46,702 nucleotides of DNA from Candidatus Niyogibacteria bacterium CG10_big_fil_rev_8_21_14_0_10_46_36 (GTDB lineage Bacteria > Patescibacteriota > Minisyncoccia > 1-14-0-10-42-19). How positions within the stretch are numbered: position 1 is the first letter of the stretch; every line of letters begins with the position of its first letter. The DNA is taken from assembly GCA_002772995.1 (NCBI GenBank), contig PFCO01000009.1, positions 91,406-138,107 of the forward strand, written 5' to 3'. Below, in pieces: positions 1 to 46,702 of this stretch. Under the pieces are notes generated by a model that ran no database searches, was not told the DNA's origin, and was given only the letters and a program-made list of their open reading frames with translations. The position numbers and the translations under genes are program-made.

Positions 1-260
1 TTGCGCGCGATTGGCTCCGGGATAATGCGCAGCACATCGGGATTAATATTTTCCTGTTCCAAATTTACGAACGGAAATCCTAAGATATACGCCTCAAGAC
101 GAATGAGGTCGTCTTCAGACATTTTTCCCTGTTTTACGAGAACATCGCCAAGCGACATCTTTGTTTTTTCCGCTTCTTTTTCCGCCGCTTCAATGTCTTT
201 CGAAGAAACAAGATCCGAATCGAGAAGAAATAATTTGAGGCGTTTTGATTCTATTTTCAT
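1..260 (-). CDS. PilB/GspE-type pilus assembly ATPase, N-terminal part (cut by window edge)
   Basis: Only the first 86 codons are present; the gene runs off the left edge. The translation begins MKIESKRLKLFLLDSDLVSS and shows the MshEN/T2SSE N-terminal domain pattern: a helical 'not yet ready' stretch (residues 15-50, with SLGDVLVKQGKMSEDDLIRL) followed by LGFPFVNLEQENINPDVLRI and IIPEPIAR. This domain precedes the Walker ATPase core in type IV pilus extension ATPases and type II secretion ATPases. That core would lie outside the window, so the exact subfamily is unproven. The ATG at 258-260 overlaps the TGA of the response regulator (ATGA), which suggests translational coupling in a kinase-regulator-ATPase operon. 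Confidence 0.75.
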   Translation of the reverse strand, partial: MKIESKRLKLFLLDSDLVSSKDIEAAEKEAEKTKMSLGDVLVKQGKMSEDDLIRLEAYILGFPFVNLEQENINPDVLRIIPEPIAR

Positions 261-649
261 TTTTTCTTTTTCACCGCATAGGTGTCCATGATGTTTTTGA
301 TCGCAGCGACGATCTCCTCCATGGAATAATTCACCTTGATGAGAAACCCTTTTGCGCCAAGCGTCATCATCCGCTCTACATCATGAGACCCCTCAAGGTT
401 GGTAATGACCATTACGGGGACAGATGAAAGTTTTGGGGATTTAGAAAGGTATTCCATAACCGTAAACCCGTCCTTTTTCGGAAGAATAACATCAAGGACA
501 ATCAACTGAGGCTCTTCTTTGTCAGCAAGACGGACACCCGCTTCGCCATCCGACGCGGTAACAGTCTCAAAGCCCGCGTCTTCCAGCGCTTGAGATAATA
601 CTTTTTGAAATACCGTGTCGTCTTCAATAATAAGGATTTTATTTTTCAT
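257..649 (-). CDS. Single-domain response regulator (CheY-like)
   Basis: This 130-residue protein is a stand-alone receiver domain. The acidic pocket is at E9-D10-D11, the phosphoacceptor is D53 (in VLDVILP), the switch threonine is T83 (VITN) and the conserved lysine is K105 (LIKVN). There is no output domain; the tail is a short basic run (KKKK). It lies 5 bp downstream of the membrane histidine kinase gene and overlaps the start of a PilB/GspE-like ATPase by 4 bp. The likely picture, by inference, is a phosphorelay that acts by protein-protein contact, perhaps on pilus function. Identity as a receiver domain is secure; the target is unknown. Confidence 0.93.
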   Translation of the reverse strand: MKNKILIIEDDTVFQKVLSQALEDAGFETVTASDGEAGVRLADKEEPQLIVLDVILPKKDGFTVMEYLSKSPKLSSVPVMVITNLEGSHDVERMMTLGAKGFLIKVNYSMEEIVAAIKNIMDTYAVKKKK

Positions 650-654
650 ATAAT

Positions 655-1653
655 TTATACGCTTACTAACGGTTCGCGGGAAGCATCCCCTTCGCCTAAT
701 GGACTAATAGGCAACGAAAACCAAATAGTTGTTCCTTTGCTTTCTTGCGATTGTACACGCACCTGACCGCCCGACAACTCAATAAGAGAGCGCACGAGAT
801 ACAATCCTAGACCTAAACCGCTTGTGTGATACCGCAACTTGTTATGTGCGCGGAAGAATTTTCCAAACACCAAATCAAGCTCTTCTTTCGGTATGCCAAC
901 TCCCTGATCGCTAACGGTCCAGATAACAAAAGAGCCTTTTTGCTGGATAGTGATTGTTATCTCTCCCCCCTCTTCACTATATTGAATCGCATTATCCAGC
1001 AAGTGCCCAATAGCAACTTCTATTTTTTTTCTATCAGCAAACACAAGCGGGAGGTTTGATGCGGCCATAAGAGACATATTAATGTTAAGCGCTTTCGCAA
1101 AGTGCTCAAAATCATTGAGTGTTTTTTCGGTGAGCGTAGCGAGAGAGAATGGCGCGGGGGTGACAACAACCTTGTTGTCTTCAATGCGATACACCTCAAT
1201 CAATTCATTCACCAAACGGATTGCTTTGGTATTCTGGTCTTGAATAGTCGCAAGACTTTCAGTGAGCTCGGGATTTGCGAGCTCTTCGCTCGTTTTCTCT
1301 AAAAGATTTAATTGCCATTTTACGGTCGATAAGGGGTTGCGCATTTCGTGCGAGACCACGCTGATAAATTCTGATTTTGCAACCGACGCCTCGGCAATCT
1401 CCTCAAACGCACGCACGAGCACCGTCCCCACAGAGAACAAAAGAGCGGTTACCACAAGCACAATAAGAGCTGCGACCTCCGGTTCAGTGTACAAGCGCGC
1501 GGTTAAGTTGGTGAAAATAATCGCAACAATAATGACAAAGCCCATAATAATAAACAAAAATTGCGGGCATTGCCATAATCCCACACGATACCTATCGCAT
1601 GTTTTTCGTATATTTAATGAGTCAAAAATAGACGAAGAAGATTTATTTTCCAT
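655..1653 (-). CDS. Membrane-bound sensor histidine kinase
   Basis: 332 residues. Two transmembrane segments lie at about 32-50 and 58-80, joined by a very short external loop, so there is almost no periplasmic sensor. The dimerisation/phosphoacceptor H-box contains H102 (VVSHEMRNPL). The catalytic domain shows the N-box with N221 (HLLDNAIQY), the G1 box DQGVGIP (249-255) and the G2 box SGLGLGLYLV (278-287). The product would autophosphorylate on H102 and pass phosphate to a receiver, most likely the adjacent response regulator. A promoter (1661-1690) has its -10 only 7 bases before the ATG, so the mRNA should be leaderless. With so small a loop, the stimulus is probably sensed in the membrane or the cytoplasm. 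Confidence 0.94.
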   Translation of the reverse strand: MENKSSSSIFDSLNIRKTCDRYRVGLWQCPQFLFIIMGFVIIVAIIFTNLTARLYTEPEVAALIVLVVTALLFSVGTVLVRAFEEIAEASVAKSEFISVVSHEMRNPLSTVKWQLNLLEKTSEELANPELTESLATIQDQNTKAIRLVNELIEVYRIEDNKVVVTPAPFSLATLTEKTLNDFEHFAKALNINMSLMAASNLPLVFADRKKIEVAIGHLLDNAIQYSEEGGEITITIQQKGSFVIWTVSDQGVGIPKEELDLVFGKFFRAHNKLRYHTSGLGLGLYLVRSLIELSGGQVRVQSQESKGTTIWFSLPISPLGEGDASREPLVSV

Positions 1654-1660
1654 TATTTAT

Positions 1661-1690
1661 AGTATACCCCGCAAACACCCTGCAGGTAAA
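1661..1690 (-). promoter_or_regulatory. Sigma70-type promoter of the histidine kinase operon
   Basis: On the minus strand: TTTACC, 18 bases, TATACT. Seven bases separate the -10 hexamer from the kinase ATG at 1653, so transcription should begin at or within a base or two of the start codon. Confidence 0.6.
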
Positions 1691-1700
1691 CGGAATATCT

Positions 1701-1739
1701 GTTAAAAAAGAAAAACCGCCGGTCTCAGGACGGTTTTTC
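1701..1739 (-). terminator. Rho-independent terminator after clpP
   Basis: Arms AAAAACCG (1732-1739 read on minus) and CGGTTTTT (1711-1718) enclose a 12-base loop and are followed on the minus strand by a TCTTTTTT tract. It closes the nusA-hppA-tig-clpP unit before the kinase promoter. Confidence 0.75.
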
Positions 1740-1757
1740 TCAAAAAACAGGGCACTA

Positions 1758-2402
1758 TTACTTTTTCTTCTTCTTGGGAGCTGCTTCAGCATTCGCTGCA
1801 TCGTTCTTAGAACGGACAATCCTATCGATAATGCCGTATTTTCGGGCCTCTTCGGGCTCCATAAAGAAATCTCTATCAGTATCCTTCTCAATCGTAACGA
1901 TAGATTGGCCAGTGTGCTTTGCAAGGATGTCATTCAGCTTCTGCTTTACACGCAAGATGTGCCTTGCTGATATCTCAATCTCTGTTGCCTGCCCCTCAGC
2001 AGCACCAAGCACCTGGTGAATCATCACTTCGGCATTCGGCAGAGAAAAGCGCTTTCCCTTTTGTCCTGCGGCAAGAAGGATAGCAGCACCCGAAGCCGCA
2101 AATCCTACGCAAATTGTTGAAACATCCGGTTTGATATGCTGCATTGTGTCGTAGATTGCAAGCGTAGAAGAAACCGAACCGCCCGGAGAATTAATATAAA
2201 GCGAAATGTCTTTTTTGGGATCCTGGGACTCCAAAAACAATAACTGCGCGATAATAGTGTTTGCAACGCCATCATTAATGGAGCCGCCAAGAAACACAAT
2301 GCGTTCCTTCAATAAGCGCGAATAGATATCGTAGGCGCGTTCGCCAAACTGCGATTTTTCGACAACTGTCGGAATAAGATAATTGTATGTTTGTTTTTCC
2401 AT
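1758..2402 (-). CDS. clpP: ATP-dependent Clp protease proteolytic subunit
   Basis: 214 residues, close to the usual ClpP length. The catalytic triad is S104 (GFAASGAA), H129 (EVMIHQVLG) and D178, with the same 25- and 49-residue spacings as E. coli S97/H122/D171. The protein forms the tetradecameric peptidase chamber used by Clp ATPases. A lysine-rich tail (PKKKKK) follows the core. The gene lies 24 bp after tig, the classic trigger factor-clpP pairing. No clpX lies in the window. An extended -10 sequence (2414-2422) just upstream may give it its own promoter. Confidence 0.97.
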
Positions 2403-2413
2403 AATATATGTAT

Positions 2414-2422
2414 ATTATATCA
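2414..2422 (-). promoter_or_regulatory. Possible extended -10 promoter before clpP
   Basis: Minus-strand TGATATAAT fits the extended -10 consensus (TGnTATAAT); no good -35 is visible. The expected start would leave a 5' UTR of only about 5 bases before the clpP ATG. Confidence 0.4.
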
Positions 2423-2426
2423 TTTT

Positions 2427-3509
2427 TTATGACTCTTTTTTATCGTCAGGGCCTTCGAGCATCTGGAATATTTTTTCGTTCTTTAATACTCCATATGCAT
2501 ATTCGCGGAGATGCTCCATTGCATGTTCGTCGGTATTATCGTGCCCATATTGATTCTTAAGATTTTCCACAAGCGCATCGAGCTCTTTTTCGTCTATCTG
2601 GACATGCTCCTGCGCGGAAAGCATGCGCAAAATCAATCCGAACAAAACGCGCTTTCGCGCTTGGTCGTCCCATCCTTTCCGTATTTCTTCTTCAGTCTTT
2701 TTTACATGTGCAAGATAGTCATCCCATTTCATGCCCATGTTCTCAATGGATGATTTTAATTCCGCTATCATTTTGTTCTTCTCGCTTGTTATCATGATAT
2801 CGGGGATATCTACTTTTATCTTTTCTGCGATCCGCTCAAGGATTGCCATCCGCTTTTCCTCTTTCTTCTTCGTTGCTTTTTCAAGCCGTATGTTCGCACG
2901 GATAGCTTCGCGAAGCTCCGCAAGGGTCTGGAAATTCCCAAAGCTTTTTGCAAACTCATCATCTATCTCTATTTCTTTTTGCTCTGTTGTTTGCGCGCCG
3001 TCTTTTGCGGGATTGTCCTGAGAAGCATGCGCCTGCTCGGTTCTCATTTTTGACTTCCGCAAATGTTCAAGCGTATCATCTATCTCTTTATCCTCAACAA
3101 CAATATCGTCTTTCTGTTTCATGACCTCCGCCGCTATCGCTTTATAATCCGGAAGTTCTATTTTTGGAAGCGTTGCCGTTACCAATTTTACCCCAAGCGG
3201 ATTGTTGCGTGCCATTTTGGTGATGGACGCCTGTGGCGGACCGATTGCCTCTATCTTTTCTTCTTCAAGAAATTTTTCATACCACACCTGTATCGTTTGC
3301 TCAGCGGCATCCTGCAAAAGCGTTGATTCTCCTATCTTTTCGCGGATAATATGCTCCGGAACATGCCCGGGACGAAATCCGGGAATCTGAAGTTCTTTAT
3401 TATACCGCTCAAGTGTGTGCGCATATGCTTTCTCAAAATCAGCCGCAGGAATTTCCGCGGTTATTTCTATCTGGGAAGAAGAGAGTTCTTTTATCTCTGC
3501 CATACGCAT
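2427..3509 (-). CDS. tig: Trigger factor lacking the PPIase domain
   Basis: 360 residues, against about 430 for E. coli trigger factor. The N-terminal ribosome-binding domain is intact, including the signature IPGFRPGHVP at 42-51. The helical C-terminal chaperone domain is also present (about 181-350, starting IEIDDEFAKSFGNFQTLAEL). Between them, where a roughly 85-residue FKBP-type prolyl isomerase domain normally sits, only a polar linker of about 30 residues remains (155-180, TEQAHASQDNPAKDGAQ). The protein should bind near the peptide exit tunnel and hold nascent chains without isomerase activity. The start codon overlaps the hppA stop (TAATG); a second ATG at 3503 is an alternative start. 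Confidence 0.93.
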   Translation of the reverse strand: MRMAEIKELSSSQIEITAEIPAADFEKAYAHTLERYNKELQIPGFRPGHVPEHIIREKIGESTLLQDAAEQTIQVWYEKFLEEEKIEAIGPPQASITKMARNNPLGVKLVTATLPKIELPDYKAIAAEVMKQKDDIVVEDKEIDDTLEHLRKSKMRTEQAHASQDNPAKDGAQTTEQKEIEIDDEFAKSFGNFQTLAELREAIRANIRLEKATKKKEEKRMAILERIAEKIKVDIPDIMITSEKNKMIAELKSSIENMGMKWDDYLAHVKKTEEEIRKGWDDQARKRVLFGLILRMLSAQEHVQIDEKELDALVENLKNQYGHDNTDEHAMEHLREYAYGVLKNEKIFQMLEGPDDKKES

Positions 3510-5548
3510 TACACAAGAAACGCAAGAAGTAATAATGCAACAATGTTTACCACTTTAATCATCGGATTGATTGCGGGACCCGCTGTATCTTTGTAGGGAT
3601 CGCCTACCGTGTCTCCGGTTACTGCGGCCTGATGCGCAAATGATCCCTTCCCGCCATAATTCCCTTCTTCAATATATTTTTTAGCATTGTCCCACGCCGC
3701 TCCTCCCGCAGTCATTGACAGCGCAACAAAAAGACCAGTCACAATAACGCCCATCAAGAGTCCGCCAAGCGCCTCCAGTCCGAATATAAACCCAATAGCA
3801 ATAGTAACCGCTATTGGAACCAATGCAGGCAATATCATTTCTTTGAGCGCCGCACGGGTAACAATATCTACCGCACGCGCATAATCTGGCTTTTGCGTGC
3901 CCTCCATAATGCCGGGCATTTCCTTAAATTGCCTTCGCACTTCAGTGATAATGCTCTGTGCTGCCTTCCCTACCGCCTGCATAGAGAGCGCCCCAAAAAA
4001 GTACGGGAGCATTGCACCAAAAAATATGCCAACAAGTACGATGGGGTTCGATAATTCAAATGAAACACTTCCTCCGAGCTTTTCAATATCCGAGATATAC
4101 GAACTAAAGAGAACGAGCGCTGCAAGCCCCGCCGACGCAATCGCATATCCTTTTGTTATCGCTTTTGTGGTGTTTCCTACCGCATCAAGCGCGTCTGTCG
4201 TGTCGCGCACTTCTTTAGACATCCCGCTCATCTCCGCAATACCGCCCGCATTATCGGTGATTGGCCCAAACGAATCAATCGCAACAATAATACCGGTAAG
4301 CGAAAGCATGGACACGGTCGCAATAGCAATGCCATACACACCGAAGAGCCACCACGCAACAAGTGTACCAAGCGCAATTGCGATTATTGGAAGAATGGTT
4401 GCCTCCATAGACATTGCAAGCCCGGTGATGATATTTGTTCCATGTCCTGATTCTGACGCTTTGGCAATTGCTTTTACCGGACGGAAGTTCTTTGATGTGT
4501 AATATTCCGTAAAGAGTACTATCAAAAATGTAACCGCAAGCCCCACAACAGCGGCGCCATATACCATTCCCGCGCTCCCGAGAAGCGGCGAAATGGAATC
4601 TCCGAGAAAAGAAACTGCTTCGTTTGATGAGCGAACGAATATTTTTGTTATCGGATAGAACGCGATAAGCGAAAGCGCACCTGCAGTAATGAGTCCCTTA
4701 TACAACCCTTTCATAATGTCTGTTTTGCTGTGAGCGCGCACGGCAAAAGTTCCAACCATAGACGCAATGAGCGCAATTGCGCCAAGCACCAATGGATAAA
4801 TCATTGCCGCATTGATGCCAGGGAATATCAATGAACCCAACAGCATAGCTGCAATGAGCGTTACCGCATATGTCTCAAACAAATCTGCGGCCATTCCTGC
4901 ACAATCCCCGACATTGTCACCCACATTATCCGCAATAACTGCAGGATTTCGGGGATCATCTTCCGGTATACCTGCTTCTACCTTTCCTACGAGGTCAGCG
5001 CCCACGTCAGCGCCCTTCGTATAGATACCGCCTCCCAAGCGGGAGAATACCGAAATAAGAGAGCCTCCAAATCCAAGCCCTACAAGCGCTGACACATCCC
5101 CGAAAAGCATCCAAAAAAGCGCCACAACAAAAAGCGCAAGACTTACTACCAAAAATCCTGTTACTGAGCCGCCGTAAAATGCAAGCCGGAATGCTGATGA
5201 AACACCCGAACGCGCAGCCTCACTCACGCGCACATTTGAAAACACCGCGGTCATCATACCCAAGTATCCCGCCAAAGCTGAGGCAACAGCACCAATCAAA
5301 AATCCGAGAGCTGTTGTCCAGCCGAGAAAAATGAACAATATAATAGTAAGAACTATCGCAACATATCCTACATTTATATACTGGCGTTTCATGTAGGCGG
5401 ATGCGCCTTCCTGAATAGCGGATGCGATACGCCGCATGTCCTCATTGCCCTCCGGCGCGCGCGCAACACGGCTCCGCATCCATAATGCAAAAAGGGTTCC
5501 TACGATGCTAATACCGATAATAAAAGAAAGTAATGTGGGTGTATCCAT
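3509..5548 (-). CDS. hppA: K+-independent membrane-bound proton-pumping pyrophosphatase
   Basis: 679 residues with roughly 16 predicted membrane segments. It carries the family pyrophosphate-binding signature at 181-215 ([18 protein letters not shown], then DNVGDNVGD) and the later acidic motif around 425-433 (DSFGPITDN). K462 in [10 protein letters not shown] is the residue that marks K+-independent H+-PPases; K+-dependent members have alanine there. The enzyme couples hydrolysis of PPi to H+ export across the membrane. ATG at 5546-5548 (MDTPTLLSF) is chosen because codons farther upstream would encode a lysine/arginine-rich stretch foreign to the family. It is co-transcribed between nusA and tig. 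Proton pumping (rather than Na+) is inferred from subtype. Confidence 0.96.
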
Positions 5549-5576
5549 ATACGATAAACAATTTGAATTAATTAAA

Positions 5577-6908
5577 TTATTCTTTGGAAGATTTCTCTTC
5601 TTCTTGTTTTTCTGCGCTTTCAGCCGGAGTGTCTTTTTTCTTCGGCTGTTCTTCTGAACTCTCTTCAACTTTCGTTGCGCCTTCTTCATCAGCCTTCGCT
5701 ACCGATTCGCCTTCGCGGGAACGGATATCTATCTTCCACCCGGTAAGCTTTGCTGCAAGCCGGACATTCTGCCCCGCGCGGCCAATCGCCAAAGATAGCT
5801 GGTCATCAGCAACAGTTACTGCCGCTTCTTTTTGCGTCTCTCGTATTTCCACATCAAGCACACGCGCCGGAGACAACGCATGCGCGATAAATGATTCCGA
5901 TTCTTCGGACCATTCAATGATGTCTATTTTTTCTCCGCCAAGCTCGTTGATGATGGTACCGACGCGAATTCCTTTCTGTCCAACGCATGAGCCTACTGGG
6001 TCAACATTCGGATCATTTGAGAATACCGCGATTTTTGAGCGGGAACCCGCTTCGCGTGCAACTGCTTTTATTTCAACAACGCCGTTTGCGATTTCAGGCA
6101 CTTCAATATCAAACAACTTAGTCAAAAAGCGCGGATGAGACCGCGAAAGATACATGTTTGTTCCGCGGGCGGTCTTTTCTACCAATAGCAAATACGCTTT
6201 TATGCGCTCACCGATACGATACCGCTCTCCACGAACCTGTTCATCAGAAGGAAGAATCGCCGTTGCGCGCCCTAAATCCAAAAACACATTCCGGTTTTCC
6301 ACCCGTTGGACAATACCGGAGATGACTTCTCCTTCTTTTTCTTTGTATTCGTCATACACGGATTCCCGTTCCGCTTCTCGGATGCGCTGGATAATGACTT
6401 GCTTTGCAGTTTGTGAAGCAATGCGCCCGTATTCTTCTTTATACTCAAGCGGAAAAACAAGCTCCTCACCGGGCTTTACACCTTTTTTTATTTTCTTTGC
6501 CTCATCAAGCATAATGTGGCGCTCCGGATTAAAACGGACTTTGCGCGGGGCCTCTTCATCATCTCCCGCGGCAGGAATCTCTTCTTCTTCACGGCGATCT
6601 TCGCGGTACTCCTCTCCCTTTTCTTTTGCTTCGCGCATTTTTTCCTCACGGATGCGCGCCTCTTCCTCAAGCTCCTCTTCGCTTTTTATCATGGACTCAT
6701 CCACAACTATTTTTATCTGCTCAAACCGGACATTACCTTTTTCAAAATCAAAATAAGCACGCACGATTTGGTCTTTCTTGCCGTATTCTTTCTTGTAGGC
6801 AGCGGCAAGCGCCATTTCAATGGCCTCAATAATTTTTGCGCGAGGAACTCCGCGGTCAACCTCAAGCTGTTCAAGGGCCGCTTTGAATGTTTTTAAGTCT
6901 GTTAACAT
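5577..6908 (-). CDS. nusA: Transcription termination/antitermination factor NusA
   Basis: 443 residues. The order is: N-terminal RNA polymerase-binding domain (1-70 and about 126-185), S1 domain (about 191-256), KH1 (about 263-340, with [10 protein letters not shown]) and KH2 (about 345-398, with GRAGQNVR). A highly charged, low-complexity stretch (about 74-125, rich in E, K and R) interrupts the N-terminal domain, and an acidic/lysine tail follows residue 400 in place of the E. coli acidic repeats. NusA modulates pausing, termination and antitermination. It heads the nusA-hppA-tig-clpP operon; a terminator-like hairpin in its own leader suggests autoregulation. The usual rimP and infB neighbours are absent. 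Confidence 0.95.
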
Positions 6909-6921
6909 ATAGTATTTTTTC

Positions 6922-6954
6922 TAAAAAGAAAGCCCGCTGTATCATCAAGCGGAC
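6922..6954 (-). terminator. Attenuator-like hairpin in the nusA leader
   Basis: Minus strand: GTCCGCT, loop TGATGATAC, AGCGGGC, then TTTCTTTTT. It lies between the predicted start site (about 6961) and the nusA ATG (6908), so the polymerase must read through it to reach nusA. Position and shape suggest conditional termination. Confidence 0.6.
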
Positions 6955-6967
6955 TAATAATATACCC

Positions 6968-6995
6968 AGTATATCAGGTTTTTTTTACATGTCAA
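6968..6995 (-). promoter_or_regulatory. Sigma70-type promoter of the nusA operon
   Basis: Minus-strand TTGACA, 16 bases, TATACT. Near-consensus in both hexamers; predicted start at about 6961. Confidence 0.75.
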
Positions 6996-7003
6996 GCATG
7001 TGA

Positions 7004-7032
7004 ACAAAATAAACAGCCGGCCAAGCTCGGCT
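7004..7032 (-). terminator. Likely terminator after the MFS gene
   Basis: AGCCG/CGGCT arms (7015-7019, 7028-7032) extended by inner GC pairs. The minus strand continues GTTTATTTTG; the plus strand has six T residues, so it may work in both directions. The interval 7033-7181 between it and the MFS stop shows nothing else recognisable. Confidence 0.5.
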
Positions 7033-7181
7033 TTTTTGATATGTTTTCATACTTGCAAACTGCTACTCATGCTCTCTTGTTCTCGGGCAGCTACATTCCT
7101 TTTTTCAAAGACTATTTCTAAGCTTTAAGCACCAAAAAGCATTAATGTATCACTGTTTTCCGGCGAGAGCGCGGAGGGATG

Positions 7182-8411
7182 CTATGTGGTTTCCGTTTGG
7201 AGAAGGGAGCGCGGGATAAAGAGCACCAGCACAAAAAATATCCCCATAAGAATCGCGCCTATAAGAAACGGCGCCTGCACCGTAAAAGCATCGGCAACCG
7301 GACCGATAATAAATGAGCCGAACGCAAGCGCCAGCAAAATAAAAGAACGGTATACGCCATTCAATTCTCCCATGCGTTCATGCGGCATACAATTTGTGAT
7401 TACGCCCTCAATAAGTGGGCGCAAAAGAGCGAACACGGTGCCCAACGCAAGAGACAAGGCAAAAAGCACAAACACTGAATGCGTCCACACCATGCAAAGC
7501 TCTATGCCGACCGCTGCAAGCGACCCTACTATAAAGAGCACCCGCTTATTGGTGCGGTCGGCGAGCACCGAGAACGGCACTTCAAAAAACGCGGGCATCA
7601 TGAATACCGCGTATATGAGTCCGATCTCCCATAGCGACACTCCGAACGCCCGGTACACAAGCGGCAATAATATCGCAACGCCCGCTCCGACAACATTAAA
7701 CAGAAATGAAAGTGCGGTCATGTGCGCGATTCCCGGAATAGAGAAAAAATCTTGGAATTCGTGGCGGAAAAGACCCTGCCGGACTATTTCCCGCACACCT
7801 TTCCACAGAGAAAATGTTCCGTCCGAATCAGGAAGGCGCAAGATTGTAATAAGCGCCATGATACTAAACGCGGGCATCATATAAAAAAGCGTATGGATTC
7901 CAAAACGCACAACTAAAAATCCTCCGATGAGCGCTCCAAACACTGAGGCTCCCGCAACTGCCATATCAAACACCCCCATGCTCTCTGACGATTGCTTCCG
8001 CGGAGAGTGGCTGCGGACATACGCTTCGGTAGACGCCCACAATCCCGTTGCGAGAAACGCATGATACAGCCGGAAAAAAACCGCGTCAGTAATAGTGCGG
8101 AGCGCCGCTATCACCGGACCTATCGGAATATAGCAGATAAGCATGAGCGTTATAATCGTCCGCTTTGAAACATTGTCGGCAAGGTCGCCGAACGGCAGCG
8201 AAAGAAAAATGGAAAAGAAATACAATAGCGAAAAAATGATACCTACGGAAGTATACGAACCCAAAAGGTCATTAAAATAGATTCCTAAAAACGGCTCAAC
8301 GATACCCCAGCCGAGATAATACAAAAACATCACGAATGCTATCCACCGGATAGACCGAGGAAGAGATGAAATGTCGCGGGGTAATGTCGCAAGTGTCCGG
8401 ATAATATGCAT
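7182..8411 (-). CDS. Major facilitator superfamily transporter
   Basis: 409 residues with about 12 hydrophobic segments in two six-helix halves. The loop between helices 2 and 3 has the MFS motif A form (LPFGDLADNVSKR, about 75-87), and a second copy lies in the C-terminal half (VPFSVLADRTNKRVLF, about 278-293). The arrangement (LGWGIVEPFLGIYFNDLLGS near the N-terminus) resembles drug or metabolite efflux permeases of the DHA type, but no substrate can be assigned. It starts 9 bp after the gpmI stop, so the two are probably co-transcribed from the gpmI promoter. Confidence 0.88.
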   Translation of the reverse strand: MHIIRTLATLPRDISSLPRSIRWIAFVMFLYYLGWGIVEPFLGIYFNDLLGSYTSVGIIFSLLYFFSIFLSLPFGDLADNVSKRTIITLMLICYIPIGPVIAALRTITDAVFFRLYHAFLATGLWASTEAYVRSHSPRKQSSESMGVFDMAVAGASVFGALIGGFLVVRFGIHTLFYMMPAFSIMALITILRLPDSDGTFSLWKGVREIVRQGLFRHEFQDFFSIPGIAHMTALSFLFNVVGAGVAILLPLVYRAFGVSLWEIGLIYAVFMMPAFFEVPFSVLADRTNKRVLFIVGSLAAVGIELCMVWTHSVFVLFALSLALGTVFALLRPLIEGVITNCMPHERMGELNGVYRSFILLALAFGSFIIGPVADAFTVQAPFLIGAILMGIFFVLVLFIPRSLLQTETT

Positions 8412-8420
8412 ATACAGGTA

Positions 8421-10037
8421 TTATTTAAGCAAGCGCCCGAGCAGAGAAAGACCTATCATTTCTTTCGGGACCGGAAGATCAAGTAATTCAAGAATTGTTG
8501 GCGCAATGTCAGTAATAACGCCCTCGGTATGTCCGTACATCACCCGCGTTTCAGCATCGCTCCGAGGTGCCGTTCGTTTCGTTTCGTTAGCTATCAAATA
8601 AAACGGCACCGGATTTGAGGTGTGATTGGTACGCTTTTCACCCGAAGTAGAAAATATCTTCTCTTCGGCATTTCCGTGATCAGCAGTCACGATAACTGCC
8701 CCCCCTTTTTCAAGCACCTTCGGGATAATCATCCCTAAGGAAAAATCTATCACCTCAATAGCCTTTACCGTCGCCTGGAGGTTTCCGGTATGCCCGACCA
8801 TATCGCCGTTCGCAAAATTTGCAAGCACAAAATCATATGACTCTATCGCATCAAGCACCGATTCGGTAACGCCCGCAGCGGACATCTCGGGCTTTTCATC
8901 AAAACGGATGTTCTTGGGAGACGGTATGAGCTTTCTGTCTTCGCCCGGGAAGGGGCTTTCTATCCCACCATTAAAAAAATAGGTGACATGCGCGTACTTT
9001 TCGCTTTCGGCGATATGAATTTGCTTTTTTCCCGCATCAGATATGACACGCGCTAAAGGATAAGCGATTTCGAGCGGAGGGAATGCGGCATGTACCGGGA
9101 ACCGTTTGTCATATTCCGTCATCGTCACAAAAAAAACATTATCAATGATATTCCGTGCAAACCGGTCAAAACCGTTCAGAGTAAACGCTTCAGTGAGTTC
9201 GCGCATACTGTCTTCGCGATAGTTCACAAAGATTACCGCGTCACCCGCCCGTATGCGCCCCGCGGGAGCATTGGCGTCGTCTTTTAAATATCCGGGTTCA
9301 ATAAATTCATCAGTTTTGTCTTCAGCGTATTGCTTTTCTATATATGTATGAGGGTCATCAAACGCATTTCCTCCCCCTTCCGTAAACAGGCGATACGCCG
9401 ACTCTATCCGTTCCCAGTGATCATCGCGGTCCATTGCAAAGCGTCGCCCGATAAGAGAAACGATGGCAGCAAACGGATATTCATCCCGAAGCCTCTTTTG
9501 AATCATTTCTATAAAATGAGCGCCCTCTTTTTGCGGGGCATCCCGTCCATCGGTAAACATATGAAGAGCAGTCGGAACATCGCCTCCTTTCTCCCGCACT
9601 AAATCTAAAAGTGCATACCAATGATCAGCATAGGCATGCACCGACCCGGAAGAAAAGAGTCCGAGCATGTGCACGGTTCCCGAGTGCTTGCGCGCATGAG
9701 ACAACGCATTCAAAAACGCTTCGTTCTTAAAAAATGAGCCGTCCTGGATAGAAACAATAATCCGCGGGAGATGATGGTACACGACACGGCCTGAACCTAT
9801 TGTTAAGTGGCCGACTTCAGAGTTTCCCGGCTCGCCAAACATAAGCCCGACGGAGATTCCCGACGCCTGTAATGTCGTAAACGGATACGATCGTTCTATC
9901 TCACGGATGGTCGGCATCTTTGCGTATTGCCAAGTGCCTTCGGTAAGCGCGGGATTAACCCCAAATCCGTCAAGAATCACGAGCACAAGAGGCTTGTACG
10001 GGATATGCATGAGAGAAAGCTGTTTCTTGTCCGTCAT
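8421..10037 (-). CDS. gpmI: 2,3-bisphosphoglycerate-independent phosphoglycerate mutase
   Basis: 538 residues from the ATG at 10035-10037. The enzyme interconverts 3- and 2-phosphoglycerate in lower glycolysis using two metal ions (usually Mn2+). Visible family motifs are the N-terminal metal site VILDGFGVN, the phosphoserine motif GNSEVGHLTIGSGR, the substrate-binding FTDGRDAP and NYREDSMREL segments, and the C-terminal metal ligands in TADHGNAEEK and HTSNPVPF. The reading frame stays open farther upstream, but that part overlaps the rny promoter region and has no family similarity. A promoter-like sequence at 10123-10152 fits this start. Confidence 0.96.
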   Translation of the reverse strand: MTDKKQLSLMHIPYKPLVLVILDGFGVNPALTEGTWQYAKMPTIREIERSYPFTTLQASGISVGLMFGEPGNSEVGHLTIGSGRVVYHHLPRIIVSIQDGSFFKNEAFLNALSHARKHSGTVHMLGLFSSGSVHAYADHWYALLDLVREKGGDVPTALHMFTDGRDAPQKEGAHFIEMIQKRLRDEYPFAAIVSLIGRRFAMDRDDHWERIESAYRLFTEGGGNAFDDPHTYIEKQYAEDKTDEFIEPGYLKDDANAPAGRIRAGDAVIFVNYREDSMRELTEAFTLNGFDRFARNIIDNVFFVTMTEYDKRFPVHAAFPPLEIAYPLARVISDAGKKQIHIAESEKYAHVTYFFNGGIESPFPGEDRKLIPSPKNIRFDEKPEMSAAGVTESVLDAIESYDFVLANFANGDMVGHTGNLQATVKAIEVIDFSLGMIIPKVLEKGGAVIVTADHGNAEEKIFSTSGEKRTNHTSNPVPFYLIANETKRTAPRSDAETRVMYGHTEGVITDIAPTILELLDLPVPKEMIGLSLLGRLLK

Positions 10038-10095
10038 TGTATATTCATTGTAGCATCCCGCCCGCACCGCCGAAAAACGCATCGCAGGCGGTTTC

Positions 10096-10124
10096 TGGAC
10101 AAAAGACTGATTTTTTGCTATGAT
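10096..10124 (+). promoter_or_regulatory. Sigma70-type promoter for rny
   Basis: Plus-strand TGGACA, 17 bases, TATGAT; expected start about 10131. Its -10 overlaps the -10 of the oppositely directed gpmI promoter. Confidence 0.6.
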
Positions 10125-10152
10125 TATCGTATTGTTTATCACATTTTGTAAA
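10123..10152 (-). promoter_or_regulatory. Sigma70-type promoter for gpmI
   Basis: Minus-strand TTTACA, 18 bases, GATAAT; expected start about 10116, giving a UTR of about 80 bases. Confidence 0.45.
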
Positions 10153-10260
10153 AAAACGTGTTCTTAATTCCTACGACAACATCTATTCCAAAGAAAAACC
10201 TCATGAAGAGGGTGGGGGCTTTTCGCCGTGAAACGGATGCATACGGAAAAGGAGAACCGT

Positions 10261-11802
10261 TTGAATCATATGATCATCACCACTACGCACCTGGTCATCA
10301 TATTTGTAGCAGCAATCATCGGGGGGGTAGCAGGCTACATTACGCGGCAAATTCTCGCCCAGCAACGACGGGACTCGATTGAGCTTAAGATAAAACAGCT
10401 CATTCTTGACGCCAAAGACGAGGCGCAAAAGATAATAGACGAAGCAAAACAAAAAGCGGAGACGGCAATTGATGCCGCAAAGAAAGAGGCGCGCGAACGC
10501 GAGTCTCAGCTTCGCGAACTCGAAACGCGCGTTACCCAGAAAGAAACGAACATAGAAAAGCGGGAAAAAGACATCCAGACGCATTCCCAAACGCTTGCAC
10601 AAAAAGGAGAAGAAATAGAAAAGATTAAAAAGGATCTCGCACAAGCCGAAGAAGAACGCCAAAAAGAACTCCAAAAGTTAGCGAGTCTCACCGCGGAAGA
10701 AGCAAAAGAACAGCTCTTTCGGCTGTTTGAGAAAAAATACGAAGACGATGTCCTGGCGCGAATCAAAAAGATAGAAACATTCGGCATGGAAAAGCTTGAG
10801 CAGACCGCGCGGAACATTCTTGCATCTGTTATTCAGCGCTTAGCTCCTGCAAATGTCTCCGAAATGACAACTACAACTGTGCAAATCCCGTCCGACGACC
10901 TCAAGGGAAAGATTATCGGGAAGGAAGGACGCAATATCCGCACCTTTGAGCGTGCCGCGGGAGTTGAAGTTATCGTAGATGATACGCCGGGCTCAATCGT
11001 CATCTCAAGTTTTGACCCGGTGCGCCGGCAAATCGCAAAGATGGCGCTTGAAAACTTAGTCCTCGACGGACGAATACAGCCCGCACGGATTGAGGAAACC
11101 ATTGAAAAAGCAAAAGCAGAAGTAGAAAAGATGATGAAAGAAGCAGGAGAAGCCGCAGCATACGAGATTGGGGTCTTTGACCTGGACCCGCGGCTAGTTA
11201 TCCTTTTAGGACGGCTGCATTTCCGCACTAGCTTCGGACAAAATGTATTGCGTCATTCCGTTGAAATGTCGCATATCGCGGGCATGCTTGCCGAAGAGCT
11301 GGGCGCCGATGTCACCATCGCAAAGAAAGGAGCGCTCTTGCATGATATCGGAAAAGCGGTTGACCACGAAATTCCAGGAACGCATGTTGAAATCGGACGG
11401 CGGATACTTCAAAAATTCGGCGTTGACGAAGCGGTCATCAAAGCGATGCAAGCACACCACGAGGAATATCCGTACGAAACAGTTGAATCTATTATCGTGC
11501 AGACTGCTGATGCCATTTCCGGCGGACGTCCTGGCGCGCGAAGAGATACGATTGAGCATTATCTCAAGCGCCTTGAAGACCTTGAGCGCATCGCAAATTC
11601 ATTTGAAGGCATTGAGAAATCATACGCAATACAAGCGGGGCGCGAAATACGCATTTTCGTCTCTCCCGAACATGTAACGGATCTGCAAGCAAAAGAGCTC
11701 GCACGCAAGATTGCCGAGCGTATAGAGCAAGAACTCAAATATCCGGGCGAAATCAAAGTCCATGTCATTCGTGAGACCCGTGTCATAGATTATGCCCGAT
11801 AA
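10261..11802 (+). CDS. rny: Ribonuclease Y
   Basis: About 513 residues. One N-terminal transmembrane helix (LVIIFVAAIIGGVAGYI) anchors the protein. A long charged coiled coil follows (about 30-165), then a KH RNA-binding domain with KGKIIGKEGRNIR (about 215-230) and an HD hydrolase domain with LRHSVEMSHIAG and LLHDIGKAVDHE (about 329-370). RNase Y is the membrane-associated endonuclease that starts mRNA decay in many Gram-positive-like lineages. The start is uncertain. A GGAG at 10251-10254 lies 6 bases before the TTG at 10261; ATG at 10270 and GTG at 10228 are in frame, and the family begins close to the helix. Confidence 0.95.
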   Translation: MNHMIITTTHLVIIFVAAIIGGVAGYITRQILAQQRRDSIELKIKQLILDAKDEAQKIIDEAKQKAETAIDAAKKEARERESQLRELETRVTQKETNIEKREKDIQTHSQTLAQKGEEIEKIKKDLAQAEEERQKELQKLASLTAEEAKEQLFRLFEKKYEDDVLARIKKIETFGMEKLEQTARNILASVIQRLAPANVSEMTTTTVQIPSDDLKGKIIGKEGRNIRTFERAAGVEVIVDDTPGSIVISSFDPVRRQIAKMALENLVLDGRIQPARIEETIEKAKAEVEKMMKEAGEAAAYEIGVFDLDPRLVILLGRLHFRTSFGQNVLRHSVEMSHIAGMLAEELGADVTIAKKGALLHDIGKAVDHEIPGTHVEIGRRILQKFGVDEAVIKAMQAHHEEYPYETVESIIVQTADAISGGRPGARRDTIEHYLKRLEDLERIANSFEGIEKSYAIQAGREIRIFVSPEHVTDLQAKELARKIAERIEQELKYPGEIKVHVIRETRVIDYAR

Positions 11803-11863
11803 AGACACGCGCAGGGAAGCAAAAGCGGGCAGATGAAACAATTGAAAAAAGACATTAAAGCAC

Positions 11864-11894
11864 AAAACGGGCTGTTTCACGGCTCGTTTTGCCG
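11864..11894 (+). terminator. Probable terminator after rny
   Basis: AAAACGGGC and GCTCGTTTT arms around a 9-base loop; the T tract is short and interrupted (TTTTGCCGT). Confidence 0.5.
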
Positions 11895-12006
11895 TGTGTG
11901 AACGCATTATCGCGCCACACATCCAGCGTTGTTGTCCAAAAAAAGCTATGATATTATTGAAAAAAGGTCACACACATTATTGGTAACATTGCATGTTTAC
12001 GCTCTT

Positions 12007-12279
12007 ATGAAAAAAACAGACATTGTTGACCTCGTTCACGAGAAGCTCGGTGGAACAAAAAAACAAGCAGAAGAAGCGGTGGATACCGTCTTCATGGCAA
12101 TCACCGACTCTCTCAAAAAGCGTGATAAAGTTTCCATCAGCGACTTCGGGATTTTCGATGCGAAGGCACGCGCGGCACGCAAAGCCCGCAATCCTCGCAC
12201 CGGCGAGATGGTTGACGTACCGGCAACAACGGTACCGAAATTCCGCGCCAGTCGAGCTCTCAAAGAAGCAGTAAAATAA
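12007..12279 (+). CDS. hup: HU-family DNA-binding protein
   Basis: 90 residues, the standard HU length. It starts MKKTDIVDLVHEKLGGTKKQ and contains the family core SISDFGIFDAKARAAR with the DNA-intercalating arm RNPRTGEMVDVPATTVPKFR. HU dimers bend and compact DNA without strong sequence specificity. The ATG at 12007 is chosen because upstream codons in the same frame are not HU-like. It is monocistronic, closed by a strong terminator, and its 3' end converges on pyrE. Confidence 0.96.
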   Translation: MKKTDIVDLVHEKLGGTKKQAEEAVDTVFMAITDSLKKRDKVSISDFGIFDAKARAARKARNPRTGEMVDVPATTVPKFRASRALKEAVK

Positions 12280-12300
12280 ACTTCGTAGGCCTAAGAAGTG

Positions 12301-12336
12301 CCCCCTCCTTCGCAAGAAGGAGGGGGTTTTGTTTTC
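12301..12336 (+). terminator. Strong terminator after HU
   Basis: CCCCCTCCTT / AAGGAGGGGG perfect arms with loop CGCAAG, followed by TTTTGTTTTC. Confidence 0.9.
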
Positions 12337-12370
12337 TCCGTTAACAGAAAACAGCTTTGCGGCAGGCAAA

Positions 12371-12403
12371 ATATAAAAAAACCGCCACATCAGAAGTGGC
12401 GGT
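12371..12403 (-). terminator. Terminator after pyrE
   Basis: ACCGCCAC / GTGGCGGT arms (12381-12403) followed on the minus strand by a TTTTTTTATAT tract. Confidence 0.85.
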
Positions 12404-12407
12404 GAAT

Positions 12408-13103
12408 TTATTTTAACTTGGTAACCGATATGCCTCCCTTGCACATAGGGCAAGCGTGCGGCTTCCATGTAGTGAGCTTTTTATGTATGAGAGAAAAGAG
12501 ATTCGTCACACCTAAGTCAGCAGCGGCAACTCCTCCTCTATTCCACAAAACAGAAACACGCTCAACGATACCGCCCAAAAGGCGGATGTCGGCGATAAGA
12601 GGCTTGAGCGTCGTTCCTGTCGTAAGCACATCATCAACAACAAGTACGCGCGCAGAAGGAATTATTTTCTTATACGCATCCCGGAATGTAAACGAGTCGT
12701 ATTGCACAAGCACTGCCTTCATTCCCTTCTTACCCCACCCCCACATTGGATCGTATATTCTGCCTCTATCTGTTTTCCATTCGGCATACGCTCCGTATAT
12801 GTTCTTTCCTGTCATGAGCGACAAGTGGCGCGAAATAAGATACTGAAGAACAATACCCCCTTTTTCAGGAGCTACAACAACATCTATGTCGTGCATGCCC
12901 GCTGCGTACACTGCGTGCGCCATATGCCAGGACACATCAGAAAGGAGGGTGTCGTAGGCATGCATATAGAGCGTATCTTTATCTATATACTCAAGCGCAT
13001 GCTCTCCGCTCTTGAGTGCAAAATGCCCCGTACGAACAATTTTTTTTTGCTCAAATGCTTTGAGGAATTGCTTCTCATTCCATATCATATGCGCGTCCTG
13101 CAT
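12408..13103 (-). CDS. pyrE: Orotate phosphoribosyltransferase
   Basis: 231 residues. The PRPP-binding loop of type I phosphoribosyltransferases is VLVVDDVLTTGTTLKPLI. VVVAPEKGGIVLQYLI corresponds to the conserved region that binds the pyrophosphate. A short C-terminal CPMC motif resembles the CxxC tail found in several OPRT subfamilies. The enzyme makes orotidine 5'-monophosphate from orotate and PRPP. The ATG at 13101-13103 overlaps the pyrF stop (TGATG), so the two final steps to UMP are translationally coupled. No earlier de novo pyrimidine gene is present in the window. Confidence 0.9.
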   Translation of the reverse strand: MQDAHMIWNEKQFLKAFEQKKIVRTGHFALKSGEHALEYIDKDTLYMHAYDTLLSDVSWHMAHAVYAAGMHDIDVVVAPEKGGIVLQYLISRHLSLMTGKNIYGAYAEWKTDRGRIYDPMWGWGKKGMKAVLVQYDSFTFRDAYKKIIPSARVLVVDDVLTTGTTLKPLIADIRLLGGIVERVSVLWNRGGVAAADLGVTNLFSLIHKKLTTWKPHACPMCKGGISVTKLK

Positions 13104-13834
13104 CACAGCACCCCTGCTATCTCATCAACAATTAACTGAAAGGCGTCTTGTGGCGTCCCTATACTCTTCGGCGGGTTCGTAATAGGACGGCCAATAACCA
13201 AAAAGTCAGCACCTCTCGTAATTGCTTCTTTCGGCGTACCGATGTTCCGCTGGTCATCCGACTGCGTATACCACGCCGGCCGAATGCCCGGCACTACTTT
13301 TATGGCGTGCCTGATATCGTCATCCTTCTCTTGCATAAACCAAGGCAGGTCCCGCACACCACACACAATGCCGTCAGCACCCGACTGCATCGCAATTTTT
13401 GTAAAGTGACGCGATGCCTCTATCCGGTGCAAGCGTATGGCATTATGAGCATCCCAGTCGTTGAGCGAAGTAAGAACGGTAACCGCGATCAGCTTTGCAT
13501 TGCCCTTTTCCTTCGCTGCCTCTTGTATCGCTGCCTCTCCCGCTGCTGCATGCACCGTAAAAAATTCTATATAAGGATAACGCTGAAGAGCGCGCACCGC
13601 ATTTCCTACGGTTTTTGGCGTATCGTGAAATTTGCCGTCTACAAAAACTCCCGCATTAAAGCTGCGCACAAGGCCGATTGCCTCCGGGGCGCCTATACCC
13701 ATAAAGGACGAGAGCCCCACCTTAAATCGCCTCACAAACGGCGAAAGTTTCTCAAGCATGCGTACTGCCGACCCCGTGTCGGACACATCAAGCGCTACTA
13801 TAATCTTTTCTGCTGCCTTTTCCCGTGCATCCAT
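13103..13834 (-). CDS. pyrF: Orotidine 5'-phosphate decarboxylase
   Basis: 243 residues. It shows the decarboxylase active-site motif VFVDGKFHDTPKTV (Asp-x-Lys-x-x-Asp), the barrel strand IIVALDV at the N-terminus and the phosphate-binding region VVPGIRPAW...ADFLVIGRPIT near the C-terminus. It converts OMP to UMP. The start is fixed by an AGAGGG ribosome-binding site 5 bases before the ATG at 13832-13834. A TTG six codons upstream would place that site inside the coding region. Coupled to pyrE. Confidence 0.93.
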   Translation of the reverse strand: MDAREKAAEKIIVALDVSDTGSAVRMLEKLSPFVRRFKVGLSSFMGIGAPEAIGLVRSFNAGVFVDGKFHDTPKTVGNAVRALQRYPYIEFFTVHAAAGEAAIQEAAKEKGNAKLIAVTVLTSLNDWDAHNAIRLHRIEASRHFTKIAMQSGADGIVCGVRDLPWFMQEKDDDIRHAIKVVPGIRPAWYTQSDDQRNIGTPKEAITRGADFLVIGRPITNPPKSIGTPQDAFQLIVDEIAGVL

Positions 13835-13904
13835 GGTACCCTCTTTTTTCAATGTCGTTTCCTACACTATATGTAAAATACCCCGCTTCTGCAACGAGCC
13901 CTGC

Positions 13905-13954
13905 AGAGAAAATAAAAAAGCGGCAATCTGCATGGTGCATGCTATGATTGCCGC
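13905..13954 (-). terminator. Terminator after the 97-residue basic protein gene
   Basis: GCGGCAATC (13946-13954 on minus) and GATTGCCGC (13920-13928) flank a partly palindromic loop, followed on the minus strand by TTTTTTATTTTC. Confidence 0.85.
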
Positions 13955-13960
13955 AATTTG

Positions 13961-14254
13961 TTAACCGAAATGTGTGATACAGATATCAGCTCTTTGCATG
14001 TCCGGATCGCCCTTTTTTCCTTTTTTAATGTGGGGGGAGATTATCTCTATCTCTTCTACCACTCTCCCCGTTCCATCTCTCACCTTGAGAACTTCGCGAT
14101 GCTTTAGAGGAAATGTGGGGGATGTCTTAAGGTCTCCGAATGTTTCCTGTAATACCCTGCGTCCCATGTTCCTGAGTCGGATATTCCTTTTTTTGCCCGC
14201 GCCGCCCTTCCGCCCTCTTTTCTTAAACAGTCTATTGCCTCTGCATTTCGCCAC
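13961..14254 (-). CDS. Small highly basic protein of unknown function
   Basis: 97 residues with a GTG start at 14252-14254, 9 bases after a GAGGAGG ribosome-binding site. The N-terminal third is strongly basic (KKRGRKGGAGKKRN at 11-24), as in RNA- or ribosome-binding proteins. The middle has FPLKHREVLKVRDGTGRVVEEIEI, which could form a small beta unit. I do not recognise the family. It is the only gene downstream of a roughly 500-nt hairpin-rich leader with its own promoter, and it has its own strong terminator, so it is a self-contained unit. The ribosome-binding site, promoter and terminator make it likely to be a real gene. Function unknown. Confidence 0.65.
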   Translation of the reverse strand: MAKCRGNRLFKKRGRKGGAGKKRNIRLRNMGRRVLQETFGDLKTSPTFPLKHREVLKVRDGTGRVVEEIEIISPHIKKGKKGDPDMQRADICITHFG

Positions 14255-14266
14255 TGGCCAAAGCCT

Positions 14267-14772
14267 CCTCTTTATATAGTTTTTAATCTTCTATTTTTAA
14301 AACACTACTACGGTACCGTCTTAAAAATAGAAGGAGAGCCATTCCTCCTTTAACACTGGCTCCCCTTTAGTTTTTCGGAATCCCGTTACAAATTTCATGA
14401 AAATCTGTTCGATTGAGCAAGATATATCCTGCCGCAGTTTTCATGAGATTGTAATCTATGAAATTCGTAACGGGATGGATTCTGAGGAACATCCTTCTCC
14501 CCAAAGGACTTCCTCGCGTTCTATTCCATTGAGAGTACGGGAGGTAGGTAATAACTACCACTTCTTGTGACGGTCCACCCCGTCACCGATGATAGAAATC
14601 CTCTCAATAGTTATGAAGGAGGTGCTTTTTTCTTTGGTGATAATAGCAACAATGTACCGAACAGTAAAGGGGGTTCTTCCTAGAAGAAAATTAAATATAT
14701 TTTAAAATAATGAATACTGCTTCTGGAATGTTCCCCCCTTTGCTGTCCGGTACGCACTATCTTCATCATCTG
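14267..14772 (-). ncRNA. Long hairpin-rich leader or structured RNA
   Basis: This roughly 500-nt region has no convincing gene. It contains five ordered inverted repeats: 14733-14753 with 14655-14675 (about 20 bp); 14580-14586 with 14567-14573 (7 bp); 14458-14476 with 14380-14398 (19 bp, with a nested CATGAAAA/TTTTCATG helix); 14357-14365 with 14333-14341 (9 bp); and 14321-14333 with 14288-14300 (13 bp, loop holding the palindrome ACGGTACCGT). In three helices the single imperfect pair is G-U on the minus strand but A-C on the plus strand. That points to folding of the minus-strand RNA, in line with the minus-strand promoter at 14779-14807. A GAGGAGG and the 97-residue gene follow. It matches no RNA family I know. 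Confidence 0.6.
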
Positions 14773-14778
14773 CGGTGC

Positions 14779-14807
14779 ATTATATCATATAAAAAAGTAA
14801 AAGTCAA
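14779..14807 (-). promoter_or_regulatory. Strong sigma70-type promoter of the structured RNA
   Basis: Minus-strand TTGACT, 17 bases, TATAAT. Five of six and six of six consensus positions with ideal spacing; predicted start about 14772. Confidence 0.8.
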
Positions 14808-14841
14808 GTCTCTTTGCAAAAGCAGGGAAATGGCTTTGTTA

Positions 14842-14881
14842 AGCCAAAATAAACGGCTCACACGGAGTGTGAGCCGTTTAT
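14842..14881 (-). terminator. Terminator after the CAP-domain gene
   Basis: Perfect 15-bp arms, ATAAACGGCTCACAC (14849-14863) and its complement (14867-14881), with a 3-base loop; minus strand continues TTTTGGC. Confidence 0.75.
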
Positions 14882-14906
14882 CGGACTAGATTTATAAAGC
14901 CCCGGA

Positions 14907-15908
14907 TTATTGCACAAATACCCTTGTGAAGATAAATATATGACTTGCGTAAAAGAGCCCCGCCATAAATATTAGGAGCGTAAAACCGTATATGATATGG
15001 CGCACATGGTGTTTTTTTACCTCATGCGCAAAATATGAAGAAAGCGCCAAAAGAATAAGCATGGCAAGTATTCCATACATTGCATAAAGCAGCCGCCGCG
15101 GAGCTGAGGCAAGCGTATCAAACAGATTTGCGTACGAAATATCGTTTTCTACATCCGGCACAAAGTTTGATTCGGGTAGCGCATATCCATTCACATCGAT
15201 TGCAATAAAAGAATCTTCGGTTTCTGGAAGCTCCTCGCTCTGTAACGCAACCGCATCACCAAGCACTACCACCTCTTCGTCCGCAAGCGTTTTGGTTTCT
15301 TGTTTCGGCAAAGCGCTCTTTGTCTCTGCTATGCCTTGGGCAATATCTGGGGACAGGGGCGAGCCGAAAAGCTGCACCACAAATGTGGTTTGGCGCCCCT
15401 TATAGTACCCCTGCGCCATACCAATGCCTATTTCAGAGAAATGTTCACTCAAAATATTCTTTCGGTGCGACGGAGAATTCATCCACGCCTGCTCAACATC
15501 AATAGAGTCAGAAAAGTTAACCGCTAGGTTCTCTCCGGCATACAAAAAGTCATATCCGGCTTCCCTAAACCAATACCACGGCGTTATGCCTTCGGGCGAA
15601 GTGTGCGCGAAATAACTTTTTTGCGCCATATCCCGCGCCTTGAGCTCTGCCGCATATGACAACATGGGATTTACCGTAAGCGGAGAGCGCGCGCTCTCTG
15701 CGCGGTCTCCATTTGTAAGATCCACCAGAACAGATGAGATGACCGCGGCGAAATTCGTACTGGGAACAAGCGCGTGCTGCACCAGAGAAGCAAGAAAAAG
15801 AACACCCACAAAAAGAGCAATGGTTGCCACTGCCCTCCCGCGAAGGATGTGCGGTTTGCCGTCATTATCCTTATGCGCTATGAGATATTTTTTTGCTAAC
15901 TTCTTCAT
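14907..15908 (-). CDS. Membrane-anchored CAP/SCP-domain protein (YkwD-like)
   Basis: 333 residues. A transmembrane helix at about 26-44 leads to an extracellular CAP domain (about 60-182) with the family's signature segments: YFAHTSPEG (99-107), AGENLAVNF (124-132), AWMNSPSHRKNIL (141-153) and EIGIGMAQG (159-167). An acidic linker (about 190-260) follows. Two further transmembrane helices (about 272-292 and 303-325) then return the chain to the membrane. Bacterial CAP proteins of the YkwD/SCP type are secreted; their function is mostly unknown. The three-helix topology holds the domain at the cell surface. It is a single-gene unit between two terminators. Confidence 0.88.
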   Translation of the reverse strand: MKKLAKKYLIAHKDNDGKPHILRGRAVATIALFVGVLFLASLVQHALVPSTNFAAVISSVLVDLTNGDRAESARSPLTVNPMLSYAAELKARDMAQKSYFAHTSPEGITPWYWFREAGYDFLYAGENLAVNFSDSIDVEQAWMNSPSHRKNILSEHFSEIGIGMAQGYYKGRQTTFVVQLFGSPLSPDIAQGIAETKSALPKQETKTLADEEVVVLGDAVALQSEELPETEDSFIAIDVNGYALPESNFVPDVENDISYANLFDTLASAPRRLLYAMYGILAMLILLALSSYFAHEVKKHHVRHIIYGFTLLIFMAGLFYASHIFIFTRVFVQ

Positions 15909-15934
15909 ATATATTTATTATATCATCCCCTTTC

Positions 15935-15968
15935 ACTAAAATATCCCGCAGAAGCGGGATATTTTAGT
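15935..15968 (-). terminator. Terminator after the large surface protein gene
   Basis: Perfect 15-bp arms ACTAAAATATCCCGC / GCGGGATATTTTAGT around loop AGAA; the T run is short, so efficiency is uncertain. Confidence 0.7.
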
Positions 15969-15980
15969 TACCTATTTCCT

Positions 15981-17918
15981 TTACGGAAGGGCTGGGAATG
16001 GTTCCGAGTCCGGACAGACAAGATTATTTATCTTCCACTTTGTCGTTTTATATACATATCCCGTTGGAGTGTTTGTATCAGGATGGCCGAATGGAATCCA
16101 TGGAGCAAGAACGTCGTCTCCGTATTTCAGCTGGAATTGATTTACAGCCTCTAATGTAAGCGCGCCATAGAATCCGGTGATGGGGAGATTAAGCCCTAAA
16201 TGACTGTTCAAAAACTCTTGGAGTTTACTGACATCGTCAGCGTCATTTGCCGCCCCCGATTTAATATATGAGCGAATAAGCGCTTCACATGTTTCTCCCA
16301 ATACTTCGCCTTCGGGGCCGGTACTCGCACCGAGCACTTCACCCGTCGGAACGGGGGGAGGATTTAAATTGCCGCCAGAGGTGCCTTGCTGGAAATTGTC
16401 CGTTCCACCGCCGCCGGTTCCACCGCCGCCGCCGTTATTGTCATCATTGTTGTCTTCTTCCTCCTCTTCGGGGAATTCACAACTTCCGTCATCTTCGGTA
16501 GCTTCGGAGTCAAAGTTGCTGGCATTGGAATCGGTACAACCAAGGATCTCTTCTTGCTGTTCTTCTTCCTCCTCCTCTTGGGCAATATCGTCGTTAACCA
16601 TGTAACAAACATATTCTCCGCCCCACGCAAGAGTAATGAGCCCCTCTCCGTCACAATCACCGTCAACAAATGAGAGCTCGTATCCTTCCGGTCCCGATTC
16701 GGTAATTGAGTATTCGCCCGGCTCAAATTCATTTGTTTCCTCGCTTTCTACCTCTGTTTCGCCGACAAACAAATCAAAATCTTCAACATCTGCTTCTCCA
16801 TCGTTATCATTTATAACTTCTTTGATAACCGTCAGTGTTGGGAACGGCAAAAGGTAGTTAACGACAAGCAATGTGCGGTCGGGGTTTCCTTCGGTCAATA
16901 CGATATGGCCATCAGCATTTTTCTCCCTTCCTTCATCGTTGCCCTCGTCTCCATCAAATAAGCTTGCGTCATACGGATACGCGTCTTCAGGATCAATCAC
17001 AACCTCAGAGAAAAGGTCATGATTTTCAAATTCGTCCCATCCATCGCCATCAATTGATTCTTCGGAGTAATAATACCCACCGAGTTCCAATTCCTCGTAT
17101 GTGACACATTCAGCGTCATCTCCCTCGTCAAAAAGAGACGCATTGAGTGACAATGGAGTTTCAAACACAGCATCATCCAATACCGTCACCGCGGGACCCT
17201 GTGATGTCTCCGGATCAGGATTAAACCATGACACGGTAAATGTAGAACCCGGGTTCTCCGAACCGTCAGTTATTTCGCCGTCAGTATCGACGATTACCTT
17301 ACAAACAGTAATTGAGCCAAGCACCGGAAGTGCGGTGCCAGTGACCAAAACATCATCTATCTTTATTTGTTCTAGATCGTCGGTTGTAGCGCCCACAAAC
17401 ATAATCTGAACGGTTGTATCGCTCGCATCCTCCCCGAGCCCGATCTCAAAAAAATCCCAGCCACACTCACCGCATCCCGCGTCTTCAGAAAACAGAGAAG
17501 TAAAATCGCCGTCTTCGCCCACGCGCCACAACACATCCAATGTATCATCCTCTCCTTCCTCAAACGCTTCTTCCGTGCCGCGCCAATAGAAAGACAGCGT
17601 AATATTCTCATATCCGCTCGTATCAATAGTTTGAGTAATTGACGCCCCCATGCGCAAACCGGCGTTACCGGTTGTAGGAGATCCGCCGCGCGCATCATCG
17701 GTAGTAACTTGCGCGTAATCAAAAGATGACTCGTCCTCATCCCATCCAGAAACGGTGCCAGACGGACTCGAACCGAACGAATCGCTAAAAATAGTAGTGT
17801 CGGCATATACAAATGCCGGTGCGGTATAACCGACGGGCATTAATGCAAACGCCAAGATAGTCAAAAGTGAGACAACCTTTTTTGATGCTTCTTTTACGAA
17901 ATGTAAACTAAAAATCAT
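15981..17918 (-). CDS. Large secreted acidic surface protein with C-terminal peptidoglycan-binding-like module
   Basis: 645 residues. The N-terminus is a long Sec signal peptide (KKVVSLLTILAFALMPVG, cleavage probably after AFVYA at about 39). Residues 40-195 look like a jelly-roll/MAM-like adhesive domain (TLSFYWRG, IKIDDVLVTG). About 200-440 contains two beta-sandwich units of the prealbumin-like/SpaA type (SITVCKVIVDTDGE and LTVIKEVINDNDGEA, each followed by YSITESG- or YYYSEESI-like strands). About 455-476 is the repeat-type motif GCTDSNASNFDSEATEDDGS. A Glu/Gly/Pro-rich linker leads to 544-645, a peptidoglycan-binding-like fold (VSKLQEFLNSH...GFYGALTLEAVNQFQLKYG) ending in a Cys pair. Probably a cell-surface or S-layer-like adhesin. 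Confidence 0.85.
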   Translation of the reverse strand: MIFSLHFVKEASKKVVSLLTILAFALMPVGYTAPAFVYADTTIFSDSFGSSPSGTVSGWDEDESSFDYAQVTTDDARGGSPTTGNAGLRMGASITQTIDTSGYENITLSFYWRGTEEAFEEGEDDTLDVLWRVGEDGDFTSLFSEDAGCGECGWDFFEIGLGEDASDTTVQIMFVGATTDDLEQIKIDDVLVTGTALPVLGSITVCKVIVDTDGEITDGSENPGSTFTVSWFNPDPETSQGPAVTVLDDAVFETPLSLNASLFDEGDDAECVTYEELELGGYYYSEESIDGDGWDEFENHDLFSEVVIDPEDAYPYDASLFDGDEGNDEGREKNADGHIVLTEGNPDRTLLVVNYLLPFPTLTVIKEVINDNDGEADVEDFDLFVGETEVESEETNEFEPGEYSITESGPEGYELSFVDGDCDGEGLITLAWGGEYVCYMVNDDIAQEEEEEEQQEEILGCTDSNASNFDSEATEDDGSCEFPEEEEEDNNDDNNGGGGGTGGGGTDNFQQGTSGGNLNPPPVPTGEVLGASTGPEGEVLGETCEALIRSYIKSGAANDADDVSKLQEFLNSHLGLNLPITGFYGALTLEAVNQFQLKYGDDVLAPWIPFGHPDTNTPTGYVYKTTKWKINNLVCPDSEPFPALP

Positions 17919-18004
17919 ATTATAAATAAATATTAATAATTATATATGGCTTAAAAATATCATATATAAGGCCTTTATATGGTGTGAATAGCAGCTTCCG
18001 TGCA

Positions 18005-18034
18005 AGCATATCAGACCTTTGATTTTTTGTCAAC
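18005..18034 (-). promoter_or_regulatory. Strong sigma70-type promoter of the surface protein gene
   Basis: Minus-strand TTGACA, 17 bases, TATGCT; start about 17998, leaving an AT-rich UTR of about 80 bases. The UTR contains an imperfect palindrome around AAGGCCTT (17960-17981). Confidence 0.75.
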
Positions 18035-18067
18035 CCCATTCACACTGGAGGACAATTAGGCAGTCAT

Positions 18068-18109
18068 GAAGAAAAAATAAAGCGACGCGCATTGGCACGC
18101 CGCTTATTT
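18068..18109 (-). terminator. Terminator after the 95-residue unknown gene
   Basis: AAAATAAGCG / CGCTTTATTTT arms around a GC-rich loop, followed on the minus strand by TTTTTTC. Confidence 0.7.
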
Positions 18110-18397
18110 TTAGCGCACTCTGCTTCCTATATCGGAAAGAAGGCGCAATTTTTCTCTCTCCCTCTCTTCGTTGAGAGCAACGCGGATATATTGGCACAAA
18201 GGACTTATTCCTTTCTTTTTTCCCTGAAAAGCGCGGGCAATCTTATCACGAATTATCTTTCCTGATTTTTTTTCCGCAATTATCTCGCCTACCTTGTGAG
18301 ACCCAACGCATATGTCAACGCCGCATTCACCTTCCGCATCCCACGGAAAAATCCTTATTTTTTTCTCTATAACCAAGTTAGCTATAGCCGGGCTCAT
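18110..18397 (-). CDS. Small protein of unknown function
   Basis: 95 residues from the ATG at 18395-18397, preceded by GGAGG at a spacing of 5-6 bases. A TTG thirteen codons upstream lacks such a site. The protein starts MSPAIANLVIEKKIRIFPWD and has an EGECGVDICVGSHKVGEII core with two cysteines, a basic middle (KKSGKIIRDKIARAFQGKKK) and a charged helical tail (EEREREKLRLL). It is soluble by appearance. No family recognised. It stands alone between the glycan operon and the surface-protein gene, with its own terminator. Confidence 0.6.
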   Translation of the reverse strand: MSPAIANLVIEKKIRIFPWDAEGECGVDICVGSHKVGEIIAEKKSGKIIRDKIARAFQGKKKGISPLCQYIRVALNEEREREKLRLLSDIGSRVR

Positions 18398-18493
18398 GAC
18401 CGCCTCCGTTGATTGTCTATGTACATTTACCTTCAATAATTAAATAACATACTTTTATTTAAAAGTCAATACATTATCGCACACCACACGCAA

Positions 18494-19744
18494 TCAATCT
18501 CTCCGGAAAAAAGAAAGTATATTTTTCAAAAAACTAAGAAAGCGGAACCAAAAGTCCTTTTCATGCTGAGAGAGGGTAATAAATATTTCTTTTGAGGGAA
18601 CTTCAAGCGATATCGTACGGCTATCATACCCTTCCCGCGTAACGGTAATGGCAATGCTCCTCCCACGATACGGAAACGCGAAAAAACCGTTTTTTTTACT
18701 CACAACACTACCGTATGGGTGCGCGACAAGCGCTCCTTCAACCGGCCTATCAAGCGTATCTTTTACATAGCCGGATATTGTTTCCGGTATAAAATATTCG
18801 CGCATCACCTCAACCGACGCCTTTGGCGCGCCATCTTCACGCCAAAGGGCGGTAGACCCGCCATATCCCGTCCAGTAATTCACCCCAACAACTTCGGGCA
18901 TCGCTATGAGTTCCTTAAACGCGTTTTGTATCCATTGCGCCTGCTCCCACTCCTGCATCACACCATGAACATCCGGCACCGGCACTCCAAACTCACTTAA
19001 CACCACCCGTCCACCGCTTTGGCGTGCAATCGCTTTAACATCCGCCACAAGGCGCGCCGGAGAAGAAACATAGTGATCTATAGCAACAATGCCTCCAAGC
19101 ACTTCAGTCGTTGGTTCGTCCATGATAAGGCGCGCAATATCTCCGTTCATAGAAAGATAATTGGATGTTACGCGTTTTCCTATGCGCTCAAATGAATCTT
19201 GCGTCGTTTTATATTCATCCATCAAAAATTTTCTGTGCCCCTGCGCATCTCCCGTATTGCGGGGATCACCCGGTCCGCCGTTTTCACATTCCGGGCAGGC
19301 GGTAAAAATATCTCCATCCTGAAAGAGACTTTTATTGTCCAATATAAATTTTTTTGTTTTTTGTATGTGCTCTTCTCGCGAAATAGCGGGATATTCAAAC
19401 CATCCTTCCCATCCGGACCAATTACCGCGGAACCACACCGATAAGCCATGCTGCCGGGCAGCATTCACCCACATACGAAGAACAGGAATAAACTCTTTAT
19501 CGTATGGAGTGCCTATAGCAACATGGGTAGCGCCAATACCCGCTATCTCCCGCACCTGCTGGTCTATGATTTGCAAAAAAGAAGCGTCGTAGAGCATCTG
19601 CCGGGCAAGATCGCGTGAATATTTTACCGTATCAACTGACTGTACGCTCCAAAAAAAAGCGTCGGAAGCATTCTCAACATACGCGAATCCCGCGTACGGA
19701 ACCGCTAACAATATCGCTATTCCTATAAAAAATGGGGCTTTCAT
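18494..19744 (-). CDS. Secreted glycosidase-like TIM-barrel protein with regulatory beta domain
   Basis: 416 residues. A signal peptide or anchor covers 1-22. The body (about 35-318) reads as a GH-A-clan-like TIM barrel: HVAIGTPYD, GLSVWFRGNWSGWEGWF, FTACPECENG (candidate acid/base E152 or E154), AIDHYV, VVLSEFGVPVPD (candidate nucleophile E251) and VVGVNYWTGYGG. Residues 322-392 form a carboxypeptidase-regulatory-like (CarboxypepD_reg) beta sandwich (ISGYVKDTLDRPVEGALV). The C-terminus is an aromatic amphipathic stretch that could lie on a membrane. As the last gene of the glycan operon it may trim or transfer the glycan outside the cell. The ATG at 19744 follows the previous stop by one base. 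Confidence 0.7.
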   Translation of the reverse strand: MKAPFFIGIAILLAVPYAGFAYVENASDAFFWSVQSVDTVKYSRDLARQMLYDASFLQIIDQQVREIAGIGATHVAIGTPYDKEFIPVLRMWVNAARQHGLSVWFRGNWSGWEGWFEYPAISREEHIQKTKKFILDNKSLFQDGDIFTACPECENGGPGDPRNTGDAQGHRKFLMDEYKTTQDSFERIGKRVTSNYLSMNGDIARLIMDEPTTEVLGGIVAIDHYVSSPARLVADVKAIARQSGGRVVLSEFGVPVPDVHGVMQEWEQAQWIQNAFKELIAMPEVVGVNYWTGYGGSTALWREDGAPKASVEVMREYFIPETISGYVKDTLDRPVEGALVAHPYGSVVSKKNGFFAFPYRGRSIAITVTREGYDSRTISLEVPSKEIFITLSQHEKDFWFRFLSFLKNILSFFRRD

Positions 19745-19745
19745 T

Positions 19746-21359
19746 TTATTTTTGTTTTCCAAGCGTAGGCGTCGTATTCAGCTCGGGAAGATATTCCGGG
19801 CGTAATTCGTATACATCGGCAAATGGGAACGACTGGACTTTGTCATATGCCCCAAATCCCGGCACGCGGCTTACCAGCCGCCAAGTAAGGTCTTCTTCGG
19901 AATATGTACGCATAACTATCCAACGCGCCCACCGGTCCGGCGACTCAGTAGCGCTTTCCCAATACACGCCCGTCCCCTCATGAATGAATTTTTTCATAGG
20001 AAGGCCTGACGAAAAGATAATCGCATCGTGAGAAGCGGCGGCGACCAGAATAAATCCTTCTTTATCCGCGGCGTTCTCGGCAAGCCATGCACTCACCTCG
20101 GTTACATTTTTCTGGCTTGAGCCGACTCGCGCGTCGTCAATGGTTACAGCATCCCCACTTGAAAATTGGAAGAATGCCACAAACACCAAAAGCCCGATGA
20201 TAATAAACCGCGCTGGCGCCGCCCGAGAAACAAGATAACCGATAAAAATGGCGAATGACGGCATAAGCATCACACCGTAGCGCACATTAAAAAGCGAATC
20301 ACCAGTGAGGCCCTGCACATAGAGCACGGAGTGCCCCAAATAAAGCGCGAGTATATTGAAAAAGAGCGGCGCCAACAAAACAAACGTTGAAATACGCGTC
20401 GGAAAACGGAGGTTCTTTGAGAACCAAAGAACAACCGCCCCCAAAAAGCCCATAAGAACCGTAAGAGCCCCTGAATTATACGCAAGCGCGTAAAAATATA
20501 CCTTGGCAGAAAACCAAACATTACCCTTCGTAGCAAGCAAGCCCGCCGCATCAATTTGGTCTTGCTGTGCTTTTGCCGAATACGGACCGAAAATAAAATA
20601 GAGCGCGTCCTTAAAGATAAGCTGGTTCCATAAAAGCCATAAGAGAATCCCGAACCCCCCAAGCGTAAAAAATATAACAGCAGTCCCCTCAGCAGGACGA
20701 AACCCCTTTTCAAACAGGACATAGAACACCACTAAGGCACCCGCAAATCCGAGCAAAAACCACCCGTCATAGCGAACAAGCGTAGAAAGCATTATCCATG
20801 CCGCCCCCTGGATGAGATACATAATGTTGTCGTCCTGGAACCACCGCATAATAAAATACGCCGCGGTCGTCATCGTAAACAGCAACAAAAGCTCCGTCAT
20901 CGCGGTTGACTGAAGATAAAGCACATTCAAGTTTGCCGCAAACACGGCAACACCGACAAACCGCCCCAATAGTCCCACTCGAAGACGCCGCAAGAATAAG
21001 TAGATTACAACACCCGTTCCCACAAACCCAAACATGCTCCACAAGGCACCCGCAAGTCCCGAATGCCACATAAAATCATTCCAAATCAACGGCGCCATTA
21101 ACAAGTGCGTAAGCGGAAGCCACACGCTTCCCAATTGCGCGAGTCCCGGCTTTAATCCCTCAACCACGCGCCGACCGATATCCAAGTGCGAGCGCGCGTC
21201 GTTATAGGCAAGCCCCAATCCGTTCTGGTAGTACGCCCAGAAACTGATGATTGAAACAACGCTCAAAACAAAAACAACCAAAAACACACCGTGCTCTTCA
21301 AAAAACGCATGGATACGGGATGACATATTTTTTGTTATGGGTATATTAATGCTCGTCAT
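19746..21359 (-). CDS. Multi-pass membrane glycosyltransferase, GT-C / ArnT-PMT-like
   Basis: 537 residues with about 11-12 transmembrane helices in the N-terminal 400 residues and a soluble C-terminal tail of about 130 residues. The first extracytoplasmic loop has YNDARSHLDIGRRVVEGL...LGSVWLPLTHLLMAP. The acidic residues here sit where GT-C enzymes of the GT39/GT83 type carry their catalytic Asp. Such enzymes transfer sugars from polyprenyl-phosphate donors on the outer face of the membrane. The gene overlaps its upstream neighbour by 14 bp and is 1 bp from the glycosidase-like gene. Sugar and acceptor are unknown. Confidence 0.75.
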   Translation of the reverse strand: MTSINIPITKNMSSRIHAFFEEHGVFLVVFVLSVVSIISFWAYYQNGLGLAYNDARSHLDIGRRVVEGLKPGLAQLGSVWLPLTHLLMAPLIWNDFMWHSGLAGALWSMFGFVGTGVVIYLFLRRLRVGLLGRFVGVAVFAANLNVLYLQSTAMTELLLLFTMTTAAYFIMRWFQDDNIMYLIQGAAWIMLSTLVRYDGWFLLGFAGALVVFYVLFEKGFRPAEGTAVIFFTLGGFGILLWLLWNQLIFKDALYFIFGPYSAKAQQDQIDAAGLLATKGNVWFSAKVYFYALAYNSGALTVLMGFLGAVVLWFSKNLRFPTRISTFVLLAPLFFNILALYLGHSVLYVQGLTGDSLFNVRYGVMLMPSFAIFIGYLVSRAAPARFIIIGLLVFVAFFQFSSGDAVTIDDARVGSSQKNVTEVSAWLAENAADKEGFILVAAASHDAIIFSSGLPMKKFIHEGTGVYWESATESPDRWARWIVMRTYSEEDLTWRLVSRVPGFGAYDKVQSFPFADVYELRPEYLPELNTTPTLGKQK

Positions 21360-22923
21360 ATATTTCTACTCGCTTAACAAACAAAAGATACAACATACTC
21401 AACAGCATCACCGCGATCAAAATTCCGACAAGGACCCGATGATATGTAGCAGCGCTCATATATCGCTTTGCCACCGTCTGAAAAACAAACGATTTTGATT
21501 TATTGTCCTTCAGAGCATCAAAATTTTTCTGATGCGTATATTTAATTTCAGTACCGAATACCTCTTCAAGAGCCAAGACCTCCACCTGCGGGGGATTGAG
21601 GTTTGTTGTTATGGCGCCCGACACATTCACCCACACCGAATACGAAAAAAGCGCGAGAAACAAAATCACGAATATGTAATTTTTGCGAAAGCGCGTAAGC
21701 GCGACTGCCACCCCAATGCCAAGTATCGCGTATATCGGTATGAGATAGCGCGAACCAAATGCCCACCCGCCCCATGGATCACCCCACAACGAATACAATA
21801 TAAAAGTAAGACCGCATATACCCACGAGCACGCGCGCAATACTTTTTTGACGACGATACAAAATAAAAAGCCCAACAATGCCCAGAAAAAGAACGGGGGC
21901 AAAATTAATCATTCCCCTATCGGGGCTTATAAGATGGATGTAAAATCCATTCAATAAATTGCGCGTTTTGAAAAAACCGACTACTGACTTTTCATCTTTC
22001 TTGCCCGAAATTTCTGCGTCACTAAGCCCCTGCGCTTTTGTAATATCAGATTCTGTCGGATACCCAAATTCATCAATTGCTACAACACGCTCAAATGTTC
22101 CCGGAAGGCTAAATGCGGCACCATATGAAGCATTATTGAACCACGCAAAAAATATAAGGGGGAGTATAACCCCCGCAAGGGCGAGCGCACCCACAAAACG
22201 AATAGTGATGTATGATGAAGTTTGTTTATGCGCGATATAAATAAACTGCCCCGCGGTATACAAAAGAATCGGGAGCATGAGTATTGCGTTTGGGTTGTCA
22301 ACCACAAAACCCACTCCGTATAAAAATAATACCGCCATCGCGGGCAACACCCCTTTCCACCGCATTGCAATATACAGGGACGCAAGAATCAAAAAGAGAG
22401 AAACATGGTGCTGATACAATGCTACAGCGTAGGCAAATGCGGGGGACGCAAACAAAAACGCGAGCGCGCCCATATGAGAAGCAATTGGGTGGGCGCCGAG
22501 CCGAATTGCTATCGCGCGAAGCAGAAGCGCGTTAAGAAAAGCGAAGAGCATAATTACCGCGTATGTTCCCGCCTGGCTCGCGCCAAAAAACTTTCCGACT
22601 ATGTATCCCGGGATAACAAGAAACGAGACACCTGGAGCAAAAAGCGAAACATAATCTCCCGAAGACGACATACCCAGGTCAGGAACTGCAAAGCGCGCAG
22701 CATCCAGAGAAAAAATGGTGCTTTGTTCTTCTATAAATGAATATGTGAGCACAAAACGAGCTCTGTCAGAAGACGTTTCAAACGGACCATCCTCAATCCA
22801 CGTTTTCCAATTCATTTCTCCAATATTTACATTCCCCGGCAAACCGCGCACGCCCAACACAAGCACTACGAACATAATGCACACTGTTGCTATTGTTATT
22901 GTTGTTCCAAAAAATGACTTCAT
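21346..22923 (-). CDS. Multi-pass membrane protein, probable GT-C glycosyltransferase
   Basis: 525 residues with about 12 hydrophobic segments. An external loop after the first helix (about 27-95) contains paired acidic residues and SIFSLDAARFAVPDLG...VSLFAPGVSFLVIP, a pattern typical of uncharacterised GT-C-like proteins (GT39/PMT_2 or DUF2079 type). The position between a GT-C-like gene and two GT2 genes supports a role in glycan assembly with a polyprenyl-phosphate sugar. Overlap with the next gene is 14 bp, and 4 bases separate it from the GT2 gene upstream. Catalytic activity cannot be shown from sequence alone. Confidence 0.6.
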   Translation of the reverse strand: MKSFFGTTITIATVCIMFVVLVLGVRGLPGNVNIGEMNWKTWIEDGPFETSSDRARFVLTYSFIEEQSTIFSLDAARFAVPDLGMSSSGDYVSLFAPGVSFLVIPGYIVGKFFGASQAGTYAVIMLFAFLNALLLRAIAIRLGAHPIASHMGALAFLFASPAFAYAVALYQHHVSLFLILASLYIAMRWKGVLPAMAVLFLYGVGFVVDNPNAILMLPILLYTAGQFIYIAHKQTSSYITIRFVGALALAGVILPLIFFAWFNNASYGAAFSLPGTFERVVAIDEFGYPTESDITKAQGLSDAEISGKKDEKSVVGFFKTRNLLNGFYIHLISPDRGMINFAPVLFLGIVGLFILYRRQKSIARVLVGICGLTFILYSLWGDPWGGWAFGSRYLIPIYAILGIGVAVALTRFRKNYIFVILFLALFSYSVWVNVSGAITTNLNPPQVEVLALEEVFGTEIKYTHQKNFDALKDNKSKSFVFQTVAKRYMSAATYHRVLVGILIAVMLLSMLYLLFVKRVEIYDEH

Positions 22924-22927
22924 ACAC

Positions 22928-23899
22928 TTACTTCTTATTATAATGAATGCGCTTGGTAGACCACGCCATATTCCATCGCGCCGTAAGATGTTTTTCTACG
23001 AATAATGCTTTTATCTTACAATATTGATTCACAACAAAAATATAACCCGCAAGAATGGGGTGACGTAAGCATACCTTGATCATTCGCGGAAGAATAACTC
23101 GCCGGGGAATGTGGTACTCATACGATACAAGCGCCTCAGAGAAATGACGCTTCATACGCGCCGGGGCAGACGCGAAGCGCGTATTTTGGCGAATCTGGTC
23201 TTTCATATCCATCGGCGAACGGTAGTAGACAACAGCTGACCGTACATACCGGTATGCGTATCCTTTCGTAAGACAGCAAAAATACGTATACATATCATTG
23301 GCAATCATATCCTCGGGAACTGTTATTTTTTTTATCAATTCCTTTTTATACGCAAGAATGCGCCCATCAACGGAAAGCACATTATTCCCCCCACGAAGAG
23401 TTTTGCGAAGCGGTATGTATGCTTCCGCTGTCAGATTAACCGCCTTTTCGGTAAATGTATTCGCTTGTACCGGCGTGGGGTGTCCACCACACATGCCAAC
23501 GCCTTTTTCAAATATAAGCGGCGCGATAATGTCACGAATTACATACGGATGCGCGAACACAACATCCGCATCTGACTGCACCAATATATCACTTGTAACC
23601 ACCGCATATAGTTCATTCAAGCGTGATGACTTGCCTATACGCTCAGAATGCTCCCATACTTCTACCCGCGCATCAGGAAGCGCGCGGGCATATGCAACCG
23701 TGTTATCCGTAGAGCCGTCGGAGATAATGATAACACGTTCAAGCACAAACCCCATTTCGCGCTGAATGAATACCGACTCAAGAAAAGCAGTGATGTTTTT
23801 TTTCTCATTGAGCGCGCTTACCGCAACCGTTACTGTGGGTAGTGTGTTTTCTTGGCGCATCACATGTCGGTATTTTGTTGTTGGATGTGTCGTTATCAT
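22928..23899 (-). CDS. Family 2 glycosyltransferase (paralogue A)
   Basis: 323 residues with a GT-A fold. TVTVAVSALNEKKNITAFLESV is the nucleotide-binding start, IIISDGSTDNT the sugar-nucleotide loop and VQSDADVVF the DxD metal site. A conserved distal region, YYRSPMDMKDQIRQNTRFA, recurs in the two other GT2 proteins of this operon. The C-terminus has a hydrophobic stretch (HPILAGYIFVVNQY) suited to membrane association. It most resembles the next gene upstream (TLPTV...LERVIIISDGSTDNT compared with LKEIVVVSDGSTDKT), so the two look like tandem duplicates. Donor and acceptor unknown. Confidence 0.88.
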   Translation of the reverse strand: MITTHPTTKYRHVMRQENTLPTVTVAVSALNEKKNITAFLESVFIQREMGFVLERVIIISDGSTDNTVAYARALPDARVEVWEHSERIGKSSRLNELYAVVTSDILVQSDADVVFAHPYVIRDIIAPLIFEKGVGMCGGHPTPVQANTFTEKAVNLTAEAYIPLRKTLRGGNNVLSVDGRILAYKKELIKKITVPEDMIANDMYTYFCCLTKGYAYRYVRSAVVYYRSPMDMKDQIRQNTRFASAPARMKRHFSEALVSYEYHIPRRVILPRMIKVCLRHPILAGYIFVVNQYCKIKALFVEKHLTARWNMAWSTKRIHYNKK

Positions 23900-23900
23900 A

Positions 23901-24827
23901 TTATTTTTTTACTAAGGTTTTTGATGATGTCGCGGGCTTCCATGCGAAAGCAGCATCTTTTTGCATGCGCGAACTTATTTTGGCAAAGCAATACATTCCA
24001 AGATAACCGCAAAATAAGACGGGGTGCTGGATGGCATGCTTTACAATAATACGCACCGTTGTCATAAGCGGCAGTTTATACGCGCGCTCCACGCTCAAAT
24101 TAGAAAAATAAGATGACATTCGGCGCTCACTTTGGAAAAAGCGCGTACTGCGTGATAAATGATCCTTAAGCGTCTGCGGCGCTCGGTACACCACTCGAGC
24201 GCGTGGCTCATAATAAAATCGCAACCCCTGCTCTTTACAATAAAAATATGAATACGCGTCTTCGCCAAGCACAGGAGGCCATTTGATTGTTTTTGCAAAA
24301 TCGCCTCGAAACGCGCGGTTGTCTCCGTGGCATAAATACACATTATCTCCATCGTTCATGCGCGCGAAGATATCCTGCTTTATTTGGTCACTAAAATTAA
24401 TAACGCGCTCAACAAACGTTTCTCCCAAAAGCGGTATGCGCTTACCGCTCACAATGCCTATATCTTTGTCGTGCAGGAACGGCTCTATCATGTACTGGAT
24501 ATACATATCATTTTCCGGAAGAATATCAGCATCCAGCATCACAAGAATATCACCAGAAAATTCCTCAATAATTCTATTTTGTGCCTTATACGCCCCACTG
24601 CGCACCGGCATGACAACAAGACGCACCCGCGCATCCTTTGCGTGTATGCCGCTTACTATTTCGTTCGTTTTGTCCGTGCTTCCGTCAGAAACAACAACAA
24701 TTTCTTTCAACACAAAATTCCGCTCTTTTTGCGATAAAAGCGCTTTCAGTAAGTAGCCGACATTTCCCTCTTCATTGTAGGCGGGGATACCTACCGACAC
24801 TGTTTTGATGTTATTTTGTTCTTTCAT
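23901..24827 (-). CDS. Family 2 glycosyltransferase (paralogue B)
   Basis: 308 residues from ATG 24827 (a second ATG at 24839 is possible). GT-A motifs are VSVGIPAYNEEGNVGYLL, IVVVSDGSTDKTNEI and VMLDADILPEND (DxD). Later come the GEDAYSYFYCKEQGL segment, where GT2 enzymes carry the catalytic acidic residue, and VVYRAPQTLKDHLSRSTRFF, shared with paralogues A and C. The C-terminal HAIQHPVLFCGYLGMYCFAKI may sit on the membrane. The gene overlaps the kinase-like gene upstream by about 17 bp and precedes paralogue A by one base. Confidence 0.88.
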   Translation of the reverse strand: MKEQNNIKTVSVGIPAYNEEGNVGYLLKALLSQKERNFVLKEIVVVSDGSTDKTNEIVSGIHAKDARVRLVVMPVRSGAYKAQNRIIEEFSGDILVMLDADILPENDMYIQYMIEPFLHDKDIGIVSGKRIPLLGETFVERVINFSDQIKQDIFARMNDGDNVYLCHGDNRAFRGDFAKTIKWPPVLGEDAYSYFYCKEQGLRFYYEPRARVVYRAPQTLKDHLSRSTRFFQSERRMSSYFSNLSVERAYKLPLMTTVRIIVKHAIQHPVLFCGYLGMYCFAKISSRMQKDAAFAWKPATSSKTLVKK

Positions 24828-25821
24828 ATGAAAAATCATGCACAAACAAAAAATAAGAACGCGCCGTCTTATATTCTTTCCGTGAACGGCTGCTTAACCA
24901 ATGTAATGCTATCCAATACGATACCGCTTTAAAACGCAAAAAGTGTACTTTGTCCTTCTGTATACCCCGCATTGCCTTGCCCGACAACAACCGCTTAACA
25001 AACAACGGCTCGCGCCAATACGAAGCAATCGTGTGGGCAATCTCAAATTCGGGATATGTAATGCCCGAAACTTGAAAATCAATAACTGATATGCGCTTGC
25101 CATCATAGCGTACATTGTCTCTGTTCAAATCGCGATGGATAAGCCGGTACTCCGGAGCAACAAATAATACCGCCGCGTGCCTTATTATCGAAGCGCTTGC
25201 GCGAATCATAATGAATAAGAATGATGGATACCGCAGAAGCGCTCTGGTGGCAATCATTGGAAATGTCGCAAAAAAATACAAGCGCTTGCGCTGAATTAAT
25301 ACGCGCTTAGAAATGCGCGGCATTACATGATCAACATAGGCAAAGTAAGACATGGCCTTATCCAAAACATCTAAGCGCTTTTGGGGAGACAATACGCCAA
25401 TACACGCGCCTTTTGCCTTTTCTACAAGAAACAACACTCGGGCCGGAGTACATTCGGCGTATATCAGCTTTGGAATGTAAATATCTCCAAACTGTTTTTT
25501 GAGGCGTTTTTTTTGCTCAGAAGAAAGCGCGTGGAACGCCCGATAAAAATGTATCTCGTTTTTCATTAAATGGCGCGCTATGCACCATGTTCGCCCATAC
25601 CATTGTTTTGCAAACGCCTCTTTGCCTGCAGCATTCCGATAGAGCGCTATGGCGTATACACTTGTGGGCTTCTCGGGCTCGCATACCCGTATCAAGCGGT
25701 ACCCGCTGATATGTGCCGGGAACATATCCCCAGGAACGACTCGCGGCACGGTAAAAACCAAACGAACTATGCTTATACACAGCGCTTCTATTTTTGAAAT
25801 TGTGCTTACAAGATATGTCAT
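24811..25821 (-). CDS. APH/choline-kinase-fold phosphotransferase-like protein
   Basis: 336 residues. The C-terminal lobe carries the protein-kinase-like catalytic motif RLIHRDLNRDNVRYDG (H229, R230, D231, N236) and the metal-binding DFQ (D248) in ISVIDFQVSG, as in aminoglycoside phosphotransferase and choline kinase relatives. The N-lobe has a candidate ATP lysine (EAFAKQW, K72) and glutamate (KNEIHFY, E89). The long insert around 170-220 contains a hydrophobic, basic segment that may touch the membrane. Embedded between GT2 genes, it more probably phosphorylates a sugar or glycan intermediate than an antibiotic; this is inference from context. Confidence 0.75.
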   Translation of the reverse strand: MTYLVSTISKIEALCISIVRLVFTVPRVVPGDMFPAHISGYRLIRVCEPEKPTSVYAIALYRNAAGKEAFAKQWYGRTWCIARHLMKNEIHFYRAFHALSSEQKKRLKKQFGDIYIPKLIYAECTPARVLFLVEKAKGACIGVLSPQKRLDVLDKAMSYFAYVDHVMPRISKRVLIQRKRLYFFATFPMIATRALLRYPSFLFIMIRASASIIRHAAVLFVAPEYRLIHRDLNRDNVRYDGKRISVIDFQVSGITYPEFEIAHTIASYWREPLFVKRLLSGKAMRGIQKDKVHFLRFKAVSYWIALHWLSSRSRKEYKTARSYFLFVHDFSYERTK

Positions 25822-25822
25822 A

Positions 25823-26740
25823 TTACCGTATATTTTTAGTTGATGTATCCACGCTCCACATTGACGTCAGGACCTTTTTTGATTTCTTGCGAAATATGCG
25901 GGTATACACAAATACCAGGGCGTAGGCAGTCATCCGTATAGGGCTCCGCATATATTCACGAAACGCACCATACACAAAAGCTCCAAACGGTATCTTATAT
26001 ACGCTCTGGATATCCACACCAAACCATTTTTGCATCTCGGTACTTGAATATTGGTATCTACTAGACGGTCCTATCTGGTCTTTTATGCTTTGTGGACAGC
26101 GGATAAGGACTTTTGCATCATCAGGACGCGCAAATGTCCCGCCAAGCCGGCGGTTCTCCAGATACATAAAGATATCGCTGTTTACAATGTTTTCGGGCAT
26201 TCGGAATTTTTGTATGTGCGATGTGCGGTACGCCAAACACCGTCCGCTTGCCATCAAATAGTTCTGCTTTTTGTTCCAGGACATACCAATATAATCCACC
26301 GCGCGCACCATACTTGCCATAATCGACTCAAAAAATGTCTCGGGCGGAAGCGGAAGAACACGCGCTCCTATCATGGTGAGCTGTGGGTCTGCTTCAAAGG
26401 CGCGCGCAATATGGTAGAGCGTGTCAGGAAGGAATGTAATATCATCCTGAGTTGATACGAAAATATCGGACTCGGCCATATCAACCATTTGTTTTATCTT
26501 TTTTATCTGGCTTCCGGTGTCTTCGTTCCAATACAGCTCTACATTCAGTTTGCGCAGTTCCGTTTTTATCTCGTCCGTCAAAGGGGTGCGGTCAGCAACA
26601 ATAATAAAACGAAAATCGCCAACACCTTCGGAGGCGCGGATGCTCCGCGCAGTCTCAATAAGAGACCAGCCGCCGTAGCATGTCGGAATGCTTACCGTAA
26701 GCGTCAGTTTTTTATTCTGTTGTTCGGATGTTGTGCTCAT
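25823..26740 (-). CDS. Family 2 glycosyltransferase (paralogue C)
   Basis: 305 residues. LTLTVSIPTCYGGWSLIETARSI opens the GT-A domain, with FRFIIVADRTPLTDEI in place of the usual DGSTD loop and VSTQDDITFLPD as the metal-binding acidic site. The distal IRCPQSIKDQIGPSSRYQ motif matches the other two GT2 proteins of the operon. The altered donor loop suggests a different sugar from A and B. The C-terminus ends in a hydrophobic then very basic segment (FRKKSKK). Tightly linked on both sides (1-base gaps). Confidence 0.83.
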   Translation of the reverse strand: MSTTSEQQNKKLTLTVSIPTCYGGWSLIETARSIRASEGVGDFRFIIVADRTPLTDEIKTELRKLNVELYWNEDTGSQIKKIKQMVDMAESDIFVSTQDDITFLPDTLYHIARAFEADPQLTMIGARVLPLPPETFFESIMASMVRAVDYIGMSWNKKQNYLMASGRCLAYRTSHIQKFRMPENIVNSDIFMYLENRRLGGTFARPDDAKVLIRCPQSIKDQIGPSSRYQYSSTEMQKWFGVDIQSVYKIPFGAFVYGAFREYMRSPIRMTAYALVFVYTRIFRKKSKKVLTSMWSVDTSTKNIR

Positions 26741-26741
26741 A

Positions 26742-28025
26742 TTATGTAAATATTTTTTCTTGTTCCTGCCATAACGCGCATGCGATGCTATCCTCCGGCA
26801 TTTCTACATCATTGAATGATATCGGCTCGTCCTTTTTTATGTCGCGTTTTGCTTTACATCCGTCTGTAAGACCCATCGGCAGGAAACGCTTTTCGCGCGC
26901 CGTTTTATAATTATCTATGAGTCCGTAGCAGGTAAATCCGCCGATACCGTCCAGTATCTCGCCTGTTTTTATGTCTCGTTTTGCAACAGCAATAACATCC
27001 GCAACCGGTCCACCTTTCGGAGCAAGCGCGGCATCTTTAAAGAGCACTGCGCGCGCTACCGTCGCCGGCGTTTCTAACGGACTTAAATGGAACGGCGTGT
27101 AAAATACATAAAACGGCCCGTCGCCCATTTTGTATACTTTCATATAGCGCTGAAATAACGGATTGTCGTTGTAGCCGATCACAAATACGCCAAAGCTTGG
27201 TTCAGCTCCCAGAATATAATCCACAAGCCCACCATTCAGCATTTCGTCATGTGAGAACAAATCAATTGCGTCATTCGGATGCTTTGCTGTGGGCCCATAC
27301 ATGCCGCGCCTTCCTACACGAAAACCAGTGGCATTAGCAACCGTTGCCATCTCCATTGCAATCTTTGTGCCGTCAGCGAACGAGGTTATCATCTTCGGGC
27401 GCTGAAAACTCTTTTCCGCAAACTCTTTTTGTGTTTCGGGCGTACGATAATGGTCAAGCAAGCTTTTTATATTACCCGCAAGTACCGGCTTGCATCCGAG
27501 GAACGCGACACGCCGATAAAGATTCATAAGGACCGCGGGCTGGTCGCCATCCATTTGTGTATAGACCACGCCTGCTCCATCTGCCTTTTTCTTCAATAAC
27601 GGCCCGATGGTCGCATCAAGTTCGGCATTTATCAGCACAACATGTTTTTTGTTTTCGATCGCTTTAGTTATAACGCGCGCGCCAAATTCCACCTCTCCGG
27701 TCGCCTCAACTACCACATCAATATCGGGAGACGAACAAAGCAAATCCGGATTGGATGTAATTACCGCCTGCTCCCCACGCACTGCAGTCTGTAATTCTTC
27801 CGGTGTCGTTACTTCGGCAATGTTTTTTGTGTATCCGGCTTCCGTATATGCTTCACGAGCATGCGTAAGCGTCCGGTTCGCGATTACCGCAAGTCGCATG
27901 CCGGCCACGCCCCGCGCTAATTGCAGCGCAAATCCGCGTGCCGCAAATCCCGCGCCAACAAGCCCCACGCGTATCGGCGCATGTTTCTTTTCAAGAATAT
28001 TTAATTGTTCATCAATAATGATCAT
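26742..28025 (-). CDS. NAD(P)-dependent oxidoreductase with C-terminal SAF domain
   Basis: 427 residues. The Rossmann domain starts IRVGLVGAGFAARGFALQLA (GxGxxA), and DIDVVVEATGEVEFGARV is the homoserine-dehydrogenase-like/Gfo-Idh-like core. The C-terminus (about 345-420) is a SAF/AFP-like domain with VIAVAKRDIKTGEILDGIGG and CKAKRDIKKDEPISFNDVEM. Proteins of this architecture are usually annotated only as SAF-domain oxidoreductases; some lie in nucleotide-sugar clusters. Its place directly after the RmlC-like, SDR and cytidylyltransferase genes suggests it reduces or oxidises a keto-sugar intermediate. Exact reaction unknown. Confidence 0.8.
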   Translation of the reverse strand: MIIIDEQLNILEKKHAPIRVGLVGAGFAARGFALQLARGVAGMRLAVIANRTLTHAREAYTEAGYTKNIAEVTTPEELQTAVRGEQAVITSNPDLLCSSPDIDVVVEATGEVEFGARVITKAIENKKHVVLINAELDATIGPLLKKKADGAGVVYTQMDGDQPAVLMNLYRRVAFLGCKPVLAGNIKSLLDHYRTPETQKEFAEKSFQRPKMITSFADGTKIAMEMATVANATGFRVGRRGMYGPTAKHPNDAIDLFSHDEMLNGGLVDYILGAEPSFGVFVIGYNDNPLFQRYMKVYKMGDGPFYVFYTPFHLSPLETPATVARAVLFKDAALAPKGGPVADVIAVAKRDIKTGEILDGIGGFTCYGLIDNYKTAREKRFLPMGLTDGCKAKRDIKKDEPISFNDVEMPEDSIACALWQEQEKIFT

Positions 28026-28034
28026 AAAAATGCG

Positions 28035-28568
28035 TTATGCCCACATAAACGGCCCCCATGCCTTATCTTTTTCAGAAACATGTTCTACCGAAATCGGCCA
28101 CCGTACAGAAAACGAGCCGTCATCGTATCGCATACCCCGTTCGTGCTCCGGAGAATATGCCGTGTCCGAAAAGTTAGTAAACTCCGTATCGTCCTCAAGC
28201 GTCAAGATCGCGTGTCCCACGCCTTTCGGCATAAAAAGCATACGGTAATCATCCGCGCGGAATGTGAACCCTTCCCATTTTTTATATGTCGGAGAATCAG
28301 GACGCACATCGGTGACTACTTCAAATAGCGCCCCTTTATTGCAACGGGTAAGTTTTGTTTCTGCCCGCGGATGTGTCTGCCAATGAATACCGCGAATCGT
28401 TCCTTTGCATTTCGTGCCGGACACATACCCCTGCGCCAACGTTACATCAATGCCGTTGTCGCGGAATTCTTTTTCGCACCAGGTACGCGCCAAAAAGCCG
28501 CGGTCATCTTCCCGCTTTTCAAGTTCTATAATATACACCCCATCTATTGTTGTCGGAATAAATTTCAT
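28035..28568 (-). CDS. dTDP-4-dehydrorhamnose 3,5-epimerase family protein (RmlC-like)
   Basis: 177 residues, the usual cupin length for this family. Catalytic region GTIRGIHWQ carries the general-base His (family form GxLRGxHxQ). KLTRCNKGALFEVVTDVRP gives the lysine and dimer strands, MLFMPKGVGHAILTLED the beta-barrel segment, and FSDTAYSPEHERGMRYDD the Tyr and the conserved EH.G(I/M)R(W/Y).D stretch. Because the cluster encodes a CTP-dependent sugar activator, the substrate may be a CDP-linked rather than dTDP-linked 4-keto sugar. ATGA overlap with the SDR gene upstream. Confidence 0.88.
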   Translation of the reverse strand: MKFIPTTIDGVYIIELEKREDDRGFLARTWCEKEFRDNGIDVTLAQGYVSGTKCKGTIRGIHWQTHPRAETKLTRCNKGALFEVVTDVRPDSPTYKKWEGFTFRADDYRMLFMPKGVGHAILTLEDDTEFTNFSDTAYSPEHERGMRYDDGSFSVRWPISVEHVSEKDKAWGPFMWA

Positions 28569-29626
28569 GCGCGAATTGATTCTTTTACCCAGTAATACAT
28601 GTCATCAATCTGACCGGTGTCTTTCAGATAATTCATCTGCTTCAGTCGGGAAAACATCCGCGACCGGAATGTTTTTTTATCAAGCCCTATGTCTTCAAAC
28701 AACCGGAACAGCTCTTGTATGCCGAAGCGAACATCTCTTACGCACCGAAATCCGGGCAATACGCGTTCGGCTTTTGAAAAATCAACACGATAACTCCGCA
28801 TGTCGTTGTTTTCTTTATTAAATGTTATCTCCGCCTCGGGCATTACTTCCTGTATAATCGCGGCAATGTTTTTTATCTGATAGTTTGACGCGCTTGAGCC
28901 TATGTTTATTATCTGGCCGCGCAGAGATGCTTCGGGGGCGTGCAGAGCGGAAACCGCCGCATCGCACACATCGCGGATGTGCACAAAAGGCCGCCATGCT
29001 TCTCCATTGCTTTCCATGGTTATTTCGCGATCAACCCAGGCATATCCCGCTAAACTATTCACCGCGAGATCAAACCGCATGCGAGGTGATGCTCCGTACA
29101 CGGTCGCGTTTCTGAAGATAATAGGGGAAAAATCATCGGACGCCATACCAAGAAGCATCCGCTCGTTTTCTGCCTTCATGCGCGCGTATGTCGTTAGGGG
29201 GTTGGGAGATACCGTTTCGTCTACCATCTTGCTTACAAGCCCGTAGACACTGCATGAAGAAAAATAAATAAAACGACTAACGCCTGCCGCGCGCGCGGCT
29301 TCCGCTAAATGCTTTGTTCCTTCACGGCTCACATCCGTTACTCCGCGTGGATTCAATTCGGCTAATGGATCGTTTGAAAATTCCGCAAGGTGTATTACTG
29401 CGTCCGCGCCGACAAGGTCATCTTTTGTAACCATGCGGATATCGCGCACGACGATGCCCAATCCATCTATAGACTCATCTTTGTAGAGTAACGCATCTTT
29501 ATAAAATCCCGCGTCAAGCCCCACCACTAAAAATCCACTCTCCCGAAGCGTCTGGGCAAGCACCGTCCCAATATATCCCTGTATGCCCGAAATGAAAATT
29601 TTTCTTTGTTTTTTATTTATGCTCAT
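28565..29626 (-). CDS. NAD-dependent epimerase/dehydratase (extended SDR)
   Basis: 353 residues. The Rossmann motif is IFISGIQGYIGTVLAQTL (GxxGxxG), the Ser of the triad lies in YFSSCSVYG, and YARMK supplies the YxxxK pair. FRNATVYGASPRMRFDLAVN and AWRPFVHIRDVCDAAV are substrate-binding segments of UDP-glucose epimerase-like nucleotide-sugar enzymes. It lacks the GHTGFKGSW start of CDP-glucose 4,6-dehydratases, so it is probably not RfbG itself. It lies 6 bp after rfbF and overlaps the RmlC-like gene by 4 bp. Reaction unassigned (epimerase or reductase). Confidence 0.87.
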   Translation of the reverse strand: MSINKKQRKIFISGIQGYIGTVLAQTLRESGFLVVGLDAGFYKDALLYKDESIDGLGIVVRDIRMVTKDDLVGADAVIHLAEFSNDPLAELNPRGVTDVSREGTKHLAEAARAAGVSRFIYFSSCSVYGLVSKMVDETVSPNPLTTYARMKAENERMLLGMASDDFSPIIFRNATVYGASPRMRFDLAVNSLAGYAWVDREITMESNGEAWRPFVHIRDVCDAAVSALHAPEASLRGQIINIGSSASNYQIKNIAAIIQEVMPEAEITFNKENNDMRSYRVDFSKAERVLPGFRCVRDVRFGIQELFRLFEDIGLDKKTFRSRMFSRLKQMNYLKDTGQIDDMYYWVKESIRA

Positions 29627-29632
29627 ATATGT

Positions 29633-30433
29633 TTATTTTTCCCATATGTTCCACGGCGCGCCTTTTTGCCACATCTCCTCTAACACATGCTTGTCGCGAA
29701 GAGTATCCATGGGATGCCAAAATCCATCATGATGGAATCCCGCCAATTCGCCTCTCTCGGCAAGCTTCTGCATCGGTTCAAGCTCCCAGCTTGTATCGTC
29801 TCCGGCAATGTAATCCAGCGCTTTCGGCTCGACCACAAAAAATCCTCCATTGATTCGTATGCCATCATCCTCCGGCTTTTCGCGAAAATTTTTAATGCGC
29901 GTTTGGCCTTTCTTTAAATGAAATGTCCCGAACCGCCCGGGCGATTTTACCGCGGTCACCGTTACGAGCGCCTTTTCGTTTTTATGAAAATCAACAAGCG
30001 CTAGCACATCCACATTACTTACGCCGTCCCCGTATGTCATTAAGAATGTATCGTCCCCTATATACTCGCGCGCGCGCTTTAGTCGTCCTCCTGTGAGCGT
30101 TTTTTCTCCAGTATCAATAAGCGTTACGCGCCAGTCTTCAATGCCGTTTTTAATAACTTCCAATTTTTGATTGAGTACATCAATCGTTACATCGGACTTA
30201 CGGAGAAAATAATTGGAAAAATAGTCCTTGATAACATCCGACTTATATCCGCACAAGATTACAAAATCTTTATATCCAAAATGAGCATACATCTTCATGA
30301 TGTGCCACAAGATAGGTTTTCCGCCTATTTCTACCATCGGCTTGGGACGGACCGCGGTTTCTTCGCTGATTCGCGTTCCGTATCCCCCAGCCAATATGAC
30401 CACTTTCGTGTTTTTCGTATCGTTCGTTTCCAT
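29633..30433 (-). CDS. rfbF: Glucose-1-phosphate cytidylyltransferase
   Basis: 266 residues, close to the usual 257. The nucleotidyltransferase signature is VVILAGGYGTRISEETAVRP with KPMVEIGGKPILWHIMK, and the metal-binding Asp lies in FLMTYGDGVSNVD. DVTIDVLNQKLEV and INGGFFVVEPKALDYI match the subfamily. It makes CDP-glucose from CTP and glucose 1-phosphate, the entry to CDP-linked 3,6-dideoxy and branched sugars. It is second in the operon, 2 bases after the giant multi-module gene. The next enzyme of the classic pathway, RfbG, is not in the window. Confidence 0.93.
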   Translation of the reverse strand: METNDTKNTKVVILAGGYGTRISEETAVRPKPMVEIGGKPILWHIMKMYAHFGYKDFVILCGYKSDVIKDYFSNYFLRKSDVTIDVLNQKLEVIKNGIEDWRVTLIDTGEKTLTGGRLKRAREYIGDDTFLMTYGDGVSNVDVLALVDFHKNEKALVTVTAVKSPGRFGTFHLKKGQTRIKNFREKPEDDGIRINGGFFVVEPKALDYIAGDDTSWELEPMQKLAERGELAGFHHDGFWHPMDTLRDKHVLEEMWQKGAPWNIWEK

Positions 30434-30435
30434 GA

Positions 30436-33400
30436 TTACGGATTAATAATTGATAAAAATGTATTGCTTGACCTTCTCCAGTCAAAATTCTTCGCCCATG
30501 CAACAGCATTGCCGCTCATGACATTGCGCAACTTTCTGTCACGCATAATGAGCCCTATCCGTTCCGCAAATTCCTTGCTGCTCCCATATGAAACAAGATA
30601 TCCAGTATCTGCGTTTTTTACTGAGTCACGAAGACCCGGCACATCAGACGCAACAATGGGTGTTCCGCAGGCATTCGCCTCTATTGTAGTGATTCCCCAC
30701 CCCTCCATAAGAGACGGATTCACCATAACCCACGCCCTTTGAAGCAAACGGATTTTTTTCTCTTCGGACACGCGCCCTTTAAATTCAACCGCGCGGCTCA
30801 ACCCCAGATCAACAGTAAGACGCTTGAGATACCCCTCTTCTTCACCAGACCCCGCAATGACAAGCCTCGCATCCGGAATGTCTTCTAACACGATTTTAAA
30901 TGCGCGCAATAAGACATCGATCGATTTATATGCCTTCAACCGCCCGAGATAGAGCACCATCGGAACCTCTGATTTTTCTGCTGTGTGTAGAGCATGCGGA
31001 TCAATACCGGGATGGACCACCTCAACGCTTTTTACTTTGAAGCCCAGCTGTTGAATATCGTGCCTGCTTGATTCAGACACCGTGATAAAACGGATATTGC
31101 GGTATACGAACGGCATCATGTCTTTTTCTAAGAAACGCGCGAACATGGAAAGCGGCGCAATAAGCGAATGGCGAAATACATCCTGATGAACGTGATGCAT
31201 CAAACAATATATGGGCACGCCCGCATATATAGGCGTAAAGAACGGAATCCCGTTATGACAATCAACAATCATGTCGTATTTGCCACGAAATCGGAATATA
31301 TAATATAACAGCGCAAACGCGTACACCGTATAAAACCCTCCTCGACGCACTATATGGACGCCCTCAACCATTTCTTCTCCCTTATTCTTTCCATCGTTCC
31401 CGCAAAAAAGTGTTACTGCGTGACCCTCTTTTACCCAATTACGCGCGAGCTGCTCAATATAAAGCTCGGCGCCACCGGCAAATACATGCTTCATGTCGCG
31501 CCAATTAAATACAAGTATACGTTTCCGTCCCGCTTTGAACGGCGGCACCAGTATCCGTCCAAAGAATACGCCAAACAAATCACGCACTGCCTGCCCCACA
31601 AACCGCAGATATGTTTCTGCAACATGCATTATGCTTACAGCCGCGCTTCCAACAGCACTTGATATAAAAATAATGCGCACAATTTCGGCAATAGAGCTGT
31701 GATACGCACTTATTCCAGCAGCCATAACTAGCGCAAACGCAAACGCAACAACAGCATATCTATATTTTTTTAACGCCAGATTGTACATGACAAGCGAATT
31801 AACAACGGTAAAGAGAGCTATCGCAAGTCCATACGTTGTTACATATGGAAGTACAGCAAGCGCCTTCGCGCCAAAAAGAAGCGGCGCAAAAAAAGAGCCA
31901 AGCGGACCAAGTAATATAAATCCGATAGCGCTAAAAATTGCGGTTGCGCCAAATAATATGTGGAATGTCTTTTTAGTATCTTCTCGCAATCCTTCTTCTC
32001 GAGACACAAGAGTAATCATAAACACCGTTGGGAGCGCGCCAAGGAAATATATGATTTTTCCAATAAGAGAAAGGAGCGCATATTCCCCGGCTGCTTGGGG
32101 AGGCAAGAAGTGTTTTACCAAAACAATATCTATCGATAAAAATAAAGTCGCTGAAAGCCCAGTAAGAAGAGCTGCGCCGAAAAACGCGCCTGGAAACTCC
32201 TGGCGCTTATACTGCGTCTCATTTGGCGCATGGTCCATCGTGCGAGCCATAATGATGGTCGCCACAACAGCGGAAAGCGCGATAGATATGGGAATAGAAA
32301 GATATACCAATTCATGAGCGTCAGCGTATACAAACAAAGCCGCGCTTAAAAACTTTATTAGTGCTTCAAGTAATGAAACAATGCCCACTGCAGCAAACAA
32401 AAGCCTCCCCTTAAGATATCCGCGCCCGATTGATGCGAGAATGCCGAATGAAAACACCGGCGTAAACAGAATGAACACTGATATGTTTCCTATATTGAAG
32501 AAGTCTGCAAGAAAAGAAGACGCAATAAGCCACACAATGGAAATACCTCCGGCAATAATAATGCTCCGCGTAATAACTGACGACACAAACGAAGAAATAT
32601 ATTGTTCTTTTTTCTCCGCATGTAAAAATGCGCTTTTGTGATTTACGGTCGTGGACAACGCAGTCATAAAAATAAGAGAGATAGACCAAATCGTATTCAC
32701 AAAGATCACCACGCCGAGTTCTTCAAAATTAAGCACGCGCCCTAAAAATGCATTAAAGAAAAAGTTTATAGCATTTGAAGCCATCATGGCGGCAACAAGA
32801 AACGTGGCGCCTGAAAGCGCATGTCCCCACGATCTGGGGAGGTGCTGGCTTATCGCGTGTAATCCGCCTGACCCAAGAATGCGGATACGCGCCACCACAA
32901 GCGCAAGCATTCTTTGTACAAATAACATTTGGTCAGGAGCAACGACATGCGCATATACCAATGACCAAGCGCGTTCTATTGCCCGAAGCCAGGGAGACGC
33001 AAAATGCAAAACCCCTACATACATCGGAGGACTTACCCATGGCAAATTATTACGAAAAGGGTTTTCTTCAGAAGCAGAAAGAGCGGGGATTGTATTGGAG
33101 GCTGTTTGCGTTTTTGGTCCATTTTTTGTCTTTTTTAAATGAAGCCCGTGTACTGTTTTTTCCCAAAAGTGAGGCTTTACCATGAGCTGCCAGAGAGCCA
33201 TAACCGCGGCAACGCTCATAAAGAACCAGTATACAGGAATAAGAAACACATATTTGATTACCGACCAATGACCGCGCTTTGCGCATCCGATCATGTAATA
33301 ATAAAAATAAAGAAAATTTCCAAAGATAAGAGAAAATCCGGCCATATAAAAAATAACGGACGGATAGATCGACTCAATAGTAGACCCAACAAGAGCATAT

Positions 33401-35283
33401 AACGCAAAATACGAAATAGTAGCGACCCATAAGATTGGGTTGATAAGCATAAACGCAACCTTTCCTCCTACATTCAACTGGAATAAGAACATGTGTCCTC
33501 CTGTTGTTTTCCAAAACGCAAATGGGTTGCGCATATGCACAAGATAGCTTTGAATATATCCTTTTATCCACCGCGAACGCTGACGCACCCAATTCCACGC
33601 GTTACTATTCGCCTCTTCATATGTTATTGAATCAATAATTGCCGTGCGGTACCCATGGCGGAATAAACGAGCGCCCAGATCACAATCCTCGGTTACATTA
33701 AACGGGTCCCACCCGCCGAGCTCGCGAAGATCTTGCGCGCGAAAGTGATTGCTTGTTCCTCCAAGCGGAATATATGTATTTACCGACTGCAATCCGGGAA
33801 GGACAACATCAAACCACAACGAATATTCCGCAGTAAACAGGCGCGTTAACAGGTTTTGGTTGTGATTATAATAATTTAACTTCCCCTGAAGGCATTTTAC
33901 CTGGGTGGAAACTTGCCGAAAGCCAAGAAATGCTTTCTTCAATTGCTTTGGTTCGGGAATGTCTTCGGCGTCATAAATAACTAAATATTCCCCACGAGCA
34001 AGAGAAATCCCGTAATTGCATGCCTTTGGCTTTGTCTTTGGTTCCGAATGCGGAACAATAATGGTCCGCACATAGGACGGAAGGTTCATAGACCCGGCTA
34101 CCTGGATTGTTTCCGTATCATTTTCTTCAAGAAGTAACAGCACATCTAACTTGTCTTTCGGCCAATCAAGCGCGCCCATCGCCTCCAAGAAGCCGGGAAG
34201 AATTTTTGCTTCTTTATATAGCGGGCAAAGCACCGTATAAACAGGAAGGTCTTTTTCAGACACACAAGACAATTGGTCATCTGAAAATACTATCTCGGGG
34301 GGAGTGCGCAAGCTTCGCGCAACCAAAAAAAGATTGAAAAACACATCAAAAAAATAGAGCGCTGACAAGCACGCCATAAGACCAATGGCCGCATACAAAG
34401 GCGACATAATAAAGGCGCCGGCAAGCAATATAAGCACGAATGCCATGACCACCTTCTGCCAAAATGTTGTTGTAATAATGGCAGACCTGGAATACGGTAA
34501 TGTGCTGTGCGTGATAAAACGCTTTCCTTTGTACGCATAGCCCGCACCGATCATAGAAGGCGGGTTTTCGGCAAGAATCCTGAATGGTTTTTTCTTACGA
34601 AATTTCAACGCGAACGCATTCCATCCGATTTCCGCCATCGCTGAGAGCATGTGTATTTTTGATTCACCTTCCGCGCGCTCCTGGAATATAAAATCAATGG
34701 TTCCGATACGATATCCTGCTTCGCGCGCGTTTATTAAAAATTCGAGATCAAATGTCCATGGTGACGGGTCTATGGTGATTTCTTTTATGACTTGCGTGCG
34801 GAATACTTTTAGGCCCGACTGCACGTCACACGAAAACCCATGAAGTACGCGGCCAAATACAAAGCGGAATGTCTTGCTGGCAATTTTGCGCATAATGCTC
34901 AAATCTTTTTCTATACGATCAGCAACAACAATGTCGACCTCACCCCCCTGTATCGTCTGCATCATGCCCGGTATGCATTCAGGAATATACTGGAGATCGG
35001 CATCTATCATACAAGTAAGCTCATATGATGCGTACGCGAATCCCTCAAGCAATGAAAATGCCTTTCCGGGTCTTCCCTTTTTTATATGAAGCTGCACCGG
35101 ATATGTAAGAGCAAGTTCTTTTATCCGCTCGCGTGTTTCGTCGGTAGAATGATCATCAATAAAAATAACCTCATATGATATTCTATGAGGCCCCAATGCA
35201 CTATGGATACGCTCAACCAGAGGCCGAACATTTCCTTCTTCATTCAGCGTCGGTACGACTATGGAAATTGCCGTTTTTGTCAT
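30436..35283 (-). CDS. Four-module glycan assembly polypeptide: GT2 + processive-type GT2 + Wzx-like flippase + GT4
   Basis: 1615 residues in one uninterrupted frame. Module 1 (about 4-235): DPM1-like GT2 with ISIVVPTLNEEGNV, FIDDHSTDET (43-48 acidic loop) and IDADLQYIPE. Helices at about 275-320 follow. Module 2 (about 345-700): processive-type GT2 with LCPLYKEAKI, IYDAEDIPEP (438-441), TEDCDLG (531-533), QRSRW (568-572) and C-terminal helices, like cellulose synthase-type enzymes. Module 3 (about 825-1230): Wzx/MATE-type polysaccharide flippase, about 12 helices. Module 4 (about 1252-1615): GT4 with AGGAELYIEQLA, VVHPGID, LYLGRLKAYKSID and EGWGITTIEA. ATG 35281-35283 is chosen; it lies 22 bases from the predicted transcription start. 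First gene of the operon. Confidence 0.92.
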   Translation of the reverse strand: MTKTAISIVVPTLNEEGNVRPLVERIHSALGPHRISYEVIFIDDHSTDETRERIKELALTYPVQLHIKKGRPGKAFSLLEGFAYASYELTCMIDADLQYIPECIPGMMQTIQGGEVDIVVADRIEKDLSIMRKIASKTFRFVFGRVLHGFSCDVQSGLKVFRTQVIKEITIDPSPWTFDLEFLINAREAGYRIGTIDFIFQERAEGESKIHMLSAMAEIGWNAFALKFRKKKPFRILAENPPSMIGAGYAYKGKRFITHSTLPYSRSAIITTTFWQKVVMAFVLILLAGAFIMSPLYAAIGLMACLSALYFFDVFFNLFLVARSLRTPPEIVFSDDQLSCVSEKDLPVYTVLCPLYKEAKILPGFLEAMGALDWPKDKLDVLLLLEENDTETIQVAGSMNLPSYVRTIIVPHSEPKTKPKACNYGISLARGEYLVIYDAEDIPEPKQLKKAFLGFRQVSTQVKCLQGKLNYYNHNQNLLTRLFTAEYSLWFDVVLPGLQSVNTYIPLGGTSNHFRAQDLRELGGWDPFNVTEDCDLGARLFRHGYRTAIIDSITYEEANSNAWNWVRQRSRWIKGYIQSYLVHMRNPFAFWKTTGGHMFLFQLNVGGKVAFMLINPILWVATISYFALYALVGSTIESIYPSVIFYMAGFSLIFGNFLYFYYYMIGCAKRGHWSVIKYVFLIPVYWFFMSVAAVMALWQLMVKPHFWEKTVHGLHLKKTKNGPKTQTASNTIPALSASEENPFRNNLPWVSPPMYVGVLHFASPWLRAIERAWSLVYAHVVAPDQMLFVQRMLALVVARIRILGSGGLHAISQHLPRSWGHALSGATFLVAAMMASNAINFFFNAFLGRVLNFEELGVVIFVNTIWSISLIFMTALSTTVNHKSAFLHAEKKEQYISSFVSSVITRSIIIAGGISIVWLIASSFLADFFNIGNISVFILFTPVFSFGILASIGRGYLKGRLLFAAVGIVSLLEALIKFLSAALFVYADAHELVYLSIPISIALSAVVATIIMARTMDHAPNETQYKRQEFPGAFFGAALLTGLSATLFLSIDIVLVKHFLPPQAAGEYALLSLIGKIIYFLGALPTVFMITLVSREEGLREDTKKTFHILFGATAIFSAIGFILLGPLGSFFAPLLFGAKALAVLPYVTTYGLAIALFTVVNSLVMYNLALKKYRYAVVAFAFALVMAAGISAYHSSIAEIVRIIFISSAVGSAAVSIMHVAETYLRFVGQAVRDLFGVFFGRILVPPFKAGRKRILVFNWRDMKHVFAGGAELYIEQLARNWVKEGHAVTLFCGNDGKNKGEEMVEGVHIVRRGGFYTVYAFALLYYIFRFRGKYDMIVDCHNGIPFFTPIYAGVPIYCLMHHVHQDVFRHSLIAPLSMFARFLEKDMMPFVYRNIRFITVSESSRHDIQQLGFKVKSVEVVHPGIDPHALHTAEKSEVPMVLYLGRLKAYKSIDVLLRAFKIVLEDIPDARLVIAGSGEEEGYLKRLTVDLGLSRAVEFKGRVSEEKKIRLLQRAWVMVNPSLMEGWGITTIEANACGTPIVASDVPGLRDSVKNADTGYLVSYGSSKEFAERIGLIMRDRKLRNVMSGNAVAWAKNFDWRRSSNTFLSIINP

Positions 35284-35311
35284 CAGAAAAAACCTTGTAT
35301 TAATTGGCCAT

Positions 35312-35340
35312 ATTATTACATATTTTAAGTCGTTTGTCAA
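35312..35340 (-). promoter_or_regulatory. Promoter of the glycan operon
   Basis: Minus-strand TTGACA, 17 bases, AATAAT; start at about 35305, 22 bases before the giant gene. No comparable promoter or terminator is seen until 18.5 kb, so it probably drives all 12 genes. Confidence 0.7.
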
Positions 35341-35377
35341 TAACAGAAAAAGTCCCCTTATATAGAAGAAAATTGCT

Positions 35378-35386
35378 TGATATAAT
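35378..35386 (+). promoter_or_regulatory. Extended -10 promoter of the crotonase leader
   Basis: TGATATAAT matches the extended -10 consensus; the -35 region (TTATAT) is poor. Start near 35393. It diverges from the glycan operon promoter 40 bp away. Confidence 0.55.
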
Positions 35387-35400
35387 AGAAGAAAACCCCA

Positions 35401-35480
35401 AAGATGAACGCTAACCCAGGGGAAACTATTCCGCTAAAAGCGGAATACGGTTTAGCGTTCATCTTCAGGGTCTTTTTTGT
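35401..35480 (+). ncRNA. Two-tier hairpin leader (possible attenuator or small RNA)
   Basis: Perfect 14-bp arms (35401-35414, AAGATGAACGCTAA, with 35452-35465) enclose a second hairpin ATTCCGC/GCGGAAT (35428-35446) and an internal loop. A T-rich stretch TCTTTTTTGTTT follows (about 35470-35481), so transcription may stop here before the crotonase gene. The arms start about 8 bases after the predicted start site. No known riboswitch consensus recognised. Confidence 0.55.
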
Positions 35481-35593
35481 TTGGGAAAATAATACCAAAT
35501 ATACTAAAAGATGTCAATATTCCGGACCTGCCTCCCTTGCAATTATTCTTTTCTTGGAGTATAACGGTTACAAAAAATGTTTTTGGAGGGGCT

Positions 35594-36430
35594 ATGAGAT
35601 ACGGGGAGAAGCCGTTCAGAACCTTACAAATATTAGAGGAAAATAAATTCTTCACTATTACTATATCCAACCCGCCGGTTAATGCGCTCTCAAAGGAAGT
35701 GCGCCACGAATTGCGAAGAGCGCTTGAGTGCGCATCAGGCAAAAGCTGGGTAGAAGCAATTTTCATACGGGGCGAGCATAATTTTTTCAGCGCAGGCGCA
35801 GACATACATGCGCTCAAAGAAATCTCAGAAAAAAAAGAAGCGGGCGCCGGAAGGTCGTTTTCCCGCTGTGGCCAAGAACTTGTACGCTACATTCAGAAAT
35901 ACAAAAAGATATATGGCAAGCCCATCATCGCCCATATAAATGGATATGCATTGGGCGGAGGACTAGAACTTGCCCTTGCATGCAATACTATATTTGCCGA
36001 AGAAAGAAGCATTCTCGGGTTTCCTGAAGTAACGCTCGGACTTATACCGGCCTGGGGAGGAACAATACATCTTTTCTCACGATGCAAAAACCCACCGGAT
36101 GCCCAAAAAATGATAACTGAAGGTACGCTCATTCCCGCAAAAGAAGCGCTTCGTATGGGAATCATAGACAGCATAAATGTCTTCGGAAATGATTCAATGC
36201 TGCCGATGCCCGACCTGCACACGCCCGCACCGCTTGCGAACTTTTTTCTTAAAAAAATATATTTCGGAAAAAAATTTAATGAAAGCATCGCGTACGATTT
36301 TGCATTTGACCGCGAATCTATGGCGTTTGACTTTCTTGCATCTCAAAATGACGCCCGCGAAGGCATAAACGCGTTTCTTGAAAAACGCGAACCGCAATTC
36401 AAACATCTGGAGATGGACATAAAAAAATAA
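35594..36430 (+). CDS. Enoyl-CoA hydratase/isomerase (crotonase) family protein
   Basis: 278 residues, the normal crotonase length. A GGAGGG ribosome-binding site lies 3 bases before the ATG at 35594. The oxyanion-hole motifs are FFSAGADIHAL (about 65-74) and ALGGGLELALACN (119-131). The two acidic catalytic positions of hydratases are both present: E125 and E145 (GFPEVTLGLIPAWGG). The fold acts on CoA thioesters; the actual substrate is unknown, since no fatty-acid degradation set is present here. The nearest CoA-type genes are the thiolase/DUF35 pair 3 kb downstream on the same strand. Own promoter, structured leader and terminator. Confidence 0.9.
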   Translation: MRYGEKPFRTLQILEENKFFTITISNPPVNALSKEVRHELRRALECASGKSWVEAIFIRGEHNFFSAGADIHALKEISEKKEAGAGRSFSRCGQELVRYIQKYKKIYGKPIIAHINGYALGGGLELALACNTIFAEERSILGFPEVTLGLIPAWGGTIHLFSRCKNPPDAQKMITEGTLIPAKEALRMGIIDSINVFGNDSMLPMPDLHTPAPLANFFLKKIYFGKKFNESIAYDFAFDRESMAFDFLASQNDAREGINAFLEKREPQFKHLEMDIKK

Positions 36431-36436
36431 AAACTA

Positions 36437-36468
36437 TCCCCTCCTCGCGCAATGAGGGGATTTTTTGT
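36437..36468 (+). terminator. Terminator after the crotonase gene
   Basis: TCCCCTC / GAGGGGA arms with loop CTCGCGCAAT, then TTTTTTGT. Confidence 0.9.
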
Positions 36469-36495
36469 GGACAAAAAAATATGTTGTGCTATTTT
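36468..36495 (+). promoter_or_regulatory. Possible promoter of the phosphoesterase-glycosyltransferase pair
   Basis: TGGACA, 16 bases, TATTTT directly after the crotonase terminator. Confidence 0.4.
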
Positions 36496-36528
36496 TAAAA
36501 CGGTTCATTAAAAACAAAGGAGAAGACA

Positions 36529-37344
36529 ATGGATACGCGGGAAAAACGAAAAACGTACGCGCTTCTTTTTTCGGACAGCCATATTGGTTCTGATCTTTGC
36601 CGAGCGCGATATCTCCACCGGATTCTCAAACAATGGGAATGCGAACTGCTTATTATCGTAGGGGATTTGTTTGACCACGCAAATTTAAAATCAATAAACA
36701 GCAAGTTCCTGAGCGCTCCTCGTCTTGATAAAAACCCAAACCGATTGCATTCGGGAGAATGGAAGCTGCTGGATGAAATCCGCCGAAGGACAAAAGGAAA
36801 CGAGGGCATCTGGATAGAAAACGAAAAAATAACAAACAAAAACCCGTCGGACCAAGTCATTTGGGTGGAGGGCAACCACGACGAAGGACTTATGTGGATT
36901 ATGCCGTTCTTTCTCGGAACAAAAGCAGTACAGGCATATTCTTTTTCTCTCGGAGAAAAAGAATTTCTGGTTATTCACGGCCATCAGTTTGACGATATTA
37001 TGACAAGCTACCCCTGGCTCACCGAAATTGCCTGCATCTTTTATAGGAACATCCAGCGGCTTGATATGCGATATAAATGGAACCTCTCTCGGTTCTTCAA
37101 ACACCGCGCACAGCGCTGGAAACGCATTACCGAAAAAGTAGAACAGGGTTCGTCTGAATACGCGCATGAACAAGGCGCAACGCATGTTATCTGCGGACAC
37201 ACCCATTTTGCTGAAGTGGGCAAAATAATGGAAAACGGCGTTGTATACCTGAATACCGGCTCGTGGACAGAAGATAGATCGGCATACATTACGATAGACC
37301 ATGACGGAGAGGTGCATTTATGGGAAGTAGAAACGCCAGATTAA
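36529..37344 (+). CDS. LpxH-like calcineurin-fold metallophosphoesterase
   Basis: 271 residues with an AAAGGAG ribosome-binding site. All binuclear-metal motifs are present: FSDSHIG (D16, H18), VGDLFDH (D46), GNHDE (N116, H117), HGH (150-152) and CGHTH (H224, H226). Overall it resembles UDP-2,3-diacylglucosamine hydrolases (LpxH), with an insert at about 55-108 between the GD and GNHD motifs. No other lipid A genes are present, so a true LpxH role is unlikely; a phosphodiester in lipid or glycan metabolism is more plausible. It overlaps the glycosyltransferase gene by 25 bp, implying coupled synthesis. Confidence 0.87.
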   Translation: MDTREKRKTYALLFSDSHIGSDLCRARYLHRILKQWECELLIIVGDLFDHANLKSINSKFLSAPRLDKNPNRLHSGEWKLLDEIRRRTKGNEGIWIENEKITNKNPSDQVIWVEGNHDEGLMWIMPFFLGTKAVQAYSFSLGEKEFLVIHGHQFDDIMTSYPWLTEIACIFYRNIQRLDMRYKWNLSRFFKHRAQRWKRITEKVEQGSSEYAHEQGATHVICGHTHFAEVGKIMENGVVYLNTGSWTEDRSAYITIDHDGEVHLWEVETPD

Positions 37345-38321
37345 AAATTCTCTTTGCCATACAAGGAACAGGCAACGGCCACATAGCGCGTTCGCGGGAG
37401 ATAATTCCCCGACTCGCAAAATACGCGGATATCGATGTACTCGTCAGCGGATATCAATATCAGTTAGATATACGCCATCCTGTTACATACGCATTCAAGG
37501 GCGTATCGTTTGTTTTTGGAGAAAAAGGAGAGATTGATTACTGGAAAACGCTCGCACGCTTAGATCTGCGCCAGGCGCATAAAGACCTACGATCGCTCCC
37601 AAAAAAGAAATACGACCTTGTCGTGTCCGATTTTGAGCCGATAAGCGCGCGGTTTGCCGAAAAATACGGCATCCCATCCGTCCATATATCACACGAGATA
37701 GCACTTCTGTCTCCTCAAAGTCCGCGGCCGGGATGGGACATCCTGGCAGAACTTGTTATTTCGCTCTACGCGCCATGCGACAAAACGATAGGCATACACT
37801 ATAAAAAATATGACGCGACCATGGTAACGCCCATCATACGAGACAAGATACGGAAAGCACGGGAAAAGAAAAACAACAACGAGTACTACCTCGCGTATCT
37901 CCACGCATTTAGCGACGAGCGTCTTATATCAGTATTTTCAAAAACGAAAGAACGCTGGATAATCGTTTCCAAATATATCAAGCGCCCCAAACAGATAAAC
38001 AAAAATATTTTTATGCTGCCCGTAGGGCATGAATCATATGAGGATATTTTTGCGGGCGCAAGAGGCGTATGTTTTAACACCGGATTCCAAGCAACCGCCG
38101 AAGCGCTCTTTTTAGGGAAAAAATTATATACCGTTCCCCAGCGAGGCCAGCATGAACAACAATGTAATGCCGAAGCGCTCAAAGAATTCGGCGCATGGAG
38201 CAGCAAAAAATTAAAGGCGGATTATGTGCGGGAATGGATAGCAGAGGGAAAGCCGACGAAACAACAAGACTATTCTGACCCGATTCCTGAAATAGTGGAA
38301 CGCATATTAGATTTCACATAA
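37320..38321 (+). CDS. GT-B fold glycosyltransferase (MurG/MJ1255-like)
   Basis: 333 residues. The N-terminal half opens KILFAIQGTGNGHIARSREI, the glycine-rich loop with GHIAR seen in MurG/UGT-like GT-B enzymes. YDLVVSDFEPISARFAEKYGIP and VHISHEIALL follow. The C-terminal half has FMLPVGHESYEDIFAGARGVCFNTGFQATAEALFLGKKLYTVP, the donor-binding region (N-T-G-F-x-x-x-x-E-A-L), and RGQHEQQCNAEAL, the Q/H-E-Q acceptor segment typical of this group. Archaeal relatives are known only as MJ1255-type. It is translationally coupled to the phosphoesterase gene, so the two may act on one lipid- or sugar-phosphate substrate. Confidence 0.83.
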   Translation: MGSRNARLKILFAIQGTGNGHIARSREIIPRLAKYADIDVLVSGYQYQLDIRHPVTYAFKGVSFVFGEKGEIDYWKTLARLDLRQAHKDLRSLPKKKYDLVVSDFEPISARFAEKYGIPSVHISHEIALLSPQSPRPGWDILAELVISLYAPCDKTIGIHYKKYDATMVTPIIRDKIRKAREKKNNNEYYLAYLHAFSDERLISVFSKTKERWIIVSKYIKRPKQINKNIFMLPVGHESYEDIFAGARGVCFNTGFQATAEALFLGKKLYTVPQRGQHEQQCNAEALKEFGAWSSKKLKADYVREWIAEGKPTKQQDYSDPIPEIVERILDFT

Positions 38322-38349
38322 AAAAATCCCGCACGATGCGGGATTTTTT
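38321..38349. terminator. Bidirectional terminator
   Basis: AAAAAATCCCGCA / TGCGGGATTTTTT perfect arms, loop CGA. T tracts on both strands serve the plus-strand glycosyltransferase and the minus-strand small membrane gene. Confidence 0.9.
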
Positions 38350-38351
38350 AT

Positions 38352-38774
38352 TTATGATCTTCGTTTTTCCGTTAGCTGGAGAGTTTTTAAAGGAATAATA
38401 CCTAATGTATACGCACACCGGTCGTGAAAATTAAACCAGCGTCTGCCTTCGGGAGCTTCCCACACTTGGATTACCGGGTCCCAATACGCAAAGTCTTCGC
38501 CGCAATCCTCACAGAAATGATCCTGGTAGATGTTCTTTTTTGCTACTGCGTATATAGCCATTACCGCACATATAAAACAAAACACTCCGGCATATGCTGC
38601 GTATGCGTGCGACTCCAGATACCAAAACACGGATGCAGAGAATAGCAGCAAAACGCTTGATGCAAAAAAGACCTTCATATACGCAATCCAGCGCATATAC
38701 CTGTCTCTATTGTTCTTGTGCCGATTGTTTGAGGGATATAGTATTCTATTCCATGCGATTTTCCCCTTCTTCAT
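38352..38774 (-). CDS. Small membrane protein with zinc-ribbon-like tail (paralogue 1)
   Basis: 140 residues from ATG 38774, preceded by GGAGG. A basic N-terminus (to about 30) precedes two transmembrane helices (FFASSVLLLFSASVFWYL and YAGVFCFICAVMAIYAV). The C-terminal cytoplasmic part has FCEDCGEDFAYWDP followed 30 residues later by HDRCA, giving C-x2-C...H-x2-C, a likely zinc site. No named family recognised. The same layout recurs in the overlapping gene upstream (38771-39154). ATGA coupling. Confidence 0.7.
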   Translation of the reverse strand: MKKGKIAWNRILYPSNNRHKNNRDRYMRWIAYMKVFFASSVLLLFSASVFWYLESHAYAAYAGVFCFICAVMAIYAVAKKNIYQDHFCEDCGEDFAYWDPVIQVWEAPEGRRWFNFHDRCAYTLGIIPLKTLQLTEKRRS

Positions 38775-39154
38775 ATTGTCCCTCCTATTTTTATTTCCTC
38801 TTCTTCGACGCATGCGCCATGATGCGCGCGCAATGTCTGCGGGAAAAATCCGGAACAAATCTTTTCAACAACTTCTTCGTTGAAAGAAAAATCCTTTTTG
38901 CATATGAAGCAGAACCGTTTTATATATACCTGTTCCCGCCAGCGCGAGTAAAAAAAGAGCCCAAACGCAAGCGCAACCCCCACAAACAGCACAGGGAGCG
39001 TAATCTCTTTTGCAAAAAACGCGAATACGGAAAACATCAGTACAATTAAACCCACGCTGACAAAAGTAACCCGCACGGCGTGCTTGTACCGCTTGTGGTT
39101 GTCGTGCGTGGAGAAATCTGAACGATATCGGCATCTCTTTTCATATATATACAT
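38771..39154 (-). CDS. Small membrane protein with zinc-ribbon-like tail (paralogue 2)
   Basis: 127 residues with GGGAGG 7 bases before the ATG. A basic N-terminus (HKRYKHAVR), two helices (VTFVSVGLIVLMFSVFAFF and LPVLFVGVALAFGLFFY), then RFCFICKKDFSFNEE and HHGACVEEE. The C-x2-C...H-x3-C arrangement parallels paralogue 1, so the pair probably arose by duplication and may form a heterodimer. A promoter lies at 39195-39223. Function unknown. Confidence 0.72.
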   Translation of the reverse strand: MYIYEKRCRYRSDFSTHDNHKRYKHAVRVTFVSVGLIVLMFSVFAFFAKEITLPVLFVGVALAFGLFFYSRWREQVYIKRFCFICKKDFSFNEEVVEKICSGFFPQTLRAHHGACVEEEEIKIGGTI

Positions 39155-39194
39155 AGCATTCCTCCCTTAATATCCCGTTATCAAAGCCACAACA

Positions 39195-39223
39195 AACATA
39201 CGACATTTTTTTCTGCAGGTCAA
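39195..39223 (-). promoter_or_regulatory. Promoter of the paralogous membrane protein pair
   Basis: Minus-strand TTGACC, 17 bases, TATGTT; start near 39188, then GGGAGG before ATG 39154. Confidence 0.6.
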
Positions 39224-39314
39224 CGAATTCGTTTGCATATTCTATTGACAAACGCACAAAAATAAGGCAAAAATGAAGCAGCATTGCTTTAAAAACAGAA
39301 TAAGGAGGACCTGC

Positions 39315-40697
39315 ATGTATCGATTAGGAAAAGGAAATCTTCGCGTCCCCAAGCTCGCGCGTCCGGTATATCTTATCGGCTGCGGGCTTACGGATTACAG
39401 AAAAGCCTACCCAGAAAAACAATCATGGGAACTTGGGATGGACGCCATGCGTATGGCGGTCAAAGACCATCTCAAAATGGACCCCCGCAAGTTTAAAGAA
39501 ATGGTGAACTTTGTCATCTATTCGCATTTTGCGGATCATTTTTCAGACCAACTGCTTGCCGCCGCAAAAATGCATGACTACTTGGGCTTTGAGCCTTTGC
39601 CTAACCTGGAAATAAAGACAGGAGGCGCAACCGGCGGCTCAGCAGTACTCACAGCAGTCATGACGGTCGGATCCGGTATGGCATCTGTAGTGCCCGTCGT
39701 AGGATGGGAACGAATGGACGAGGTAAGTACGCGCCAAGGAAATGCATATATCGCGTCCGCCGCATGCAAAGATTTTGAATCACCGGAAAATTGGCTATAT
39801 GCGACTTATTACGCGCTCATGATGACGCGGTATTTAAAAGAAAATAAGATTCCGCGGGAGATTCTTGCGCGAATAGCACAAAAAAATCATCACTATGCAC
39901 GCTTCTCTCCATATACGCAGATGCCCGGCGACTATACGCTTGAAGAAATTATAAACACGAAGGTCGTTTCGGCCCCACTTACATTTCTTGAGTGTTGCCA
40001 GATGAGCGTGGGAGCAGCCTGCGTCATCGTTGCCGACGAAGACGCGATAGAAGAATTCGAAAAAGAAAATATCAAAATACAGCCCGTCAAAGTCATCGGC
40101 ATACACGGTGGAAGCGACACGCTTCGGACCGCGGATAGACGGCCGATGGATATCAATGAATATCTCCTGCCGAACGAAACCCAAGAAACCTATAAAAATA
40201 GGATGGTTGATTACCCCGGGTTTACCGCATTTCGCGCGGCGCGCTTTGCTGCGATGAAGGCATACGCGATGGCGGGGATTACCGACCCAGTGAAAGATCT
40301 CGATATTCTTGAAACGCACGACGCATTTACCGTATCCGATATACAAACATACGAAGACATCGGACTCCGACCATACGGCAGAGGCGCAGAATTCATGGAA
40401 AGCGGAGAGGCATATTTTGAAGGAGCCCTCCCAACCAATCTTTCCGGCGGGCTTATCGGTGGAATGCATTCTGTCGGCGCTACCGGCATATTTCAGATTG
40501 CCGAAATTGTCTGGCAGCTCCAAAACAGATGGACGGAATTCCATGCAGATGAAAAATATTGGAGAAAATTCGGAAAAACAAAGCCGAAAGATTTTAAAAA
40601 TCTCCAGGTAAAAGGAGCGCGGCGAGGCGCTGCAATCAGCCATGCGGGCACAGGCTCGCATGTCACTATGGCAATTCTTGAGGAGGCGTGGCGATGA
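39315..40697 (+). CDS. Thiolase-fold protein without the nucleophilic cysteine
   Basis: 460 residues; AGGAGG lies 6 bases before the ATG. It has the thiolase/SCP2 fold: HDAFTVSDI (H335), SGGLIGGMHSVGATG (H385) and the C-terminal ISHAGTGSH strand. The nucleophile loop, normally like AACASGG, reads KTGGATGGSA, with Gly104 where Cys is expected. The second catalytic Cys near the C-terminus is also absent. It cannot work as a standard thiolase. DUF35-partnered thiolase homologues without Cys include steroid side-chain aldolases (Ltp2 type); others form the archaeal thiolase/HMG-CoA synthase complex. Overlaps the DUF35 gene (ATGA). Confidence 0.85.
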   Translation: MYRLGKGNLRVPKLARPVYLIGCGLTDYRKAYPEKQSWELGMDAMRMAVKDHLKMDPRKFKEMVNFVIYSHFADHFSDQLLAAAKMHDYLGFEPLPNLEIKTGGATGGSAVLTAVMTVGSGMASVVPVVGWERMDEVSTRQGNAYIASAACKDFESPENWLYATYYALMMTRYLKENKIPREILARIAQKNHHYARFSPYTQMPGDYTLEEIINTKVVSAPLTFLECCQMSVGAACVIVADEDAIEEFEKENIKIQPVKVIGIHGGSDTLRTADRRPMDINEYLLPNETQETYKNRMVDYPGFTAFRAARFAAMKAYAMAGITDPVKDLDILETHDAFTVSDIQTYEDIGLRPYGRGAEFMESGEAYFEGALPTNLSGGLIGGMHSVGATGIFQIAEIVWQLQNRWTEFHADEKYWRKFGKTKPKDFKNLQVKGARRGAAISHAGTGSHVTMAILEEAWR

Positions 40698-41290
40698 ATA
40701 CAGAACGACAAAAAGTAACACTTACCACAGACCCGGGAGTTCTTATCAAAGAATTATTCCACAAAACAGTCCCCGATGAATTTCTTGTCGTGCTCAATAG
40801 GCACATTATAGACCATCATCACAGTTACGGTGGAGTGACTCCGTTTTTCAGGGGACTTATCGATGGAAAATTACTCGGCACCCAATGTCATTGGATAGAA
40901 TGCATGGTAGACAACGATGCAAAAATTCTACTCCCCCCTCGCGCGGACTGCCCCGACTGTTGGAACGACATGGAATGGGTAGAGATAGATACAAGCAAAG
41001 CAACTATATACTCATACTCCGTGGCGGAATATTCGGGCGCAGGCGCAAAAGGATCTCTTCCGTGGCCGCTTATATCCGTGGAGATTCCCGGCGTATGGAC
41101 TAAATTTATGAGCTACCTTGCAGAATTCGGTGAGAACGAGCCGTACATCGGCATGCCCATAAAGCCCGTGTTTCGCAGGGAAAATCCAACCTATACCATC
41201 TTAGATATAGCGTGGATACCTGACGACGAACGCATAGAAAAAGAAGAAAAAAAGAAAACATGCTGCTGCTCATCATGCAGCTGCACATAA
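40694..41290 (+). CDS. DUF35-type OB-fold zinc-ribbon partner with Cys-rich tail
   Basis: 198 residues from ATG 40694, overlapping the thiolase stop by 4 bp. A rubredoxin-like zinc ribbon (C65 and C70 in TQCHWIEC, C86 and C89 in PPRADCPDCW) is followed by an OB fold (IYSYSVAEYSGAG, WPLISVEIPG, IGMPIKPVFRR), the DUF35/YqgB architecture that bridges thiolase-fold subunits and binds CoA. Unusual features are a wider first Cys pair (C-x4-C rather than C-x2-C) with an insert to the second, and a C-terminal run KKKTCCCSSCSCT with six cysteines, which could bind metal or be acylated. Likely forms a complex with the upstream protein. Confidence 0.85.
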   Translation: MNTERQKVTLTTDPGVLIKELFHKTVPDEFLVVLNRHIIDHHHSYGGVTPFFRGLIDGKLLGTQCHWIECMVDNDAKILLPPRADCPDCWNDMEWVEIDTSKATIYSYSVAEYSGAGAKGSLPWPLISVEIPGVWTKFMSYLAEFGENEPYIGMPIKPVFRRENPTYTILDIAWIPDDERIEKEEKKKTCCCSSCSCT

Positions 41291-41295
41291 AAAAT

Positions 41296-41330
41296 AAAGC
41301 GCTCCGTAATACTGCGGAGCGCTTTTTTTA
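41296..41330. terminator. Bidirectional terminator
   Basis: AAAGCGCTCCG / CGGAGCGCTTT arms followed by a T tract on the plus strand; also suited to the converging minus-strand gene. Confidence 0.88.
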
Positions 41331-41678
41331 TTACTTTTTATTGCTGATTTTTACCTGTTCCCTTCTTAGGCGGAATCTTTCTTCAAAATCTATGAAAAAT
41401 ACTTCCCGCACATAGAACTTACTCCCCCTGTATTCACCCCAATAATACAGACTGTCGAGAGACACATCATCGCCGTCTTCGCCCTGCAACCACTTTATCG
41501 TATGGCGTGTTATAGGCTTGTCATTCCCGCAACTCCCCGCATTGATGACGACCATGGCGCGTGCGTCATCGCTCGAAATGCTCTTCACCGAAAAAGCATC
41601 TCCGGGAATAATCTTCATCCCCTCCACAACAACATTTTCTGAACCCAGCCGGCACAGCATCTGCTCTAATTCCATCAT
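41331..41678 (-). CDS. Small soluble protein of unknown function
   Basis: 115 residues. AAAGGAGG lies 6 bases before the ATG. It starts MMELEQMLCRLGSENVVVEG and contains FSVKSISSDDARAMVVINAG, TRHTIKWLQGEDGDD and a beta-rich region FYVREVFFIDFEERFRLRRE. No motif was recognised. It is divergent from the small membrane protein at 41839 across a region that contains a 10-bp inverted repeat (41742-41780 region, ATTAAAC...GTTTAAT). Clear ribosome-binding site supports it as a gene. Confidence 0.65.
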   Translation of the reverse strand: MMELEQMLCRLGSENVVVEGMKIIPGDAFSVKSISSDDARAMVVINAGSCGNDKPITRHTIKWLQGEDGDDVSLDSLYYWGEYRGSKFYVREVFFIDFEERFRLRREQVKISNKK

Positions 41679-41838
41679 CTACTGCCTCCTTTTTGTGAAT
41701 TATGGTGTGAAAAAAATATAGCACATAAATAAAAAAGGCAACCAATTAAACAGTCGGCGCGGGGGCGTTAGCCGTTTAATTCCCCGCTGTGATATAGTGG
41801 ATAGGAAATAAATCATTTTAACAGGAGGCTCATTGCCA

Positions 41839-42084
41839 ATGCTAAGACATATGTTGCTATTTTGCCTTGGGTGTACCGTATTTTTTTGCGCCATCATAGC
41901 CCTGTCATTTGCTTATTCGGCCGCGTCATTATCAACTACAGGAATCCTCATGGGGGCATATTCTTTTGACTTGGCGGAAGGCGGCATAATCCTTGCTATT
42001 GTTTTCGTTGCTTCTATCTTTTTGTTCGCAGGGAGCAGCCTTGCTATTATGGCCTGGAAGTCTAAATTTTCGAGAGAAAAATAA
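41839..42084 (+). CDS. Small two-helix membrane protein
   Basis: 81 residues. GGAGG at 41824-41828; an in-frame TTG at 41833 is an alternative start. Two transmembrane segments (LLFCLGCTVFFCAIIALSFAY and GGIILAIVFVASIFLFAGS) leave a short basic C-terminus (WKSKFSREK). No family recognised. Ten bases after its stop begins a zinc-ribbon gene, so the two are probably co-transcribed. Confidence 0.6.
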   Translation: MLRHMLLFCLGCTVFFCAIIALSFAYSAASLSTTGILMGAYSFDLAEGGIILAIVFVASIFLFAGSSLAIMAWKSKFSREK

Positions 42085-42094
42085 GGAGAGACGC

Positions 42095-42499
42095 GTGGCG
42101 AAGAAACTCGGGGTAAAAAGAATAGTAAAAAAGATAACGCTATGGGAATGTCCTATCTGCAAAACACGCTACAAAACAGAAACAAAAGCGAAATGCTGTG
42201 CTCAAAAACCGGTTGAGAAACAATCTTTCGCCGTGGGAGACACGGTGCGATGCAAAGAAACGCGGGAGTGTAGTTATACCTCCAAAAAGGGAAAGCACAG
42301 AATGTACACATACACAGGACAGGTCGTTAAGATACATGGCCCCGAACCGGCCGACGAAGAATACGAAAAAAAGTGGCTCGGCTGGAATAGCAAACGGCTC
42401 AACAGCCATGTATTTTCGTACATAATAGAATTTCAGTGTCCTGTATGCGGCAAAAAGAAAAGCGATATCCGCTACGCACCCGAACTGGAAAAAGCATAA
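42095..42499 (+). CDS. Zinc-ribbon protein of unknown function
   Basis: 134 residues with a GTG start 5-6 bases after AAGGAGAG. An N-terminal basic segment (KKLGVKRIVKK) precedes WECPICKTRYKTETKAKCC and a small SH3-like region (FAVGDTVRCKE...YTYTGQVVKIHGP). The C-terminal strand FQCPVCGKKKSDIRY carries a second C-x2-C pair. The two pairs plus CC give enough ligands for one or two zinc ions. Nucleic-acid binding is possible but unproven. Confidence 0.65.
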   Translation: MAKKLGVKRIVKKITLWECPICKTRYKTETKAKCCAQKPVEKQSFAVGDTVRCKETRECSYTSKKGKHRMYTYTGQVVKIHGPEPADEEYEKKWLGWNSKRLNSHVFSYIIEFQCPVCGKKKSDIRYAPELEKA

Positions 42500-42503
42500 A
42501 AAC

Positions 42504-42535
42504 AGCCGCGTCTGACGCGGCTTTTATTTTTGTCT
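42504..42535 (+). terminator. Terminator after the zinc-ribbon gene
   Basis: AGCCGCGT / ACGCGGCT arms, loop CTG, then TTTATTTTTG. Confidence 0.85.
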
Positions 42536-42559
42536 TTTTTGCGATACTATAGCCATATT

Positions 42560-42633
42560 GCGGGATTAGTTAAATGGCATAATAACAGTTTTCCAAACTG
42601 TGGTCAGGAGTTCGATTCTCCTATCCCGCACCA
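42560..42633 (+). tRNA. tRNA-Gly (anticodon TCC)
   Basis: Acceptor GCGGGAT pairs with ATCCCGC. Anticodon arm ACAGT-TTTCCAA-ACTGT gives anticodon TCC, reading GGA. T arm AGGAG-TTCGATT-CTCCT; D arm GTTA/TAAT. The CCA end is encoded (42631-42633). Confidence 0.95.
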
Positions 42634-42635
42634 AC

Positions 42636-42887
42636 ATGACCAACAAACAACTCTCCGCCGGGATGATACACAAAGCACCAGCAGATTTACGGACAATCCT
42701 TATCTCTCACCCAAAGGCATTCACCGCTTGGGAGGATATCACTCCGCTCGCACGCAATGAGTGGATTTGTTGGATTGAGTCCTCAAACAAACAAGAAACA
42801 AGAGGCCGTCGCATTAAAAGGACCGTCGCGGAGCTTGCAAACGGAAAACGCAGGCCTTGTTGCTGGGCTGGCTGCCCTCATCGTTAA
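42636..42887 (+). CDS. YdeI/OmpD-associated family protein (short form)
   Basis: 83 residues starting 2 bases after the CCA of tRNA-Gly. The sequence MTNKQLSAGMIHKAPADLR...FTAWEDITPLARNEWICWIE...TRGRRIKRTVAELANGKRR-PCCWAGCPHR matches the YdeI-type family sometimes called bacteriocin-protection proteins. Its role is not established. A CCWxGC motif ends it. There is no Shine-Dalgarno sequence, because the tRNA lies immediately upstream. If the tRNA 3' end is cut from a joint transcript, the mRNA would be nearly leaderless. Terminator follows. Confidence 0.82.
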   Translation: MTNKQLSAGMIHKAPADLRTILISHPKAFTAWEDITPLARNEWICWIESSNKQETRGRRIKRTVAELANGKRRPCCWAGCPHR

Positions 42888-42902
42888 TCTAACCCGACAA
42901 AA

Positions 42903-42930
42903 ACAAAACCCCGCATATGCGGGGTTTTGT
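42903..42930. terminator. Palindromic terminator
   Basis: ACAAAACCCCGCAT / ATGCGGGGTTTTGT, a perfect 28-base palindrome between converging genes; A/T-rich ends on both strands, short T runs. Confidence 0.75.
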
Positions 42931-42976
42931 CATCGCGTCAGACGCGATTTCACAAGGTTATGAAAAGTAAGAGAAA

Positions 42977-43213
42977 TTATTGGCTGTCAGTTGAGCCGTC
43001 ACCTTCTGTGGTGTCGCCTCCTTCTGCAGGAGTGCTGCCACCCATGTCACCGCCTGTGGTGTCGCCTCCTTCTGCAGGAGTGCTGCCACCCATGTCACCT
43101 CCCATGTCACCGCCTTCGTTGGTCACTTCGTCACCACCGGTGGTGTCAGGAGTGTCAGGAGTAGGGTTGTCAGTAGTTTCCATTTCTCCTTCTAAACGCA
43201 TTTCGTCAGTCAT
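42977..43213 (-). CDS. Small low-complexity Gly/Thr/Pro/Asp-rich protein
   Basis: 78 residues, starting MTDEMRLEGEMETTDNPTPD and then made almost entirely of Gly, Asp, Thr, Glu, Pro, Ser and Met. A 16-residue unit containing GGDMGGSTPAEGGDTT is repeated, matching a 48-bp DNA repeat. It is strongly acidic and surely disordered; no signal peptide or helix is seen. There is no clear ribosome-binding site. A candidate small RNA or attenuator lies just upstream (43240-43345). It could be a real disordered protein; spurious translation of a repeat cannot be excluded. Confidence 0.5.
   Translation of the reverse strand: MTDEMRLEGEMETTDNPTPDTPDTTGGDEVTNEGGDMGGDMGGSTPAEGGDTTGGDMGGSTPAEGGDTTEGDGSTDSQ
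43006..43099. repeat. 48-bp tandem repeat (two copies)
   Basis: The 46 bases starting at 43006 recur identically from 43054, a period of 48 bases (16 codons). It lies inside the low-complexity gene, in frame. Confidence 0.9.
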
Positions 43214-43239
43214 AATAGTGTTTTTAAAAAATTTTGCCG

Positions 43240-43345
43240 TTAAAAAACAAAAAAGGTTGTTGAGCGACCTTTTAAACTCTTCTATTCGGTTGTCTTCAAC
43301 CTACTGCTGAAACCCACTAATATAGTAAAGCGACTTTCGCAGTAT
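43240..43345 (-). ncRNA. Candidate small RNA or attenuating leader
   Basis: On the minus strand three hairpins follow each other: GCGA-AAG-TCGC (43330-43340), GGTTG-AAGA-CAACC (43288-43301) and AAAAGGT...ACCTTTT (43251-43273), the last followed by TTGTTTTTT. A TTGACT lies upstream (about 43375-43380), with no clear -10. The arrangement suits a roughly 90-nt RNA or a leader terminator for the 78-residue gene. Confidence 0.4.
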
Positions 43346-43387
43346 ACATACCATGATAATCAATTATACAAAAAAGTCAAGGGGTTT

Positions 43388-43428
43388 TTGTTAAAAAATG
43401 GCTTAAAATAAGGATTTTAAGCCATTTT
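43388..43428 (-). terminator. Terminator after the PEBP gene
   Basis: AAAATGGCTTAAAAT / ATTTTAAGCCATTTT perfect 15-bp arms with loop AAGG; TTTTTTAAC continues on the minus strand. Confidence 0.85.
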
Positions 43429-43443
43429 GATGTGTATAAACTG

Positions 43444-44055
43444 TTAATTTCTCACATATAATCCAATAAGTTCTGTTTGTGTCAAGATATGCCCGTTCAT
43501 CGCTCCCTCAACCTGCCCCTTTGTTGAGCCTTCGGGGATATCAAGCTCCGTATCAAGCGCGTAGAGCTTAAAATAATAGCGATGCTCCCCGTCTGGCGGA
43601 CATGGACCCCGATATCCCTTATTATTACCCGAGCCCGTGCCAAATACCCCATCCGGCTCCTCCCCTTCTTTTATTTCTTCCGTACCCGGAGGAATGTTCC
43701 AGATAATCCAGTGATCCCACACTTTTCCTGCAGGCTTTATTGCGTCAGGATCATCCATAATTAATACCAAGCTCTTTGCTTCTTCGGGAACATCCAATAT
43801 GGCAAGTGGCGGGCTGATATTTTCGCTGTCGCATGTATACAAAGATGGGATTTTCCCGTTGTGTTCAAATACTGGGCTTGTAAGCTGCATAGAAAATGTA
43901 GCGCTAAATTCTTGAGAAACGTCCTCACGCGGGTCTCCGCTTTCTTGCTCTGTCCGAGGCATTTCTCGCGAGGCAAACCGACTATTGTATGTTATAAGCC
44001 CCAATATAATTACCAATATTGCTATTGCAATAAGAATGATTCCTTTTTGTTTCAT
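43444..44055 (-). CDS. Membrane-anchored PEBP (YbhB/YbcL-type) protein
   Basis: 203 residues. An N-terminal helix (GIILIAIAILVIILGLIT) anchors or exports the protein, and a Pro/Glu/Asp linker leads to a phosphatidylethanolamine-binding-protein domain (about 55-203). Family signatures are SLVLIMDDPDA with WDHWIIWNIPP, the ligand-pocket motifs, then GYRGPCPPDGEHRYYFKLYALD and the C-terminal GHILTQTELIGLY. Bacterial PEBP proteins bind small anionic ligands; the physiological role is uncertain. It follows rsmI by 4 bp in the minus-strand set. Confidence 0.9.
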   Translation of the reverse strand: MKQKGIILIAIAILVIILGLITYNSRFASREMPRTEQESGDPREDVSQEFSATFSMQLTSPVFEHNGKIPSLYTCDSENISPPLAILDVPEEAKSLVLIMDDPDAIKPAGKVWDHWIIWNIPPGTEEIKEGEEPDGVFGTGSGNNKGYRGPCPPDGEHRYYFKLYALDTELDIPEGSTKGQVEGAMNGHILTQTELIGLYVRN

Positions 44056-44059
44056 AAAA

Positions 44060-44746
44060 CTAAAGATTGTTCTTTCCTATTAGTATAACAAATTCTCCTT
44101 TTATCGCATCCTTGCCCCCAATCCAAGACACAGCTTCGGCTGCTGTGCCGTAAAATGTCTCTTCAAACTTTTTGGTAAGCTCCCGGGCAACAAATACACG
44201 GCGTTCACCGAGCGTTTCACGAATAACCTCAAGCGTATTTTTTACGCGAAACGGCGATTCGTACACAATAACCGTGTATTCGTACGCCTCCACCATGCGG
44301 AAAAAATTCTTTTTCTGCCCTGCTTTCCTTGGGGGAAATCCCAAAAAAAGAAAACTGTCCGTAGGGAGTCCGGAAATGCTCAATGACGCAATAAGCGCTG
44401 ACGGCCCCGGAATAGAGACGACGCGCACCCCCTCTTCCTGGGCTTGTTTCACGACACGGAAGCCCGGGTCTGATATCCCGGGCGTGCCCGCGTCAGATAC
44501 CAAAGCGACATTTTTCCCTTGGCGTATAAGGGAAATGATGGTTTTTGCCTGTTTTTCTTCATTGTGCTCCCGATAGCTTATGAGCTGCTTTGACACCCCA
44601 ATGTGTGAAAGGATTTTGCGTGTAACACGCATATCTTCTGCAGCAATGACATCAGCTTCTTTGAGTGTTTCTATGGCACGCAAGGTAATATCGCCCAAAT
44701 TTCCTATGGGCGTGGCTACTACATAAAGTGCACATTCTCGGGGCAT
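44060..44746 (-). CDS. rsmI: 16S rRNA (cytidine-1402 2'-O) methyltransferase
   Basis: 228 residues from ATG 44746. It has the tetrapyrrole-methylase fold of RsmI: LYVVATPIGNLGDITLRAIETL, VIAAEDMRVTRKIL, SYREHNEE, VALVSDAGTPGISDPG, SIPGPSALIASLSISGLPT and FLGFPPRKAGQKK, all close to E. coli RsmI. It methylates C1402 of 16S rRNA in the decoding centre, using SAM. A TTG six codons upstream overlaps the previous gene and lacks a ribosome-binding site. C-terminal ARELTKKFEETFYGT and KGEFVILI are also typical. Confidence 0.96.
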   Translation of the reverse strand: MPRECALYVVATPIGNLGDITLRAIETLKEADVIAAEDMRVTRKILSHIGVSKQLISYREHNEEKQAKTIISLIRQGKNVALVSDAGTPGISDPGFRVVKQAQEEGVRVVSIPGPSALIASLSISGLPTDSFLFLGFPPRKAGQKKNFFRMVEAYEYTVIVYESPFRVKNTLEVIRETLGERRVFVARELTKKFEETFYGTAAEAVSWIGGKDAIKGEFVILIGKNNL

Positions 44747-44750
44747 GGTT

Positions 44751-45206
44751 TTATTGGGTCGCAAGATCCCCTATATAGAATCCGGGAAGCAATGCCCGAG
44801 CGGTTTCAGAGTGAGAGGTTCCTGAACTAGGGCGAGACTCAAACATACTCGTTGCATCCTTGCCGCATCCTTGGATGATTGCGGGTCCTCCGGGGTGCGT
44901 AGGGATAAATTCGGTTACATCGTACACTTTTCCGTGTATTGCAAGCCAACAATCATCCTTTGTGTTGTGCGTCGCGACATCAGTAAGCGTATATAGGGTC
45001 ACCTGATCGCTCATTGAGCCATCTTCTATCACGCCATCCCCGGCGTCTTCCATCATTAAGCCATCATCCTTCATTTCTTCATTTGTCATTGCTTCCTTAT
45101 CCTGGTTTTGATTATCAGTCGTAGTCGGGGCGTTCGCATTTTGCATGTAAAATACAGCACCAATAACTGCAGCAAAGATAATGATGCCGATAAGTAGTCC
45201 TTTCAT
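44751..45206 (-). CDS. Membrane-anchored cytochrome b5-domain protein
   Basis: 151 residues. A hydrophobic N-terminus (LLIGIIIFAAVIGAVFYM) is an export signal or anchor. A Met/Asp/Glu-rich linker (25-67) precedes a cytochrome b5-like heme domain (about 70-148): YTLTDVATHNTKDDCWLAIHGKVYDVTEFI, the heme-ligand motif HPGG, and the second His in SGTSHSETARALLPGFYIG. It would be exposed outside the membrane. Electron partners are not visible here. Confidence 0.9.
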   Translation of the reverse strand: MKGLLIGIIIFAAVIGAVFYMQNANAPTTTDNQNQDKEAMTNEEMKDDGLMMEDAGDGVIEDGSMSDQVTLYTLTDVATHNTKDDCWLAIHGKVYDVTEFIPTHPGGPAIIQGCGKDATSMFESRPSSGTSHSETARALLPGFYIGDLATQ

Positions 45207-45240
45207 ATGATTATAAAAAATTAATAATGCGTTCTATGAA

Positions 45241-45312
45241 TCGGGGCGCCGAGATTCGAACTCGGACTAAATCCTCCCAAAGGACTCGTGCTAGCCGTTA
45301 CACTACGCCCCG
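45241..45312 (-). tRNA. tRNA-Pro (anticodon TGG)
   Basis: Minus strand: acceptor CGGGGCG / CGCCCCG, anticodon arm AGTCC-TTTGGGA-GGATT giving TGG (reads CCA), T arm CCGAG-TTCGAAT-CTCGG. Discriminator A; CCA is not encoded. Confidence 0.94.
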
Positions 45313-45313
45313 C

Positions 45314-45733
45314 TCATTCATTGACATCTATATCTTCAGTAATTCTTATTGTATGCTTTTTGCCCATGAAATCAAGGAAGACCGCCCCAACATCAACCTG
45401 CCATGGAGTCGTTTCGGGGACATTTTTCTCAGCAAAATAGCTTTCAATCACTCGCGCTAGGCGTCTGCGCTTCCAAACATGCACATTATCTTCCGGGTCA
45501 CACCCTCCGCTGTTCTCGTTTTGTTTCACTGTCTTGACCTCAAAGAAATGTAAAACTCCGTCTTTTTCAGCAACCACATCGATTTCTCCAAATTTCTTCA
45601 GGAAATTTCTATCAAAAACCCTATATTTTTGTTTCACGATATGTTTCACGAAAATATCTTCACCAATGTCTCCAATTTTTCTTTTGGAAGTTCGATTATC
45701 AGTTTCACGTGAAAACAAATTAAATAGTCCCAT
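45314..45733 (-). CDS. YraN/UPF0102 family predicted endonuclease-fold protein
   Basis: 139 residues from ATG 45733. Signature motifs are GDIGEDIFVKHIVKQKY, RNFLKKFGEIDVVA (the D of the nuclease core), and HFFEVKTVKQ (E-x-K). Together they form the restriction-endonuclease-like core seen throughout UPF0102. Function is unproven in any organism. It ends 2 bases before tRNA-Pro on the same strand. The first 40 bp of the gene contain a parS-like palindrome (45702-45716). Confidence 0.88.
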   Translation of the reverse strand: MGLFNLFSRETDNRTSKRKIGDIGEDIFVKHIVKQKYRVFDRNFLKKFGEIDVVAEKDGVLHFFEVKTVKQNENSGGCDPEDNVHVWKRRRLARVIESYFAEKNVPETTPWQVDVGAVFLDFMGKKHTIRITEDIDVNE

Positions 45734-45821
45734 TTTAGAATTATAGGCAATTAGGAAGAAAAATGAAAAGTTACACATGAAACACTTTTGAATCCATCAC
45801 GACATGTTTCATATGAAACAT
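45523..45821. promoter_or_regulatory. Cluster of parS-like palindromes and half-sites
   Basis: The B. subtilis parS consensus is TGTTTCACGTGAAACA. Here GTTTCACGTGAAAAC lies at 45702-45716, GTTACACATGAAACA at 45770-45784 and the perfect 18-base palindrome ATGTTTCATATGAAACAT at 45804-45821. Half-sites GTTTCAC occur at 45523, 45631 and 45643. Another near-match, GTTTCACATGAAAC, is at 46519-46532. Such density by chance is unlikely; ParB binding is inference. Confidence 0.55.
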
Positions 45822-45999
45822 ATCGTATAAACAGGCTGTGCATAAGTCATAAATATTTAGAAAGTGCATTTTCTTTACTTGATCATTGAAAAATAAGCCT
45901 TTCTCGGACATTAATACTATTTGTGTCCGATATAAATTAAATGTCCGATATAGATATCCACAGTATGTACACACAAGATTACATACTATAATAGAAGTA
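45774..45999. other. Candidate replication origin region
   Basis: Non-coding AT-rich stretch next to the parS-like sites. TTATGCACA (a full DnaA-box consensus match, minus strand, 45837-45845) and ATATCCACA (one mismatch, 45954-45962). TGTCCGATATA occurs at 45924-45934 and 45942-45952, with inverted TCGGACA at 45904-45910. No dnaA, dnaN, rpmH or parB is in the window. Confidence 0.35.
45987..45992 (+). promoter_or_regulatory. -10 element of a probably leaderless promoter
   Basis: Perfect TATAAT with 7 bases to the ATG at 46000; no good -35. Confidence 0.5.
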
Positions 46000-46245
46000 A
46001 TGGCAACAAAAAAAGATAAATGGCTCCAGCTCATAGAGTTCTTGGTAATAGGTATTGTGATGGGCGTCCTAGAAGATGTGATAGCGATCATGCTTGCTAC
46101 AGACGTAAGCTTTAGCTGGCGTATTGTTTTTGTGGCATTTTTTGTCGCTCTTCCTTTTGCGTTCTTTAGCGAGCTTATCGTGGATCACCCCCGGTTTTGG
46201 GAAATATTTGGCAAAGGTGAGAAAAAGGCACTTAATATTAAATAA
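46000..46245 (+). CDS. Small two-helix membrane protein
   Basis: 81 residues. A short basic N-terminus (MATKKDKW) is followed by LIEFLVIGIVMGVLEDVIAIML and IVFVAFFVALPFAFFSELIV, two membrane helices, the first holding an internal acidic pair. The C-terminus is charged. No family recognised. The ATG is 7 bases after a perfect -10, so the mRNA would be leaderless. It is followed 9 bp later by another small membrane protein. Confidence 0.65.
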   Translation: MATKKDKWLQLIEFLVIGIVMGVLEDVIAIMLATDVSFSWRIVFVAFFVALPFAFFSELIVDHPRFWEIFGKGEKKALNIK

Positions 46246-46254
46246 GCAAGCATT

Positions 46255-46515
46255 ATGGCATCAATGATATTCGACAAGATAAGAGACACTATTTTAAATA
46301 AGATATTCTTGTACAGAATACGATGGGTCATTATTGGTTTTTTTATACTCATCTTCCTCATTTATTGGATGGGATTTAATGTTGAGCGCAATAAGGCAAA
46401 AATACACTGCCGCTATACTTTAAGCTTTTTAGAAAGCGGAGCGCAGGAATTGCGGGATATGAAAAATGAGTGCGATAGCATATATTCAATAGGACACCTG
46501 CTTTCTGATCTCTAA
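46255..46515 (+). CDS. Small single-helix membrane protein
   Basis: 86 residues. A basic N-terminal region (FDKIRDTILNKIFLYRIR) precedes one helix (WVIIGFFILIFLIYWMGF) and an external or cytoplasmic tail of about 45 residues with two cysteines (HCRYTLSFLESG, NECDSIYS). No family recognised. Probably co-transcribed with the gene before it and closed by the terminator at 46555-46581. A parS-like palindrome overlaps the interval after its stop. Confidence 0.6.
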   Translation: MASMIFDKIRDTILNKIFLYRIRWVIIGFFILIFLIYWMGFNVERNKAKIHCRYTLSFLESGAQELRDMKNECDSIYSIGHLLSDL

Positions 46516-46554
46516 AAAGTTTCACATGAAACCTTAAATTTTATACATGCAAAC

Positions 46555-46581
46555 AAAAAACCGGACAATGTCCGGTTTTTT
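46555..46581. terminator. Bidirectional terminator
   Basis: AAAAAACCGGAC / GTCCGGTTTTTT perfect arms, loop AAT. The remaining 46582-46702 shows no gene; it has one CACGCGC/GCGCGTG hairpin (46676-46692). Confidence 0.9.
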
Positions 46582-46702
46582 ATAACGAAAATTCTGCCGT
46601 ATGCGGCGTTCGTTTTGGTTGGTGGTCATTGTATCAAAAAGTCCGAACCCATTTCCAACAAAATCCCTGACTTCGCACGCGCGGAGCGCGTGGTGGCTTG
46701 AA

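Follow-up and report, generated by a model that had tools for sequence, protein, structure and literature searches.

A recurrent four-module protein joining glycosyltransferases and a MOP-type flippase in Patescibacteria

The window (the whole stretch of DNA that was analysed, 46,702 nucleotides from Candidatus Niyogibacteria bacterium CG10_big_fil_rev_8_21_14_0_10_46_36) contains a minus-strand frame of 1615 codons without a stop, translated from 35283 to 30436 (Table 1). A TTG at 35340, 57 bases upstream of the ATG, would lengthen the protein by 19 residues to 1634 aa, with the same stop at 30436. Because the -35 hexamer of a promoter-like site begins with this TTG, the ATG at 35283 is the better start, and it is also the one that had been chosen in the original prediction. 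About one promoter-like match of this quality is expected by chance within the 361-base region. The length of the open frame, together with the four domains that it encodes, rules out a chance product.

Table 1. Features of the four-module gene and its operon (positions in the window)
Feature	Position	Strand	Details
Four-module protein, whole	30436..35283	minus	1615 aa, single frame; order repeated in at least 17 other complete proteins
Promoter-like site TTGACA-17-AATAAT	35312..35340	minus	upstream of ATG; consensus match alone, 11/12 positions
Module 1, GT2 of polyprenyl-phosphate sugar synthase type, residues 1-232	34588..35283	minus	PF00535
Linker 1-2, residues 233-261	34501..34587	minus	28-34 aa among complete proteins
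Module 2, QxxRW-type GT2, residues 262-718	33130..34500	minus	PF13641; two N-terminal and about three C-terminal membrane helices
Linker 2-3, residues 719-821	32821..33129	minus	22-104 aa across complete proteins; window copy longest
Module 3, 12-helix MOP-superfamily flippase, residues 822-1225	31609..32820	minus	AlphaFold, Foldseek, Polysacc_synt in homologues
Linker 3-4, residues 1226-1253	31525..31608	minus	26-35 aa among complete proteins
Module 4, GT4 glycosyltransferase, residues 1254-1614	30442..31524	minus	PF13439 and PF00534
Operon gene 2, glucose-1-phosphate cytidylyltransferase	29633..30433	minus	TIGR02623, 395 bits, cut-off 300
Operon gene 3, NAD-dependent sugar epimerase/dehydratase	28565..29626	minus	PF01370
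Operon gene 4, RmlC-like 3,5-epimerase	28035..28568	minus	PF00908
Operon gene 5, DRL/SAF oxidoreductase	26742..28025	minus	PF21135
Operon gene 6, GT2	25823..26740	minus	neighbour cluster
Operon gene 7, APH-like kinase	24811..25821	minus	PF01636; cluster in 10 loci among those listed
Operon gene 8, GT2	23901..24845	minus	neighbour cluster
Operon gene 9, GT2	22928..23899	minus	PF00535
Operon gene 10, probable GT-C transferase, 525 aa, about 12 helices	21346..22923	minus	homologues in at least 28 loci; NF047440 putative glycosyltransferase, below cut-off
Operon gene 11, probable GT-C transferase, 537 aa	19746..21359	minus	homologues in at least 33 loci, up to 64% identity
Operon gene 12, secreted 422-aa signal-anchored protein	18494..19762	minus	C-terminal CarboxypepD_reg-like domain, below cut-off; in at least 19 loci

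Pfam profiles applied to the whole chain match GT2 at residues 7-136 and 349-575 and GT4 at residues 1270-1593. Module 1 (GT2n) is by homology a GT2 of the DPMS/GtrB/ArnC type. Its closest solved relative is dolichol-phosphate-mannose synthase 5mlz (E 1.9e-24), which is also its fold match, and GtrB and ArnC come next. Module 2 (GT2p) is nearest to BcsA by sequence (E 2.6e-12) and matches BcsA and the Chlorella virus hyaluronan synthase in modelled fold; judged by its motifs and this fold, it is a QxxRW GT2 of the BcsA/HAS type. The model of module 2 has about five membrane helices. This odd number is hard to reconcile with module 3 starting in the cytosol, unless one of the helices is interfacial. 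Module 4 has MshA, PimA and PglA-type enzymes as structural relatives and carries the E-x7-E motif of a GT4.

Module 3 is more divergent: residues 822-1225 have no Pfam match at 0.01 in the whole-chain scan, and the module scanned alone yields a sub-threshold MatE match (E 0.0035; 17.5 bits versus a cut-off of 24.9). Among homologous flippase modules, 11 of 38 match Polysacc_synt (best E 2.3e-12), and the flippase of a three-module copy (G331) scores above the Pfam cut-off. When the flippase profile was compared by sequence with solved structures, only chance matches came up, such as orexin receptor constructs, and fold comparison was therefore used for this module. The AlphaFold model (mean pLDDT 90.5) has 12 membrane helices, and Foldseek matches it (E about 1e-7 to 1e-6) to MATE proteins, to MurJ and to WzxE, the flippase of lipid III. 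As modelled, module 3 is a 12-helix MOP fold. Three basic residues (R849, K977 and K1076 in the numbering of the fused protein) are nearly invariant, and the loop charges suggest that both ends of the module, and hence the GT4, lie in the cytosol.

Thus, the architecture that had been read from the letters alone is upheld in all its parts: one uninterrupted frame with four complete modules, in the order DPM1-like GT2, cellulose synthase-type GT2 with DAED, TED and QRSRW motifs, Wzx/MATE-like 12-helix flippase and GT4. Profiles identify three of the modules and the structure model identifies the flippase. Every one of the 18 complete four-module proteins retains the DxD, DAED, TED, QxxRW and E-x7-E motifs, and a decayed module was rejected on this basis.

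The same four-module order, proposed as something to look for in other Patescibacteria, is indeed found there. A census with module HMMs counted at least 18 complete four-module proteins including that of the window, so that at least 17 occur in other genomes. Three more fall outside this count: two (L061 and L074) are cut by contig ends and one (L089) has a divergent first module. In a sample of 384 genomes of the same class, four-module frames are present in two (G268, 1584 aa; G064, 1562 aa) and three-module frames in three (G055, G331 and G135). Further copies come from a scan of named genomes (among the matches listed) and from a phylum sample of 380 genomes. The hosts are nearly all named Patescibacteria, including Roizman-, Woese-, Gottesman-, Ames-, Davies-, Levy- and Doudnabacteria; this predominance holds among the matches listed, for scan patterns drawn from module 2 alone. 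Six aligned proteins are 46-52% identical to the window protein. In the contig scan, the single window protein gave no match and an alignment-based query did.

The fusion has no strong match among genus and family mates of the window genome, yet it is present in more distant relatives. The original prediction would have been undermined by homologues that are always separate genes in close relatives. This possibility was rejected, as the close relatives have neither a strong match nor the GT-C gene of the operon.

Partial and split versions of the protein keep the same module order, whether they have four, three or two modules or are unfused. A GT2p-flippase-GT4 form occurs at twelve loci (L043-L045, L078, L079, L081, L170, L171 and L177-L180), and in the first three of these a stand-alone DPM1-like GT2 gene adjoins the three-module gene. 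A GT2n-GT2p form occurs at L046, L047, L175, L187, L102 and L172; at the last two, flippase-GT4 is encoded as its own gene. The flippase is a separate nearby gene at L047, L049 and L090, and at L090 the GT2p and flippase genes overlap. At L053, GT2n is joined straight to the flippase and the GT4 is in the adjacent gene. Module 2 is also found alone or paired with GT2n only. At five loci, of GT2n-GT2p-GT4 form (L075, L076 and L086) or GT2p-GT4 form (L088 and L094), the flippase module is missing, and no flippase was found in flanks of up to 8 kb. In the other direction, L117:7965-13682 encodes 1905 aa with a fifth, C-terminal APH-type kinase domain, which is 17% identical to the separate APH-like kinase of the window operon.

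Frame breaks and related fusions were also seen. In two Patescibacteria (L080:7962-12651 and L085:397-5068), the chain lies in two frames, through a true split or a frameshift; the break comes after the first membrane helices of module 2 and before its catalytic part. L065 has a frame break within the same family. GT2-GT4 fusions that lack modules 2 and 3 are present in other genomes of the phylum (L185:944-2902 and L186:3736-5646).

In a quick tree of module 2, with SH-aLRT as its only support measure, a single supported clade of 34 rows holds the majority of the fused forms, and the P-F-G state changes at least nine times. Module distances correlate for GT2p and flippase (r 0.45), flippase and GT4 (0.58) and GT2p and GT4 (0.29). 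GT2n and GT2p distances are uncorrelated (Mantel r 0.08), and module 1 may accordingly have been exchanged, to judge from these sequence distances.

The fused gene is the first of 12 operon genes that are separated by gaps of at most 9 bases. The operon encodes CDP-sugar enzymes, further GT2s and two PMT_2-like membrane proteins. PMT_2 is matched by 8 of 27 members of the gene-10 family and by 5 of 26 members of the gene-11 family, the window copies being without a match; these family matches point to GT-C enzymes, and both genes probably encode such enzymes. Profiles of the two families gave no credible match to solved structures. Among the loci listed, homologues of gene 11 (33 loci) and of gene 10 (28 loci) are always downstream of the anchor gene and never upstream, and most of the related loci have them. 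The product of gene 12, for which no solved relative was found, is possibly a glycoside hydrolase. The 537-aa GT-C protein is missing from 22 relatives. Because genus and family mates lack it and have no strong match to the fusion, the operon has the appearance of an accessory island.

Elsewhere, the window genome encodes two Bac_transf phosphoglycosyl transferases, on other contigs, and another Wzx-like protein, which makes a second lipid-linked route probable. Attachment by LytR-CpsA-Psr proteins was rejected, because the genome has no PF03816 match. Just after the operon, 15981-17918 encodes an acidic protein that is secreted and has SpaA-like and peptidoglycan-binding domains. On the plus strand, 35477-41290 encodes an enoyl-CoA hydratase-like protein, a thiolase and an OB-fold partner protein, which are unexpected in a reduced genome. 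A small cytochrome b5-like domain protein is encoded at 44751-45206.

The frame, module identities, repeated order and operon context were obtained directly. The recurrence of the protein suggests that building and export of a surface sugar chain are linked in one molecule. We consider it somewhat probable that this membrane protein assembles the lipid-linked sugars of a surface glycan, exports them and feeds GT-C enzymes on the outer face. Module 1 would load a sugar onto polyprenyl phosphate at the inner face of the membrane, modules 2 and 4 would lengthen the lipid-linked glycan on the cytosolic face, and module 3 would carry the lipid-linked product across. The two operon-encoded GT-C-type enzymes would then use the flipped sugar outside. 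The activities, the choice of the lipid-linked sugar to be flipped and the hand-over between modules are what we infer in this scheme.

Several observations argue for such a scheme. The closest solved relatives of module 1 are polyprenyl-phosphate sugar synthases, module 3 is folded like MurJ and WzxE and has the conserved basic residues, GT-C homologues are found downstream of the anchor gene, and the loop charges place the GT4 in the cytosol. The loci at which the same modules are encoded separately or in smaller fusions (L043-L045, L047, L049, L090, L102, L172 and L053) form a Rosetta-stone series. Finally, a system consisting of a polyprenyl-phosphate sugar synthase, a MATE-family flippase and a GT-C enzyme has been characterised (PMC11127046).

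Other observations argue against the scheme: five loci have no flippase, module 2 has an odd helix count, GT2n does not track GT2p, and the genome probably has a second lipid-linked route. Also, processive synthases of the QxxRW type move the polymer that they make across the membrane without the help of a flippase.

The original prediction went further, to a membrane-bound assembly line with fixed stoichiometry. It had the module identities and their order right. The loci without a flippase, the independence of GT2n from GT2p and the helix count of module 2 limit its reading. Coupling of synthesis, flipping and further glycosylation is plausible. Fixed stoichiometry would follow only if the chain stays uncleaved. 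In a single-chain assembly line proper, the glycosyltransferase modules would hand product to the covalently attached MOP flippase, which would couple cytosolic synthesis with translocation; we regard this as tentative and rather unlikely. Direct hand-over from a glycosyltransferase to a flippase in a single chain was found described for no glycan pathway in the open-access literature.

The plainest rival to a protein that builds and exports lipid-linked sugars is gene packing without coupling, to which we give a minority chance. Operon neighbours would have been fused through stop-codon loss in small genomes, and the modules would act as if apart, with no channelling. The many partial forms, with several independent gains or losses and the repeated P-F-G changes on the module-2 tree, are consistent with packing, as are the range of linker 2-3 from 22 to 104 aa and the additional kinase domain of L117. 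However, the module order never varies, linkers 1-2 and 3-4 stay at about 30 residues across distant lineages, and fused forms make up most of the 34-row clade.

Alternately, module 2 might be a processive synthase that makes and extrudes a homopolymer, with the flippase, GT2n and GT4 merely attached to it for a separate lipid-linked decoration. Its closeness to BcsA in sequence and to BcsA and hyaluronan synthase in fold, its conserved DAED, TED and QxxRW motifs, and its existence alone or with GT2n only all fit this idea. However, fewer C-terminal membrane helices are modelled for module 2 than BcsA has, and neither a co-polymerase nor an export partner was recognised among the operon genes. 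We consider this explanation unlikely.

An assembly or annotation artefact that joined separate genes is highly improbable: the window is from a draft assembly of 11 contigs and three members of the family (L065, L080 and L085) have frame breaks, but genomes recorded separately hold at least 18 complete copies in a single frame, which rejects it for the class as a whole. Given the copies outside the window genome, a local assembly error is ruled out as a general explanation.

By analogy, the protein and its operon resemble the three-component systems of extracytoplasmic glycosylation, such as GtrA/GtrB/Gtr and Citrobacter ORF15/ORF14/ORF12, the latter with a MATE-family flippase and GT136 (PMC11127046). 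Those systems encode a polyprenyl-phosphate sugar synthase, a flippase and a GT-C transferase together, and the locus described here may do the same: synthase and flippase are recognised by homology or fold, and the probable GT-C component through PMT_2 in family members rather than in the window copies. In contrast to those systems, synthase and flippase share one chain with two more glycosyltransferases, the two GT-C-like genes are distant from known families, and the synthase is a DPM1/ArnC-like GT2 rather than of the phosphoribosyl type.

The locus is also like Wzx/Wzy pathways in having a Wzx-like MOP flippase within a glycan operon with several glycosyltransferases. It differs in that the flippase is fused to glycosyltransferases, and no initiating phosphoglycosyl transferase is encoded in the locus. 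Module 2 shares its motifs and catalytic fold with BcsA, PgaC and hyaluronan synthase, but has fewer modelled C-terminal helices, and is attached to an N-terminal DPM1-like GT2 and a C-terminal flippase. MprF likewise combines a lipid synthase and a flippase in a single chain; its domains are unrelated, and its substrates are aminoacyl-phospholipids, not glycans.

Each part of the protein belongs to a known family. In the open-access literature, neither the four-module order nor a natural fusion of glycosyltransferases to a MOP flippase was found.

To our knowledge, the cell-surface chemistry of ultra-small bacteria is poorly known, and the locus described here is a recurrent, patchily distributed surface-glycan locus in such organisms. 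The two widespread membrane protein families encoded beside the fusion (19746-22923; about 30 loci among those listed) are probably new GT-C enzymes, as predicted from their sequences. The recurrent natural fusion, together with its split and partial versions, provides a direct test system for whether a flippase receives its cargo by free diffusion or by hand-over from a glycosyltransferase.
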